Shown in pieces: positions 1 through 53,672 of a DNA stretch of 53,672 nucleotides (the first letter of the stretch is position 1; the number at the start of each line of letters is the position of its first letter). Below the pieces are notes generated by a model that searched no databases, was not told the DNA's origin, and saw only the letters and a program-made list of their open reading frames with translations. This DNA comes from Candidatus Woesearchaeota archaeon. Lineage in GTDB: Archaea > Nanobdellota > Nanobdellia > Woesearchaeales > JAGVZT01. The translations under genes were made by a program, and so were the position numbers. Location: contig JAGVZT010000003.1 in NCBI GenBank assembly GCA_018302335.1, positions 1 through 53,672 on the forward strand, read 5' to 3'.

Positions 1-2
1 TG

Positions 3-245
3 CTGCCCCTCGCCCTGCTCGCCCTCATCGCGCTACGGAAACGCGCCGGGACGAGTCCCCCTGAGAAGCAGGAATCCGTCCTGGAGTACGTCGAGCGCTG
101 CCGGAAGGAGGGTCACGCGGACGCGGACGTCGAGAAGGCGCTCCTCGCGGCAGGCTGGTCTCCCAAGGTGGTGACGCTCGCCCTCAGCGCATCCGCTCGA
201 GCGCGGGATGCTCCTTCCCATAGCAGTCGGCGAAGAGCTCGCTGA
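3..245 (+). CDS. C-terminal fragment of a membrane-linked protein
   Basis: The 5' end lies outside the window. The visible 80 residues begin with a hydrophobic stretch (LPLALLALIAL) followed by basic residues, as at the end of a membrane helix. A helical segment then reads like YVERCRKEGH...LLAAGW. A C-terminal 'Y-hER-GY/H ... AL-AGW' helical tail of this kind is common in small DPANN-type archaeal proteins; that comparison is from memory. The last 62 bases overlap the convergent gene at 184-705, so the final basic tail (SSRRRAR) is encoded antisense to that gene. Function unknown. Confidence 0.55.
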   Translation: MPLALLALIALRKRAGTSPPEKQESVLEYVERCRKEGHADADVEKALLAAGWSPKVVTLALSASARARDAPSHSSRRRAR

Positions 246-705
246 GATAGTCCATGAGGGCGCCGAGGCCCTCCTCCTCAAAATCGCCTTTTGTGATTTC
301 CTTCCCGGAGACGGTGAAGGGGCAGCACAGCGAACCCTGCAGAGCAAGGTCGTCCTGGATGCGCTTCGGGATGCGCATGTTCGTGAGGTGCGTCACCACC
401 AGGCGCTTCTCGGGGAAGAGGTTCTTCTGGCGGACTGCGGCGCGCATCCCGAGGTCGTAGCGGTAGTCCGCCTCGCTGTATTCTCCCTCGCCAGACGCGA
501 TGACGATGTTGAACAGGTAGACGTTCCTGCTCTTCGGGCCGGCGAGATAGGGGATGCGCTCCACGGATGGCGCGGGAAGGCCATCGTTGTTGAGACTCGT
601 GCGGGCCGCATCGTCCAGCGAGAGGTCCGCCTGTTCCGCGCGCAGGGTGAGGTACAGCATGTCGGTGACGAGCCTGCCGAGCTCCTCCGTGTGCTTGCCT
701 GCCAT
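184..705 (-). CDS. Conserved hypothetical protein, 173 aa
   Basis: I do not recognise this protein. It is acidic and apparently soluble, with no signal peptide or membrane helix. Two Cys are adjacent (SLCCPF, near residue 130). The start is ATG at 705 because a TATA-like CTTAAAAGG lies about 27 bp upstream on the minus strand (near 735), which fits leaderless transcription; a longer reading frame to 765 would contain that TATA box. Its 3' end overlaps the convergent partial gene ending at 245. A partial copy of the dispersed repeat lies just upstream (757-798). Confidence 0.75.
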   Translation of the reverse strand: MAGKHTEELGRLVTDMLYLTLRAEQADLSLDDAARTSLNNDGLPAPSVERIPYLAGPKSRNVYLFNIVIASGEGEYSEADYRYDLGMRAAVRQKNLFPEKRLVVTHLTNMRIPKRIQDDLALQGSLCCPFTVSGKEITKGDFEEEGLGALMDYLSELFADCYGKEHPALERMR

Positions 706-756
706 GATAGAGGGTAACACGGCATGCCTTTTAAGCCTTGCCGCGCTCCGCAGAAC

Positions 757-798
757 TGGCCGCAATGGGGCACGCTTTCCGTCTCGCGCGAAACATTC
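757..798 (+). repeat. Dispersed promoter-upstream repeat, partial copy
   Basis: The segment begins GGCCGCAATG and contains the core GTCTCGCGCG followed by ACATTCTT, matching the left half and core of the family seen at 48522-48589. The right inverted end is missing. Its left edge is about 22 bp from the TATA box of the minus gene starting at 705. Confidence 0.5.
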
Positions 799-901
799 TT
801 ATGGCGCGCCTCACTTCCAGTTTCCATGACCCTCGATGCGGCCATCGCGTACGTCGCCGAGGTGACCGGCGACGCCAGCCTCAGCTGGCTGGAGGAGGCG
901 C

Positions 902-1255
902 ATGGAAACCCGCGTCTCCGGCTATCATCTCCAGGCGAGGGACTGGTTGAACGCGCTCACTGACGGCAATGCGACGAAAGGGGACCAACAGTACCGGAGT
1001 CTCTCCTCGGGCCTGCTCAACGCCTGCGAGTCCGCAGCGACCATGCTCGACGACCTAGCCACGCGCAGGAACACGACGACCACGCACCTCCATCTCCTCG
1101 ACCGGCAGCTTCTCCAGGGTGACGACATCCTCGCAGCCGGGATGAGCGATGCCCTGCGCGCCTACCTGGGGAGCGTGGACCGCATCGCGTGGCGCCTCAC
1201 GGTGACGTACCGCGAGGCGGACGAGGCCCTGGCAGCCCTGCTTGCAGGGAAGTGA
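902..1255 (+). CDS. Small helical protein, 117 aa, unknown
   Basis: A soluble, predicted all-helical protein of unknown function. ATG 902 follows a Shine-Dalgarno-like GGAGGAG at 891-897. Upstream, another frame is open from ATG 826 to 963 and begins like a plausible N-terminus (MTLDAAIAYVAEV). The natural protein may therefore start at 826 and be split by a frameshift near 895, or the 45-codon frame may be a coupled leader ORF. The next gene (1313) is another small helical protein, but I see no clear sequence similarity between the two. Confidence 0.6.
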   Translation: METRVSGYHLQARDWLNALTDGNATKGDQQYRSLSSGLLNACESAATMLDDLATRRNTTTTHLHLLDRQLLQGDDILAAGMSDALRAYLGSVDRIAWRLTVTYREADEALAALLAGK

Positions 1256-1312
1256 GTGACTGTTCCGTTTTTCTTGCGATAGTGTTTAATATGATTTTCT
1301 CAGAGGTATTTC

Positions 1313-1735
1313 TTGGCTCTCGGTTCGCCTGAGAGCTTGCAGGATCTGGAGCGCCTGACTACAGAACTCAGTGAGCTGAAGGACGGCATGGGCGAGACCC
1401 TTTCCCTAGTGGTCCAGGGAGCGGATCGCGCCCAGTATCTTACGAAATTCGTGTTGTACTGGTGGACTGCCACGTCCGTCCGGACTCAGGTGGGGACGCG
1501 CCTCCGGGAAGCTGACGGCCATTCCGAGCGCCTCGCCACTGGGCTGCTGCAGTTGCTGCGCAAGGAGAATACGGACAAGAAGCCGGACCCTGTCTCTGTA
1601 GAGTTCGCTTGGGGCCTGACCAGGAGTCTCTTCGACGGAGTGCGCGCGTACAGAAGGCACCTGCAGCTGCTCGACGACACCGCAGAGCGCCTGGAGAGGG
1701 ACGCGCTGTACAACATCATCGGACCGGCCGCTTAA
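1313..1735 (+). CDS. Small helical protein, 140 aa, unknown
   Basis: Unrecognised soluble helical protein, with heptad-like leucines near residues 8-25 and 85-130. The start is a TTG at 1313, preceded by GAGG at 1303-1306 and a TATA-like TTTAATAT about 27 bp upstream; no in-frame ATG lies nearer. The stop TAA shares the palindrome TTAA (1732-1735) with the stop of the convergent ThiF-like gene, leaving no room for an intergenic terminator. Confidence 0.65.
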   Translation: MALGSPESLQDLERLTTELSELKDGMGETLSLVVQGADRAQYLTKFVLYWWTATSVRTQVGTRLREADGHSERLATGLLQLLRKENTDKKPDPVSVEFAWGLTRSLFDGVRAYRRHLQLLDDTAERLERDALYNIIGPAA

Positions 1736-2691
1736 GCCAGATACTTCGCGCAGAGCGTCCGCGCTCGGGACTCGCTCGGGGCGCGCACCAGCACGCGGCC
1801 GTCACGGAAGAGGGTGAACTCAACGCCCTTCTGGCGGAAGATCAGCGCGCTCTCGCTCTGGCGCACCTCGCCGAGTGCCGACAGTTTCCTGGCGATGCGG
1901 CCGAGGTCCACGGAGGGGAGGCGGAGCTGCCAGATGTCTCGCCCGCAGAGTTTCGCCGCGCCGCCCTTGCCGGAAAGATACGGTCGTCCGCCCGCGCATG
2001 CCGCGCAGTCTTTCCGCTTTCCAGCGTTGAGGGAGAGCAGCTCCACTCCGCGCGCATTGAGACGATACAACGGAGGCTCTTCGGCCGCGAGCCCGAGTAA
2101 GGAGCGGATTGTCTCAGCGACCTGGAGCGACGCGGTCATCGCGCTCGCCGCGTTCAGCACCCCTATGGTGTCGCAGGTCCCGAGTCCTGACGCCTCGCGG
2201 AAGAGGCAGTGGTAACACGCCTTGCCTGGCCGGAAGAGCTTGACCTCGCCCTCCCATCCCACGCACGCTGCGTGCACCCATGGGATGCGTGCGTCGAGAC
2301 AGCGCTCGTTCAGGAGGAAGCGTGTCGGGAGATTGTCCGCGCAGTCGAGCGCGATGGTTGTCTTCTCCGGGAGAAGCTCGGCCGCATTGCGCGAGGAGAA
2401 ATCGGTCGCATGTGCGTGAATCGTGATGTCCGGGTTGACTGCCGTGAGCCGCGCCGCGAGCCGCTCCGCCTTGGGCCAGCCGACGTCATCCTCGGTGTAC
2501 AACTGGCGCTGGAGGTTGCTGCGCTCTACGATGTCGCGGTCGATGAGAAGGAGATTGACGCCCGCGCGGGCAAGAAGCTCCGCGGACACGCTGCCAAGGG
2601 CGCCGAGGCCGATGATGACCGCGGTGCTGCGTTCCAGCTTCCGCTGGCCGCGCGGGCCGATGAGAACCTCCTGCCGCACGTAGCGCTGCAT
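1732..2691 (-). CDS. ThiF/MoeB/HesA-family E1-like adenylyltransferase
   Basis: ATP-dependent activation of a ubiquitin-like sulfur carrier (MoaD/ThiS/SAMP type) by C-terminal adenylation is the known role of the family. A Rossmann ATP-binding motif (IIGLGALGS, residues 27-35) is followed by the family signature around DRDIVERSNLQRQ (residues 51-63), the region KAERLAARL, and DCADNLPTRF. Zinc-type cysteines are present (CYHC near 170 and CAAC near 245). About 70 residues follow the E1 core and hold a small extra domain I cannot name. A TATA box lies at 2713-2720, 26 bp before the ATG. The divergent lipoprotein gene has its own TATA, so the two promoters lie back to back within 75 bp. Confidence 0.9.
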   Translation of the reverse strand: MQRYVRQEVLIGPRGQRKLERSTAVIIGLGALGSVSAELLARAGVNLLLIDRDIVERSNLQRQLYTEDDVGWPKAERLAARLTAVNPDITIHAHATDFSSRNAAELLPEKTTIALDCADNLPTRFLLNERCLDARIPWVHAACVGWEGEVKLFRPGKACYHCLFREASGLGTCDTIGVLNAASAMTASLQVAETIRSLLGLAAEEPPLYRLNARGVELLSLNAGKRKDCAACAGGRPYLSGKGGAAKLCGRDIWQLRLPSVDLGRIARKLSALGEVRQSESALIFRQKGVEFTLFRDGRVLVRAPSESRARTLCAKYLA

Positions 2692-2766
2692 GGGTGGAGG
2701 GAGGGCCTGGGTCTTTTAAAGGTGGCGGAGGGATGTCTTTAAAAGGGAATATCCGTTTCCAGGGTC

Positions 2767-3444
2767 ATGATTTCCGCGCTGCAGAAGACGGGCATCAGCT
2801 TCCTCATCGGGAGCTATCTCGCCGGCTGCGCAGCGGTGGCGAGCGCGCCATCCGCGGGAAGCGCGCCCGAGGCGCCGGACTGCTCAGCGTCCTTCGATGC
2901 CGCCCCGGCATTCACCCTCAAGGAGCGCTTCTCCCTGGTCCCTACCTATGATGCGACCGTGGATGGCTGTCCGGCCGCGGTGCTCACCGCGGAAATCTTC
3001 AACCTCACTGCGAAGTACCGCCTGGCGGACCCCTCGGGCGAACCGCTGGGCTCTATCGAGCTGGACCTCCTCTCCCTCGGCTATGATGCGCACGTCTACG
3101 GTCCGGACGGGACGCTGGAGGCCGTCGCCGACCACAAGGTGATGGAGTCGCTGGGCAACTGGGGCGGGCTCTACATCGAGGTCAAGGAGCCCGATGGCAA
3201 CGTCGCGGCGGTCGTGCGCCAGGACGCCTTCAGCTTCTTCAACTCCGGGACCCCGAGGCATTTCGATGTGCTCTCGCCGGACGAAAAGACCGTGGTCGCG
3301 ACCGTGGACTACCGCTGGCCCACGCTTCTGGACACCTATGACGTGAAGGTGACCGACCAGCGCATCAGCAACAGATCGCTCGCTGGCCTCACGGTCATCC
3401 TCGACCACGTCCTGGATGCGGCGGAATCCGACGATGACGAGTAG
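2767..3444 (+). CDS. LURP-one/tubby-like lipoprotein
   Basis: The N-terminus has a hydrophobic stretch ending in a lipobox-like LAGC (Cys 20), so a lipid-anchored exported protein is likely. After an Ala/Pro/Ser linker, residues 45-215 show the repeating short strands and the end motif DVKVTDQRISNRSLAG...ILDHV typical of the LURP-one/YxjI (tubby-like beta-barrel) family, possibly lipid-binding. The tail is acidic (ESDDDE). TATA at about 2736-2743 sits 27 bp before ATG 2767. A second LURP-one-like protein without the lipobox is encoded at 12712-13263. The family assignment is by pattern only. Confidence 0.7.
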   Translation: MISALQKTGISFLIGSYLAGCAAVASAPSAGSAPEAPDCSASFDAAPAFTLKERFSLVPTYDATVDGCPAAVLTAEIFNLTAKYRLADPSGEPLGSIELDLLSLGYDAHVYGPDGTLEAVADHKVMESLGNWGGLYIEVKEPDGNVAAVVRQDAFSFFNSGTPRHFDVLSPDEKTVVATVDYRWPTLLDTYDVKVTDQRISNRSLAGLTVILDHVLDAAESDDDE

Positions 3445-3489
3445 CGGCCGGCAGAAAGCTTTTTAAGTATCCGGCTCTCAGACCTGTCG

Positions 3490-4911
3490 ATGGGGAGTGT
3501 CGCGAAGCGTGTCGCCCTGTGCATGCTTGTCCTTGCGCTCCTCATGCCCCTCGTGAGCGCCCAGCTCACCTCCACGGTGCTCCCGGTCAAGGACCGCATC
3601 TTCAAGGATGAGGTCGCAGAGTTCCGCCTGACCCTCACCAACCCGACGCCAGCGACCCAGGAGGTCAGGCTGCGCTTCGAGGGCGACATCGAGTGGCGCT
3701 ACCAGACCAGCCCCCTCCATCACGGTCTCACGGGGATACGCGTCCCGGCCTTCAGCAGCGTCCAGACCACCATCCAGGTCTCGCTCCGGCAGCAGGAGCT
3801 GCCTCCGCGGCAGTACCGCCTGGGAGTAACCGCGGTATCGGACAAGGGCTTCACCATCCAGGACGAGCTGGTCCTCTACCTGAAGAGCATCGGCAGCGGC
3901 CAGTACGCCCCTGCGGTCTCTGTCGGCGTCGATTTCCCCCCCCAGGTGGACACGAGAAAGCCTGCGCAGCTGCGCATCTTCCTCCGGAACAGGAACCCCC
4001 TGGACATCACCGACCTGACGATTTCCACGCTGAGCAGCCTGACGAGCAAGCAGGTCACCACCTCGCTCGGCCCGATGGAAGAGAAAGTGGTGGTGCAGGA
4101 CCTGGACTTCAACCCGGTGCTGCCTCCTCAGGACGACCTGCTCATCGTGCGGCTCCTGGTGGGAGAGGAGCAGGTGGGCAAGGCGGAGGTGTCCTACGCC
4201 AGCCTGCCCTACAGCGAGGTGCAGGAGACCGTCTCCGTCGCGCAGCGGTTCCTGCGGAGCACCATCACGGTGCAGCTCTTCAACGACGGCAACATCCCGA
4301 CTCTCCACGTGGTGCAGCGGCCTACGTCGCTCTGGAAGGTGCCGTTCACCGCAAGCATCCCTGATGCCACGCTGGCGGACGGGAATCTCCAGTGGGAGCT
4401 TGCCCTCGCCCCCCAGGGACGCGCGGTCATCGAGACGCACGAGGACTTCCGGCCGGGATTCTATTCCCTGCTCATCCTCATCGTCGCTGCAGCGCTGTAC
4501 TTCACTTTCCGCGCTCCCCTGGTGTTGCGCAAGGAAGCTTCAGTCGTGGGCAGCGAGGGAGCCATGTCCGAGGTCAAGGTGGTGCTGCACCTCCAGAACC
4601 GGAGCGGGAAGCAGCTCTCCGACGTCACGGTGAGCGATTCGGTGCCTGACATCATCGAAGTCAGCAACGAGTTCGGGCTCGGCACCCTGAAGCCCGAGCG
4701 GATGACAAAGCACGACAAGCGCGGGACCATCATCCGGTGGAAGATAGAGCATCTTGAACCTCTCGAGGAGCGGATCATCACCTACCGCGTGAAGGCGAAG
4801 CTCAGTATCATCGGCCAGGTCACTCTTCCGGCGTATGTCGCGAAATACCACGCGAAGAGCCGCGAGCGCGTGGTGGTGTCCAACAAGGTTGGACTTACCC
4901 TCTCACGCTGA
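3490..4911 (+). CDS. Exported beta-sandwich protein with a membrane helix (COG1361/CARDB-like)
   Basis: A signal peptide (KRVALCMLVLALLMPLVSA) precedes several immunoglobulin-like segments in which residues such as EFRLTLTNPTPATQEV and LRIFLRNRNPLDI recall CARDB/COG1361 repeats of archaeal cell-surface proteins. A membrane helix is visible near residues 325-345 (YSLLILIVAAALYFTF). A final domain with VVLHLQNRSGKQLSDVTVSD and EHLEPLEERIITYRVKAK resembles DUF11-type repeats; topology puts this last domain on the cytoplasmic side unless the helix is reversed. TATA (CTTTTTAAG, 3459-3467) is about 27 bp upstream. The 3' end overlaps the convergent phosphodiesterase gene by 17 bp. Confidence 0.75.
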   Translation: MGSVAKRVALCMLVLALLMPLVSAQLTSTVLPVKDRIFKDEVAEFRLTLTNPTPATQEVRLRFEGDIEWRYQTSPLHHGLTGIRVPAFSSVQTTIQVSLRQQELPPRQYRLGVTAVSDKGFTIQDELVLYLKSIGSGQYAPAVSVGVDFPPQVDTRKPAQLRIFLRNRNPLDITDLTISTLSSLTSKQVTTSLGPMEEKVVVQDLDFNPVLPPQDDLLIVRLLVGEEQVGKAEVSYASLPYSEVQETVSVAQRFLRSTITVQLFNDGNIPTLHVVQRPTSLWKVPFTASIPDATLADGNLQWELALAPQGRAVIETHEDFRPGFYSLLILIVAAALYFTFRAPLVLRKEASVVGSEGAMSEVKVVLHLQNRSGKQLSDVTVSDSVPDIIEVSNEFGLGTLKPERMTKHDKRGTIIRWKIEHLEPLEERIITYRVKAKLSIIGQVTLPAYVAKYHAKSRERVVVSNKVGLTLSR

Positions 4912-5989
4912 GCGGAACGAGGAGCTCTTCCTCGCTTCCTCCGCCGTGATTGCCGATGTGGAAGCCTTTTTTCTGTCCTAAGAGGCGGTCCTGCACGATG
5001 TACCGGCCTTTCGTACGCAGGACGACATCGCCGATGCGCTCCCGGAAGCGCGGGTGTTCAACGCCTTTGCCGAACCAGCCTTCCCGGACGAGGTCTGCTG
5101 CGGAGCAGAGGTCGCATTTTTCTCCGAAGCGCTCCTGAACGAGACGGGAGAACTCCGCTTGCATCCCAGGCCGGAGATAGCAGTACGCTGTCCGGGGTTC
5201 TCCGCAGAGCGGCAGCGCGAGGCAGCGCTCCATCGCGGGGGTCAGTTTCAAGACATGGCTGGCGTCCGTGTCCAGCATCCCGTGGTCCGCGGTGACGATG
5301 ACGTTGCGCAGCTTGAGCTCGGCGAACGCGTCATCCAGCGCCTCGAAATGCTTCTTCACTTCCTTGCTTTCGCATCCGTACTTGTGGCACAGGGAATCGT
5401 AACCCGGCCAGTAGGAATAGACAAAACGGTACTTCTCCGCTGCCGCTTTCGTCGCGGAGAAGTAGCCCGGAAGGTCGCCATAGGTGTACAGCGGGCAGCC
5501 GCCCGAGAACGCCTCCGTCGCGGCGCCCTGGGCGAGGTCGGCGGGGATGACCATCGCGCCCTTCAGCGCGGGGAGCAGGGAGGGAGCGGTGAAGATGCGC
5601 TTGCCTGGCACGCCGATAGCATCGAACGGCGGTCCTCCCGCGCGCGCCCGGAAGGGCAGCACCGCGGTGACGCAGCCGAGCTCCTTGAGATGGACGAACC
5701 AGCCGGTGAGGCCGTGTTCCAGCGGCGTGAGGCCGGTAATGAAGCTCGGGATGGCCGCAGCGGTCGTGGGGGGGAAGACCGAGGTCATGCTGCCCTGGAG
5801 GTGTTCCGCGAGAAAGCTGTTCTTTCCATACCGTGTGAGCCAGCGGTACCCCAGGCCGTCGAGGACCATGAGCACCACCTTGTCTTTGAGGCGCAGGCGC
5901 AGCGGCGGGTGCGCGGCCGGGACGGAGAAGCGCTGGCAGATGCTCCCCATGAGGTTGACGATGCTCCCTCCTGCGTAATCCGGCTTCAC
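4895..5989 (-). CDS. Alkaline-phosphatase-superfamily phosphodiesterase / nucleotide pyrophosphatase
   Basis: The protein (364 aa) has the type I phosphodiesterase layout: an Asp in VVLMVLDGLGY near residue 38, the nucleophile Thr region SVFPPTTAAAIPS near 70, FITGLTP...HGLTGW, DSLCHKYG, VIVTADHGM, and a late HIGNHGG. These are expected two-metal ligands. The substrate is unknown (nucleotide or phospho-sugar esters are typical). I choose GTG 5989 because the palindromic TATA CTTATAAG at 6012-6019 sits 27 bp upstream; a longer frame to 6127 would run through that promoter. The same TATA could also drive the opposite strand, where only a HEPN-like remnant lies. Confidence 0.85.
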   Translation of the reverse strand: MKPDYAGGSIVNLMGSICQRFSVPAAHPPLRLRLKDKVVLMVLDGLGYRWLTRYGKNSFLAEHLQGSMTSVFPPTTAAAIPSFITGLTPLEHGLTGWFVHLKELGCVTAVLPFRARAGGPPFDAIGVPGKRIFTAPSLLPALKGAMVIPADLAQGAATEAFSGGCPLYTYGDLPGYFSATKAAAEKYRFVYSYWPGYDSLCHKYGCESKEVKKHFEALDDAFAELKLRNVIVTADHGMLDTDASHVLKLTPAMERCLALPLCGEPRTAYCYLRPGMQAEFSRLVQERFGEKCDLCSAADLVREGWFGKGVEHPRFRERIGDVVLRTKGRYIVQDRLLGQKKGFHIGNHGGGSEEELLVPLSVRG

Positions 5990-6224
5990 GCGTCCTGACG
6001 GGCAGAGCGCGCTTATAAGCCTGTCCCCGACCGAGCTCCCCGGCAGTGCGCGAGATGTCCTGGGGCTGGTCGATGGGTTCGACCTCAGCAGTTTCCATGA
6101 GTTCAGGCGGGTGAGGAACGGCATCAACTACTACGGCAGGCGGATGCAGCTGGCGCGGGGGAGGAGACTCATCGCACAGATGTTCGCGATGCAGGCGGAC
6201 TTGCCCGCATTGCTCGGCCGGTGA
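5979..6224 (+). pseudogene. HEPN-like protein remnant without a start codon
   Basis: The plus strand is open here and its translation ends with a convincing helical segment: FDLSSFHEFRRVRNGINYYG followed by RRMQLARGRRLIAQM. The 'FHEFRR-RN-INYYG' pattern is typical of C-terminal helices of archaeal HEPN-domain proteins. No in-frame ATG, GTG or TTG precedes that segment; the first in-frame GTG lies inside it. I therefore read it as a truncated gene, or one with an unusual start (an in-frame CTG exists). The region overlaps the promoter of the minus-strand phosphodiesterase gene. Confidence 0.45.
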
Positions 6225-6239
6225 GCGGCCGGCAAACGC

Positions 6240-6857
6240 CTATACCCCGTGCCTGCCGCGGAGGGGTACGAAGACGAAGGAGCCGAGGGACTGCCGCTCA
6301 ATGCGGCCGCCACGCTTCCGGAGCTTCACGAGGTCCTGCCCGAACATGCCCTCGCCTACCGGAGCGAGTAATACACCATCATCGGCCAGCTGCTCCACGA
6401 GCGGTGGCGGAACGGCCGGACACGCAGCGGTGACGATGATACGGTCGAACGCACCGGAAAAGCCGAGCGAGCCGTCCGCGCACACCACGCGCACGTTCGA
6501 GATGCCAGCGCGCCGGACGTTCTGCTCCGCACTGAGCGCAAGCTCGCTGATAATCTCCGTCGAGATGACCTCGCCCGGAGCGACGAGTTTGCCGAGCAGC
6601 GCCGCGTTCCACCCACTTCCCGCGCCGACCTCCAGCACCCTCAGTCCAGAAGAGAGCTCCAGCGCCTCCAGCATGAACGCGACGGTATACGGCTGAGAGA
6701 TGGTCTGCTCCCACCCGATGGGCAGGGGATAGTTCTCGTACGCCTCCTTTTTCTGGCGGACGAAATCCTCGCGTTTCACCGCGGCGAGCGCGTCGAGCAC
6801 GCGGGCATCGGTGATGCCCATCCCGCGCAGCTCAGCGAGCAGCGAAGACAGCGTCAA
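6240..6857 (-). CDS. pcm: Protein-L-isoaspartate O-methyltransferase
   Basis: Repairs isoaspartyl residues in aged proteins by methylating them with S-adenosylmethionine. Recognisable features are the N-terminal helices with VLDALAAVKREDFV, the conserved YENYPLPIGWEQTISQPYTVA segment, the SAM motif VLEVGAGSGWNAALL near residue 74, and the late ADDGVLLAPVG. Length (205 aa) is normal. The start ATG overlaps the last 4 bases of the upstream Na/Pi transporter gene, so it is the third gene of a PHP / transporter / pcm operon. Confidence 0.95.
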   Translation of the reverse strand: MTLSSLLAELRGMGITDARVLDALAAVKREDFVRQKKEAYENYPLPIGWEQTISQPYTVAFMLEALELSSGLRVLEVGAGSGWNAALLGKLVAPGEVISTEIISELALSAEQNVRRAGISNVRVVCADGSLGFSGAFDRIIVTAACPAVPPPLVEQLADDGVLLAPVGEGMFGQDLVKLRKRGGRIERQSLGSFVFVPLRGRHGV

Positions 6858-8422
6858 AGATGGACCTCGCCATCCTCGTAGGTGACCAGCTCCTTGGCGA
6901 TGTTGTTCGCATGGTCCCCTATGCGTTCCAGGTCCCGCATCGCGTCGAGGAAGACCGCGGCGCTCCTCCCCCGGTTGATGCCCTGGTCCAGCGCCCGCAG
7001 ATAGGTGTCGTGCGAGCGCCGGTTGAGCCGGTCGATGCTCTGCTCTAGCGCGCGGACCTCGCGCATCAGCGCAGCGCTCCGCTTCTCCATCCCATCGAGC
7101 GCGGTGTGATAGCTCCGCTGCACGAGCTGGAGCATCTGCCGCAGCACGCGCTCCTCGTCCTCCTTCAGGCCGTCCTTCAGCTCACGCGCATGCTCGGAGA
7201 GATTCACCGCATGGTCTGCAACTCTCTCGATGTCCACCGCATGGTGCAGCAGCACGATGCGCTCCCGCGCAGCTCCCGCCTCGGAGGTGAGCTTCCGCTC
7301 GATGGCGTAGCGGAGCCTGTCCACTTCCTCCTCCATCTCTAGGAGCTCCGGGACCCGCTTCACCATCTCCTGCGAGAGCAGCATCTCCCCCCCGAGCTCC
7401 AGCATGCGTCCTGCCTTGCGGCCGAGCTCCACCACCTCCTGCCGGACCTGCTGCAGCGACGCAACGTCCGGGAGCGGCTTCTCCATCAGCGCGGGACTCG
7501 AAGGCATGAGCAGATGCACCGCAGCAGCGATGAGCCCCGCGAAGGGCAGCAGCAGGAGACTCGAGATGAGATTGTGCAGGGTGTGCGCGTTTGCTATCTG
7601 CCTCGATAGCGTCGTCGCGGTGAGGCTGACAAGAGAGGAAAAGGGCGAGATGAAAGGGAGGAACGCAGCAGCGGCCAGGGTCGCGATGAGCACCTGGGCG
7701 AGCACGGCCTGTTTCGCCGCGCGACCGTTTCCAAGCGACGCCAGATAACCCGTGATGCACGTCCCAATGTTCGCCCCCATCGCCACCGCGATGGCCCCAG
7801 GAAGGGTAATCGCGTTCACCGCTCCCATGGCGATGAGCAGCCCCACCACGGCGGCGCTGCTGTGGATGAGGGCGCTCGCGAGGGCGCCCAGCAGCACCCC
7901 GAGGACCGGGACGCCGCCGAGGAGGGCGAACAGCTCCAGCGCAGCAGCGCTGCTCTCCAGCGGGAGCATCGCCTCCTTCATCAGGGACATGCCCAGGAAC
8001 AGGAGCCCCATGCCCAGCACGGCCTGACCGAGGTACCGCGCCGTGAGCCTCCTCGACAGCATGTGCGCGAAGAAGCCGAGCGCGATGAGCGCGAGGGAGG
8101 CGATGCCTATCTCGAACGAGATGAGCTGCGCGGTGATGGTGCTTCCGACCTCGAAGCCCAGGATGACCGCGACAGTCTGGGGCAGGGAAATGAACGAGGT
8201 GCGCATCAGGGAGATGAGGGTGACCATCACCAGCCCGCTGCTCTGCATCACCGCCGCGGCACCGAAGCCGGTGAGGAAGGAGCGCAGCTTGCCCCTGGTG
8301 AGCCGCTCCACCGCCCGCTGCAGCCCCGCCCCGGCGAACTTCTCCATCGCCCGGGAGAAGAGCAGCATGCCCAATAGGAAAATGGCAAGTCCGCCCGCAA
8401 GGGTGACCGCTGTCGAGAGCAT
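6854..8422 (-). CDS. Na/Pi-cotransporter family protein with C-terminal PhoU-like domain
   Basis: Sodium-coupled phosphate transport is the usual assignment (NptA/YjbB type). Residues 1-310 carry 8-9 hydrophobic segments arranged as two repeats with QSS/HSS motifs (AAVMQSSGLVMV near 60, ALIHSSAAVVG near 187) and GANIGTCITGYL near 220. Residues 340-520 are charged and helical with the PhoU-type phrases HAVDIERVADHAVNLSEHA and DLERIGDHANNIAKE. The coding region lies 9 bases after the PHP gene and overlaps pcm by 4 bases. Confidence 0.9.
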   Translation of the reverse strand: MLSTAVTLAGGLAIFLLGMLLFSRAMEKFAGAGLQRAVERLTRGKLRSFLTGFGAAAVMQSSGLVMVTLISLMRTSFISLPQTVAVILGFEVGSTITAQLISFEIGIASLALIALGFFAHMLSRRLTARYLGQAVLGMGLLFLGMSLMKEAMLPLESSAAALELFALLGGVPVLGVLLGALASALIHSSAAVVGLLIAMGAVNAITLPGAIAVAMGANIGTCITGYLASLGNGRAAKQAVLAQVLIATLAAAAFLPFISPFSSLVSLTATTLSRQIANAHTLHNLISSLLLLPFAGLIAAAVHLLMPSSPALMEKPLPDVASLQQVRQEVVELGRKAGRMLELGGEMLLSQEMVKRVPELLEMEEEVDRLRYAIERKLTSEAGAARERIVLLHHAVDIERVADHAVNLSEHARELKDGLKEDEERVLRQMLQLVQRSYHTALDGMEKRSAALMREVRALEQSIDRLNRRSHDTYLRALDQGINRGRSAAVFLDAMRDLERIGDHANNIAKELVTYEDGEVHL

Positions 8423-8431
8423 CTCGCGGAC

Positions 8432-9547
8432 TTACTCCTCCTCTTCCTTATGGTCGAGGGTGAGCCTTTCGAGCGCCACGCGCATGGGGGTCTTGCCGTC
8501 CGCGAGCAGCTCCGGGGGAAGACAGGTCCGCTGCGTCTCCAGGTAGATGCGCGCCCCTATCTTCGCGAAGGCAGTCTCCACCGCAGGGGTGAGGTACTTC
8601 GGCTTCCAGAGCGCGGTGAGCCTCTTCATGATGCGGCCGAGCTGCACATTGGTGAGGGCGGAGAAGAATTCCTTGTCTGCGGTGGCGTCGCCGAAGTAAA
8701 TCCGAACGACTTCGCGCGCCTTGGCCTCCGCCTCGTCGGCGTCAAGCGAGCGGTGCACCACCCTGCCGTGCGAGGGTATGTTGCCGAGGAACTCCCGCGG
8801 CGTTTCGCCAGGCGCGAGGGTATAGGACCTGCAGAGCTCGACGCCGACATGGTCGTCGCTGCCAGCGACGAGTGGGATGCCGTTGAGCTTCGCGAAGTAC
8901 TCCGCGAGGTCGTTCAGGGGCTCGATGCGGGAGCCGTTCTTCTCCACCAACGGGAATTCCGGGAAAAGCGCAGCGGTGCTCATGATGTCCAAGGAGAAAC
9001 TGTTCTGGAATCTCGGGAGCGGCAATGCGCGCTTCAGGATGCCCTGGAGGGGCTGGTCGTCCACCTCGCTCCAGAAGGGATGGTTGAAGCTGTACAGCAG
9101 CTTCTCCTCGCGCAGGTAGGACATGAGGCCAGGAAAGTCACGCATCTCCGGCTTCTCGCCCGAGCGGTCGTAGAGCAGCGAGAGCTCCTTCCAGTTGCGC
9201 TCCGTCAGCCCCCAGACATTGGTGTGGATGGAGCGCCCGAGCGACTCGACGTAGCAGTCAATCTCCACCCCCGGAAAGACGCGCGACAGGGCCTTCTCGC
9301 CCAGCTCGCCCTTCGCCGCGAGGCTGTCCCGCAGCAGGCGGATGCCATCGATAGTGTTGTGGTCAGTGAGCGTGAAATAGTACATCCCGTGCTCGAACGC
9401 CTGGACCATCTTCTGCATGGGATGGTAGCGCGCGAGGGTAGGAACGTCATACGAAGAGCTGCTGTGCACATGCATGTCGCACGCGCGGTGCTCCCCTTTG
9501 TCCTCGGCGAGCACGCGCTCTAGGCGTTCCTCAAGAGCAGGACTCAT
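8432..9547 (-). CDS. PHP-domain metal-dependent phosphoesterase
   Basis: The PHP domain is recognised by CDMHVHSSSSYD (His-x-His metal site near residue 22), LTDHNTIDG, and FPGVEIDCY; later His residues (SFNHPFW, and GSDDHVG near 230) complete the usual trinuclear site. The C-terminal 120 residues are helical and unassigned. I choose ATG 9547 because TTTATATAC lies about 30 bp upstream at 9574-9583; upstream codons would include that promoter and part of the dispersed repeat at 9616-9679. First gene of the operon with the Na/Pi transporter and pcm, so a role in phosphate or nucleotide metabolism is plausible. Confidence 0.85.
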   Translation of the reverse strand: MSPALEERLERVLAEDKGEHRACDMHVHSSSSYDVPTLARYHPMQKMVQAFEHGMYYFTLTDHNTIDGIRLLRDSLAAKGELGEKALSRVFPGVEIDCYVESLGRSIHTNVWGLTERNWKELSLLYDRSGEKPEMRDFPGLMSYLREEKLLYSFNHPFWSEVDDQPLQGILKRALPLPRFQNSFSLDIMSTAALFPEFPLVEKNGSRIEPLNDLAEYFAKLNGIPLVAGSDDHVGVELCRSYTLAPGETPREFLGNIPSHGRVVHRSLDADEAEAKAREVVRIYFGDATADKEFFSALTNVQLGRIMKRLTALWKPKYLTPAVETAFAKIGARIYLETQRTCLPPELLADGKTPMRVALERLTLDHKEEEE

Positions 9548-9615
9548 CTCCCCGTGGCGAGGGGGGGAGCTGCGTATATAAATCTTCCCTGCCGACGAAT
9601 ACAGGTGAGCGAAAT

Positions 9616-9679
9616 CGGCCGCGTTGCTCAGCATATCCGTGATTCCGAAGAGATAATCCGGACTCTGGCATTGCGGCCG
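9616..9679 (-). repeat. Dispersed promoter-upstream repeat, complete copy
   Basis: Begins CGGCCGCGTTGCTCAGCATA and ends GGCATTGCGGCCG, with AATCCGGACTC and ATATCCG between; on the minus strand it matches the family order. It lies between two divergent promoters: its left edge is about 37 bp from the TATA of the minus PHP gene and its right edge about 44 bp from the TATA of the plus gene at 9749. Confidence 0.8.
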
Positions 9680-9748
9680 AGCATTTTCCACTCGGCTCCC
9701 AGAGCCTTTCGTGGAAAGATATAAATTGCTTCGAAGAGGAGTAATCCT

Positions 9749-10900
9749 GTGAACAGGCCTTCAGTACCAATTCTGCCTCTGCTGATGTGGAGCCTGCTCC
9801 TCTACGGATGCAGGCCCGGTGCATTCGCCGTGGTTCCAGACTTTTCACACTGTCCCTTTCTTAATGAATCAGAGGAGTCATTGCGTGTCACAAATGATTG
9901 GTTCGCTAACGAGGTGTATGGCTACAGAATCTCCTCAGAGTGGGAGGATCCTCTTTCCGAAGGATATTTGGATGGGTTTACAGGTGAAAGCTACTACGCG
10001 TCGAGTGGCTTATATGACTTTCAGCCATATTATATGTGGATTTACTCTGTTACGTCTACGAGTGAAATGAGTCTGGATGAATTGAAGGATGTATGGCTCG
10101 ATGCGCACTACAATGCCCCAGGTAGAGATTTGGAAGGCGCGCCAGAACCTGAAATCTGTACGACCAAATTCTCATCTGGAGAGAACGCCTACTTCCTCAA
10201 AGCGAATTATTTCAAAAGTGAGGGCAGCATGGACTTCCACCATTATGTTCTAATGACCGAAAAGGACGGAAAGCAGTATGTACTTACCTATAAAGTAGGA
10301 TATTATGGAAGCTATATGAAGGCGGAAGCCGATTTGAAATTAAATCATATCGCCACGGAAATCCTCACTTCATTTACATTCTCGCCACCACAGAAAGAAC
10401 CGCCTCCCCCATCTACTTCGACGCAGCAGTATATCCACGCCTGCGGAAATGGGGTGTGTGAGGCATACGAATTCCTCGTGTCCTGTGAGCAGGACTGCAA
10501 CCAATTTCCTCAGCATCAGTATACGATGTGCAGGGACACTACCTGGAGTGGAGTTCTGAGGGTAAGGATTCTCGGTACCGAATCTTTCCTTGAGGCGGAT
10601 GGCCCCTTGGGCCCCGACCTTAAACCAAGTGACTGCCGTGACTTTGACGTGTGCGGTGTCAACCGCTATTGTCACACCGTGAATGATGTGCATGAGCCCA
10701 TTTTTGAGATTCAGGCAAGCTCGGCAGCAAGAGTCAACGACCCCTGCGAGCATCTCATCCTCAACTATTCTATCGATGGGGCCGAACAGGGGTGCAGAGC
10801 CCAGGATTGGGAGATTGTAGACCATAAGGTCTATTTCCCATTTGATGCCAAAAAATATGAAATATTGAAGAGTTTTGAGTCAGAATCCAGAGAAGGATAA
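9749..10900 (+). CDS. Lipoprotein with one Cys-rich CGNGxCE module
   Basis: GTG 9749 follows a Shine-Dalgarno-like GAAGAGGAG and a TATA (GATATAAATT) near 9718-9727. The signal sequence ends at a lipobox-like LLYGC (Cys 21). Residues 30-215 are unrecognised, with many aromatic residues. After a Pro/Ser linker, residues 231-370 form a module beginning CGNGVCEAYEFLVSCEQDC and ending with NDVHEPIFEIQ, GAEQGC and a VYFPFDAKKYE tail. The module occurs twice more in the convergent gene at 10910-12610. The gene is clearly AT-richer than its neighbours, suggesting transfer. The CGNG...C..DC opening is a known short Cys motif in archaeal exported proteins; the following ~110 residues are new to me. Confidence 0.75.
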   Translation: MNRPSVPILPLLMWSLLLYGCRPGAFAVVPDFSHCPFLNESEESLRVTNDWFANEVYGYRISSEWEDPLSEGYLDGFTGESYYASSGLYDFQPYYMWIYSVTSTSEMSLDELKDVWLDAHYNAPGRDLEGAPEPEICTTKFSSGENAYFLKANYFKSEGSMDFHHYVLMTEKDGKQYVLTYKVGYYGSYMKAEADLKLNHIATEILTSFTFSPPQKEPPPPSTSTQQYIHACGNGVCEAYEFLVSCEQDCNQFPQHQYTMCRDTTWSGVLRVRILGTESFLEADGPLGPDLKPSDCRDFDVCGVNRYCHTVNDVHEPIFEIQASSAARVNDPCEHLILNYSIDGAEQGCRAQDWEIVDHKVYFPFDAKKYEILKSFESESREG

Positions 10901-10909
10901 CAATCGAAT

Positions 10910-12610
10910 TCAGAGTACACGGGCCTCCTCGAAGGCATCCACTCGTCGAGCATCATATGGGAAATATGCTTTTCTCCCAATTTCACCCACGTATTCCCAT
11001 TGCGAATCAGTGCATCCCACGTCAGTTCCATCTACAAGATATCGTTTCACGAGGGTGCTACACACTGGAACCTGAGATGCCCCCGAATTCAGTTGGATTT
11101 CAATAATCGGTTGATGGACTTCTGCAATGTCATAGCAATAATAACAGTCGTAAAGGCCGCATTTGTCCAGTGGTTCCAGGGTTGCGCTGAGCACCGTCCC
11201 TTTGTCAAGGTAAGTATCCGTACCAACGACCCTGACTCTGTAGACCCCACCCCATCCGGCCGTGCGGCAGAAGCGATAGGAGTGAGTTTTTAATCCTGCA
11301 CAATCCTTAGGGCAGGTAAGGAGCAGTTCATAATCTTCGCATACGCCGTTACCACATGCTCCTCTATTGCTGGGCCCAATGTTTGAGCTTTTTTGCAAAG
11401 TTGTTTGGATTTCTCGACTTGCGGTAAACTCAAATGCCTCCTCATTGTACGGATAGTAGACTGAGCCGTTCACATATCTTCCTTCACTTCCGGCACACCC
11501 CTGCTCTGTATCATCAATGAAGTATCTCTGAACGATTTGATAACTGCACACCTCAGGGTTGTACCTTTGACCGCGCAGCTGTAATTCAAACATGGGTTCG
11601 TGTACTTCATCAATTTCGTAACATCTGAGACAGTCAATCAGACCATATCCTCCCGAACCGCAGTCCGGTCGGGCCTGCAGACTCTGACGTTCGAGCAGTT
11701 CACCCTTCTCCAAGGAGAAATTGGCGCCCGCCACGCGAACCTTGAGGAAATTTGTTTCAGTAAAGGAGGTAGGATGTGTGCAGAGCCTGTAGCGGTGAGT
11801 TCCCAATCCCCTGCAGTCTTCAGGGCAAGTCGCCAACAGCTCGTAGTGCTCACATTGTCCATTGCCGCAGCTATCGGTGAATCCCCCATTAGGAGAAGTT
11901 GCTTCCTTACTCTTCAGGGTTTGTATGATTGCAGTGCTGAAAATAATCAGAGCCGTTATGATAAGCAAGGATAAGAGGGCTGGCAGTGGGAACAACATTC
12001 TGCCTCCTTTTTTATCCAGCAGATGGAGGATAATAAGAATTGCTACTATTACCGAGATGAGGATGTACGTTCTCCTCCAGTGAATCTTATCAGTTCCTTC
12101 CTCCTCCGTGGGAGGTTGCACTCGGTCGCGGAAATCTACAGGTCTCCTGACCGTGATGTCTTGGTACAGTTTGTCACTGCCATATCCCCCCTCAGGAGTC
12201 ACATACCATCCGTCCTCGGAAAGGAGCACATACTTCAGGGAACACGTCACGACTCTCACTCCTTTGGTTCTAGCACTAAGACTAAGGGCCATACTGCGTC
12301 TCATCGGTGCATAATCCAGAATGAAAACCTCACTAATGTACCTGGCCTGCTCACCTGAAGATGCGCCCCTTGTCGTGGTCACGACAACATCGGATGGTAT
12401 TTCGCAGGCCAGGAACCCTTCCATCTTGTGGTTTGGATCTTCGTTCACGATATCGAATACAATCTCAGCATCCGGACCACTAACAACACCATCGGCGATT
12501 CGTTTTACCAGGACAGTTGGAAACTTCACTTGGACTTCACCCTGGACTAGAACTGGGATAAAGAAAAGCACGAGCAAACTAGGGATTGTCAGGAAAGCTT
12601 TTCGTTGCAC
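10910..12610 (-). CDS. Membrane protein with two extracytoplasmic Cys-rich CGNGxCE modules
   Basis: A signal peptide (FLTIPSLLVLFFIPVLVQG) precedes a beta-rich domain (residues 25-165). Two membrane helices follow at about 179-198 and 207-230, separated by a short basic loop. Two Cys-rich modules then occupy about 248-395 and 419-566. Both open with CGNGxCExYELL-TCP-DC, contain YRLC/YRFC, then IDEVHEPMFELQ or IAEVHQPIIEIQ, then TEQGC/TDVGC, and end with YYPYNEEAFEF or YFPYDARRVD. They match the single module of the convergent gene at 9749. TATA CTTAAATAT lies about 28 bp upstream. AT-rich composition marks both genes as one island. Partner and function unknown. Confidence 0.75.
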   Translation of the reverse strand: MQRKAFLTIPSLLVLFFIPVLVQGEVQVKFPTVLVKRIADGVVSGPDAEIVFDIVNEDPNHKMEGFLACEIPSDVVVTTTRGASSGEQARYISEVFILDYAPMRRSMALSLSARTKGVRVVTCSLKYVLLSEDGWYVTPEGGYGSDKLYQDITVRRPVDFRDRVQPPTEEEGTDKIHWRRTYILISVIVAILIILHLLDKKGGRMLFPLPALLSLLIITALIIFSTAIIQTLKSKEATSPNGGFTDSCGNGQCEHYELLATCPEDCRGLGTHRYRLCTHPTSFTETNFLKVRVAGANFSLEKGELLERQSLQARPDCGSGGYGLIDCLRCYEIDEVHEPMFELQLRGQRYNPEVCSYQIVQRYFIDDTEQGCAGSEGRYVNGSVYYPYNEEAFEFTASREIQTTLQKSSNIGPSNRGACGNGVCEDYELLLTCPKDCAGLKTHSYRFCRTAGWGGVYRVRVVGTDTYLDKGTVLSATLEPLDKCGLYDCYYCYDIAEVHQPIIEIQLNSGASQVPVCSTLVKRYLVDGTDVGCTDSQWEYVGEIGRKAYFPYDARRVDAFEEARVL

Positions 12611-12711
12611 AGATATGACTAATACCGGCCTGATATTTAAGGCCTATTCTTGTAAAGGACTGCCTGGGCGACTATCTGGAGACTACACAGTCCTCCTGCC
12701 AGGAAGGTTTT

Positions 12712-13263
12712 TTACCAGCGGCTCCTTCCCTCTTCCCAGTGATGGTACAGCAGGTCAAGCATCGCCGTCAGGGAAAAGAGAGTGCGCGCGTCGCTTCCGG
12801 CGTTGTGCACCGCATAGGTATGGAACCCCAGGCGGTCGCGCTGGTCAATCGCCCCCACCAGGCGGCTTCCTTCGTAGATGTCAAGGTGCAGCGGCCCCTG
12901 GGAGTGCAGATCCGCCGTGAGCGTACGACTGTCCAGCTGTATCTCGAGATGGCTCTTGGGTTTCAGCGGGTTCCGCAGGGCCTCTTTCACGACGTTCTGC
13001 TTGATGCTCGCCACCTGCTCGAACTCGCCGTCGTACACGACAGCAGAGAACCCGAGAGCGCTGACCACCTGGCGCACCCGCCCCCACGACGCGCCGGACT
13101 GCAGCCCGAGGCTGAAACCGATGCCCCACATCCGCATCTTGCGGTCAGCCGAGGCGACTTTCTCCTCCCCGAGGTAGAGGTCGTACGAAGGACCAGGGAG
13201 GTCCAGACGTTCTTTGACGGTGAAATCAGACGCCGCATTGATTCGCTCCTCAAGACTCCCCAT
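12712..13263 (-). CDS. LURP-one/tubby-like protein, cytoplasmic
   Basis: 183 aa with no signal peptide. The order FTVKERLDLPGPSYDLYLGE, KVASADRKM, AVVYDGEFEQVASIKQN and a final YAVHNAGSDARTLFSLTAMLDLLY follows the pattern of short strands and closing hydrophobic helix of the LURP-one-like (tubby C-terminal fold) family, similar in plan to the lipoprotein at 2767-3444. The TATA (CATTTAAT, near 13292) lies inside the end of the upstream gene, about 28 bp before ATG 13263, so it probably has its own promoter although only 24 bases separate the two genes. Confidence 0.6.
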   Translation of the reverse strand: MGSLEERINAASDFTVKERLDLPGPSYDLYLGEEKVASADRKMRMWGIGFSLGLQSGASWGRVRQVVSALGFSAVVYDGEFEQVASIKQNVVKEALRNPLKPKSHLEIQLDSRTLTADLHSQGPLHLDIYEGSRLVGAIDQRDRLGFHTYAVHNAGSDARTLFSLTAMLDLLYHHWEEGRSRW

Positions 13264-13287
13264 GAAGATACAGGAGCCGCAGCTGCA

Positions 13288-13596
13288 TTAAATGTCTTGC
13301 GGCGCCTCGGTGGAACGTTTCCGCATCTGCTCCGCGGCCTTGACGAAGAACTCCCGCTGCTTCTCGGTGATGCTCCCGAAGCGCATGTACTGTATCTTCA
13401 CGCTGCGCAGGAAGCGGTTGTCGCGGTAGAACTCCTCGGGAAGGTCGAAGAAGGCCCGCATGGCCTTGTCCTTTATCTCGCCTTCCAACTGGCCTTTCTC
13501 GCAGTCGTAGCACTGCACGAAACCGTGCATGCGGTGGGTGACGATGACGTAGTTCTTCTTGCAGCGCATGCACTTGATCTTGAACTGGATTGCCAT
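13288..13596 (-). CDS. Small zinc-ribbon protein, 102 aa
   Basis: Residues 9-12 and 29-32 form a CxxC...CxxC zinc ribbon (CMRC and CYDC). It is followed by a conserved-looking helical part with AFFDLPEEFYRDNRFLRS and ITEKQREFFVKAAEQMRK. I recall such small ribbon proteins as widespread but unassigned in DPANN-type archaea; RNA binding is possible but not shown. TATA (GATATAGG) about 27 bp before ATG 13596. Confidence 0.75.
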   Translation of the reverse strand: MAIQFKIKCMRCKKNYVIVTHRMHGFVQCYDCEKGQLEGEIKDKAMRAFFDLPEEFYRDNRFLRSVKIQYMRFGSITEKQREFFVKAAEQMRKRSTEAPQDI

Positions 13597-13635
13597 CTGC
13601 GTCAGGAGTGAAGCCGGACCTATATCAACATGTCG

Positions 13636-14091
13636 CTACTTCCCGAGTCCCCAGTTGCCGCTGAAGAGTGCACCGACGAGGTAGCCGACGCCATAGCCGA
13701 GCGCCTTCACGCCTACCATCTGGCCCGCACGCTCCGCGTCGCCGTTCGCCGCGAGCATGGCCTCGGGAATCATGGATGCAGCGAGAGCGGCGAAGGTCGC
13801 GAACTTCCGGTTCCGGATGCCTGTCCAGCCGCCATAGAGACCGGAGCCGCCAGCGATGTGAAACCCGAGATTCAGGCCATCCTCGGGCATGTATCGCTGG
13901 AGATTCACCGCGCAGCTCTGCAACTCGAGAACATAAGAGAGGACCGTTCCGACAACCATGCCGGGAAACGCCTCCAGCCCTGACCTGAAGGAACTGCCCA
14001 GCCGCCCCGCTCGCCTTTCCTGAGGAGCATCGTCCTGCATGTCATCCTTCATGAGGTCGTCAAGTGACTTATGCAACTGCTGCTCTCCCAT
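13636..14091 (-). CDS. Small membrane protein, 151 aa, unknown
   Basis: A polar, acidic N-terminus (to about residue 35) precedes glycine/alanine-rich hydrophobic segments near 42-60, 75-95, 100-115 and 125-148. The ATG at 14091 follows GGGTGA and lies 36 bp from the TATA TTTATAAGG near 14122-14131, so a short leader with a Shine-Dalgarno site is likely. In layout it resembles the protein at 47852-48445: acidic soluble N-terminus followed by small-residue-rich helices. Confidence 0.65.
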   Translation of the reverse strand: MGEQQLHKSLDDLMKDDMQDDAPQERRAGRLGSSFRSGLEAFPGMVVGTVLSYVLELQSCAVNLQRYMPEDGLNLGFHIAGGSGLYGGWTGIRNRKFATFAALAASMIPEAMLAANGDAERAGQMVGVKALGYGVGYLVGALFSGNWGLGK

Positions 14092-14228
14092 GGAATCACC
14101 CGGACGGACGAATCTCAATCTCCTTATAAATTTATCTCTTGATAATAGTTATTATTTTGGGCTACCTCCCCCCCTCAGCGACTGTGACGCCGCCAAGCTT
14201 TATATAATCGCAAAGAACCTGAGAGGCA

Positions 14229-15737
14229 ATGACCCTCACCATCGACGAGATGGCGACCTTCTGCAAGCGGAAGGGCCTCGTCTATCCCAACTCCGAGCTC
14301 TACGGAGGCCTTGCGGGAGTGTTCGATTACGGCCCGCTTGGCGCTGAGTTGAAGCGGAACCTCATGCGGGAGTGGTGGCGGTTCTTCGTCCAGCAGCGCG
14401 AGGACATCGCTGGCATCGACGGCGCCATCCTTGCCCATCCCAAGGTCTGGGTCGCTTCCGGCCACGTCCAGAACTTCACGGACCCCATGCTCGAGTGCCC
14501 AAAGTGCGGGGAGAAGCAGCGCGCGGACCACTTCATCGAGACCGCCACCGGAAAGTCCGCCGACGGCCTGAGCAGGAAAGAACTCGCGGCCATGGCGAAG
14601 GAGCTGCGCTGTCCCCGCTGCTCTTCGCCCTGGAAAGAGCTGGGAGCATTCAACATGATGTTCGCGACGCACGTGGGCCCGGTGCGGGACGACGCCAGCG
14701 TGGCATACCTCCGGCCGGAGACCGCCCAGCTCATGTTCGCCGACTTCCGCCTGGTCGCGGAGAACGCGCGGCTCAAGCTGCCCTTCGGCATCGCCCAGAT
14801 GGGCAAGGCCTTCCGCAACGAGATAGCGCCGAGGAATTTCCTCTTCCGCTGCCGGGAGTTCGAGCAGATGGAGATCGAGTATTTCATCCATCCCAAGCAG
14901 CTCATGGAATGCCCGTATGTCGGAGAGGTCGAGAAGCTCCGGATGCTCGTCTACTCTGCGGAGATGCAGAAGTCCCAGCGCGACGCCAGCGAGATGTCTC
15001 TTGGAGATGCTGTCACGCAGGGCACCATCAAGACGCCCTGGCACGCCTACTGGCTGGGCAAGACCTTCGAGTGGTTCACTGCGCTCGGCGCGAATGCCGC
15101 GAAATTCCGCATCCGGCAGCATCTCCCCGAGGAGCTGTCGCATTACGCCCTGGATACCTGGGACCTCGAGTACGCATTCCCCTTCGGCTGGAAGGAGCTC
15201 CAGGGCATCGCGAACCGTGGGGACTACGACCTGAAGCAGCACATGGAGTTCAGCGGGAAGGACCTCTCCCTCTTCGACGAGGCGAGCAAGGAACGCGTCA
15301 TCCCCCACGTGGTCGCGGAGCCGTCCCTGGGGGTCGACCGCAGCTTCCTCGTCTTCCTCTACGACGCGTACGACGACGACAAGAAACGCGGGAACGTGGT
15401 GCTGCACCTCCATCCGCGGCTCGCGCCGGTGCAGTGCGCGGTGTTCCCGCTCCTGAGCAACAGGCCCGAGCTGGTGGAGAAAGCCCGCACGGTCCATTTG
15501 CTGCTCCGCGAGGAGTTCTCGTCCGTGTTCGACCGTGCAGGAAGCATCGGGCGAAGATACGCGCGGCAGGACGAGCAAGGCACTCCGTGGTGCGTCACCG
15601 TGGATTTCGACTCCCTGCAGAACGACGACGTGACCATCCGCGACCGGGACAGCACCGAGCAGAAGCGCGTCCCCGTCGCGAGGCTCGCGGAGACGGTGCG
15701 GGCGCTCGTGCGGGGAAAGCCGTTCAGCGGACTCTAG
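14229..15737 (+). CDS. glyS: Glycyl-tRNA synthetase
   Basis: Charges tRNA-Gly; alpha2 class II enzyme. The N-terminus FCKRKGLVYPNSELYGGLAG with FDYGPLGAELKRN is diagnostic. A zinc-type insertion follows (CPKCGEKQ near 91 and CPRCSSPW near 130), then class II motif 2 (FGIAQMGKAFRNEIAPRNF near 187-205), EFEQMEIEYF, and motif 3 (VAEPSLGVDRSFL near 365). The anticodon-binding domain is at the C-terminus with ARQDEQGTPWCVTVDF. At 502 aa it is shorter than most archaeal GlyRS (about 570). TATA TTTATATAA lies about 26 bp upstream. Its TAG stop shares the palindrome CTAG with the convergent gene. Confidence 0.97.
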   Translation: MTLTIDEMATFCKRKGLVYPNSELYGGLAGVFDYGPLGAELKRNLMREWWRFFVQQREDIAGIDGAILAHPKVWVASGHVQNFTDPMLECPKCGEKQRADHFIETATGKSADGLSRKELAAMAKELRCPRCSSPWKELGAFNMMFATHVGPVRDDASVAYLRPETAQLMFADFRLVAENARLKLPFGIAQMGKAFRNEIAPRNFLFRCREFEQMEIEYFIHPKQLMECPYVGEVEKLRMLVYSAEMQKSQRDASEMSLGDAVTQGTIKTPWHAYWLGKTFEWFTALGANAAKFRIRQHLPEELSHYALDTWDLEYAFPFGWKELQGIANRGDYDLKQHMEFSGKDLSLFDEASKERVIPHVVAEPSLGVDRSFLVFLYDAYDDDKKRGNVVLHLHPRLAPVQCAVFPLLSNRPELVEKARTVHLLLREEFSSVFDRAGSIGRRYARQDEQGTPWCVTVDFDSLQNDDVTIRDRDSTEQKRVPVARLAETVRALVRGKPFSGL

Positions 15738-16252
15738 AGCTCCGCCACCGCATCGCAGAAGGGCGCGAGCTGGGCGATGAGCTCATCGTCCACCCCCTTC
15801 TTGAGCGAGATGAAGACACCCTTGGCTCCAAGGACGCGGAGCTTGCCGATGAGGTGGTGCGTGAACCGCACCACCAGGTTGGCCGCGTTGTACGTGACGA
15901 GCGTGGAGAGCGAGTCCACATGGACGCAGGCCGAACTCCGCTGCCGGAGAGCCTCGCTCAGGGCAATCGAGAGCTCGGTGAGCGACGAGGCCGACTGCAG
16001 GAACACACAGTTGTCGAGAGAGGCGTCGGACACCTGCCTCGTCACGAGGTCGATGAAGAAGACCCGCTCCCGTGCGATGTCATGGTGGGCGAAGTCCTCG
16101 AGGAGGCTGTGCGCGGGCCGGTTCACGCTCACATACACGCACTCGTGTGACCGTACGAGGTGGCGCACGATGTCCAGGTTGGTCTCGGCATACCTTTCCG
16201 GGGGAAGGATGAGCAGCACGATTGACGGCACGAGTTTCTCTGCAAGTTCCAT
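15734..16252 (-). CDS. KaiC/RecA-like protein lacking the P-loop
   Basis: The order SIVLLILPPERYAETNLDIV, YVSVNRPAHSLLEDF, VFFIDLVTRQ, CVFLQSASSLTELSIALSEAL, CVHVDSLSTLVTYN and GVFISLKKGVDDELIAQLAPFCD follows a RecA/KaiC-type fold. The VDSLSTL segment occupies the Walker B position, but the expected GxxGxGKT loop is missing, so it is probably not a working ATPase. Proteins of this type are common in DPANN archaea. It is the last gene of a three-gene minus-strand operon with two small membrane proteins; a sensory or scaffold role at the membrane is inferred. Confidence 0.7.
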   Translation of the reverse strand: MELAEKLVPSIVLLILPPERYAETNLDIVRHLVRSHECVYVSVNRPAHSLLEDFAHHDIARERVFFIDLVTRQVSDASLDNCVFLQSASSLTELSIALSEALRQRSSACVHVDSLSTLVTYNAANLVVRFTHHLIGKLRVLGAKGVFISLKKGVDDELIAQLAPFCDAVAEL

Positions 16253-16253
16253 G

Positions 16254-16535
16254 TCACAGGGGCTTGATGAAGTCCTCGCGGGTGAGGAGAGCGCACATCG
16301 CCAGGGCCGTCACCGCGGAGGCGACCACCGGCTGCTGGACCTCATCGAGGAGCGCGCTCTGCCAGCCCAGCCACTCCAGCCCGACCAGAGCGCTCCACAC
16401 TGCGGCGACGCCCATCCCGAGCGCGAAGACCACCCAGTAGTAGGACAGGTGCTTCGTCATGCGGTAGGTACGGAGCGCGAACACCGCGGCGACCGCGAAA
16501 CCCAGGGTACCGATGAAGTCAAGCGCGGCGACCAT
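16254..16535 (-). CDS. Small membrane protein, 93 aa
   Basis: Three hydrophobic segments (FIGTLGFAVAAVFALRTY, YYWVVFALGMGVAAVWSALVG and VVASAVTALAMCALL). ATG 16535 lies inside the 3' end of the upstream membrane-protein gene (17-bp overlap), and the stop is one base before the start of the KaiC-like gene, so the three are co-translated. Unknown function. Confidence 0.65.
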   Translation of the reverse strand: MVAALDFIGTLGFAVAAVFALRTYRMTKHLSYYWVVFALGMGVAAVWSALVGLEWLGWQSALLDEVQQPVVASAVTALAMCALLTREDFIKPL

Positions 16536-16818
16536 GTCGCACCTCCCGCAGCAGCGCCGCTGTCCTGGTATGGCTGCGCACTGCAGCACAGGCGAAGAGC
16601 GCGCCAGCGAGGGCTATGCCCACCCCGTGCTCCACCACATTCAGCACGTCCGGCAGGACGAAGCTCTCCGCGATGGTCGCCGCGGCTCCCACGAGAAGAG
16701 CCACGTATCCGAGAAAGAAAAGCGAGGTCGAGCGGTACCGCGCATAGGCGACGATGACCGGAGCGAGGCCGAGCAGGGCGATGACGAACACCACGGCCTC
16801 ATTCGCATCCACCGGCAC
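16519..16818 (-). CDS. Small membrane protein, 99 aa
   Basis: Three hydrophobic segments (AVVFVIALLGLAPVIVAYARY, SLFFLGYVALLVGAAATIAES and VEHGVGIALAGALFACAAV) followed by a basic tail. I choose GTG 16818 because a TATA (GTATATGAA) is centred 28 bp upstream near 16846; an ATG at 16845 would sit inside that TATA. First gene of the operon with 16254-16535 and the KaiC-like gene. The two membrane proteins share three-helix layout and size and may be distant paralogues. Confidence 0.6.
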   Translation of the reverse strand: MPVDANEAVVFVIALLGLAPVIVAYARYRSTSLFFLGYVALLVGAAATIAESFVLPDVLNVVEHGVGIALAGALFACAAVRSHTRTAALLREVRHGRRA

Positions 16819-16875
16819 GCATCCTCCGACGTCCTGCCGATTCATATACCTTCCGGTCACCTGGAAAATCTCCCA

Positions 16876-16930
16876 CCGGAAGCCCGCCTGTCTTACCGTT
16901 AATGGCGGACATTCTCTGCAGTGCGTCCGA
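16876..16930 (+). repeat. Dispersed promoter-upstream repeat, degenerate copy
   Basis: The right half, GGCGGACATTCTCTGCAGTG plus CGTCCGA, closely matches the right half at 17835-17894. The left half, starting CCGGAAGCCCGCCTGTCTTA, is degenerate. Its right edge is about 39 bp upstream of the TATA (CTATATAA) of the methyltransferase gene at 16996. Confidence 0.6.
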
Positions 16931-16995
16931 CTTTGACTCCGTGCACAAAGACTCGGCCGGGTCATCTATATAAAGAACCTCCAGTCCTCGACGCC

Positions 16996-17811
16996 ATGCC
17001 CGAGTTCCGCGACAAGCACGACCTGGACATCCGATTCTGCGTCGAGGTCCTGAAACTCCAGTCCCTGCACTACGGCTGGTGGACGGGAGAGGAGCTGACC
17101 CTGGACAATCTCCGCAAGGCCCAGGTCCGCTACACCGAGAAACTCGTCAGGCTCATCCCCTCTGGCGTGAAGGACATCCTCGACGTCGGCTGCGGCGTCG
17201 GCGACAATGCCATCGCCCTCGCGAAGAAAGGATATCATGTCACTTCCATCTCACCGGAGAAGAGCCACGCGCGCTTCTTCGCAGGCCTCCAGAACGTCAG
17301 GCACCAGGTCGCACGGTTCGAGGAGTTCTCCACCGCGGAGAAGTTCGGCCTCATCCTCATGAGCGAGTCGAACAACTACTTCGACCCGGACATCGGGCTG
17401 GACCAGTGCGACCGCCTCCTCCGTCCAGGAGGGTATCTCCTCATCTCCGGCATGTTCAAGGCAAAGGATGTCTGCGCCTATGCGGGCATCCGGGAGACCG
17501 AGGGAAGCTATGTGCAGAAAGCCGCAGCGCGGGGCCTCGTGCCGCAGAAGTCGCTGGACATCACCCGGGAGGTCCTGCCGAGCGTCCAACTGGGCAGGAA
17601 GCTCTACGAGGAGTACGCTGTTCCTGCTCTCGCGATAGGCAAGGAATTCGTGAGCGGCATGTCACCCCTCAAGCGAGCGCTGATGTGGCTGCTCTTCTCC
17701 CGGCAGGTGCGCCTGTATCTCGACACCGCGCAGTACTACGTGGAGCGTGCGGACGCTCAGCTGTTCACCGAGAACGTGCGCTACCTCCAGCTCCTGTTCC
17801 GGAAGGCGTAA
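16996..17811 (+). CDS. SAM-dependent class I methyltransferase
   Basis: The SAM-binding motif ILDVGCGVGDNAIALAKKGY occupies about residues 60-79, followed by the acidic strand end VTSISPEKSHARF (a Pro-Glu variation of the usual Asp/Glu), LILMSESNNYFD and LLRPGGYLLISGMF. The C-terminal 90 residues are helical and probably form the substrate pocket, as in cyclopropane-synthase or sterol-type methyltransferases; the substrate cannot be read from the sequence. ATG 16996 is 27 bp after TATA CTATATAA, so leaderless. A second methyltransferase gene follows at 17951, separated by a copy of the dispersed repeat and its own TATA. Confidence 0.85.
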   Translation: MPEFRDKHDLDIRFCVEVLKLQSLHYGWWTGEELTLDNLRKAQVRYTEKLVRLIPSGVKDILDVGCGVGDNAIALAKKGYHVTSISPEKSHARFFAGLQNVRHQVARFEEFSTAEKFGLILMSESNNYFDPDIGLDQCDRLLRPGGYLLISGMFKAKDVCAYAGIRETEGSYVQKAAARGLVPQKSLDITREVLPSVQLGRKLYEEYAVPALAIGKEFVSGMSPLKRALMWLLFSRQVRLYLDTAQYYVERADAQLFTENVRYLQLLFRKA

Positions 17812-17834
17812 GTCGCCGGAGAATCCTCAGACCT

Positions 17835-17894
17835 CGGCCGGAATCCCGCGAGGGTCCCCTGGCTGTCTCGCGGACATTCTCCGCATTGCGGCCG
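17835..17894 (+). repeat. Dispersed promoter-upstream repeat, complete copy
   Basis: Left end CGGCCGGAATCCCGCGAGGG, core CTGTCTCGCGGACATTCTC and right end CGCATTGCGGCCG. The right edge is 31 bp from the TATA (CTTAAG, 17923-17928) of the downstream methyltransferase gene. Confidence 0.85.
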
Positions 17895-17950
17895 ACAGTT
17901 GACTGAAGTCAGGCAACACCTTCTTAAGCAGCGCATGCCCTTCCCGCGCC

Positions 17951-18514
17951 ATGCTCACCGAGGACCAGCTCCGGGAGATGCGCTTCTACGCCACGGCCAA
18001 TGACTACTCGGACGCAGAGCGCTACGAGCGCTTCGCGCTCTCGCTCAAGCTCGACGAGCGCGGCAGGGAGATTGGCGACGTCGTTGCATCGCTCGCGCCG
18101 GCGCGCATCCTGGAATGCGCCTCTGCCACCGGGCTCACCGCAGCGGGAGTCAAGGAGCGCCTTGCCGCAGCGGGAATCTCCGCGACGTACCACTCGCTCG
18201 ACATCGAGGACGCCCTGCTGCGCTTCGCCTCCGCGCGGTCTCGGGGCGACTGCTTCGCGCAGGGCAGCTTTGAACACGTTCCGTTCAGTGGGGATTTCGA
18301 CGTCTATATCATGATGGGCGCGATGGGCTACCGCTCCAGCCCCGACGCGTTCTACGCCGAGGTTGCGCGCGTCCTCAAGCCAGGAGGACACTTCGTCTGG
18401 CCCCTCATCGGGATGGAGACGCGTGCATCGGACGAGGAGCGAGAGGCCATGGCGCGGAACGGCCTCACGGTGGTGCGCGATGCCGGCGGCTTCGTCGTCT
18501 GCCGGCGTCAGTAG
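17951..18514 (+). CDS. Small SAM-dependent methyltransferase, 187 aa
   Basis: A Rossmann-like core is visible, but motif I is degenerate (ARILECASATGLTAAGVKE, near residue 50) instead of the usual GxGxG. It is followed by YHSLDIEDALLRFA, DVYIMMGAMGYRSSPDAF and EVARVLKPGGHFVWPLIGME, which is the typical UbiE/Methyltransf_11 motif for the strand after motif III. The substrate is unknown. TATA-like CTTAAG lies 26 bp upstream of ATG 17951. Confidence 0.75.
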   Translation: MLTEDQLREMRFYATANDYSDAERYERFALSLKLDERGREIGDVVASLAPARILECASATGLTAAGVKERLAAAGISATYHSLDIEDALLRFASARSRGDCFAQGSFEHVPFSGDFDVYIMMGAMGYRSSPDAFYAEVARVLKPGGHFVWPLIGMETRASDEEREAMARNGLTVVRDAGGFVVCRRQ

Positions 18515-18622
18515 GCCTGAAGACCCGATAGTCCGACGCGGTCGGCGATTGGCGCGACAGCCGGAAGCTTTCCGGAATTTCATCGGCAAGAGCTATAAAG
18601 AGGTGCAGTTGCCCCTACCGTG

Positions 18623-18805
18623 ATGGAGCGCGCGGTGCAAAGACTTAAGAGCGGCCAGGGACACAACGAACTCATGCCTCAGTACATCTACGCGCTCGAC
18701 AAGAAGATCAAGCGTCGGGTGGTCCATGTGATTGTCGGAGAGTGGGCAATCTCCCTAGTGACACGGAGCAAATTCAAGTACAAACCGAAGAAGCATGCAC
18801 ACTGA
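18623..18805 (+). CDS. Small basic protein upstream of HEPN-like gene, 60 aa
   Basis: A 60-residue basic protein with one possible strand pair (VVHVIVGEWAISLVT) and a Lys-rich C-terminus. TATA CTATAAAG at 18592-18599 is 27 bp before ATG 18623. The stop overlaps the start of the HEPN-like gene as TGATG, so translation is coupled. Position and size fit the antitoxin slot of a toxin-antitoxin pair, but no antitoxin family is recognised. Confidence 0.6.
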   Translation: MERAVQRLKSGQGHNELMPQYIYALDKKIKRRVVHVIVGEWAISLVTRSKFKYKPKKHAH

Positions 18806-19251
18806 TGGCCAGCCCTCATAAGCCGGTTCTTCTCACGGGAACGCACACCAAGGTGCTGGACAGCGCGATGAAACGTGGCAATTGGATTGTCGCCCTCCTG
18901 CTTGCCCACACCTACAGTGAGGCCTTCCTCAGGGAGTGGTTGCTGTACTCGGGGAATCTCCCCTTGGAGACCATGGCGAGGAGCATCATCAGGGAAACGG
19001 AGAGAATCCGCTTCGAGCAGCTCGTCCTCGTCCATCATCTCCTCGGCAACATCGACGGAAACCTTCGGGAGCGGATATATGAGGTGAACAAGAGGCGGAA
19101 TGAGGTCGCGCACCGCCTCATCGAGTATGACCTCTCAGACCGCGAGATTGACACTCGATTCCGAGGCGATGCGGAGAAAGCAGCAGCCGTCTGCAGCGAT
19201 GTCTTTGCCCATTTCAAGCAGGCTCTTGACAGGCAGGCAGAGAAGGTCTAG
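18805..19251 (+). CDS. HEPN-like protein, candidate ribonuclease toxin
   Basis: 148 aa, helical. Near residues 94-102 the motif NKRRNEVAHR fits the HEPN Rx4-6H signature (Arg-Asn-x-x-x-His) seen in RNase toxins and DUF4145-like proteins. Upstream helices (NWIVALLLAHTYSEAFLREWL) are of the HEPN type as well. The start at 18805 is fixed by TGATG coupling to the small gene upstream. Toxin activity is inferred from motif and gene pairing only; some HEPN proteins are structural or RNA-binding without nuclease activity. Confidence 0.65.
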   Translation: MASPHKPVLLTGTHTKVLDSAMKRGNWIVALLLAHTYSEAFLREWLLYSGNLPLETMARSIIRETERIRFEQLVLVHHLLGNIDGNLRERIYEVNKRRNEVAHRLIEYDLSDREIDTRFRGDAEKAAAVCSDVFAHFKQALDRQAEKV

Positions 19252-19376
19252 ACCGAGAAAGCCGTTGGTGGCCTGCGAAGGGAGGTCGCGCCCCAGTGGG
19301 GGACACTTATGTTGGTGAATATCCCTCCAGCGTAGTTACTAATTCCTCACTATCTCTTCCATTGAACGGTGACGAG

Positions 19377-19389
19377 CCCCTATAAGGGG
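19377..19389. promoter_or_regulatory. Palindrome CCCCT-ATA-AGGGG containing a TATA-like core
   Basis: In the 199-bp space between the convergent HEPN-like and ProRS genes, the arms CCCCT and AGGGG surround ATA, so CTATAAGG could act as a TATA in one direction. No credible ORF or structured RNA follows on either strand. The arms recall palindromes at 26387-26400 and 48453-48467. The rest of the spacer is AT-richer and holds a short inverted pair CCCC-AGT-GGGG near 19291; I see nothing else there. Confidence 0.3.
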
Positions 19390-19450
19390 AGACAGAAGAT
19401 AAGACCACAATGTGAAGAATATTACATCCTGTAAGTGCATTCTCCATGGC

Positions 19451-20887
19451 TCAGTAGGCCCGCGAGAAATACGTCTCGTGCAACGCCTTCTCCCCGCAGA
19501 AGAGGCACTTCCCCTTCGGCGCCTTCCCGTCGAGCGGGATGCACCGCGAGGTGACGCCTGCGAAACGCTCCCGCAGCGCCTCCTCACAGGTCTTCTTCCC
19601 GCAGAAGGGCGCAAGCGCCATCTTCCCCGCGGCCACGGCGGCCTGGAACGCCTTCTCCTCGGAGACAGGAAGCATGCTCTTCTCCATCCGCGCACGCGCT
19701 GCGGCAAGCATGTCGCGCTGCATCTCTGCGAGCAGGGACGCGACGCGTTTCGGCGCGTCGGCGAGCGTGACGCTTTCTTTCTTTCCCGTGTCCCGCCGCG
19801 CGATGACACAGCTTTTCTTCTCCAGATCGCGGGGACCGAGCTCCACGCGGAGCGGAACCCCCTTCAGCTCCCAGTCGTGGTACTTCCATCCCGGAGAATA
19901 TTCGTCGCGGTCGTCGAGCCGCACGCGGACATCGCGGAAAGCATCCCGCAATGCGGCCGAACCCCTCAGCACCTCAGCCTTGGTATCCTCGAACAGGATG
20001 GGGACGATGACCACCTGCACGGGAGCGGCGAGCGGCGGGAGCACGAGGCCCTTGTCATCCCCATGCAGCATGACCATCGCGCCGATGGCGCGGGTTGAGA
20101 TGCCCCAGGAGTTCTGCCAGGGGGCGTGCTTCTTCTCGTCGCGGCCGAGGAACCGGATGTCGAACGCCCTGGCGAATCCCTGGGAGAGGTCGTGCGAGGT
20201 CCCGCACTGGAGCGCCTTGCCGTCGGGCATGAAGGCCTCGATGGTGTAGGAGCGGTCGGCTCCGGCAAAGCGTTCCGCCATGGTCTTCTCTCCCTTGATG
20301 ACCGGCACCGCAAGCAGCTCCTCGAAGACGCGCCTGTATTCGTCGAGGTACAGCAACGTCTCCTTGTTGCGCTGTTCCTCGGTCTCGTAGACGCAGTGAC
20401 CTTCCTGCCAGAGGAACTCGCGCGAGCGGAGGAAGGGCTTGACGTCCTTGACCTCCCAGCGCACCACGTTGTTCCACTGGTTGATGCGCAGCGGCAGGTC
20501 CCGCCAGGAGCGTATCCATCTGGAGTAGGAGTCGTACATGATGGTCTCGCTCGTCGGCCGCAGGGCGAGGCGCTCCTCGTCGGCGTGACGCTCCACCCAC
20601 GCGACCTCGGGCGCGAAGCCCTCGGCGTGCTCCGCTTCCCGCTTGAAGAAGCTCTCCGGGATGAACATCGGGAAATAGGCGTTCTGCACCCCCAGCGCCT
20701 TGATCCTCGTGTCGAAGAACTGCTGGATGCGCTCCCAGATGGCGTACCCGTGGGGCCGGATGACCATGCAGCCCCGCACCGGGGAGTAGTCCGCGAGCTC
20801 CGCCTTGATGCAGAGCTGTGAGTACCACTCCGGCATGTCCTCCGTTTTCTTCACGGTGAGGCCCTTCTCGTCAGCGTCCCGGGGCAT
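19451..20887 (-). CDS. proS: Prolyl-tRNA synthetase, archaeal/eukaryal type
   Basis: Charges tRNA-Pro. The N-terminus MPEWYSQLCIKAELADYSPVRG with RPHGYAIWERIQ is typical of the archaeal enzyme without the bacterial editing insertion. RPTSETIMYDSYSRW (near 110), the motif-2 region RWEVKDVKPFLRSREFLWQEGH and GTSHDLSQGFARAFDI are present. The C-terminal zinc-binding domain has CGKKTCEEALRERF and CLFCGEKA cysteines and ends YFSRAY, matching the family C-terminal Tyr. 478 aa is normal. One TATA box (TTTATATAC, 20909-20917) is 26 bp from this ATG and 25 bp from the divergent ATG at 20938. Confidence 0.97.
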   Translation of the reverse strand: MPRDADEKGLTVKKTEDMPEWYSQLCIKAELADYSPVRGCMVIRPHGYAIWERIQQFFDTRIKALGVQNAYFPMFIPESFFKREAEHAEGFAPEVAWVERHADEERLALRPTSETIMYDSYSRWIRSWRDLPLRINQWNNVVRWEVKDVKPFLRSREFLWQEGHCVYETEEQRNKETLLYLDEYRRVFEELLAVPVIKGEKTMAERFAGADRSYTIEAFMPDGKALQCGTSHDLSQGFARAFDIRFLGRDEKKHAPWQNSWGISTRAIGAMVMLHGDDKGLVLPPLAAPVQVVIVPILFEDTKAEVLRGSAALRDAFRDVRVRLDDRDEYSPGWKYHDWELKGVPLRVELGPRDLEKKSCVIARRDTGKKESVTLADAPKRVASLLAEMQRDMLAAARARMEKSMLPVSEEKAFQAAVAAGKMALAPFCGKKTCEEALRERFAGVTSRCIPLDGKAPKGKCLFCGEKALHETYFSRAY

Positions 20888-20908
20888 GCCCTGCGGGGAG
20901 CGTCCGGG

Positions 20909-20917
20909 TTTATATAC
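20909..20917. promoter_or_regulatory. Single TATA box centred between two divergent start codons
   Basis: TTTATATAC reads as TATA on both strands. It lies 25-26 bp from both ATG 20938 (plus) and ATG 20887 (minus), the distance expected for leaderless transcripts. No second TATA is visible in the 50-bp spacer. Confidence 0.65.
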
Positions 20918-20937
20918 GTAACGCCGTTCCTCTTCGT

Positions 20938-21816
20938 ATGAAGCTGTGCGATGCGCACATCCACCTGGACGACTTCGCCATGCCCAACGCGAGCATCGCG
21001 CGGAGCCGCGGCAAGCGCGCGGGGGAGATGCACGAAGTGCACGACCTGGAACGCCTCGCGCAGCATCTCGCCTCTGAACCGCTGGAGGAAGCCTATCTCA
21101 TCTTCTCATCGGAAGCGTCCTTTTCGGCCGCACAGAAGAGGATTTCCGGAGTGACGCTGAAGGGCTGGTACTGGCTGAGGCTTACTGAGGGAGTGCGCGT
21201 CGGCGAGAAGGAACGCTCCTTGCTGGAGCGTCTTGCGGACGACCCGAGCGTGTACGGCCTGAAGATTCATCCGGCAGAGGACCTCTTCCCCCTTGATGCG
21301 ACATCCATGCGGCCGGTGACCGAACTCGCCCGGGAATTGGGATTCGCCATCCTGTTCCACACCGATGACCGGAGGGAGAGCATGCACTTCACCGACGCAG
21401 ACCGCTATGAAAAACTCATCGCAGAGAATCCCGACATCATCTTCGTCCTCGGCCACGGCGGAGCGTTCTGCCACCCCCGTCTTGTCGGAGAGCGGAACAC
21501 CGCCGCGGCGGCGTACTGGTCCGAGGAGCGCGGGCCCTACAGCGTGAGGACGAGCATCACGCGAGCGCTGGAAATCGCGGCGACGCATCCCAACGCGTAC
21601 TACGAGACGAGCACCTGCTACCATCCCGAGAAGGCGCGGCTCATCGGCGCCGCAGTCGAGCGGCGCCATGCGCTGTGCGAAAAAATCGTGATGGGCACCG
21701 ATTTCCCGCTCGGGATGCGCGCCACGGTCACGGGACAACTGCGTGCGCTAGAGCGCGCCGGCCTCTCCGCAGAGTACATCAGGCGGATTGCCGCAAGCAG
21801 GCTCCCTCAGAAGTAG
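20938..21816 (+). CDS. Amidohydrolase-superfamily metal-dependent hydrolase
   Basis: TIM-barrel hydrolase of the TatD/amidohydrolase-2 kind. The metal ligands are the N-terminal CDAHIHLDDF (His-x-His near 7-9), YGLKIHPAEDLFP near 103, AILFHTDDR near 143, VLGHGGAF near 170, and the late Asp in MGTDFPLG near 252. The substrate cannot be assigned. It shares its TATA box with divergent proS. The last 10 bases overlap the convergent GIY-YIG gene. Confidence 0.85.
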   Translation: MKLCDAHIHLDDFAMPNASIARSRGKRAGEMHEVHDLERLAQHLASEPLEEAYLIFSSEASFSAAQKRISGVTLKGWYWLRLTEGVRVGEKERSLLERLADDPSVYGLKIHPAEDLFPLDATSMRPVTELARELGFAILFHTDDRRESMHFTDADRYEKLIAENPDIIFVLGHGGAFCHPRLVGERNTAAAAYWSEERGPYSVRTSITRALEIAATHPNAYYETSTCYHPEKARLIGAAVERRHALCEKIVMGTDFPLGMRATVTGQLRALERAGLSAEYIRRIAASRLPQK

Positions 21817-22202
21817 TCAACGACTTTCCGAACCTTATCCTGGAAAGTGGAGACAAAATTCGTCCGCGTTCTTTTTCCACGTTCCCTCAGCCATGCCTCA
21901 AATCTGCGGGCCTGAGATTCGGATGTAAACTCTCGGAAATAGACTAATTTGTTATCAGGGTAAACTTGCTTAATTTCAATCAGTCTCGAGGGCAAATTGC
22001 CGGTATAACCTATTTTTTCCTTGGTGCCGGAGTAAGACATGATGTACACTGTATGTATTCTGTTCGACTTGAGGTTATCTTCAAAATTTTCTTCTACCGG
22101 AGTCGATTTATCTTTTTCTTCTAGCTCATGAAAGCACTTGTAGCACCAGTCATAATGGGGCTTCTTTACCTCGTACTTGCCGCATTTCAGGCATTTTCTC
22201 AT
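21807..22202 (-). CDS. GIY-YIG nuclease-like protein with N-terminal zinc ribbon
   Basis: Residues 4-24 form a small ribbon (CLKCGKYE...CYKCF). Residues 50-131 match the GIY-YIG single-domain pattern: HTVYIMSYSGTKEKIGYTGN, Arg in LPSRLIEIK, and Glu in RRFEAWLRERGKR. UvrC/Slx1-type single-domain GIY-YIG proteins cut branched DNA or act in mobile elements. The gene is strikingly AT-rich against GC-rich flanks, which suggests recent acquisition. It overlaps the convergent hydrolase by 10 bp. Confidence 0.8.
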   Translation of the reverse strand: MRKCLKCGKYEVKKPHYDWCYKCFHELEEKDKSTPVEENFEDNLKSNRIHTVYIMSYSGTKEKIGYTGNLPSRLIEIKQVYPDNKLVYFREFTSESQARRFEAWLRERGKRTRTNFVSTFQDKVRKVVDYF

Positions 22203-22227
22203 TTTTCCCTCGAAGACCCGCGAGACC

Positions 22228-22536
22228 TCAGAAATAATCCCGCCAGGTGTTCCTGCACTTCTCGCAGCGGAAAAATCTCGTTTCCGCCTCGTCCGCGGCG
22301 CGGGTCTGCTTCATCCAGTAGTATGCCTTGGGGTGTCCACACTTCGGGCACTGCGCATCGGTAATCGGGAGGGTCTCCTGCTCCTCCACCACCTCGAGGC
22401 GCTTCTCCTTGGATTTCACCGTCTCGGCGATGCTGAAGTCGCCGCTGCCGGAGCGGTAACCGCAGCTGCACGCCATGACGCGCTTCTTGTTGACGTCCTT
22501 CGGCATCAGGAGAGAGCCGCACTTGGGGCAGAACAT
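22228..22536 (-). CDS. tfs: Transcription factor S (TFS, TFIIS-like)
   Basis: Stimulates transcript cleavage by stalled archaeal RNA polymerase. 102 aa with two zinc ribbons: N-terminal FCPKCGSLL...CSCGY, and C-terminal CPKCGHPKAYYWMKQTRAADE followed by TRFFRCEKCRNTWRDY. The Asp-Glu in RAADEAE is the catalytic acidic pair inserted into the polymerase active centre. ATG 22536 overlaps the stop of the signal peptidase gene by one base, so the two are coupled; its length from this start matches other TFS proteins. Confidence 0.95.
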   Translation of the reverse strand: MFCPKCGSLLMPKDVNKKRVMACSCGYRSGSGDFSIAETVKSKEKRLEVVEEQETLPITDAQCPKCGHPKAYYWMKQTRAADEAETRFFRCEKCRNTWRDYF

Positions 22537-23153
22537 CACCGGCACCCCGCGGCCTGCGGACTCAGGGAACACACCACGAGCCTGCTGAACCATATCTTCA
22601 CATAGCCGAGATAGGGAATCTTCATCATTGCCTTGCCGATGATGCGCTGGTCCACGATGTTCCGGTCGATGCTCGCCACCCCTTGGTTATGGTCGCCCTT
22701 GGTCTCCACGTAGTAATGCTGGTTCTGCTCCCACTTGCGCACGACGCGATGGATGATGGGCTCGGGCCCGGCGCCCCCGAAGACGATGATGTCGCCAATC
22801 GCAAGGCTCTCCGGCGAGACGCCGCGCAGCACGATGATGTCTCCGGTGTTGATGCCCCCTGCGAGCGGAAACTCCCGGAATGCTTCCTGGCTGATTCCGT
22901 ACGAGCTATAAAAATCTTCCTGGGCACTGAACCACTTCTCGAACGAGGCGTCGTGCTCCATGCTCCCGGACACCACCGCCACCACGGGATGCGAGGTGGT
23001 GAGCACGAACCCCAGGCCGGGATAGATGACGAACTTCATCAGCACGAAGGCGAGGACGATGTTGATAACCCAACTCAGCACGGAGTCATCTTCCCAGATG
23101 AGATGCCATGCGAAACGCGCGCCCTTGCGCAGCCGCTGCAGGAGCTGTTCCAC
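22536..23153 (-). CDS. Signal peptidase I, archaeal S26B type
   Basis: Removes signal peptides of secreted proteins. One membrane helix (SWVINIVLAFVLMKFVIYPG) precedes the catalytic Ser in VVSGSMEH, the archaeal/ER-type His in PIIHRVVR and Asp in TKGDHNQG. A second hydrophobic segment near the C-terminus may be a further anchor. I choose GTG 23153 because TATA-like AAGTATTTA (23177-23185) is centred about 27 bp upstream; an ATG at 23177 would lie inside that element. It forms an operon with tfs. Confidence 0.88.
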   Translation of the reverse strand: MEQLLQRLRKGARFAWHLIWEDDSVLSWVINIVLAFVLMKFVIYPGLGFVLTTSHPVVAVVSGSMEHDASFEKWFSAQEDFYSSYGISQEAFREFPLAGGINTGDIIVLRGVSPESLAIGDIIVFGGAGPEPIIHRVVRKWEQNQHYYVETKGDHNQGVASIDRNIVDQRIIGKAMMKIPYLGYVKIWFSRLVVCSLSPQAAGCR

Positions 23154-23222
23154 AGCGCGCCGGACGACGGGAAGCATAAATACTTATCGGTCGCGAGGAT
23201 ATTGAGGAAAACCATCGAAATC

Positions 23223-23290
23223 TGGCCGGAGGGTGGCATGGGTTCCGCGTGGTCTCGTCGGCATGACGGATATTCTCAGCAGCACGGCCG
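23223..23290 (+). repeat. Dispersed promoter-upstream repeat, complete copy
   Basis: Left end TGGCCGGAGGGTGGCATG, core GGTTCCGCGTGGTCTCGTCG, then GCATGACGGATATTCTCAGC and right end AGCACGGCCG. Its left edge is about 42 bp from the TATA of the divergent signal peptidase gene and its right edge about 62 bp from the TATA of the gene at 23394. Confidence 0.85.
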
Positions 23291-23393
23291 TGTCCTGCCC
23301 TGTCTACCCGTCCGTGGCGAGGAACGCCCGTTTCAGGGCATGCAGCATAGATTTAAATAGCGTCCGGAGCCCCGCAGCTCAGGAGGGGGGCAC

Positions 23394-24779
23394 ATGGAAC
23401 TCTCTGCAATTGTCGAAAAGCTCACTGCCAGCGGGCTCACTGTTGACGCGAACGGACGGCTGGTCTCAGAGGACATCGCGGAGGCGGTCGCCGCATCCGG
23501 GACTCTGGAGACCAAGCGAGCCATCGCACCGCATCTTCCGGCCATCCTGGACCGCACGGAGCAGGCCTATGCAGGAACGGAGCAGCAGGTCCTGGTGCGC
23601 GCAGTAAGGGAGAGCTACGAGAGCGGCCAGCGCATCTCCGTCGAGAATCTCCTCCTCTACGACCCGGCTTCCGGGCCCGACCCCGCGCCCAATCTGGTCT
23701 CCGCCCCCGCGCTGAACACCGCTGCCACTGTGCTCCAGAAGCTGAGCGTACCGCTCAGCATCGCGGGCCAGCTCAGCCCCTCGCCGGTGGTGAAGGCGCT
23801 GGGAAAGGCTGCGATGCCGCTCGCCTCGGGCATGAAGTCGCTGAACAAGGCGCAGAAAGAACTCCGAAGGCAGGAGAAGGACCCGGTGCGCATCGCGCGG
23901 TACGGCGTCGCAGGCGTCGGCGCGGTCCTCGAGGCCCTGCCCAACCCTCCTGCGGATGGTCCGCTCAGGAAGTATGTCTTCCTGCCGCTCACCACGGCGT
24001 ACAAGGCGCACATGGCATGGCAGGCGCTGCGGATGCTCTACCGGGACGCGGTGAAGGGAGACCTTCCCCCGCTCGACGAGCTGCGCGCTGACATGCAGCG
24101 GCAGCTCGGCCGCTATCAAGCAGCCCGGGACCGGCTCTCTCCCACGCAGCAGGTCACGAGGGACAACCTTGAGCAGAAGCTCACCCACATCAACCGCTTC
24201 CTCAGGCACCACCTGCACAAGACCTCGCTGAGCGACATCGACATCGAGTTCAGCCTGCTCGGAGCGCGTGTCGCGAGCGCGGACAATGCGCACGACACCT
24301 GCGAGTTCTCCTCGCGTTCGCTGCCTCAGGACGACGGAGTCTTCGCCTGGCAATATGTGCACACCATCTTCCACCTCGACGGCGCGAAGAACGAGGGCAG
24401 GGCAAGCCTCCGCGCGGACCGCGTCCTGGAGGACATGGCGGTGCACGACCCCGCGTACGAGCTGATCCTGCAGAGGGCGCGCCTCGCCGCGGTGGGCCAC
24501 GCCTATCTCGCGAAGGTCATGGGCGAGGCCACGAAGACTCTCGACGAGGAGATGAAGAGGACGGGCAAGCGGGTCGACGGACGGACCAGGGACAGGCTCC
24601 TCCGCACGGTGGTGTACGGCGAGCTGCAGCAGCAGGGCGTCGGCGCAGACGAGCTGCGGGCGATCTGGGAGGGCGCGTTCCCCAAGCAGGTCAAGCTCGG
24701 CCTCATCGCCATCGGCAGGCCGAAGGTCGAATCCACTATCGACTACTACAAGCTCCTCCGCGAGGAGCGCGCGCTGTGA
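23394..24779 (+). CDS. Unrecognised 461-aa protein, first gene of the AAA cluster
   Basis: I cannot assign a family. The protein is helical and starts with a small winged-helix-like segment (SAIVEKLTASGLTVDANGRLVSEDI broken into strands and helices). An Ala/Pro/Ser-rich middle with weak hydrophobic runs (residues 95-145 and 170-215) could contact membrane, and a charged helical C-terminal half holds DIDIEFSLLGARV. TATA (ATTTAAAT, 23351-23358) is about 27 bp before the strong Shine-Dalgarno AGGAGGGGGG, so the mRNA has a short leader unlike the leaderless genes around. The next gene starts 8 bp after the stop, behind its own GAGGTG. Confidence 0.7.
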   Translation: MELSAIVEKLTASGLTVDANGRLVSEDIAEAVAASGTLETKRAIAPHLPAILDRTEQAYAGTEQQVLVRAVRESYESGQRISVENLLLYDPASGPDPAPNLVSAPALNTAATVLQKLSVPLSIAGQLSPSPVVKALGKAAMPLASGMKSLNKAQKELRRQEKDPVRIARYGVAGVGAVLEALPNPPADGPLRKYVFLPLTTAYKAHMAWQALRMLYRDAVKGDLPPLDELRADMQRQLGRYQAARDRLSPTQQVTRDNLEQKLTHINRFLRHHLHKTSLSDIDIEFSLLGARVASADNAHDTCEFSSRSLPQDDGVFAWQYVHTIFHLDGAKNEGRASLRADRVLEDMAVHDPAYELILQRARLAAVGHAYLAKVMGEATKTLDEEMKRTGKRVDGRTRDRLLRTVVYGELQQQGVGADELRAIWEGAFPKQVKLGLIAIGRPKVESTIDYYKLLREERAL

Positions 24780-24787
24780 GGTGTATC

Positions 24788-25639
24788 ATGGACCAGCCGA
24801 CCGACGAGGCAACCGAAGGGGCCAGTGAATCATCTCTCGACGACATCGCCGAGAAAGTGAAGGACGGCATCGGAAAGGGCGCCCAGACTATCGGCAGGGC
24901 CATCCAGGATGGCTACCAGAAGGTCGCCGATGCGGACCTTCCCGGAAAGGCGAGGGAGCTCGGCCAGAAGGTCGGCGATTCCATCGGCGCAGCGGACATC
25001 CCGGGCAAGGCGAAAGAGCTCGGAGCGAAGGCCCGTTCCCGGCTGCAGTCCCTCACCTCGACCGTGAGGAAGCGCGGCATCCAGGGCCTCGTCACCCCTC
25101 CGAAGGACCCGCAGATGCAGCTGGCAGAGCTCGTTTCCGACGTGGAGAGGCTGCTGGGATATGACGCTGGCGCGCAGCAGAACCCCGCGCTGGAGGGCAT
25201 GCAGTACGCCGTCCTCGTTGCTGGCGAGAGCGCAGAGGTGAACGCGCAGCTCGTGGAGACGCTCCTGGAGTACGCCGCGGCACGCGCGACCGACGCGTCG
25301 ATTCCCTATCGTGCGCTCCGCATCGACGGCTCCTACCGTGTGGGGAACGACATCCCGGCGTCGAACAAGGCGCTCGAGGCGCTGCTCGCCGAGGGGATGG
25401 ACCCCTCGAAGGCCAGCATCATCATCGTGGAGGACTTCGACCAGCGTTTTCGCGAGGAGAAGCAGGGCGGGCTTCCGGACTGGATGAACAAGGCTGCGCT
25501 CAAGTGCCTCACCAACAAGGTGTGGCAGCAGGGCAAGGCCAGCAACTACCGAGGGAACTGGCTCCTCATCGCGACCACTGCCGCGCCATCGGAGATGCCC
25601 TACGGCACCAGGGAGAATCTCTTCCAGAAACTCATCTAG
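24788..25639 (+). CDS. Degenerate AAA-like protein with amphipathic repeats
   Basis: Residues 15-95 form LEA/apolipoprotein-like amphipathic helices with an internal repeat (ADLPGKARELGQKVGDSIG, then AADIPGKAKELGAKARS). Residues 125-283 align by eye with the AAA+ ATPase at 31240. LLAEGMDPSKASIIIVEDFD (about 199-218) matches MLNEGMDPNGIGIITIEDVD there, and NYRGNWLLIATTAA matches QYWGNWLILATTNR (sensor 1). The Walker A position reads VAGESAEVNAQ instead of GPGTGKT, and the protein ends soon after sensor 1 with no lid domain, so it is a pseudo-ATPase. ATG 24788 follows GAGGTG; a GTG at 24776 is an alternative. The TAG stop lies in CTAG shared with the convergent gene. Confidence 0.75.
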   Translation: MDQPTDEATEGASESSLDDIAEKVKDGIGKGAQTIGRAIQDGYQKVADADLPGKARELGQKVGDSIGAADIPGKAKELGAKARSRLQSLTSTVRKRGIQGLVTPPKDPQMQLAELVSDVERLLGYDAGAQQNPALEGMQYAVLVAGESAEVNAQLVETLLEYAAARATDASIPYRALRIDGSYRVGNDIPASNKALEALLAEGMDPSKASIIIVEDFDQRFREEKQGGLPDWMNKAALKCLTNKVWQQGKASNYRGNWLLIATTAAPSEMPYGTRENLFQKLI

Positions 25640-26379
25640 TCCTGGTCATCCGGCGTGGCATGAGGGCTCACGAGTTCGCGGTACAGCGCCGCAGGAACGG
25701 TGCTGCCCGCTGCCACCGCATCCTGGACGCGGGTCACCATCGGCTGCACGGCGGAGCGATAGAACGCACGGACAGGCTCCACGATGCGCTGCCTGACCTG
25801 GCTGCGGAGCCACCAGCCGGTCTCGAAGTAGATGGTCCCGCTCGGCGTGCCCTGCGAGTACAGCCAGAGACGGCGGACCAAGTCCCCCGCGTAGAGCACG
25901 GGATTCACGATGGCGATGGTGTGCGCGAGCTGCTGCGGGAATTCCAGGAGCCTCGGTACATGAACGCCGAGAAGGCTGATGAGCGCTGTCGCCCCCAGGC
26001 CGTAGGTAAGCGAGAACGCGAGCGAGTTCCTGGTGTAGCTCAGCGGGTCTTCCTTCTCTCCCATCTCTGCCTCCAGATACGAAGCGGCGCTGCTCATCAC
26101 CTCGCCGGAAGTGGAACCCACCCATGAGCGCACATAGAAACCCAGCAGCGGCTTCAGCAGGAAGTCCATCGGCCGCTTCAGATACTTCTCGACAATCCGC
26201 TCCAGCAGCGGCATCTGGGAATAATCCCGCGCGTCGATGGTGCGCGTGTGCTTGAGCAGCGCGACCATCTGCCGCATCGCCCATCCTGGCCTCTGCCCAA
26301 GTGGCTCTACAGGTGCTTCGAGAATGCTCTCAAGATTGCTCTCGAGGGACTCTTGCTCAAGATTTCCAGTCGCCGCCAC
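25636..26379 (-). CDS. Membrane-associated protein, 247 aa, inside the AAA cluster
   Basis: Unrecognised. An acidic N-terminus (NLEQESLESNLESILEAPVEP) is followed by hydrophobic segments near residues 70-95, 125-145 (SLTYGLGATALISLLGV) and 155-180. The GTG at 26379 follows GGGAGGGGG and lies 37 bp from the TATA (TTATATATC, 26411-26420). Upstream candidate codons run through the promoter. A CCCT-GTTCA-AGGG palindrome at 26387-26399 covers the expected transcription start. It lies between the two plus-strand parts of the cluster on the opposite strand and shares its stop CTAG with the pseudo-ATPase gene. Confidence 0.6.
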   Translation of the reverse strand: MAATGNLEQESLESNLESILEAPVEPLGQRPGWAMRQMVALLKHTRTIDARDYSQMPLLERIVEKYLKRPMDFLLKPLLGFYVRSWVGSTSGEVMSSAASYLEAEMGEKEDPLSYTRNSLAFSLTYGLGATALISLLGVHVPRLLEFPQQLAHTIAIVNPVLYAGDLVRRLWLYSQGTPSGTIYFETGWWLRSQVRQRIVEPVRAFYRSAVQPMVTRVQDAVAAGSTVPAALYRELVSPHATPDDQD

Positions 26380-26386
26380 GCCCCCT

Positions 26387-26400
26387 CCCTGTTCAAGGGG
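26387..26400. promoter_or_regulatory. Operator-like palindrome at predicted transcription start
   Basis: CCCT-GTTCA-AGGG overlaps the start site expected about 26 bp from the minus-strand TATA at 26411-26420. A similar CCCCT-GTCGA-AGGGG covers the predicted start of the gene at 47852-48445, which also encodes a small membrane protein. Confidence 0.35.
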
Positions 26401-26455
26401 ACTGGAGAGTGATATATAAGCCTTCCCACGCCGGTTTGCAGGAAAAGCGAGACGT

Positions 26456-26524
26456 CGGCCGCGTTGCTGAGAAGCATCGGCATGCCTACGAGGCCACTCG
26501 GAAATCCCGACGGCGTGGCGGTCG
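26456..26524 (-). repeat. Dispersed promoter-upstream repeat, complete copy
   Basis: Left end CGGCCGCGTTGCTGAGAAGC, then ATCGGCATGCCTACGAGGCC, ACTCGGAAATCC and right end GGCGTGGCGGTCG. On the minus strand the order matches the family. Left edge about 40 bp from the TATA of the minus gene ending at 25636. Confidence 0.85.
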
Positions 26525-26729
26525 AAGAATCTGAGGGCTTCCAGGGAGCCCCGTGCGGGAAAGGCTACCGACGAAAGGGAGCGCATCACAGTATTTACAG
26601 TATTTTTTTCCACTTGCCAATAAAAAACTTTAAATAGCGACTTCGGTTGCCTGCACACGGCCGCAGTCGGCCATGCACGGGGGGGAGTGGCGCATCTGCC
26701 GCATCTATCCGCGCTGGGGGGGACGCACG
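26525..26729 (+). promoter_or_regulatory. Promoter and long leader of the main AAA operon
   Basis: Between the repeat and ATG 26730 lie a duplicated T-rich segment (CAGTATTTACAGTATTTTTT, near 26590-26608) and a TATA, CTTTAAATAG (26629-26638). Transcription should start near 26659, where a hairpin GGCCG-CAGT-CGGCC (26659-26672) begins. Two G-runs follow (26679-26685 and 26716-26722); the second is well placed as Shine-Dalgarno for ATG 26730. An in-frame ATG at 26673 directly after the hairpin would give a protein 19 residues longer. Confidence 0.5.
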
Positions 26730-27629
26730 ATGACAGACGAAGACAACGGAGGCTACGAGAAGGAGCTCTCCGAGGCTGTTGAGCGGCTCGCAACTGAACA
26801 GGACCCGAAGGAGGCCGAGGAAGAGGAGCCGAAGCCCAAACGACGCTCCCCCCTGGACGGCTTTGCGGACGAGACTGCCATCGCCGCCAAGGACATCGGC
26901 GTGGAGCTTGTGGGGACCGTGCTCGGCGCCGCGCGGGAATGGACGCTCTTCACCGCAGACCCTGAACACTATCTCAACAAGAAGCGCACGGCGTTCGCCA
27001 CCTTCAAGAAGCGGCTCCGCCGGGGGGCGAAGAAGACCGCGCAGAGCGTCGGAGACGGCGCGAAGGACCTCGTCTCCGGAGCCAAGGAGACCGTCGTTGG
27101 CGCGCAGCGGCGCGTCACCGACTCCGCGAAGGAGCTCGGCTACAATCTCAAGGAGAAGGGTCTCGGAGGGGTCGCGAGCGAACTCGTGACATCGACCGGA
27201 GAAGGCCTCGAAAAGACCGTCGCTTCGGTGAGCGAGAGCCAGCTGGCCACCCCGGATGACCTGTACGTGTCAGGCATCGAGAACATCATCGGCCGGTACC
27301 TTCCGGAGCAGGTGCGCAAGAGCGCAGCGGTGGAGGTGCGCACCTTCGTCGCCGCCCTGCAGTCGGACACCGATGCGTTCCCGCTCGACCTCAATATCGG
27401 CAAGGGCGGCAAGAGGAACGAGCTGACGCGGAAGAAGCTGCTCGAGGACTTCGTCGGCTACAGCACCACGAAGGTGGACGAGCTTCTCTACCACCTGAAA
27501 CTGCGCCGGGGAGACTTCACCAGCGACCCCGACCCGACACTCACGCGGAACGAGATACTCGTGCTCGAAGGCCCGGTCGGAGGCCGCATCGCCGCGGTGC
27601 GCGACGCCTACATCCGAGGGAAACCATGA
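26730..27629 (+). CDS. Amphipathic-repeat protein, 299 aa, paralogue of the next gene
   Basis: An acidic N-terminus (residues 1-40) is followed by basic and hydrophobic helices. A stretch with 11-residue-like periodicity (GAKKTAQSVGDGAKDLVSG, then AKETVVGAQRRVTDSAKELG; residues 95-140) resembles LEA/apolipoprotein helices that lie on membranes. Residues 185-299 form a helical domain homologous to the C-terminal half of the next protein: LYVSGIENIIGRYL against LIVDGIDARIGEYG, DTDAFPLDLNIG against DTQALPLDLGYG, and DFTSDPDPTLTRNEIL against NFFEDPDPTLRRKTLD. The stop overlaps the next ATG (ATGA). Confidence 0.7.
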   Translation: MTDEDNGGYEKELSEAVERLATEQDPKEAEEEEPKPKRRSPLDGFADETAIAAKDIGVELVGTVLGAAREWTLFTADPEHYLNKKRTAFATFKKRLRRGAKKTAQSVGDGAKDLVSGAKETVVGAQRRVTDSAKELGYNLKEKGLGGVASELVTSTGEGLEKTVASVSESQLATPDDLYVSGIENIIGRYLPEQVRKSAAVEVRTFVAALQSDTDAFPLDLNIGKGGKRNELTRKKLLEDFVGYSTTKVDELLYHLKLRRGDFTSDPDPTLTRNEILVLEGPVGGRIAAVRDAYIRGKP

Positions 27630-28330
27630 CGGACACGTATACCGCTGACGACCGCTGGAAGGACTACCTGAAGAAGTTCCTCATCATCACGGTCGGCGGT
27701 GCCCTCGCGAGCAGGGCCATCCGCGCGGTCGCGAAGAAGGTCAAGGAGGAAGTCCAGGGCGTCGATGTGAACCAGCTCATCAATGACCCGAAGGCCGAGG
27801 CGAAGCGCCTCGGCGAGAAGTGGAAGAAGGAGAGCGAGGAGGGCATCGCCACCCTGAAGGGGGACGCGGCCCGGGCAAGGAAGCGAGGCCTCGCCGGCAT
27901 CGTCAGCGACGAGGTCGACCGCATCAGGTCCTCTGCCCAGGATGTCCTCTGCAGCCTGGTGGAGGAGCGCTACCCTTTCCCCGCTGAGCTCATCGTGGAC
28001 GGGATTGACGCGCGCATAGGCGAGTACGGCGGCGCCCGGGTGACGCGGGAGCAGGCAGACCTGGTCCGGTCATTCTACCGGAGGCTGTCCCAGGATACCC
28101 AGGCCCTGCCGCTCGACCTCGGGTACGGGGAGGAGAACGCCGACGTGCGAAGGGAGATACTCACGGCATTCGTCGGCCTCGCGACGACTGACCCCTCCAA
28201 GGTTCTTGAACGGCTTGAGGTTGCGGTGACGAAGAATTTCTTTGAGGATCCGGACCCCACGCTGAGGAGAAAGACGCTCGATGCCATGAGGCTGTATGCT
28301 GACCGCATAGGGGGTAAGGACGATGAGTGA
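27626..28330 (+). CDS. Paralogue of the preceding protein, 234 aa
   Basis: Residues 1-100 have one hydrophobic segment (FLIITVGGALASRAIRAV) and charged amphipathic helices. Residues 108-234 repeat the helical domain of the preceding gene product with the conserved phrases DTQALPLDLGYG and EDPDPTLRRK. Unknown function; tandem duplication within the operon. ATG 27626 overlaps the previous stop by 4 bases and the end overlaps the next gene by 8, so translation is coupled. Confidence 0.7.
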   Translation: MTDTYTADDRWKDYLKKFLIITVGGALASRAIRAVAKKVKEEVQGVDVNQLINDPKAEAKRLGEKWKKESEEGIATLKGDAARARKRGLAGIVSDEVDRIRSSAQDVLCSLVEERYPFPAELIVDGIDARIGEYGGARVTREQADLVRSFYRRLSQDTQALPLDLGYGEENADVRREILTAFVGLATTDPSKVLERLEVAVTKNFFEDPDPTLRRKTLDAMRLYADRIGGKDDE

Positions 28331-28691
28331 TGACAGGGATGCCGAGCGGAGAGTGTACCGGGACCTTGAGCAGCGCGCGAGCGAGGACGCAGAGGACACG
28401 GAGCGGAAAGAGAAAGGCGCCTTTGCCACGAAGCTTGAGGAGGTCAGCAAGGAAATCGAAGGCCTCGCCGGGGACGGCGGCTCGCTGGCCACCTACATGG
28501 GCGTCGGAGCGGGAATGGGCCTCCTCGGAGACTACCTCCTGCCCGTGCGCAATCTTCCTATCATTGGGCCTGTCTCGCGGAAGGTCATGACCGCAGGGGG
28601 CGCGCTCTTCGGTGCGCGCGTGTGGTACAAGAAACGAGACCAGATCAAGCGCAGGCGGAAGACGGACGATGACAAGCCGTCGTACGAGTAG
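28323..28691 (+). CDS. Small membrane-associated protein, 122 aa
   Basis: An acidic helical N-terminus (residues 1-55) leads to a glycine-rich hydrophobic part (YMGVGAGMGLLGDYLLPV, then VMTAGGALFGARVWY) and a strongly basic tail (KKRDQIKRRRK). The GxxxG/GxGxG spacing fits packing helices in a membrane. Starts inside the end of the previous gene. No family recognised. Confidence 0.65.
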   Translation: MSDDRDAERRVYRDLEQRASEDAEDTERKEKGAFATKLEEVSKEIEGLAGDGGSLATYMGVGAGMGLLGDYLLPVRNLPIIGPVSRKVMTAGGALFGARVWYKKRDQIKRRRKTDDDKPSYE

Positions 28692-28702
28692 GAGGGGGGA
28701 CC

Positions 28703-29062
28703 ATGGCAGAAGAAGAGAAGGATGCATATCAGTCCCAGATGGGCAATCTGGAGAGGACGCTCCAGCGCGCCGGGGATAAGAAGGAAGGCACCAGGGCTCC
28801 GGGCAAGCTCGAGCAGTTCGAGCAGTCCATCGAGGACACCATTGAGCAGCGCGTGGGAGAAGGAGCCAGTCCGTACGTCACCGCAGGCGCGCACATGGCT
28901 GCCGGCGGGGGCATCGGGGCGCTCGCGGGCAGCGTCATCCCCTTCGTGGGCACAGCAATCGGCGGCGTCGCAGGAGCTGGCTTCGGCCTGTACACCTACC
29001 TGAAGAACCGCTCGCGGCGCCAGAAGAAGGAAGCACTGTACAACAAGGACAAGGGGGAGTGA
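28703..29062 (+). CDS. Glycine-zipper membrane protein, 119 aa
   Basis: The N-terminal 65 residues are charged and helical. A glycine zipper follows (AAGGGIGALAGSVIPFVG, then TAIGGVAGAGFGLYTYLK; residues 72-108), and the tail is basic (NRSRRQKKE). Glycine zippers of this kind form tightly packed membrane helices or oligomers. ATG 28703 follows GGAGGGGGGA. It resembles the preceding protein in plan (charged helix, glycine-rich hydrophobic hairpin, basic tail). Confidence 0.65.
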   Translation: MAEEEKDAYQSQMGNLERTLQRAGDKKEGTRAPGKLEQFEQSIEDTIEQRVGEGASPYVTAGAHMAAGGGIGALAGSVIPFVGTAIGGVAGAGFGLYTYLKNRSRRQKKEALYNKDKGE

Positions 29063-29064
29063 CC

Positions 29065-30177
29065 ATGGTAGAAGAACTTGAGAAAGAGCTTGGCGGCATG
29101 GAGGAGCACTTCAGCAAGGTCTTCGGACAGGAGCACGCATCCCAGGTGAGTGAGGCGCTCGCCTTCGGGCAGAAGATCAGCGAGGAGGATTCCATCCAGG
29201 AGCTGGAGAAGATCACCCAGGACCTCGACGGCATCAAGGGGATGGTCTCCGAATACCTCACCAGAGCCCTGACCTGGAAGGAGCAGCTGAACATCAGCGG
29301 GAAGGTCAACGAGTGGAATCCCCTGCAGCGCGTGCTGCAGCAGGTCAAGGCCATGGTGGGCCTCAGGGAAGGATTCCAGAGCATGCCCCTCTCGGAGCAG
29401 CTCAACTTCCTGTTCTACGACTTCGAGAAGTATGCAGGAGCGCTGAGCGGCATCCGCGACGAGGCGGCGGACAAGGTCCAGAGCGCAGACAAGTACGTCA
29501 CGCAGCTCCGGTCGCAAATCAAGGAAGCGGTGCCGATGATGCGCCAGGCAGAGAAGGAAGTGACCGAGGTGCAGGCCGAGCGGGAGGCTCTCGAGGCGAA
29601 GCTCAGCCAGGAGCTCTCCATCGAGGACAAGGTCCAGCTCCAGGAGGATCACGACACCCTCATGGCGACATGGGATGCCGCGGACCAGCGGCTCCGCGAC
29701 ACCACGTACACCTACCTGCTCTCGCAGAACCTCGTGGATGCCATCCGTGCCTACCGCCAGAACCTGAAAATTCTGGCCAAAGAGGCGGACAAGATGCTGT
29801 ACGACCTGAACCTCACCACGAACAGCCTCAGGCCCTTCATGGGAACGGTGGTGAGCGGCGCCCGCATCGCAGAGGTCCTCACCAATACCCTGGAGAGCTA
29901 CAAGGTGCTGCGCGATACCCTGAACCCGGTGCTCATGCGCACCGCGGACATCGGGGCCATCATGCAGACCGCGCGCGAGAAGACCATGGACGGCACCGTC
30001 GTGAACCAGGAGACCATCGACCACCTGAAAGAGACGGCCCTGCGCGCAGAGGTGCTGGGAAACGCGCGTACCATCGAGAGGCTGAGGGAGGCCAGAAGGC
30101 TGCTTCAGGAGCACGGCATCAAGGTGGAGGGACTCGGCGGAGACGAGCCGTACACCCCGCCTCCCCCGGAGAGCTAG
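29065..30177 (+). CDS. Coiled-coil protein, 370 aa
   Basis: Almost entirely helical with long heptad regions at about residues 130-205 (IKEAVPMMRQAEKEVTEVQ, then AEREALEAKLSQEL) and further helices to residue 330; the C-terminal tail is Pro-rich (YTPPPPES). The segment from about 205 to 320 (LSQNLVDAIRAYRQNLKILA, and SYKVLRDTLNPVLMRTADI) faintly recalls the helical TelA 'toxic anion resistance' family, but I am not confident. ATG 29065 follows GGGGGAG; a GTG at 29059 overlapping the previous stop is an alternative. Confidence 0.65.
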   Translation: MVEELEKELGGMEEHFSKVFGQEHASQVSEALAFGQKISEEDSIQELEKITQDLDGIKGMVSEYLTRALTWKEQLNISGKVNEWNPLQRVLQQVKAMVGLREGFQSMPLSEQLNFLFYDFEKYAGALSGIRDEAADKVQSADKYVTQLRSQIKEAVPMMRQAEKEVTEVQAEREALEAKLSQELSIEDKVQLQEDHDTLMATWDAADQRLRDTTYTYLLSQNLVDAIRAYRQNLKILAKEADKMLYDLNLTTNSLRPFMGTVVSGARIAEVLTNTLESYKVLRDTLNPVLMRTADIGAIMQTAREKTMDGTVVNQETIDHLKETALRAEVLGNARTIERLREARRLLQEHGIKVEGLGGDEPYTPPPPES

Positions 30178-30179
30178 TC

Positions 30180-31262
30180 GTGGAGGGGACGGACCTCCTC
30201 GACGATACCACGTTCCGCCTTGAGGGCGAAGAGAAAAGGGGATACCTGCAGGCGCTCGACGCGCGGCTCGCGGCGCTCTCCAGGGCGGAGATGCCTATCG
30301 GAGAAGAGCTGGAAGGAATCCGGGCATTCCTGGAAGCGGTGGGACAGGGAGACGACAGCGTCACCTTCTACCGCCTCGATTCGGGATTCCCGGACTATTT
30401 CGAGGTGATGAAGCTGCTCGCAGAGAAAGGGGAGGCTCTCAGGCGCATGGAGGACCTCAACGAGGAGTTGCGCATCGGCCTCCTTGCCCCGAGAGGGCGG
30501 GAGCCGGAAGGCACCCTGGCCGAGCGAGCGAGACGCGCCACGGGAACGAACGCCATGTACCTCGCGAAGACTCTGGAAAGGCAGCTTGACGAGGCCGCGC
30601 AGGGCAAGCGGCAATCCCTTGACCTGGAGGGTCTCGCGAGAAGGAGGAAGAGCGCGCTGCTCTACAGGGAGCTCGCGAGCGGGAGCTACCTTGTGGATGC
30701 GGGCCTCGAAGAGGCTCTGGGCGGCAGCGGAACGCTCTCGCTTTCGCGCACCTCCGGGAAGCGGCTGGACTGGAGCAGGGAGCAAGCGCTACTCCGCCTG
30801 ACCATCGCCGGCTTCGACCCTGCGAGCAGGCTCTTCCTGAAGCACGAGGTGGACATCAAGGTGCCCAGGCGCAAGGAGCGCGAGGTGCTCGACTCCGGTG
30901 CGGTGTCCTCCCAGGCAAGGCGGAATCTTGCCCTCCTCTTCGGGCTGAGCAGCCAGGACGCGTTCCTCGCTGCAAGCGCTCACTGGAATCCTGTACGCAG
31001 TGCGCTCTACGCAATCGGCCCGTTCTACAGCGGGCACTCCCGTCGGGCAGAGAAGATTCCCGAATCCGTGCTCTCTCATGTCATCGCCGGAGGGACCCTT
31101 CTGGCGGCCAGCGCCTCCACTGCGCTGAGCGCTGAGGACGCGCACAGCACTCATTATATGGTGCCATCCCCAGATATTGAGGGCCTGCCGTCGCTGCTGA
31201 AGGAAGAAGGCATATCCGCGCTCGTCTACACGCCGTGGGGTGAGATCTTTGCCAGCATCTGA
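30180..31262 (+). CDS. Unrecognised 360-aa protein of the AAA operon
   Basis: Soluble and mostly helical up to residue 200, then more strand-like (LRLTIAGFDPASRLFLKHEV). The last 60 residues contain a small hydrophobic part (VIAGGTLLAASASTALSAE). No family recognised. GTG 30180 comes three bases after the previous stop (TAG 30175-30177), with GGAGAG at 30168-30173. Its end overlaps the putative GTG start of the AAA+ ATPase gene by 23 bases, so the two are probably coupled. Confidence 0.65.
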   Translation: MEGTDLLDDTTFRLEGEEKRGYLQALDARLAALSRAEMPIGEELEGIRAFLEAVGQGDDSVTFYRLDSGFPDYFEVMKLLAEKGEALRRMEDLNEELRIGLLAPRGREPEGTLAERARRATGTNAMYLAKTLERQLDEAAQGKRQSLDLEGLARRRKSALLYRELASGSYLVDAGLEEALGGSGTLSLSRTSGKRLDWSREQALLRLTIAGFDPASRLFLKHEVDIKVPRRKEREVLDSGAVSSQARRNLALLFGLSSQDAFLAASAHWNPVRSALYAIGPFYSGHSRRAEKIPESVLSHVIAGGTLLAASASTALSAEDAHSTHYMVPSPDIEGLPSLLKEEGISALVYTPWGEIFASI

Positions 31263-33156
31263 AGCCGGCTTTGCCCTGAAGGATGATGAATACCAGCGCA
31301 ACATGCGGATTGCCGAGGACAAGTGCAGGGCCCTCAAGCTGCACGACATCATCCACAGCAACTACCGCAGCGGCGATGTGTACTCCTCGGGCCTGAAGAA
31401 CATCAAGTACCGCTTCTCCCTCATGGAAGCCGCGGTGATGGATGCGGTCACCAGCGGCGCGGCGGTCTTCATGACCCTGCGGGACCAGCTCGAACTCAGC
31501 GCCCTCGGGGACGCGCAGCGCGCCGCAAGGGGACTGGACGAGCGCGAGCAGCGGTTCGTCACCCTCTCCGCGCTCTACGCGGGCTGCGCGGAATCTGCGG
31601 CGACGCTGGAGCAGCATCTCGGCGGAGAGCGCCTTTTCGAGAATATGCGCGAAGGCTACCGCACCCATGTCTGGGGCACCGCGAACCAGCCCTTCACCCT
31701 TGCGGACGACAAGGAGGCCCTGCGCGACAGCGTGCTGAAGCTCTATGTCGAGAAGCTGGTCATCAAGCAGGGGGTGATGGAGAAGGTCCTCACCCTCAAC
31801 GGGAACGCGCCGGACAAGAATCTCGGGGCGCTCACCCATGCCTTCTACCAGTCCCTGCTCGACCACCTCGACATGGTCCGGAAGAGCGACGAATACAAGG
31901 ACCTCGAATCGATGTTTTCTCTTGCGCTGGAGCTGCCGCACACCAGGCTCTCGGGATTCTCCCGGCCGCAGTCCCTGGTGAAGCCCGAGGAGGGCGGTTT
32001 CCAGCTAGACGTCACCTGGGAGGATATCATCGGGAACGACGAGGCGAAGGAGCTCCTGAAATCAACGATAGAGAACCTCTTCCGCTACGACCCGAAGACG
32101 CGCACCAATCTCTTCCTCAAGGTCGGCGGGAAGATGCCCCGCACGGTCCTCCTGTATGCAGGCCCGGGAACGGGAAAGACCATGACCCTGAAAGCGGCCA
32201 TCCGCTACGCCCATGAGATGGCGGAGCGCACGGGCAAGCCGCTCCATGTCGTAGAAGTCTCGCAGCTCTTCAAGGACAAATATGTCGGCGAATCCCAGAA
32301 GAAGCTCGACGAGATGCTCAACGAGGGGATGGACCCCAACGGCATCGGCATCATCACCATTGAGGACGTCGACGCGCTGTTCATGAACAGGAGCGGCGAG
32401 GACACGAGCGGCGGGAGCTCCGAGGTCAACGCCCTGCAGACCATCCTCAACAAGCTGGAGGGCGTCCGCACGCAGTACTGGGGCAACTGGCTCATCCTGG
32501 CGACCACCAACCGTGCGCACGGCACCGACAAGGCCCTGAAGGAGCGCCTGGCGCGGACGCGGGTGTACTGCCCTGGCGCGCAGACCGAGGAGGAGTTCAC
32601 CCGGCTCATCAAAGGTCTCTCGAAGCCCGCCCTGGACGCGGGGTACTTCACCATCACCCCCAAGGAGGAGAAAGAGGCCGCGAAGCTGTGCGTTGAGTTC
32701 GGCTACCACGGAAGGATTATCCGCAACGCCGTCGAATCCCTGCTCACTAGGGCGGGCATCTTCGAGCTCGGGGACGAGCTGCTGCTGGAGAGCGACGAGG
32801 AGAAGTTCCGGCAGGCGGTGCTCCAGAAGTTCAAGCCGATACGCGGCACGGACCTCCTGGAATCCCTCCGCAAGGCGGCCGAGGACGACGAGCGGGAAGC
32901 GCAGTACGACATGGAGGAGCGCACCAAGGCGGCCGCGGAGCGCTGGTACGTCCAGCGGAAGGCGGACATCATCGCGAACAAGCGCTTCTCGAAGGAAGAG
33001 TCGCAGGAGATGATAAGCACGCTGGACAAGCTCAAGGAGGACGGCAAGCTCCAGGAGTATCTCAAGCAGGTCCGCGACGAGGTCGTGGAGGAGCTCGAGG
33101 AGAAGGTCCGCGAGCTGCGGGAAGAGAACGAGAGGCTCAAGAAGAAAAAGAAGTAG
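31240..33156 (+). CDS. AAA+ ATPase with C-terminal coiled coil
   Basis: The only complete ATPase of the cluster. Residues 1-240 are a helical N-terminal domain of unknown type. The AAA module follows: ITWEDIIG-type entry (VTWEDIIGNDEAKELLK), Walker A GPGTGKT at 308-314, Walker B IITIEDVD ending near 378, sensor 1 LILATTN near 418-424, a finger region LKERLARTRVY, then a lid helical domain. Residues 545-638 are a charged coiled coil ending in a poly-Lys run. Classical AAA subfamily features (CDC48/FtsH/katanin) are partly present, but no protease or second ATPase domain is seen. GTG 31240 lies inside the previous gene; ATG 31303 is an alternative start without a clear Shine-Dalgarno. Confidence 0.88.
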   Translation: MRSLPASEAGFALKDDEYQRNMRIAEDKCRALKLHDIIHSNYRSGDVYSSGLKNIKYRFSLMEAAVMDAVTSGAAVFMTLRDQLELSALGDAQRAARGLDEREQRFVTLSALYAGCAESAATLEQHLGGERLFENMREGYRTHVWGTANQPFTLADDKEALRDSVLKLYVEKLVIKQGVMEKVLTLNGNAPDKNLGALTHAFYQSLLDHLDMVRKSDEYKDLESMFSLALELPHTRLSGFSRPQSLVKPEEGGFQLDVTWEDIIGNDEAKELLKSTIENLFRYDPKTRTNLFLKVGGKMPRTVLLYAGPGTGKTMTLKAAIRYAHEMAERTGKPLHVVEVSQLFKDKYVGESQKKLDEMLNEGMDPNGIGIITIEDVDALFMNRSGEDTSGGSSEVNALQTILNKLEGVRTQYWGNWLILATTNRAHGTDKALKERLARTRVYCPGAQTEEEFTRLIKGLSKPALDAGYFTITPKEEKEAAKLCVEFGYHGRIIRNAVESLLTRAGIFELGDELLLESDEEKFRQAVLQKFKPIRGTDLLESLRKAAEDDEREAQYDMEERTKAAAERWYVQRKADIIANKRFSKEESQEMISTLDKLKEDGKLQEYLKQVRDEVVEELEEKVRELREENERLKKKKK

Positions 33157-33157
33157 G

Positions 33158-34804
33158 ATGGCATACTATTACGTCTCGAAGGACCCGAAGAAGGGGGAGG
33201 TGCTGGACGAGCTCGCCCGGGAAATCCTGGGCCGGTACAGCCAGGACGCCGCGACCGGCAATCGGCTGATGCGCCGGATCCGGGACACGTTCCCTGCGAT
33301 AGAGGCGATGCTGCGCGGAGAGGTGCGGGAGGGCCAGCGCGAGGCCTTCAAGTCCGCCGCGAGGAACCTCAACGAGATCGTGCGCAGGACGAACATGCCG
33401 GCCCCGTTCCTACAGGCGCTCGCGGACGCGCCGGACCTCAACCTGGGCAGGCTGCGGGATCTGTCCGACTACATCCTCTCCGCGAGGACGCACAGCTCAC
33501 TCGATCTCCGGAAGCTCTATCCTCCCCTGGAGCGCCTCGTCCGCTCCACTGGCTCATTCTCCTCGCTGGAGCAGGTCGTGGGGACTTTCAATCGCCTCGT
33601 CGACGAGGGAGAGCTCATCCCGGAGTATGTGGACACCGTGGCGAGCCTCCACAGCACAGGCTGGAATATCGGAGCGATGGCAGACATCATGAGCGGATGC
33701 TACCGTGCGCTCGGAGGCTCTGCCGCGTCCTCGGTGCGTGCCCTCGTGGAGACTCTCCCGCAGGGTGCCTTCCCTCTTCTGCAGCAGGAGCTGGGGCTCC
33801 TCGCGAAGCAAGGAAAGAAAGAGACCGCCCAGACGAGCACCCTGCGCATCACTGAGCAGGCCGGAAGCCTCGTGGTGCGCGACGGCGTGTACGGCGCAAC
33901 GCACTGGGGCCTGTACCTGGGCATCGCCGGCGCGCTCGCCCTGCGCTATGAGCTCAACGCGGAAGCAAGCGAGGCGAAGCTCTTCGAGAAGCGCGTCACC
34001 GACGGAACCTTCCTCATCTTCAAGGACGGCGAGCGGAGCATCATGCTGGAGCAGGGAGCGGACTTCATGCGGATCGAGAACCTCTCCAAGGACGAGCTGC
34101 AGGGCTTTCTTCTGGAGCTGCAGGAGAGCGCTCCGTATCTCACCGCTGCCTACGCCGGGATTGACGCCCTCGGCCAGGTGAGCGGGGTGAGGCACCTTGC
34201 GGTCCAGGAATCAGGGAAGCGCTCCTCCACGGCTCACCGGAGCCAGGGCCTCACCGTGCTGCTCACCGGCATCGACCTCAAGCGCCGCGCGGTGGAGGAG
34301 GTGACTCTCCAGGTCAATACGCCCGAGCGCGCGGCACTGTACGAAGAAGTCATCGAGGCGGCCATGCAGCCCGAGGTCCCGGCGTCAGCCGCCGTCCGGC
34401 CGGAGGGCGTTCATGTCACGTTCATGCTGAAAGATTACCCCATGGCCTCGGAGAAGCAGAGCATACGCGCGCTGCTCGAGACGGTGGACCACCATATAGA
34501 GTTCGAGGCGGAGTCGGGCCAATCCTCTCTCCTGGAGACGCTGTGCTATCTCAACAGCCATGTACCCGCAGAGAGGATACCTGAGCTGCTCAAGCTCGGC
34601 GCCGAGAAGCTCAGCGCCGCGGGCGGGCTCTTCCTCTACCCGAAAACGTTCTCGCGGAGCTTCGAGCGGATGCAACCCGAGGAGCAGCGGGCAACCCTCC
34701 GCATGCTCTTCGCGCTGGAGCCCGGACCAGAGCTTGCCGAGGCGAGGCAGTGGCTCACAGCGAATTATCGGGATCTCCTGACTGAACACGGCCTCGGACG
34801 ATGA
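33158..34804 (+). CDS. Unrecognised 548-aa protein following the AAA+ ATPase
   Basis: Starts two bases after the ATPase stop. The N-terminal 230 residues are helical. A beta-rich central part follows (TSTLRITEQAGSLVVRDG, FLIFKDGERSIMLEQGADF and LTVLLTGIDLKRRAVEEV), and a helical C-terminus (LLETLCYLNSHVPAERIPEL). No signal peptide or membrane helix, apart from one short hydrophobic run (GLYLGIAGALALRYEL). A cytosolic partner or substrate adaptor of the ATPase is inferred from position only. Ends with ATGA overlap to the next gene. Confidence 0.65.
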   Translation: MAYYYVSKDPKKGEVLDELAREILGRYSQDAATGNRLMRRIRDTFPAIEAMLRGEVREGQREAFKSAARNLNEIVRRTNMPAPFLQALADAPDLNLGRLRDLSDYILSARTHSSLDLRKLYPPLERLVRSTGSFSSLEQVVGTFNRLVDEGELIPEYVDTVASLHSTGWNIGAMADIMSGCYRALGGSAASSVRALVETLPQGAFPLLQQELGLLAKQGKKETAQTSTLRITEQAGSLVVRDGVYGATHWGLYLGIAGALALRYELNAEASEAKLFEKRVTDGTFLIFKDGERSIMLEQGADFMRIENLSKDELQGFLLELQESAPYLTAAYAGIDALGQVSGVRHLAVQESGKRSSTAHRSQGLTVLLTGIDLKRRAVEEVTLQVNTPERAALYEEVIEAAMQPEVPASAAVRPEGVHVTFMLKDYPMASEKQSIRALLETVDHHIEFEAESGQSSLLETLCYLNSHVPAERIPELLKLGAEKLSAAGGLFLYPKTFSRSFERMQPEEQRATLRMLFALEPGPELAEARQWLTANYRDLLTEHGLGR

Positions 34805-35880
34805 CACATGAACTCCTGGCTCTTGAAGGGAAGGCACGGGAGCGCTATCTGAGTGCGCTCACGAGCCTCGGGCTCCAGGGCGCCCTGCCGGACATCATCC
34901 ATGTGGACCGGAGCGGCCTCTCTCCGGAAGCGGCCGAGGTTTTTGGAGCCGACTACCTCAAAGGCAGGGCCGTGCTCGCCGCTTCCCAGCAGGCGCAATC
35001 GGCCACCCTGGAACGCGAATATTCGGACTTTCATGACATCCTCTCCGCTGCCATGAAAGCTCTTGAGCCTCTCCTCTCCCTCGTGCTCGACAGGGAGGCG
35101 GCCGTGCTCACCTTCGAGCGCGTCATCGGCTCCTGGGGGGAGAGCTACTCTCTTGAAGGCCTGCTGGACGGCGAGCTCAGGAGCATGCGCGGGGACAGCA
35201 GGGCTGAGGTCCGGCTGGAGACCCCTGGCCGCACGATGGAGCGCGCCAAGCGGGCGCTGGAGCTGAGACGGGCGGTCACTCCCGAGCGCATCGACGAGCT
35301 CTTGACCCGCAGGGAGGAGCTGGAGCAGTGCGCAGAGGACCTGCGCATCCTCGGCGCCTTCTACAACCAGCTGGAAATGGAGAAGCTCGCCAGCATTCCC
35401 GGGCGGACTGCGATTCCCCTGCGGGAGCTGTTCCAGTACAAAGCGGGAGGAAGGCGCTGCCATGTCTTTCCCGGACTGTATCCGCTGGTCGTGTATGAAG
35501 GGCCTGATCTCCGCGAGACATCCTTCATGGTGAGGCTGGACGACAGGCGGCGCCTCTATTCCTCCCTCCTGCGCCAGGGACTTGCGCGCCTGGACCGCGG
35601 GCTGCTCGTCCGCGAGACCGACCGCGCGGGACTCCGTGCGCTGGAGGAGAGCGGACGCGACCCCGCGTTCCTCGCAGATTGCAGGAAGGATGCGGTGCTG
35701 CTCTACACCGCTCTCCGCGAGCGGCTCCCCGAGGATTTCCGGATGCTGAAGGAGCTGTACATACGGCATTCTCACGGGGAGCGCATCCCTTCCGTCTTCG
35801 AGCAGCTGCCCACAGAAAGCATGCGTGCCGTGCTCGCCAGCGACCTTCCCCTCGTCGAGGGATGGCTGCGCGATGGCTGA
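34801..35880 (+). CDS. Unrecognised helical protein, 359 aa
   Basis: Charged, mainly helical, no membrane segment. Many short Leu-rich helices (ELLTRREELEQCAEDLRIL); a central strand-containing patch lies around residues 205-255 (AGGRRCHVFPGLYPLVVYEG). ATG 34801 overlaps the previous stop as ATGA and the end overlaps the last gene by 8 bases. Function unknown; likely a subunit of the same complex because of the tight coupling. Confidence 0.65.
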   Translation: MTHELLALEGKARERYLSALTSLGLQGALPDIIHVDRSGLSPEAAEVFGADYLKGRAVLAASQQAQSATLEREYSDFHDILSAAMKALEPLLSLVLDREAAVLTFERVIGSWGESYSLEGLLDGELRSMRGDSRAEVRLETPGRTMERAKRALELRRAVTPERIDELLTRREELEQCAEDLRILGAFYNQLEMEKLASIPGRTAIPLRELFQYKAGGRRCHVFPGLYPLVVYEGPDLRETSFMVRLDDRRRLYSSLLRQGLARLDRGLLVRETDRAGLRALEESGRDPAFLADCRKDAVLLYTALRERLPEDFRMLKELYIRHSHGERIPSVFEQLPTESMRAVLASDLPLVEGWLRDG

Positions 35881-36433
35881 CACCCTCCTGAAATGGAAAG
35901 CCTACCTCCTGGAGCAGGCCAAGAGCCACTCTTTCCTTGCCGATGCCCTCCGCGGAGGGGAAGGCTTCCTGGACCGGGCGCGTACAGTGGAGCGGCAATA
36001 TCAGGAGCTCATGGACACCCCGGTGCCGCGGGCCCTCTACGCGAGAGAGGACCTGGAGGAGTTCGGCGAAACCTTCGACACGCACATCGGGACATTCATC
36101 TCTTCTGTCGAAGGGCTGACGGGAGCGCAGCAGTCCTGCAGCAGGCAGCTCCTGCGGGAGTGCGTCACCGGCGACGCGCCATGGAACTACCTGAACAGGT
36201 ATCTCGCGGAAGATGGTCTCCGGAATCTTGCGGAGCTGAGCAGCACCCTGGACCGGATGGTGACGCTCTGCTTCCCGGGCGAACTGCTCGCCTGCTCACG
36301 AGAGCGCTTCCTCACCCAGTACCACAGGCTCCCCGAGACAGAACGCATCTACCTCGATAACGAACTGGAGCGGATGCTGCTCGACGGAGCGCTCGACCTG
36401 GACCTCGCGGAGCTCAGGGAACTGCTCCGCTAG
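35873..36433 (+). CDS. Last gene of the AAA operon, 186-aa helical protein
   Basis: Helical and charged, unrecognised. The start ATG 35873 (MADTLLKWKAYLLEQ) lies within the end of the previous gene, downstream of GAGGG; longer in-frame readings would cover more of the preceding gene. It closes the ten-gene unit that begins at 26730. Nine bases later a copy of the dispersed repeat fills the gap to the convergent subtilase gene. Confidence 0.65.
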   Translation: MADTLLKWKAYLLEQAKSHSFLADALRGGEGFLDRARTVERQYQELMDTPVPRALYAREDLEEFGETFDTHIGTFISSVEGLTGAQQSCSRQLLRECVTGDAPWNYLNRYLAEDGLRNLAELSSTLDRMVTLCFPGELLACSRERFLTQYHRLPETERIYLDNELERMLLDGALDLDLAELRELLR

Positions 36434-36441
36434 GCCCCATC

Positions 36442-36509
36442 CGACCGCGATGCCGTACGGGTTCCGGCAGGTCTCACCGGCATACCGGGTATCCTGAGCA
36501 GTACGGCCA
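36442..36509 (+). repeat. Dispersed repeat copy between convergent genes
   Basis: Left end CGACCGCGATGCCGTACGGG, then TTCCGGCAGGTCTCACCGG, CATACCGGGTATCCTGAG and right end CAGTACGGCCA. It is nearly the same as 48522-48589. It is the only copy that has no promoter beside it: it lies between the stop of the AAA operon and the stop of the subtilase gene. Confidence 0.9.
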
Positions 36510-36526
36510 ATGCCGCCGTCCAGGTT

Positions 36527-38038
36527 CTAGCGTTCCGTCGCAAGCTCGACCGCGGCGCCGAAGTTGATGCGTCCGGTGCCGATGTACTTGTCCGTCTCGA
36601 CGCGGTCCACTCCCTCTCGGAGGACAGCGCGGACCGCCTCGACATCCCCGCCGAGCTCAGGATTCGCTGCGAGCACCAGCGCGACCTCTCCCGTCACGTG
36701 GGGAGATGCCATGGAAGTGCCTTGCAGCACCACATAGTGCTCCCCTACGATGGGCGCGCGGTTGCCGAACTTGTGCTGCGCTGCCAGGATGGAGAGGATG
36801 TGGGTGCCGGGCGCGCCGACATCGTTCTTCTCCCCCCAGTTGGAGAAGCTCGCCCGCTTCCCGTCTGGAGTCATGGCGCCGACCGCGATGACATTCGGGT
36901 TGTTCGCCGGGGAGAAGCCGCGCGTGTCGGAGTTGCTGTTTCCCGCAGCGACCACAATGATGGTCCCCTGGGACACCGCGTAGCTGATGGCCTCGTCCAC
37001 GATTTTCTGGCCAGCTCCGGCCGGACCGCCGAGACTCATGTTCAGCACGTCGGCGTCGTGCTTCGCGGCGTACACGATTCCTTGGGCGACTGTCGCCCAG
37101 GTCCCCCTTCCGGAAGCGTCCAGCACCTTCACGGGCAGGATGCGGCCCTCCCAGGTGATGCCGGCGATGCCGACCCCGTTGTTGGTCTCAGCAGCGATGG
37201 TCCCCGCGACATGGGAGCCGTGCCCCTGGTCGTCGTAGGCGTCGCCGTCCTTGTTGATGAAATCATAGCCGACGATGTTATCGATGTAGCCGTCGCGGTC
37301 GTTGTCCCTGCCGTCCAGGATCTCTCCGGAGTTGTGGATGACGCGCGAGTCGATGTCCTCGTGCTTCCAGTCGACGCCCGTGTCCACCACGGCGATGATG
37401 ATGTCATCGCTTCCCCTGGTGACGTTCCAGGCTCCCTCTATGTTGCTGCGACGCAGCCCCCAGAGGTCTTCTGCTCCATGACCCCAGGAATTGCTGCTCT
37501 GGTAGAACGGGTCGTTCGGAGCGCCCTTTGCCGGCTTGTCGGTGTCTCCGGGCTGGATATTGGCATCCACCACCTCATAGGGGAGCAACTCCACCATGAG
37601 ATTTGCCTCGGCCCATTCGACGCCAGCCTGCGAACGGTACTGCTCGATGAGACGCTGGACATCCGCGCCCTGCGGGACGTCCACGATGAACCAGTTGTCC
37701 AGCTCGTATTCCCCGCTGACCGGAGCGAGACGTTCATAGCTCTCGCCCGCGATGGAGCGGTTCAGGGCATCGACGCCCGCGAGCCCCGTGACCACATTGC
37801 CGTCAGCCTGCGCGGAGGGAGTGAGCGGCGATTCGAACTTGACGAGGAGTTCTCCCGAGGGGTCGTAGGCAGGCGTGCTCCTTCCCCCCACAAGGTAGCC
37901 GAGACTCGCGATGCCGGTGGCAATAGCGGTGGCGCCGAGCAGGACTTTCCTCACTCCGCTGGACTGCGGGGCCTTGCGGTCTGCAGCAGTGGCGAGTGTG
38001 CCCTCTAGCGTAGATACCGATTCCTCAAAGTCAGCCAT
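36527..38038 (-). CDS. Membrane-anchored subtilisin-like serine protease 1
   Basis: S8 family protease. A charged cytoplasmic N-terminus leads to a membrane anchor (VLLGATAIATGIASLGYLVGG, about residues 32-52). A propeptide-like region follows (60-150), with FIVDVPQGADVQRLIEQY. The catalytic triad is Asp in IIIAVVDTGVDWKHEDI (about 219), His in GHGSHVAGT (about 273) and Ser in GTSMASPHV (about 442). DGRDNDRDGYIDN between Asp and His resembles a calcium-binding loop. The expected mRNA 5' end carries a hairpin (38052-38066) just before Shine-Dalgarno GGAGGGGAG. Paralogous to the next gene; lies next to the AAA cluster. Confidence 0.92.
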   Translation of the reverse strand: MADFEESVSTLEGTLATAADRKAPQSSGVRKVLLGATAIATGIASLGYLVGGRSTPAYDPSGELLVKFESPLTPSAQADGNVVTGLAGVDALNRSIAGESYERLAPVSGEYELDNWFIVDVPQGADVQRLIEQYRSQAGVEWAEANLMVELLPYEVVDANIQPGDTDKPAKGAPNDPFYQSSNSWGHGAEDLWGLRRSNIEGAWNVTRGSDDIIIAVVDTGVDWKHEDIDSRVIHNSGEILDGRDNDRDGYIDNIVGYDFINKDGDAYDDQGHGSHVAGTIAAETNNGVGIAGITWEGRILPVKVLDASGRGTWATVAQGIVYAAKHDADVLNMSLGGPAGAGQKIVDEAISYAVSQGTIIVVAAGNSNSDTRGFSPANNPNVIAVGAMTPDGKRASFSNWGEKNDVGAPGTHILSILAAQHKFGNRAPIVGEHYVVLQGTSMASPHVTGEVALVLAANPELGGDVEAVRAVLREGVDRVETDKYIGTGRINFGAAVELATER

Positions 38039-38051
38039 TGCACTCCCCTCC

Positions 38052-38066
38052 GTCCGCAGCGCGGAC
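38052..38066 (-). promoter_or_regulatory. 5'-terminal leader hairpin of subtilase gene 1
   Basis: On the minus strand GTCCGC-GCT-GCGGAC (6-bp stem, 3-nt loop) starts within a few bases of the transcription start predicted from the TATA at 38094-38102. It is followed directly by GGAGGGGAG and the ATG at 38038. The second subtilase gene has the same layout with a different stem sequence. Confidence 0.5.
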
Positions 38067-38169
38067 GTCTCGGATGTGCAGGCGAACCTGCGGTTATAAA
38101 CCTTATGGCCCTGAGCCGAAATGTATGCGGGATGAGGTCCTCAGCAGGCGTCCGTGCTGGGATGCCTGT

Positions 38170-39597
38170 TCAGCGCCCGTACTCCGCGGCAGCCTGGACT
38201 GCGGCCCCGTAGTCGATGGAGCCGTTGACTGGCTTTCCAGCCTCTTCCCTCACGGGGTTGCTGGTCTCGCGGATGATGCCCCGCACTGCCTCAAAGTCTC
38301 CCCCGAGCTCGGGGTTCGCGGCGAGCATGAGCCCGACAAGACCGGCGCCGTGGGGCGATGCCATGGAGGTGCCGTGGAAGGCGCAGTACAGCGCGCCCTG
38401 GCTCTCGATGCACGGGTATCCCTTCGCGTTGGGGTCGTTGGGGTCCCTGCGCGGCACCTTGTTCTGGTCCGGAACCGTGGACAGGACGTACCATCCAGGT
38501 GCGCCTGCAGTGACCTTGCTCCCGAACGCGGAGAAGTATGTTCTCGTGAGGTCCGGGGTGAGCGCGGCCATGGTGATGACCTGCGGGTTGTTCGCAGGGG
38601 TGTTCCGGATCGCGTCCTGGTCATTGTTGCCCGCAGCGACGACGAAGATGGTCCCCTTGGAGACGGAATACGAGATGGCCTCGTCGAGCACGCGCTGGGC
38701 CGGTCCGGCCGGTCCGCCCAGGCTCATGTTCGCGACGTCAGCGCCGTTCTTGCCCGCGTAGATGATGCCCTGCGCGACGCCGAAAAGGGAACCGGAGCCG
38801 CTGTCGCTCAGCACCTTGATGGGCATGAGCCTGCCGCGGTCCATGACGCCCACGATGCCGATGCCGTTGTTGTGCACCGCGAGGATTGTCCCCGCGACGT
38901 GGGTACCGTGGCCGTGGCCGTCGCGCGTGTTGTCGCTCCCGTCAATGGCGTTGTAGCCGGTCATCAGCCTGCCCTCGAGGTCCGGATGCGGCGCGATGCC
39001 CGTGTCGATGATAGCGATGATGAGGTCGTCGCTCCCCTTGGTGATGTCCCATGCGGCCTGGATGTTGGTGCGCTGGAGGCCCCAGAGGTCCCCATAGCCC
39101 GAGAAGTCCTTGTCCTTCCACGAGCCGCTGCTGCTCCAGAAGGGGTCATTCGGCTCGTCGAGGAGAGACATCTCCATGTCATAGGTCACGAATTCTACGC
39201 CGGGCGCGGCGGAGAGCCTGCTCATCAGCCTGGGCAGGTTCGCAGAATCCTCGACATCCAGAAGGAAGATGTTGTCCAGCTCGTATTCTGCGCTCGCGGG
39301 AGCGAGAGCCTCGTAGCTCTCCCCTTCGAGAGAGCGGTTGATGGCGTCAACGGCAGAGAGACCGGTGAGGACATTGCCGTCTGCCTCGGAGGTGAGCGAG
39401 ACCTCGTTCTCGAAGCCCACGATGAGCTGGCCCGGGATGTGCTCGGGCTCCCGAGAGGCGAGGGCATAACCGAGGCTCGCGGCGCCCATGGCCAGAGCGG
39501 TGATGCCGAGCAGCGCGCGCCTCGTCCCGTTCGGCCGGGGCGGCTTCGCGTCGTTTACTGTGCGGCCAAGCTGCTCAACCTGCTCATCGAAAGCCAT
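38170..39597 (-). CDS. Membrane-anchored subtilisin-like serine protease 2
   Basis: S8 protease with the same plan as its neighbour: charged N-terminus, anchor (ALLGITALAMGAASLGYALA, about 28-47), propeptide-like region with FLLDVEDSANLPRLM, Asp in LIIAIIDTGIAPHPDL, His in GHGTHVAGT, Ser in GTSMASPHGA. It lacks the calcium-like DxDxDG insertion and instead has an Asn/Cys-containing segment (PNAKGYPCIESQGALYC) before the Ser motif, which could form a disulfide. The active site faces outside if the N-terminal anchor is a signal anchor. The leader hairpin is at 39609-39625. Confidence 0.92.
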   Translation of the reverse strand: MAFDEQVEQLGRTVNDAKPPRPNGTRRALLGITALAMGAASLGYALASREPEHIPGQLIVGFENEVSLTSEADGNVLTGLSAVDAINRSLEGESYEALAPASAEYELDNIFLLDVEDSANLPRLMSRLSAAPGVEFVTYDMEMSLLDEPNDPFWSSSGSWKDKDFSGYGDLWGLQRTNIQAAWDITKGSDDLIIAIIDTGIAPHPDLEGRLMTGYNAIDGSDNTRDGHGHGTHVAGTILAVHNNGIGIVGVMDRGRLMPIKVLSDSGSGSLFGVAQGIIYAGKNGADVANMSLGGPAGPAQRVLDEAISYSVSKGTIFVVAAGNNDQDAIRNTPANNPQVITMAALTPDLTRTYFSAFGSKVTAGAPGWYVLSTVPDQNKVPRRDPNDPNAKGYPCIESQGALYCAFHGTSMASPHGAGLVGLMLAANPELGGDFEAVRGIIRETSNPVREEAGKPVNGSIDYGAAVQAAAEYGR

Positions 39598-39608
39598 GTG
39601 TTCCCCCT

Positions 39609-39625
39609 CGGAAGCCTCGCTTCCG
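39609..39625 (-). promoter_or_regulatory. 5'-terminal leader hairpin of subtilase gene 2
   Basis: CGGAAGC-GAG-GCTTCCG (7-bp stem, 3-nt loop) on the minus strand, positioned at the predicted transcription start about 26 bp from the TATA-like CATAAATAG (39645-39653), followed at once by GAGGGGGA and ATG 39597. The stem sequence differs from that of subtilase 1 but size, loop and place agree. Confidence 0.5.
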
Positions 39626-39679
39626 ACAGATGGAATCCCGCGGCCTATTTATGCCTTATGGTAGCTGAGCAGAATAAAT

Positions 39680-39743
39680 CGGCCGCCAGAGAATTTCCGG
39701 CATGTCGGCGAGTCAACCCGGAACTCGTACTGCATCGCGGCCG
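39680..39743 (-). repeat. Dispersed promoter-upstream repeat, slightly deleted copy
   Basis: Left end CGGCCGCCAGAG, then AATTTCCGGCATGTCGGCG, AGTCAACCCGGAACTCGTAC and right end TGCATCGCGGCCG. The left inverted end lacks several bases. Left edge about 30 bp from the TATA of subtilase gene 2. Confidence 0.8.
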
Positions 39744-39777
39744 GGTGGCTGTCCAGCAGGCGCAGCGACGGAATCGC

Positions 39778-41655
39778 TCAGAAGAGCCACGAGAAGAAGT
39801 CCGTGAAGACCTTGACAATCCTCTTGATGATGCCCACCTTCTTGGGCTGCTCGTCAGGAGGGAGCTCCTGCTGCGGCGGCGCCTGCTCCACTGGCGGAGC
39901 GGACTGCTCCTCGGGAGGGGGCGCCTGCTCCTCCGGCCGGGTGATGGCCGCAGCCTTCTCGGAATAGAGGGTGAAGGGCTGGTCTTTGAACAGGAAGTCC
40001 ACCTTCGTCTTGACCAGGACGCTGCTCGCGTCTCCAGGGGGGACGAGGAGCCGGTAGGTGTAGGCCAGCCGGGACTCATCCTCGGAGAGCACGGGGATGC
40101 GTGTCGAAGTGGAGCCGCTCACAACCTCTGCGCCGGTGATGGTGTCCCGCGCCTCGACGCCCGCGTAGCGGTCGTCCTGCTTGTTCGTCAGGGTGAGCGT
40201 CACATCCACGGTCTCGTTCTCCACGAGGGAGTCGGGGAGGGAAAGCTCGATGCCCATCATCTCCGTGAAGATCTCCTGGTTCACGGTGAGGGTGCTCTCG
40301 GTGGTGAAGGTGAAGAACTCGTTGTTCACCGTGCGGTAGGAGCCGGAGAACTTCACCGGGTAGCCGCGCGTCTGGTTCGAAATCGGCGCAGTCAGCTCGC
40401 GGTAGAGCAGGAGCTTCTCATAGTCCGGAGGGAGGAAGCGGATGGTCTCGCCCTCATGCTCGAAGAGGTCGCTGTCGATGGCGTACGCGATGTCGTAGTA
40501 GGTCGCCTTGGCATCGGGGTTCTTGAGATACACCCGGACGTTCGTCTTCTCCGCGCCGTTCACCGTGGCCCGGTCGAGCATGAACTGCACCCTTGGAGCG
40601 AGCGCGGCGAGAGACACCGAGAGGGTCTGGGTGTTGGAGCTGTTCTCCCGGAGGTACGAGGAAGTCAGCGCGCTGTACACCTCCGCCTCCAGCAGCCCGG
40701 TCAGGGAGTAGCTTCCCGAGCGGAGGGGCTTCACCTTGACCTCGAAGCTCTGGTTCTCCTTCGGCTCCAGGGTGCCCTGCCAGCTCAGCACGTTCCTGTC
40801 GATGCTCAGGACCTTCGGGGTCTCGGCCAGGACGACATGCTCGGGCAGGGTGATACGATAGCTCGTCACCCGGGCATCATAGCTCGGGTCGCCGTTGTGC
40901 AGGGCCACCTGGAGCGTCGCGACCTCGTTGATGGACGGCGAGCCAGGGGCAAGAGAGAATGTGGTGACGCTCAGGGTCTCCTTGGCGGTGATGCTCTGCT
41001 TCGGAGCCGCGAGGTCGTAGGTGTTCTCGTCGTACACATAGCTGAGGTTCCCGCCGACCGTGAAGTCCAGAGGCCGCTCGGCCTTGACGGTGTAGCTGAA
41101 CTTCTTCACCCCTCCGCCGCCGGAGAGCGAGCCGCCCTCCCACCGGACCGTGCGGCCCGCGAGGGTGACGCCCTGGGTGCCGCTCAGCGGGAGCACGCCG
41201 TCGGGAAGCTCTTCCAGATAGGAGAGCGTGCTCGCAAGGAAGGCTCCGCTGTTCGTCACCGTGACGGTGACCTTCGTCTGGCCGTTGACCGCGAGCACGG
41301 TCTGCTCCACGGCGACCGTCGCGCTCACCAGGGGAGTGATGTCCTCTATGGTGAGATGGACCTCGGGAATCTTCTTGAGGGTGGTGTAGTCGTACTCGCC
41401 GTAGACATCAAGGTCCCACCGCGCGCCGAGGTAGCAGTACTTGTAGTACTTCCCCGCGGAGCACGACCCATTGGCGATGATGAAACTGTCCTGGTCCGTG
41501 CGCACCAGCAGCTTGTTCCAGGAGTCGTCGATGGCGGTGTGCACGAGCTGGTCGGAGACCGTGACGACCTCTCCCACGAGGACCCAGGAATCATACACCG
41601 AGGAGGCCGCCACGGACGGCACGAACAGGAGGAGCAGCAGCGGCGCGAGGCGCAT
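39778..41655 (-). CDS. Exported COG1361/S-layer-like beta-repeat protein
   Basis: Signal peptide (RLAPLLLLLFVPSVAAS), then five or so Ig/CARDB-like repeats visible as TVLAVNGQTKVTVTVTNSGA, INEVATLQVALHNGDPSYDA and LVENETVDVTLTLTNKQDD. A low-complexity Pro/Glu/Gln linker (EEQAPPPEEQSAPPVEQAPP) precedes a short amphipathic or membrane-anchoring C-terminus (IIKRIVKVFTDFFSWLF). This is the plan of archaeal surface proteins. It starts one base after the stop of the upstream gene (41657-42187), so the two form an operon. Confidence 0.8.
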   Translation of the reverse strand: MRLAPLLLLLFVPSVAASSVYDSWVLVGEVVTVSDQLVHTAIDDSWNKLLVRTDQDSFIIANGSCSAGKYYKYCYLGARWDLDVYGEYDYTTLKKIPEVHLTIEDITPLVSATVAVEQTVLAVNGQTKVTVTVTNSGAFLASTLSYLEELPDGVLPLSGTQGVTLAGRTVRWEGGSLSGGGGVKKFSYTVKAERPLDFTVGGNLSYVYDENTYDLAAPKQSITAKETLSVTTFSLAPGSPSINEVATLQVALHNGDPSYDARVTSYRITLPEHVVLAETPKVLSIDRNVLSWQGTLEPKENQSFEVKVKPLRSGSYSLTGLLEAEVYSALTSSYLRENSSNTQTLSVSLAALAPRVQFMLDRATVNGAEKTNVRVYLKNPDAKATYYDIAYAIDSDLFEHEGETIRFLPPDYEKLLLYRELTAPISNQTRGYPVKFSGSYRTVNNEFFTFTTESTLTVNQEIFTEMMGIELSLPDSLVENETVDVTLTLTNKQDDRYAGVEARDTITGAEVVSGSTSTRIPVLSEDESRLAYTYRLLVPPGDASSVLVKTKVDFLFKDQPFTLYSEKAAAITRPEEQAPPPEEQSAPPVEQAPPQQELPPDEQPKKVGIIKRIVKVFTDFFSWLF

Positions 41656-41656
41656 C

Positions 41657-42187
41657 TCACTCCTCGAGGTATCGCTTGCGGATGCTCCGGTAGACCTCGA
41701 AGTCCTTGCTGCCCTCGAACTCGTCCCGGGCCCGCTTGTACACTCTCGGGTACAGCTGGTCCATGAGGCGGAGGAGGAAGCGCAGCTCCTTCTCGGTACG
41801 GTCCTTGTACAGCACCAGCTTGGTCACGCGGGCGTCCTCTTCCCCGGAGGGTGCGGGCTGCTCGCGAGCAAGGAGCGAGGAGAATCGGAGCTTGGCGCGG
41901 GAGAGGAGCGAGGGCTTCGCGGGAATCTCCGCGGGCTCCACAGGAAGCTCCTCGGGGAGGTCCACCACCTCCAACCCCTCAAGTCCGGGGGGAGCCTCCT
42001 GCTTCGGACCGAGGAGCGCTCCTGCGCGCGCGAGCGCCCTCCGCGGGAGAGAGAGCGCAGCGCCGATGAACGATGGCCTGGCGGGGACGAAGCCGCTCAG
42101 GTACTGGGAGACGCTCCGCTTGTTCTGCGGGAGGGTTGCAAGATAGTCATCGAGCATGCGGTTCACTCTCCTGGGGCTCTTGCTCAT
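41657..42187 (-). CDS. Basic/acidic helical protein, 176 aa, operon partner
   Basis: Unrecognised, no signal peptide. A basic N-terminus (SKSPRRVNRMLDDYL), an Ala-rich middle, a Pro/Glu-rich linker (residues 75-95) and a charged C-terminal helix (RTEKELRFLLRLMDQLYPRVYKRARDEF in part). TATA ATTTAAATA lies about 27 bp upstream of ATG 42187, within CTTATTTAAATC. It precedes the exported beta-repeat protein by one base, so it may support export or anchoring of that protein. Confidence 0.65.
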   Translation of the reverse strand: MSKSPRRVNRMLDDYLATLPQNKRSVSQYLSGFVPARPSFIGAALSLPRRALARAGALLGPKQEAPPGLEGLEVVDLPEELPVEPAEIPAKPSLLSRAKLRFSSLLAREQPAPSGEEDARVTKLVLYKDRTEKELRFLLRLMDQLYPRVYKRARDEFEGSKDFEVYRSIRKRYLEE

Positions 42188-42252
42188 GCCTGCTCCGCGG
42201 GGTTTCGGCTTATTTAAATCTATCGGCGGGGACGTGGAGAGTCCTCAAAATC

Positions 42253-42320
42253 CGGCCGCGTTGCCGCGCGAGTCGCGCGTTGTCTCGCGGGCATCCAGGG
42301 GATTCTCCGCGCTGCGGCCG
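42253..42320 (+). repeat. Dispersed promoter-upstream repeat, complete copy
   Basis: Left end CGGCCGCGTTGCCGCGCG, then AGTCGCGCGTTGTCTCGCGG, GCATCCAGGGGATTCTC and right end CGCGCTGCGGCCG. The left edge is about 39 bp from the TATA of the minus gene at 42187. The right edge is only 4 bp from the stop of the upstream minus gene. Confidence 0.85.
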
Positions 42321-42323
42321 TGG

Positions 42324-43325
42324 TCATCTGCCCCGCCGCTTCAGGAGGGAGCTCTTGAACCGCTCGGGATGGTACGCAGGGAGGCGGACGATGCGGGTCA
42401 ACAGCCCTATCGCTGCCAGCCTTGCAGGGAGCTCATCGACGAACGCGGACTGGTCGTAGCCGATGCACACCACATCCGGCCTGAACTCCTGAAGCACCCG
42501 GAACTGGTCGTCTTCATGGCCGAGGACGGCACTGTCCACTCCGGGGGCAGCAAGCACGGCAGCCAGACGCTGCTGCTCAGGAAAATCTGGCTTCCGGCCC
42601 TTCACCCGCTCGACGGTGCGGTCCCTCGCCACGACGACCACGAGCTCCGTGCCGTGCTTCTTCGCCTCGCGGAAGAGGAAGCGATGGCCCTCGTGCAGCA
42701 TATCGAAGGTGCCGAACACCATGACGCGAGCCTTGCGGGTGGCGCGGCACAGGTACGACAGTCCGTCCAGCTGCTCCACGCTGGCCTCTGCGCCGCGGGA
42801 GCGGAAAAGTCCCGCGAGTTCTTCCGGCGCCAGGAAGAGGCTGCCGAAACCGAGCGCGTTCTCCGCGAAGCGGAGAAGCCTTCCCCGAAGGGTCGTCGGG
42901 TCGAACTCGATGACCACGATGACGCCGTCATCGCGGACGACGCGGAGCATCTCGTTGACTGCCTGCTCCAGGGCGGCGGGACGCTCTGCGACGGGAACGC
43001 CATTCGTGAAGTGGTGCAGCGCATCCACCGCGTACACCAGGTCGAAGCTCCTGTCCTTGAAGGGGATGCCCTGGCTTCGGCCCTTCACCACGGAGATTCC
43101 CTCGGGGACGTGGGCGAGCATCCCCTCGGAGGGGTCGAGCACCGCGACGTTGCGGAAAGAGGCGAGGAGACGCTCGGCGACGAGGCCGGTGCCTCCTCCG
43201 ACATCGAGGGCGCGCTCCCTGCCCGGGCCTGCTGCGGCGAGAATCTTCTCCGCCGCGCGCCGGGGCATGCCCGAGACACGCATCAGGGGATGGTAGAGCC
43301 AGGCGATGCGGTCGAAAGCGGCCAT
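42324..43325 (-). CDS. Fusion of class I methyltransferase and RibL/TagD-type nucleotidyltransferase
   Basis: Residues 1-190 are a UbiE-like methyltransferase: DVGGGTG at 41-47, AVLDPSEGML, GIPFKDRSFDLVYAVDALHH and MLRVVRDDGVIVVIEFDP. Residues 199-333 are a cytidylyltransferase-like domain with the HxGH signature in GTFDMLHEGH (205-214), VVVVARDRTVERVKGRKP and VCIGYDQ, most like archaeal FAD synthase RibL, which attaches AMP to FMN. I know the two parts as separate proteins; the fusion is unusual. The substrate of the methyltransferase half is unknown. Divergent from the SAM-hydrolase gene with about 70 bp between. Confidence 0.85.
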   Translation of the reverse strand: MAAFDRIAWLYHPLMRVSGMPRRAAEKILAAAGPGRERALDVGGGTGLVAERLLASFRNVAVLDPSEGMLAHVPEGISVVKGRSQGIPFKDRSFDLVYAVDALHHFTNGVPVAERPAALEQAVNEMLRVVRDDGVIVVIEFDPTTLRGRLLRFAENALGFGSLFLAPEELAGLFRSRGAEASVEQLDGLSYLCRATRKARVMVFGTFDMLHEGHRFLFREAKKHGTELVVVVARDRTVERVKGRKPDFPEQQRLAAVLAAPGVDSAVLGHEDDQFRVLQEFRPDVVCIGYDQSAFVDELPARLAAIGLLTRIVRLPAYHPERFKSSLLKRRGR

Positions 43326-43397
43326 GACGTGCGGTGGGCCGGGCGGATATTTCTGTCTTTAGCAAACGTTTATTAGCGACGGGAATGATGCGGGAGC

Positions 43398-44126
43398 ATG
43401 ATTGTGCTGCTCACCGATTTCGGCCACAGCCCGTACGTCGGCGTGATGAAGGGTGTCATCTTTTCGCGCGCCAGCGACGCGCGCGTGGTGGACCTCTTCA
43501 ACGCCGTGAAGAGGCACAACATCCGGGAAGGAGCGTGGGTGCTGCTGAACAGCTTCCGCGCCTTCCCCAAGGGGAGCATCTTCCTCTGCGTCGTCGACCC
43601 GGGGGTGGGGGGCAACAGGAGATGCGTCGCTGCGCGGACGAAGGATTACCGCTTCCTCGGGCCAGACAACGGCCTGATGTGGCCGGCGATGGAAGCGGAT
43701 GGCATGCTCGAAGCTGTCGAGCTCTCCCAGGAAGGGGCGAGCAGCACCTTCCACGGCCGCGACGTCTTCGCGCCCGCCGCTGCCCTGCTGGAGCGAGGGC
43801 GGAAGCTCTCATCGCTGGGGAAGCGCGTGAAGACGCTGGAGCGGCTCGCGTTCCACCTCTCCGGCAGAGAGGGTGAGATCGTCGCCGTGGACCGCTTCGG
43901 CAATCTCATCACCAATATCCCGCCGCTGCCGGGCAAGAAGACCTACCAGGTGAGCGCAGAAGGGTTCGAGCGCAGGCTCGCCTGGCATCCCACCTATCGA
44001 GACTCACCGCATGGCGAACTTTTCCTCATCACCGGAAGCTCCGCAACGCTGGAGCTCTCCGTGCGCGAGGAGAGCGCAGCGGAGAAATCTCCGTTGCGAG
44101 AGGGGATGCGCCTCCGGATTGCGTAG
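43398..44126 (+). CDS. SAM hydrolase (adenosine-forming), DUF62 family
   Basis: Cleaves S-adenosylmethionine with water to adenosine and methionine; related to fluorinase/chlorinase. N-terminal IVLLTDFGHSPYVGVMKG (Asp binds SAM), VVDPGVGGNRRCVAART, FLGPDNGLMWPAME, HGRDVFAPAAALL and the C-terminal DRFGNLITNIP are family signatures. The Asp-Arg-His set for water activation is expected from DPGVGG, RCVAART and HGRD. 242 aa is slightly short but complete. TATA GTTTATTAG is 28 bp upstream. Lies divergent to the methyltransferase fusion, so both genes touch SAM metabolism. Confidence 0.93.
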   Translation: MIVLLTDFGHSPYVGVMKGVIFSRASDARVVDLFNAVKRHNIREGAWVLLNSFRAFPKGSIFLCVVDPGVGGNRRCVAARTKDYRFLGPDNGLMWPAMEADGMLEAVELSQEGASSTFHGRDVFAPAAALLERGRKLSSLGKRVKTLERLAFHLSGREGEIVAVDRFGNLITNIPPLPGKKTYQVSAEGFERRLAWHPTYRDSPHGELFLITGSSATLELSVREESAAEKSPLREGMRLRIA

Positions 44127-44161
44127 CGAGCGCGTTGCGGCGCTGTCGCAGACCGAGAGTT

Positions 44162-44229
44162 CGGCCGAGCTGCTCAGAATCACCAGCATCACTGCGAGAC
44201 AACACGGAACATACCCGACAATGCGGCCG
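44162..44229 (-). repeat. Dispersed promoter-upstream repeat, complete copy
   Basis: Left end CGGCCGAGCTGCTCAGAATC, then ACCAGCATCACTGCGAGAC, AACACGGAACATACCC and right end GACAATGCGGCCG. The right edge is about 34 bp from the TATA (GATTTTTAAAC) of the gene starting at 44290. Confidence 0.85.
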
Positions 44230-44289
44230 ATGGAGGCTTCCTGCTGAAGCCGTCCGTTGATTTTTAAACAGAAAACGATTCCCATCCTC

Positions 44290-45051
44290 GTGGACCGGGA
44301 GAAATGCCTCGCCTACGCCGCAGAGTTCACCCCGCTGCTGGAGCGCAGATTCAACGTGGCTCTCGATGTCCGGTATCCGGAGGAGGAGGAGTTCCTCGAG
44401 GAGCTCGCAGCACGGGAGGATGCGCGGGAAGCGCTGCGGCAGCACCACAAGGACCGCAGCAGGTCCTCGGGACTGTACTATCCGGACATGAACGCCATCC
44501 TGTTCTACCCGGAGGACATGTACAACGACTGCGAGACCGCGTACACGTCGATGCATGAGCTCGCCCACGCTGTGGAGATGGCGCTGCGTGAGGACGGCCG
44601 TGCTGCGCCCGCAGGAGCGCAGACCCTGGAGGAGGTGCTGACCGAGGGGTTCGCGGACCATGTCTCGGTGGACCTCATGGCAGGAGCGTACGGCCTGCAG
44701 GAGACGGACGACTTCCTGGAGAGGAAGCGCGCCATCCTCAAGAGCCAGCGCCAGCGGTATGAGCGCTGGGGCCTCTACCTCCTGCAGGATGACCTGGGCA
44801 CGGTCATGCCGGACGCGCAGCTCTCCCCGGCGAAGCGCCTCTGGCTCCGGTTCCTCCTGTGGAACGACGACGCGGAGCTCTATGATTACTCCTACAGCGT
44901 CGGCTATGCGCTTTTCACGGAGGCACAGGCGAACAGGATATCCGCTGAGACGGTCCTCAGACATCCGCCCGCGGACCTCAACGAGGTGCTTTCTCCCGCG
45001 GACTATCTCGGGCGGCTCAAGACAGCGCGGCCGCGGCCTCGTCGGCGGTGA
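44290..45051 (+). CDS. HExxH zinc metallopeptidase-like protein
   Basis: The zincin motif HELAHAVE (near residues 90-97) and a downstream Glu in LTEGFADHVSVD (near 120) fit a gluzincin-type metal site. Upstream lie YYPDMNAILFYPEDMYND and many helices; no signal peptide, so cytoplasmic. Substrate unknown. I choose GTG 44290 because TATA (ATTTTTAAAC, 44259-44268) lies 27 bp upstream; the in-frame TTG at 44257 would be part of that TATA. The 3' end overlaps the convergent hisS by 35 bp. Confidence 0.75.
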   Translation: MDREKCLAYAAEFTPLLERRFNVALDVRYPEEEEFLEELAAREDAREALRQHHKDRSRSSGLYYPDMNAILFYPEDMYNDCETAYTSMHELAHAVEMALREDGRAAPAGAQTLEEVLTEGFADHVSVDLMAGAYGLQETDDFLERKRAILKSQRQRYERWGLYLLQDDLGTVMPDAQLSPAKRLWLRFLLWNDDAELYDYSYSVGYALFTEAQANRISAETVLRHPPADLNEVLSPADYLGRLKTARPRPRRR

Positions 45052-46288
45052 GCAGCTTCTCCTCGCCGGAGCGCATGTCGCGCAACCGCACCTTGCCTTC
45101 CTTCAGCTCCTTCTGGCCGATGAGCAGCACGTAGGGGATGCCCATCGCGGCTGCATATTCGAGGCTCTTGCTGATGCCGCGGGAGAGCTGCTCGATGTCC
45201 GCGCGGATGCCCTTCGCGCGGAGTTGCGCGAGGATGGCCAGCGCCTCGTCCTGCGCCTTGATGGGAATCACGTAGACCTGCACCACGCTCTTCGGGAACT
45301 TCCTTCCGGACAGCCGGAGCGCGTCGGTGATGACCTCGAGCCCGAAGGAGATGCCGGTCGCAGGATGCTCCCCTCGGCCGAGGAACTGGCCAATCATCCC
45401 GTCGTATCTTCCTCCTCCGGCCACCGAAGAGGTGATCTGGCTGTCACGGAGGAATGCCTCGAACACAGGCCCGGTGTAGTACGCGAGGCCGCGGGCAAGG
45501 GAAGGCTCGAGCTGGACCTCGACGCCCAGCAGGGAGCAGAACCGCAGGAGCTCCTCAACCTCAGCGAGACCCTGCCCGCCCTCGTCGTCCCGCATCAGCG
45601 CCCTGAGCTTCGCGAGGGTCTTCTCGTTCGAGGACTCGCGCGAGAGCGCAGGGAGCAGGGCATCGCTGCCGGAAACGCCCAGAGCCGCCAGCTCCTTCTT
45701 CACCTCGGCCGGCCCGACCTTCTCCAGCTTGTCCAGGCAGAGGATTGTCTCGGTGAGCTTCTCCCTGACGCCGCACGCCGCGAGCACGCCGTTGAGCAGC
45801 TTCCGGTGGTTGACTTTCAGCGTCACGGGAAGCTCCAGCTTGCGGAACACCGTCTGGGCGACGGCGAGCAGCTCCGCGTCGGCGAGCACGCTCTTCACCC
45901 CGACGACATCGACGTCGCACTGCCAGAACTCGCGATACCGGCCGAGCTTGATGGGACCGTCGCGGAACACGGGACCCATCTGGTAGCGCTTGAAGGGCAT
46001 CTTGAGCTCGGGATTCATCCCGACGAAGCGCGAGAACGGAACCGTGAGGTCGTAGCGCAGCCCGAGCTCCCGGTCGCCCTGGTCCTTGAGCCGGAAGGAC
46101 TCTTTCAGGATCTCCGCGCCTCCGGCGTATTTCGAGGAAAGGGTCTCCCAGCGCTCCAGCACCGGGGTCTCGAGCGGGTTGAAGCCGAACTCCTCGAAGG
46201 AAGCTTGCAGCGCGGACTCCACGTGCATGCGCAGGATTTTCTCCTCCGGCGCGAAATCGCGCGTGCCCTTGGCCAGCTGGAGGTCCAT
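45017..46288 (-). CDS. hisS: Histidyl-tRNA synthetase
   Basis: Charges tRNA-His. Class II core: GTRDFAPEEKILRMHVES, the ELGLRYDLTVPFSRFVG motif, motif 2 KRYQMGPVFRDGP, GRYREFWQCDVDVVG, HisRS motif LARGLAYYTGPVFEAF and GGGRYDGMIGQFLGRG, and GISFGLEVI. The C-terminal anticodon-binding domain (VYVIPIKAQDEALAILAQLR) is present. 423 aa is usual. TATA CTTAAATAC is 24 bp upstream of ATG 46288. The end overlaps the convergent metallopeptidase gene by 35 bp. Confidence 0.97.
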   Translation of the reverse strand: MDLQLAKGTRDFAPEEKILRMHVESALQASFEEFGFNPLETPVLERWETLSSKYAGGAEILKESFRLKDQGDRELGLRYDLTVPFSRFVGMNPELKMPFKRYQMGPVFRDGPIKLGRYREFWQCDVDVVGVKSVLADAELLAVAQTVFRKLELPVTLKVNHRKLLNGVLAACGVREKLTETILCLDKLEKVGPAEVKKELAALGVSGSDALLPALSRESSNEKTLAKLRALMRDDEGGQGLAEVEELLRFCSLLGVEVQLEPSLARGLAYYTGPVFEAFLRDSQITSSVAGGGRYDGMIGQFLGRGEHPATGISFGLEVITDALRLSGRKFPKSVVQVYVIPIKAQDEALAILAQLRAKGIRADIEQLSRGISKSLEYAAAMGIPYVLLIGQKELKEGKVRLRDMRSGEEKLLTADEAAAALS

Positions 46289-46371
46289 GTCCCTGGGGAG
46301 AATGCCGCGTATTTAAGGGTTTTTAAGGGATTGCCCAAAGTTTATAAATCCTCAAAACCCGAATAGACAGC

Positions 46372-46605
46372 ATGATACGACGCATTGTATCCCTCCCCTG
46401 GAAGGTGGTGAAAGGAACGTACAAGGTCGCAAAGCTCGCCTCGGCTGCGGTCAGCGCCGCGCTCTTCGGTGCTGCGGTGTACAAGGGCATCCAGAAGGTC
46501 CGCGAGTCCCAGATGCCCCCTGCGCCACTGGCGCCCATCCCTCCCGCTGCTCCTGTGGTCAAGGCCGCCAGGAAGAAGAAGGCTATCCACAAAGCCAAGA
46601 AGTAG
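46372..46605 (+). CDS. Small basic membrane protein, 77 aa
   Basis: A basic amphipathic N-terminus (IRRIVSLPWKVVKGTYKVAK) is followed by one hydrophobic segment (LASAAVSAALFGAAVY), a Pro/Ala-rich linker and a Lys-rich tail (ARKKKAIHKAKK). TATA TTTATAAATC is about 30 bp upstream. Function unknown; the poly-Lys end could bind nucleic acid or acidic lipid. Confidence 0.6.
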   Translation: MIRRIVSLPWKVVKGTYKVAKLASAAVSAALFGAAVYKGIQKVRESQMPPAPLAPIPPAAPVVKAARKKKAIHKAKK

Positions 46606-46617
46606 CGGCGCACATCC

Positions 46618-46681
46618 CGGCCGCCATGCAGCGTCCCGCGTTATCTCGCCGGCATACCGGGTATTCTCAGCATCGCGGCCG
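46618..46681 (+). repeat. Dispersed promoter-upstream repeat, complete copy
   Basis: Left end CGGCCGCCATGCAGCG, then TCCCGCGTTATCTCGCCGG, CATACCGGGTATTCTCAG and right end CATCGCGGCCG. The right edge is about 32 bp from the TATA (GTTTTTAATC) of the Nudix gene. The central part is almost the same as at 36442-36509. Confidence 0.88.
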
Positions 46682-46741
46682 AAGCCCTGTCCTTCTTCAG
46701 CCGCCGGAAGGTTTTTAATCGCGCCCAGGTCAGCGAGAACC

Positions 46742-47185
46742 ATGGAGTGGCTCAATCACGAGCAATCGCGGCTCGCCGTGGACCTGGTGGTGCTCTCTCG
46801 GCGGCCGGAGTTGCACGTCCTGCTCATCAAACGCAGGAACGAGCCCGCGAAGGGCGAATGGGTCCTGCCCGGCGGCCATGTTGACAAGGGGGAACGCTTC
46901 GACGAGGCCGCACCCCGGGAGCTCGCGGAGGAGACCGGGCTCACTGCGCCTCTGCACCGCCTGGACGTCTTCGACAGGCCGGACCGCGACCCCCGCTACC
47001 GCAATGTCTCCATGGCCTATGTGGCGCTCGTCAGTCCCTCGGTGAAGCCGCGGGCGGGAAGCGACGCAGCGGACATCAGATGGGCTCCGGTGAAGTCCCT
47101 TGCCAGGCTGCCCTTCGACCACAGCGAGATTATCGCTCGCGCGTGCGCGTGGGCAGAAGGGAAGCCAGCTCCGCGAGACTCCTGA
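46742..47185 (+). CDS. Nudix hydrolase
   Basis: Hydrolyses nucleoside diphosphate linked to another moiety. The Nudix box GGHVDKGERFDEAAPRELAE followed by ETGL (residues about 44-67) is complete. The N-terminus begins with VDLVVLSRRPELHVLLIKRR and the C-terminal part has DIRWAPVKSLARLPFDHSEI, as in ADP-ribose pyrophosphatase or NrtR-type domains. TATA GTTTTTAATC is 28 bp before ATG 46742. The stop lies 56 bp inside the convergent HAD gene. Confidence 0.92.
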   Translation: MEWLNHEQSRLAVDLVVLSRRPELHVLLIKRRNEPAKGEWVLPGGHVDKGERFDEAAPRELAEETGLTAPLHRLDVFDRPDRDPRYRNVSMAYVALVSPSVKPRAGSDAADIRWAPVKSLARLPFDHSEIIARACAWAEGKPAPRDS

Positions 47186-47819
47186 TGGTATGCGCAGGCT
47201 TCTCCCCCTTCCCGGGCTTCTGCGCGTCGCCTGGGGGGATGAAGCGCACGCTCACCATGCCCAGGCTGTTCGCGGCGGCGATGTCGGTCTTGAGCTTGTC
47301 TCCGACGTAGGCCGCCTCGCGCGCGGGGACATGGAGCTCGCGCAGCGCGCGGCGGAGAAGCGGCCGCTTGTCTTTCGGCCGAGCAGAGCCGGAGATGACG
47401 ACAGTATCGAAGAAGTGGCGGAGCTTCAGCCGGAGGATTTTCTCCCATTGCTTCTCCACCAGCCCGTTGGTGACGATGCCGAGCTTCAGCCCGGCCTTGG
47501 AAAGCGCGAGGAGGCTCTCCTCGGTCTTCGGGAAGGGATAGAGCAGCGCGAATTTCGCGTTGTGGTAGGCGATGCGCCCCGCGACGATGATCTCCGGGCT
47601 CTTCAGGCCATAGGACTCGCAGAGCCTGTTGAAGTGCCGCGCGTCGTTCGAGCCGGTGCGATGGACGATGTCCTGCAAGCGCAGGTACGCCTCCTTCACG
47701 GAGTGCGCGGGCAACCCCGCGTGGAGCATGGCCTCGCAGGCCTCCCAGCGGGCCTTGCGCGTCAGCCTGGTGCTCGAGAAGAGCGTGTCGTCGAGGTCGA
47801 AGAGCACAGCGCGCAGCAT
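47130..47819 (-). CDS. HAD-superfamily hydrolase (phosphatase)
   Basis: HAD motif I VLFDLDDTLFSS (nucleophile Asp 8), motif II IVTNG near 115, Lys in SARPKDKRPLLRRAL and motif III AAYVGDKLKTDIAAANSLGM. The cap domain is helical (subclass I). The closest general type is the TIGR02253-like archaeal HAD family. Substrate unknown. TATA CTTAAAGC (47839-47848) is 25 bp upstream of ATG 47819. Overlaps the Nudix gene by 56 bp at the 3' ends. Confidence 0.9.
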   Translation of the reverse strand: MLRAVLFDLDDTLFSSTRLTRKARWEACEAMLHAGLPAHSVKEAYLRLQDIVHRTGSNDARHFNRLCESYGLKSPEIIVAGRIAYHNAKFALLYPFPKTEESLLALSKAGLKLGIVTNGLVEKQWEKILRLKLRHFFDTVVISGSARPKDKRPLLRRALRELHVPAREAAYVGDKLKTDIAAANSLGMVSVRFIPPGDAQKPGKGEKPAHTIRSLAELASLLPTRTRER

Positions 47820-47851
47820 GGCACCTGAGCAGGATTGCAGCTTTAAGAACC

Positions 47852-48445
47852 TTACTCCAGGCCCTCGGGGAACTCATCGTCGCCGAGCGTCACTGGCGAC
47901 GGAGCGCTGGCCGCCAGCACTTGGGCGCGCTCGATGACCTGCTCGCGCAGTTGCTCAGCGCGCCGGTAGGTGACAGCGGTCTCCGTGGCACCGCTGAGAG
48001 CGCCGATGGCAACGGCCTTGCCCACCGGGATGCTCGTACCGAGCACTCTGTTCAGAAGGTAGGCTCCCGCTCCTGCGGCGCCGGCGCTTATGACGGTCAC
48101 GGCAGCACCATAGGGGGCTGGGTTCATCAGCAGCATGAGATACAGGGCGCCGGCCCGACGCACGCGCTCTTCGGACGGCTTCGACAGCGCCACGATCTCG
48201 GCGTACAGACGCAGGGGGGCGGATACCAGATTCCCCTCCAGCGCCCCGTGCAGGATGCCGCTGGGAGTTCTCTTTCCGGAGAAGAGCGCCCCATAGGCAC
48301 CCCAGATGATGGTCTCCATGGCCTGACCGCCAAGTCTACTCAGCAGGCCTCTCTCTGAGTTCTGGCGGCGGGCATCAATTTCCTCCTGAAGAATCTGCTC
48401 CAGCGCCTCGTCAGCGTACGGCTCGTCCAGAAAGCTCATGTCCAT
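47852..48445 (-). CDS. Membrane protein with acidic N-terminus, 197 aa
   Basis: Unrecognised. An acidic N-terminus (FLDEPYADEALEQILQEEID) is followed by Gly/Ala-rich hydrophobic segments (TIIWGAYGALFSGKR, ALYLMLLMNPAPYGAAV and VISAGAAGAGAYLLNRVLG) and a charged end. ATG 48445 follows GGGGATG and lies 36 bp from TATA CTTAAG (48479-48484). The palindrome CCCCT-GTCGA-AGGGG covers the expected transcription start. Layout resembles 13636-14091. Confidence 0.6.
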   Translation of the reverse strand: MDMSFLDEPYADEALEQILQEEIDARRQNSERGLLSRLGGQAMETIIWGAYGALFSGKRTPSGILHGALEGNLVSAPLRLYAEIVALSKPSEERVRRAGALYLMLLMNPAPYGAAVTVISAGAAGAGAYLLNRVLGTSIPVGKAVAIGALSGATETAVTYRRAEQLREQVIERAQVLAASAPSPVTLGDDEFPEGLE

Positions 48446-48452
48446 GGTACAT

Positions 48453-48467
48453 CCCCTGTCGAAGGGG
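48453..48467. promoter_or_regulatory. Operator-like palindrome at predicted transcription start
   Basis: CCCCT-GTCGA-AGGGG, centred about 21 bp downstream of the TATA of the minus gene 47852-48445. Similar in arms and centre to the one at 26387-26400. Confidence 0.35.
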
Positions 48468-48521
48468 GTGATGGTGCACTTAAGAAGTTTGCGGCGCCGG
48501 CAATCTGAAGCCTGCGAATCC

Positions 48522-48589
48522 CGGCCGCAGTGCCGTACGAGTTCCGGTTTGTCTCGCAGCCATGACGGATATCTTCCGCAATGCGGCCG
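48522..48589 (+). repeat. Dispersed promoter-upstream repeat, best-preserved copy
   Basis: 68 bp with inverted ends CGGCCGCAGTGC and GCAATGCGGCCG; between them CGTACGAGTTCCGG, TTTGTCTCGCAGCC, ATGACGGATATCTTCC. The inner parts GAGTTCCG and CGGATATCTTC can also pair partly, giving an extended hairpin with GTCTCGC in the loop. The left edge is about 40 bp from the TATA of the minus gene at 48445. Confidence 0.9.
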
Positions 48590-48610
48590 ATTCCCGGCAG
48601 TCGAAGATAT

Positions 48611-49471
48611 CTAGAGCAGCTGCTGCAACGGCCACACCCAGGTGAGGATGAACGCGAAGAGGAACGGCGGCACGAAGGGAATCCCTTCCTTCACGCGCAC
48701 GGTGACGAGCTTGCCCTGCTCGGCAAGCTCCTGCAGCAGGGCAATCTGCTTGCGCTCGATGCCCAGGTCTTTCGGGCCGCAGAGCCGTTTCCCGTCAACG
48801 ACGACGTCCTCGGCAATCCAGTCTCCCTCGACGAGCCTTCCAACAGGAGTGTCCTTGATCATGCACGAGACCTCGACCGCGCGGACGTAGAGCCAGAGCA
48901 GCATGGTGAGCACCCCGATGCCCGCGACGGCAAAGCTGAGCAGGCGCATGTAGGGGTCCGCGAGGATGCCGAACGCGGCGAGCGCGAGCGAGAATCCCAC
49001 CACGGCCGCGAGTTTCAGCCTGCTCTGCCGCACCATGGGCGCGAGCTGGGCGAGCAGCCGGTCGCGGTTCTTCAGGGAGAGCACCACGCTGACCGCCATG
49101 CCATACAGCGCCCCGGTGAAGAGGAGCAACAGCCAGAAGACCAGGAGATTGGGAAGAGAGCCGAGCACGAAGCGCAGGGGGAGGTCGATGCCCATGAGGG
49201 AGCCGATGCCCATGAGCAGCTTCGAATCCCCGCCTCCCCACTGGCCCGCGTAGTACATCGCGCTCGCTGCCAGGAAGCACACCCCGAGGCCGAGGAGACC
49301 GGAGAGGAGGATGCTGAAGTCCAGCGCATCAGCGGCGTACGCAGCGCGGATGCCCAGTCCCGCGAGTATCATCCCGAAGTTCGCCCAGTCCGGCACCTCG
49401 CGCGTGCGGATGTCCGTGTACGTTCCCACGGCGAGGCCGACCAGCGCCACGCCGGCGAGGAGGAATTCCAT
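48611..49471 (-). CDS. Prepilin/preflagellin peptidase (A24 aspartic protease)
   Basis: Removes class III signal peptides of type IV pilins or archaellins. Catalytic Asp residues are expected in TDIRTREVPDW (residue 20) and GGGDSKLLMGIG (near 81). Six or more membrane helices fill residues 3-190. A soluble part (residues 200-270) follows with VEGDWIAEDVVVDGKRLCG, and a last helix (FVPPFLFAFILTWVWPL) closes the protein, like FlaK/PibD. TATA TTTATATAG is 24 bp upstream of ATG 49471. No pilin gene is nearby. Confidence 0.9.
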   Translation of the reverse strand: MEFLLAGVALVGLAVGTYTDIRTREVPDWANFGMILAGLGIRAAYAADALDFSILLSGLLGLGVCFLAASAMYYAGQWGGGDSKLLMGIGSLMGIDLPLRFVLGSLPNLLVFWLLLLFTGALYGMAVSVVLSLKNRDRLLAQLAPMVRQSRLKLAAVVGFSLALAAFGILADPYMRLLSFAVAGIGVLTMLLWLYVRAVEVSCMIKDTPVGRLVEGDWIAEDVVVDGKRLCGPKDLGIERKQIALLQELAEQGKLVTVRVKEGIPFVPPFLFAFILTWVWPLQQLL

Positions 49472-49500
49472 GGCTTCAGCGCGTCGAAGCAGCTATATAA

Positions 49501-50754
<1,254 letters not shown>

Positions 50755-50774
<20 letters not shown>

Positions 50775-51030
50775 ACGCCTTGAGGAACTCCTTGTTCTGG
50801 CCCTTGAGCTCCTCTGCGGCCTTGATGACCGCTTCCTTCGCCTCAGAAGTCGTCGTCTCCACCAGGAGCTCGGGGTTGCCGAGCAGCGGGTGCTTGATGC
50901 GGTAGGCTGCGATCTTCACGCCATCCTGCTTCCACAACTGCTCGCGCAGGAGATTGCTGAAAGTATGGGTCTCGCCCTGCAGGGCGAGATGGAGCTTGCT
51001 CTTCTTCTCCTCGATGGTCTCGACATCCAT
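50755..51030 (-). CDS. rpoL: DNA-directed RNA polymerase subunit L (Rpo11)
   Basis: Small alpha-like subunit that pairs with Rpo3. [19 protein letters not shown] followed by [20 protein letters not shown] is the family signature (dimerisation helix and strand). 91 aa is normal. TATA ATTTAAATG (about 51051-51059) is 25 bp upstream and overlaps the 3' end of the next minus gene (stop at 51055). The 3' end lies within the enolase reading frame by 20 bp. Confidence 0.96.
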
Positions 51031-51054
51031 GTTTGCTCAGTGTTCCCGGGCTAT

Positions 51055-51492
51055 TTAAATGCTTTTCTCCGCCAGGCGCGAGACGAGGGCGCCGAGGGCG
51101 AGCGAGAGGAGGATAGCTTCCAGCGGAACCCCGAAGGCAGTGGCGCCGAAACGGCCTATGATGTCCCCGGAAATGGCCTGCTGGGCGAACAACGCCCCGA
51201 AGGCGAGCATCGCGAAAGAGAGCGCAGCCACCGGAGCGAGGGATTTCCTGCGCGAGGCGAAGCTCACCTGCCCGGCCTGCTGGTCGCGCAGCCCCAGTGC
51301 GACCGACAACGCGACCCCACCGGAAAGGAAGGAGAACGGGGCCCATGCCGAACTGGGTCCGGTGAGCAGGGGGTAGATGCCCAGGCCCAGCGGGAGGGCG
51401 TAGGCGCTGCTCTTCAGCAGAGCTTTCCGCGACTGCGGCCTGGTGAACCAGAACACAAGCCAGAGCGCGAGGAAGATGAGCGTCGCAATCAT
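51055..51492 (-). CDS. Membrane protein, 145 aa
   Basis: Four hydrophobic segments (ATLIFLALWLVFWFT, YALPLGLGIYPLLTG, FSFLSGGVALSVALGL, VAALSFAMLAFGALFAQQ) and a fifth near the C-terminus (LEAILLSLALGALVSRL). ATG 51492 is 27 bp from the TATA GATTTAAGC (51515-51523); the frame is open further upstream to 51957 but that part runs antisense to pyrG. No family recognised. Its end carries the rpoL promoter. Confidence 0.7.
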   Translation of the reverse strand: MIATLIFLALWLVFWFTRPQSRKALLKSSAYALPLGLGIYPLLTGPSSAWAPFSFLSGGVALSVALGLRDQQAGQVSFASRRKSLAPVAALSFAMLAFGALFAQQAISGDIIGRFGATAFGVPLEAILLSLALGALVSRLAEKSI

Positions 51493-51549
51493 CGCAGCGC
51501 GGATGCTCGTCCTGCTTAAATCTTTGCCGGACCTTCGAGACGGGAAGCC

Positions 51550-51607
51550 CGGCCGCAATGGCGCACGGGTTGCGTGTTGTCTCGCCTGCGGGATGCGTAG
51601 TCCGCGG
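51550..51607 (+). repeat. Dispersed promoter-upstream repeat, right end degenerate
   Basis: Left end CGGCCGCAATGGCGCACGGG, then TTGCGTGTTGTCTCGCCTGC, GGGATGCGTAGTCCGCGGA. The right inverted end is eroded. The left edge is 31 bp from the TATA of the minus membrane-protein gene and the right side abuts the TATA of pyrG (51611-51619). Confidence 0.8.
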
Positions 51608-51641
51608 AACCTTTTTATACTCCAAAGCACATTCTTGACAG

Positions 51642-51713
51642 ATGCCGCAACCGCATCCGCGGTGCCTGATTCTCCTGTATCGGATGGACTCGCCGGAGGC
51701 ACGACATGGCTGA
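51642..51713 (+). CDS. Short leaderless upstream ORF overlapping the pyrG start
   Basis: ATG 51642 lies exactly where a leaderless transcript from TATA TTTTTATAC (51611-51619) should begin, about 27 bp downstream. It encodes 23 codons (MPQPHPRCLILLYRMD...), and its TGA at 51711-51713 lies 5 bases beyond the pyrG ATG (51706), in another frame. The pyrG start has its own GGAGG at 51695-51699. A ribosome that finishes this ORF would end on top of the pyrG start, so it could control CTP synthase by coupling or attenuation. Conservation is not known. Confidence 0.45.
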   Translation: MPQPHPRCLILLYRMDSPEARHG

Positions 51714-53442
51714 GATGCTGCAGGGTTTCGCGGGCACGAGCGACGACCAGGAATTCTATCTCCTCTCCCCTCCGGGCTACAAGATTGGCGCGACCAAGTA
51801 CGTCGTGGTGCTGGGCAGCGTCATCTCGGGAGTCGGCAAGGGCATCTTCTCCGCCTCGCTCGGCAAGGTGCTCCAGGACAAGGGCCTTGCCGTCTCTCCC
51901 CTGAAATTCGACGGCTATCTGAACGTCGATGCGGGCACCCTGAACCCCTACCGCCATGGGGAGGTCTTCGTGCTGGACGATGGCACCGAGTGCGACATGG
52001 ACCTGGGCAACTACGAGCGGTTCCTCCAGAAGAACCTCTCCCGGGAGAACTACCTGACGTCAGGGAAAATCTTCACCATGGTGCTCGACAAGGAGCGCCG
52101 CGGCGGGTATCTGGGGAAGGACGTGCAGTTCGTCCCGCACGTCACCGGCGAGATCATCGGCTTCCTCCGGGAACTGGCGGTGAAGCAGCGCGCGGACGTG
52201 GTGCTGGTCGAGGTCGGCGGCACCGTGGGCGATGTCGAGAACAGCTACTTCATCGAGGCCATGCGGGAGCTCGCCTACGCCGAGGGCGAGGGAAATGTCT
52301 GCTTCGTCAACGTGACCTATATCATGGAGCCGCCTTCGACCGGAGAGCAGAAGAGCAAGGCCGCCCAGCTCGGCGTCAAGCGCCTCCAGGGGCAGGGCAT
52401 CCAGCCCCACGTGGTGGTGTGCCGCTGTCCCACCCCGCTGGAGCAGAAGGTCCGCGAGAAGGTCAGCGTGCATTCCAACGTCCCGCTCGCGCGCGTCATC
52501 GGGCTCGAGGACAAGAGGAGCATCTACGAGGTCCCTGCGCATCTCCGCAAGAGCGGCATCGACCAGGAGATCCTGCGGATACTGCACCTGACGGGCAAGG
52601 ACGACAGCGTCCCTGCGAAGCAATGGGAGGGCTTCGTGTCGCGGGTGCTGCAGCCGAAGCACGAGATTGTCGTCGGCATCACCGGCAAATACACCAAGGT
52701 CAAGGATTCCTACGCGAGCATCCTGCATGCCCTGGAGCACGCCGGCGCGTCGCTCGATGCGCATGTCAGCGTGAAGTGGATAGAGACCACGGAGATCGAG
52801 CAGGGCGCTTCTCCGGACGATGTCCTCGCGGGCGTGCACGGCATCATCGTTCCCGGCGGCTTCGGGAAACGCGGCACCGAGGGAAAAATCGCCTGCGTGC
52901 GTCATGCGCGGGAGCGCAGGGTGCCGTACCTTGGCCTGTGCTTCGGCTTCCAGATGGCAGTCGCGGAGTTCGCGCGCAACGTCTGCGGACTGCAGGGGGC
53001 GAACAGCACCGAACTGGGAGAGACTCCGCACCCGGTGATTGACCTGCTGCCGGAGCAGCACGGCCTCGCAAAGGTCGGCGGGAGCATGCGCCTCGGAGGG
53101 AGGGAGGTGAAGCTCCGGGCCGGAAGTCTGGTGCAGAAGCTGTATGGCAGCTCCACCGTCCGGGAGCGCTTCCGCCACCGCTATGAGGTCAATCCCGCCT
53201 ATATCGATGCGCTCACCCAGAAGGGGCTGCTGTTCTCCGGAGAGGCGGAGGGAATCATGAAGCTGCTCGAACTGCCCGGCCACCCCTTCTTCGTGGGGAC
53301 CCAGGCCCATCCGGAGTTCCGCTCGCGGCCTCTGGAGCCGCATCCGCTCTTCGTCGGCTTCGTCGCGGCGTGCCAAAAGACAGATAAATCCGGCCGTGCT
53401 GCTGGACGCGATGAAGTGCGAGCTGTGCAAGCAGGAGATTGA
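51706..53442 (+). CDS. pyrG: CTP synthase
   Basis: Makes CTP from UTP, ATP and glutamine. Synthetase domain: KYVVVLGSVISGVGKGIFSA (P-loop-like), KFDGYLNVDAGTLNPYRHGE, GTECDMDLGNYERFL, VEVGGTVGDVENSYFIEA, and YIMEPPSTGEQKSKAAQ. Glutaminase domain: GIIVPGGFGKRGTEGKI, nucleophile Cys in YLGLCFGFQMAV, and the late His-Glu in AHPEFRSRP. 578 aa is longer than usual (about 540), with about 15 extra residues at the N-terminus and about 25 at the C-terminus. ATG 51706 follows GGAGG. The transcript has a leader of about 65 nt holding the short upstream ORF. The end overlaps the next gene by 32 bp. Confidence 0.97.
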   Translation: MAEMLQGFAGTSDDQEFYLLSPPGYKIGATKYVVVLGSVISGVGKGIFSASLGKVLQDKGLAVSPLKFDGYLNVDAGTLNPYRHGEVFVLDDGTECDMDLGNYERFLQKNLSRENYLTSGKIFTMVLDKERRGGYLGKDVQFVPHVTGEIIGFLRELAVKQRADVVLVEVGGTVGDVENSYFIEAMRELAYAEGEGNVCFVNVTYIMEPPSTGEQKSKAAQLGVKRLQGQGIQPHVVVCRCPTPLEQKVREKVSVHSNVPLARVIGLEDKRSIYEVPAHLRKSGIDQEILRILHLTGKDDSVPAKQWEGFVSRVLQPKHEIVVGITGKYTKVKDSYASILHALEHAGASLDAHVSVKWIETTEIEQGASPDDVLAGVHGIIVPGGFGKRGTEGKIACVRHARERRVPYLGLCFGFQMAVAEFARNVCGLQGANSTELGETPHPVIDLLPEQHGLAKVGGSMRLGGREVKLRAGSLVQKLYGSSTVRERFRHRYEVNPAYIDALTQKGLLFSGEAEGIMKLLELPGHPFFVGTQAHPEFRSRPLEPHPLFVGFVAACQKTDKSGRAAGRDEVRAVQAGD

Positions 53443-53572
53443 GAGGACCTTTCTCGGCAAGTTGATTGGGACCTACCTGAAGGACGCGAAGGGCAAGAAG
53501 CACACGGTGTGCAGCAGGTGCCAGAAGCTGCGCCAGGGAAAGGACGACATCCTTGCGGCCCTCAAAGCTTAA
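53411..53572 (+). CDS. Small zinc-finger protein, 53 aa
   Basis: Begins MKCELCKQEIERTFLGKLIG and ends with VCSRCQKLRQGKDDILAALK; two CxxC pairs make one small zinc ribbon. I recall this short protein as conserved in many archaea, function unknown. ATG 53411 is about 26 bp after CAGATAAATC (53380-53389), a TATA lying inside the end of pyrG, so it is likely transcribed on its own. It overlaps pyrG by 32 bp in a different frame. Confidence 0.8.
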   Translation: MKCELCKQEIERTFLGKLIGTYLKDAKGKKHTVCSRCQKLRQGKDDILAALKA

Positions 53573-53600
53573 ATATGCTCCTGGCGCTCTGCTCGGCGCT

Positions 53601-53672
53601 GCCCTCGTAGCTCAGTCGCAGAGCGGCTGACTCGTAATCAGCAGGTCGGGGGTTCAAATCCCTCCGGGGGCT
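53601..53672 (+). tRNA. tRNA-Thr (anticodon CGT)
   Basis: Acceptor GCCCTCG pairs with CGGGGGC near the 3' end; D-arm TAGCTCAG..; anticodon stem GCTGA-CTCGTAA-TCAGC gives anticodon CGT; T-loop TTCAAAT. The discriminator base is T, as in archaeal tRNA-Thr. No intron and no encoded CCA is visible (the window ends at base 72). TATA TAAATATG (53570-53577) is about 27 bp upstream. Confidence 0.95.

Follow-up and report, generated by a model that had tools for sequence, protein, structure and literature searches.

A conserved modular AAA+ system very probably underlies the gene cluster at the centre of the window, the 53,672-nucleotide stretch of DNA analysed here, which is the entire contig C70 of a Candidatus Woesearchaeota genome (1.56 Mb, 75 contigs, 93% complete). 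Comparison of gene neighbourhoods shows that a conserved core, made up of a B6-type protein, the AAA+ ATPase B7, a B9-type protein and one further upstream gene, is combined with differing modules from locus to locus. The modular reading is favoured by a distinct AAA clade, a core found at nine loci, the swapping of modules, a fusion in protein A2 and a single TATA box preceding ten genes. We tentatively regard the cluster as a variant of an accessory, undescribed and modular AAA+ remodelling system of the order, used in conflict or defence. A narrower version, which we hold more loosely, would make it one of two versions in this genome of an order-specific immune or conflict class with a constant AAA+ motor, constant adaptors and swappable effectors.

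Organization of the cluster

Genes were called with a home-made codon-model caller trained on the same genome, which recovered every open reading frame of an earlier note on this DNA as coding-like. Archaeal markers exceed their NCBIfam cut-offs in the window (signal peptidase I) and on another contig (aRF1). The cluster consists of two plus-strand units, A1-A2 (23394-25639) and B1-B10 (26730-36433), with the minus-strand gene M between them, and its GC content equals that of the flanking DNA. A TATA box, TTTAAATA, precedes each unit on the plus strand, at 23352-23359 for A1-A2 and at 26629-26636 for B1-B10. The motif TTTAWATA occurs nine times in the window against 0.05 sites expected, and no copy lies within the B1-B10 run. 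Apart from B6/B7, the junctions in this run are overlaps of 4-8 nucleotides or gaps of 1-11 nucleotides. The ten tightly coupled genes described earlier are thus near-abutting or overlapping and all coding-like, and the two genes upstream are real and also score as coding. What the data show is tight spacing behind a single TATA box; the stoichiometric co-translation that had been proposed from the overlaps is a further step that we can only infer.

The first unit encodes A1 (23394-24779, 461 aa, no assignment) and A2 (24788-25639, 283 aa), in which a LEA-like amphipathic N-terminus precedes an AAA domain without a Walker A motif. A GTG start at 24776 would give A2 a 4-nucleotide overlap with A1; the ATG at 24788 scored better. 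M is best read at 25636-26379 on the minus strand, with a GTG start, about 247 aa and TTATATATCA upstream at 26419-26410; an alternative start is the ATG at 26277. The opposite membrane gene of the earlier note therefore exists, but its product is only moderately hydrophobic, and its membership in the cluster is uncertain.

The second unit, all on the plus strand, begins with B1 (26730-27629, 299 aa; an alternative in-frame ATG lies at 26673), which has a LEA-like amphipathic stretch followed by a C-terminal domain of about 140 aa. B2 (27626-28330, 234 aa) is paralogous to B1 and to two genes on contig C45 of the same genome. B3 (28323-28691, 122 aa) and B4 (28703-29062, 119 aa) encode hydrophobic glycine-rich hairpins, and B5 (29065-30177, 370 aa) is coiled-coil-like. 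B6 (30180-31262, 360 aa) precedes the AAA+ ATPase B7 (31303-33156, 617 aa), whose start is ambiguous: GTG 31240 overlaps B6 by 23 nucleotides, and ATG 31303 leaves a 40-nucleotide gap. The orphan B8 (33158-34804, 548 aa), B9 (34801-35880, 359 aa) and the orphan B10 (35873-36433, 186 aa) complete the run.

The AAA clade of B7 is distinct and, in the samples searched, confined to one order

The complete AAA+ ATPase placed at 31240 by the earlier note holds up, with ATG 31303 as another possible start. B7 matches Pfam AAA (E=1.5e-18), and its AAA domain is intact, with a GPGTGKT Walker A motif, a Glu-Asp Walker B and a sensor-1 asparagine. Judged by its profile matches, the domain is of the Cdc48/AFG2-D2 type; AFG2 and Cdc48 are its nearest solved relatives (PDB profile matches to 2.4e-50), and Vps4 is also among them at a lower score. 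The N-terminal region of about 200 aa matches no AAA family in Pfam and no family among PDB sequences. In a tree of AAA domains, the B7 clade stands apart from the Cdc48, the PAN and a third AAA protein of the genome with a support of 1.0. Single-sequence AlphaFold2 models were poor, with mean pLDDT values of 34.5 for B9 and 39.4 for B7, and gave no usable structure.

To follow the clade, a profile of 16 family members was used, whose matches at E <=1.5e-39 are set off by a gap from the Cdc48/PAN background. Of 335 genomes from the order, mostly drafts, 49 (about one in seven) carry a B7-clade AAA protein. None was found in G001 (99% complete), the sole other genome of the same family that was searched. 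A phylum-level sample of 371 genomes, for which the share lying outside the order is not given, yielded 32 genomes with a match, every one of them in the same order. The lineage specificity suggested earlier thus extends to the AAA clade, in the samples searched.

Across the 49 loci, two residues never vary, the Walker A lysine and the sensor-1 asparagine, and 45 loci retain the arginine finger. The second acid of Walker B is Asp at 31 loci and Glu at 18, B7 reading Glu-Asp; hydrolysis may be slow or switch-like as a result. Four scans of viral contigs found no relatives, no prophage linkage was seen, and one scan of genome contigs returned only a generic bacterial AAA match.

A core of B6, B7 and B9 homologs is retained at nine other loci

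Neighbourhoods of B7-type genes were fetched from related genomes, genes were called in them and the encoded proteins were clustered. B9 falls in a family of ten members (hhalign probability 100%, E=1.5e-53), and the family matched by B6 has nine (72.9%, E=3.1e-5). In nine genomes, at one further locus each, homologs of both enclose the AAA gene, the B6 type directly upstream and the B9 type directly downstream. One of these loci, on contig C42, is a second copy in the window genome; at another, in G166, the AAA protein falls under the strict threshold. In the window, the genes for B7 and B9 are separated by that for B8. At all nine loci, a gene of about 350-440 aa, from either of two families, lies 5' of the B6 homolog. 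B5 occupies the same position, with weak similarity that does not establish homology. PDB searches with B6 and B9 profiles returned nothing significant.

The synteny in related genomes that the earlier note proposed as a check is therefore present for the B6-B7-B9 core and does not extend to the whole cluster. The 335 genomes of the order hold no relatives of B8 or B10, B1/B2 occur in a single one of them, and no relatives of M were found. A1 has distant relatives in three of the genomes, where they stand alone; it is thus probably not a core component and was rejected as one. Absences of partners are soft because many neighbourhoods stop at contig edges.

Differing modules accompany the AAA gene at other loci

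At 13 loci, the surroundings of the AAA gene include an Mrr_cat-like nuclease, as grouped by clustering, with one member matching Pfam at 2.7e-12. Six loci carry a MoxR-like AAA protein together with a VWA-like protein; the Pfam matches of the latter are sub-threshold and a D-x-S-G-S-M motif is present. At 11 or 12 loci, the gene that follows directly encodes a protein with a P-loop motif. The window operon contains no nuclease, VWA, MoxR or ubiquitin-like (Ubl) gene, and elsewhere in the genome there is one weak MoxR-like match.

A ubiquitin-like E1/JAB cassette occurs at two loci, on contig C42 and in genome G044. Two ThiF regions (3.6e-46 and 5e-59) are present in the E1-like protein of the cassette, and the double-ThiF profile has strong matches in only 2 of the 335 genomes, in both cases adjoining the AAA operon (L042:13579-18834 on contig C42, and L039:419-7601). 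The JAB protein in G044 matches Prok-JAB at 5.5e-5, just below the curated cut-off, and that in C42 has a loose motif only. Neighbouring E2-like and Ubl-like proteins are guesses at the level of motifs. Because the AAA proteins of the two cassette loci are not sisters in the tree, either the cassette or the AAA genes have moved.

Large proteins are encoded downstream of the AAA operons at L112:11119-13239, L117:13705-16032 and L049 (positions +2 and +3). By eye, they resemble a Rossmann domain of the dehydrogenase type with a beta-propeller after it; the one that was scanned had no Pfam match.

Amphipathic and membrane-type partners in the window

The degenerate AAA relative noticed earlier is A2, whose AAA region aligns to the B7 family with a profile-profile probability of 97.9% and, by inspection, has lost Walker A. 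By this comparison, it is a paralogous copy of the B7 AAA domain. By uniting an amphipathic stretch with a B7-type AAA copy, A2 ties the A1-A2 pair to the B operon. The LEA-like stretches of A2, B1 and B2 are indeed amphipathic, with mean helical hydrophobic moments of 0.29-0.34 compared to 0.21 +/- 0.04 for window genes; the similarity among them reaches only about 1 in 100, so their common origin is not proven. Shuffle tests on amphipathic helices, as on coiled coils, lose the periodicity of the sequence.

The two glycine-rich membrane-type proteins are B3 and B4, homologous hairpins at 8.5 SD (0 of 1000 shuffles). An 85-aa protein from contig C45 is a third homologous hairpin (8.2-9.3 SD among the three; 8.2 SD for B3 with the C45 protein). 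The single genome of the 335 with B1/B2 proteins has a second pair on contig C45, where a B1/B2-like pair and a B4-like hairpin (L126:7731-10348) occur without an AAA gene. In L050, the upstream LEA-like gene shows a similarity to B1/B2 that is unreliable, and we claim no kinship from it. Around AAA genes in general, small N-anchored proteins are mildly enriched (odds ratio 1.8), and at 25 of the 49 loci they lie within the co-directional run.

Comparison with known systems

As the earlier note had supposed, no known system was recognised: comparison with Pfam, NCBIfam, PADLOC and PHROGs and with sequences from the PDB assigned none of the partners of B7. A literature search that left subscription journals mostly uncovered found no published description of DPANN AAA clusters or Ubl-coupled AAA operons. 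The best PADLOC matches of B7 are TRIP13 of CBASS (2.7e-10) and IetA (4.5e-5); both are weaker than its matches to PAN/Cdc48 models (1.7e-16), which points to generic AAA similarity. Among the partners scanned, none has a PADLOC match except B5 to LmuB (9e-4, coiled coil), and the operon genes yielded neither a cyclase nor a HORMA family. CBASS and IetAS were accordingly dropped, on generic AAA similarity and absent partner genes. Gas-vesicle and Ter readings were also dropped, as none of thirteen proteins matched Gvp or TerB/TerD in Pfam at E up to 1. No Pfam match to ESCRT-III (Snf7) or to an MIT domain was seen in the cluster.

A close parallel in overall build is offered by the MoxR-vWA 'FtsH ternary' conflict systems, found mostly in multicellular bacteria, whose third component carries a pair of FtsH-type AAA domains of which the first is inactive (Kaur et al. 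2020, PMC7159879). These systems combine a classical-clade AAA+ protein with MoxR-type AAA, vWA and Ubl-conjugation genes and unique alpha-helical proteins in a patchy distribution (PMC7159879). The loci described here are similar in having a constant motor, changing modules, a patchy distribution, partners that are orphans, and nuclease, VWA and Ubl genes linked to them. However, B7 has one AAA domain and an unrelated N-terminal region, and the inactive AAA A2 is a separate protein rather than fused to B7. MoxR/VWA-like partners are limited to six related loci, and Ubl and JAB genes to C42 and G044; neither set is present in the window operon.

B7 resembles Cdc48/p97, AFG2 and PAN in its D2-type AAA domain, but scores 60 bits where the NCBIfam cut-off for PAN is 500 and 59 where that for CDC48 is 803. 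It also differs in belonging to a separate clade (support 1.0), in having no match to the Cdc48 N domain, and in the Asp found as second Walker B acid at 31 of the 49 B7-clade loci. Bacterial operons combining Ub-like, E1, E2 and JAB proteins are known (Iyer et al. 2006, PMC1779556). The cassettes at C42 and G044 are similar in their E1-like and JAB proteins, but here the E1 has two ThiF regions and adjoins an AAA operon, and the E2 and Ubl identities are motif-level guesses.

A proposed mechanism and its alternatives

We propose that B7 would form a hexameric, Cdc48-D2-like motor, with B5, B6 and B9 as its adaptors or scaffold. A2, with its amphipathic tail and without Walker A, may tether or regulate the B7 ring, and the amphipathic B1/B2 and the B3/B4 hairpins would locate its work at the membrane. 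ATP hydrolysis could then assemble, extract or release the B1-B4 membrane module. The modules themselves may be interchangeable effector or targeting parts: membrane hairpins here, and Ubl conjugation, an Mrr nuclease or MoxR-VWA elsewhere.

Among the possible roles, we favour conflict over membrane remodelling and over Ubl-dependent proteostasis, though not strongly. The signs of a defence role are indirect: patchiness, the swapping of modules and the linkage to a nuclease. Beyond generic AAA there is no match to a defence family, no viral linkage is apparent and the GC content is that of the flanks; N-anchored proteins are merely mildly enriched, and the window variant lacks nuclease, VWA, MoxR and Ubl genes. 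The amphipathic and hairpin proteins of the operon would also fit into a membrane-remodelling, envelope or secretion machine, serving for example host contact in a host-dependent archaeon, in which B7 would extract or disassemble B1-B4 assemblies much as Vps4 acts on ESCRT-III. The small N-anchored proteins in the co-directional runs and the presence of Vps4, at its lower score, among the PDB relatives of B7 point the same way. We consider such a machine rather doubtful, however: it leaves the linkage to nuclease and Ubl genes unexplained, and B7 lies outside the clade of the genome's other AAA proteins. The absence of the AAA clade from most genomes of the order further argues against a general envelope function.

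That AFG2 and Cdc48 are the closest solved relatives, and that each of the two genomes with a double-ThiF E1 has it next to the AAA operon, is consistent with a Cdc48-like unfoldase for quality control or regulated turnover, using Ubl tags where the cassette is present and other adaptors elsewhere. We nevertheless judge this unlikely, as the cassette occurs at two loci to which the window operon does not belong, the operon encodes no protease and the distribution is patchy. The orphan status of most window partners and the stand-alone relatives of A1 would also suit a chance neighbourhood of unrelated genes crowded in a small, dense genome. This is very improbable for a cluster with ten near-abutting genes behind one TATA box and the A2 fusion; for B6, B7 and B9, it is already contradicted by the order retained at nine other loci, while A1, M, B8 and B10 may be chance neighbours.

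If the conflict role is correct, and this genome is DPANN as it appears to be, a widespread modular AAA+ system would bear on DPANN defence. If the role is not defensive, the clade would still represent a new motor to which a ubiquitin-like cassette is linked, and would help to understand how unfoldases of the Cdc48 type came to work with ubiquitin-like tagging.

Other genes in the window

Convergent on the B operon lie two tandem minus-strand subtilases (36527-39597), each with an N-terminal hydrophobic segment and paralogous to each other (E=8e-124); at other loci, no subtilase adjoins the AAA gene save for one motif match in L116. Two further genes, convergent with one another at 9749-12610 and encoding 383 and 566 aa, have about 48% GC on a 63% GC contig. 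Their products look secreted or membrane-anchored and have CGNGxCExxE-type cysteine motifs in common, and the pair was possibly acquired recently.
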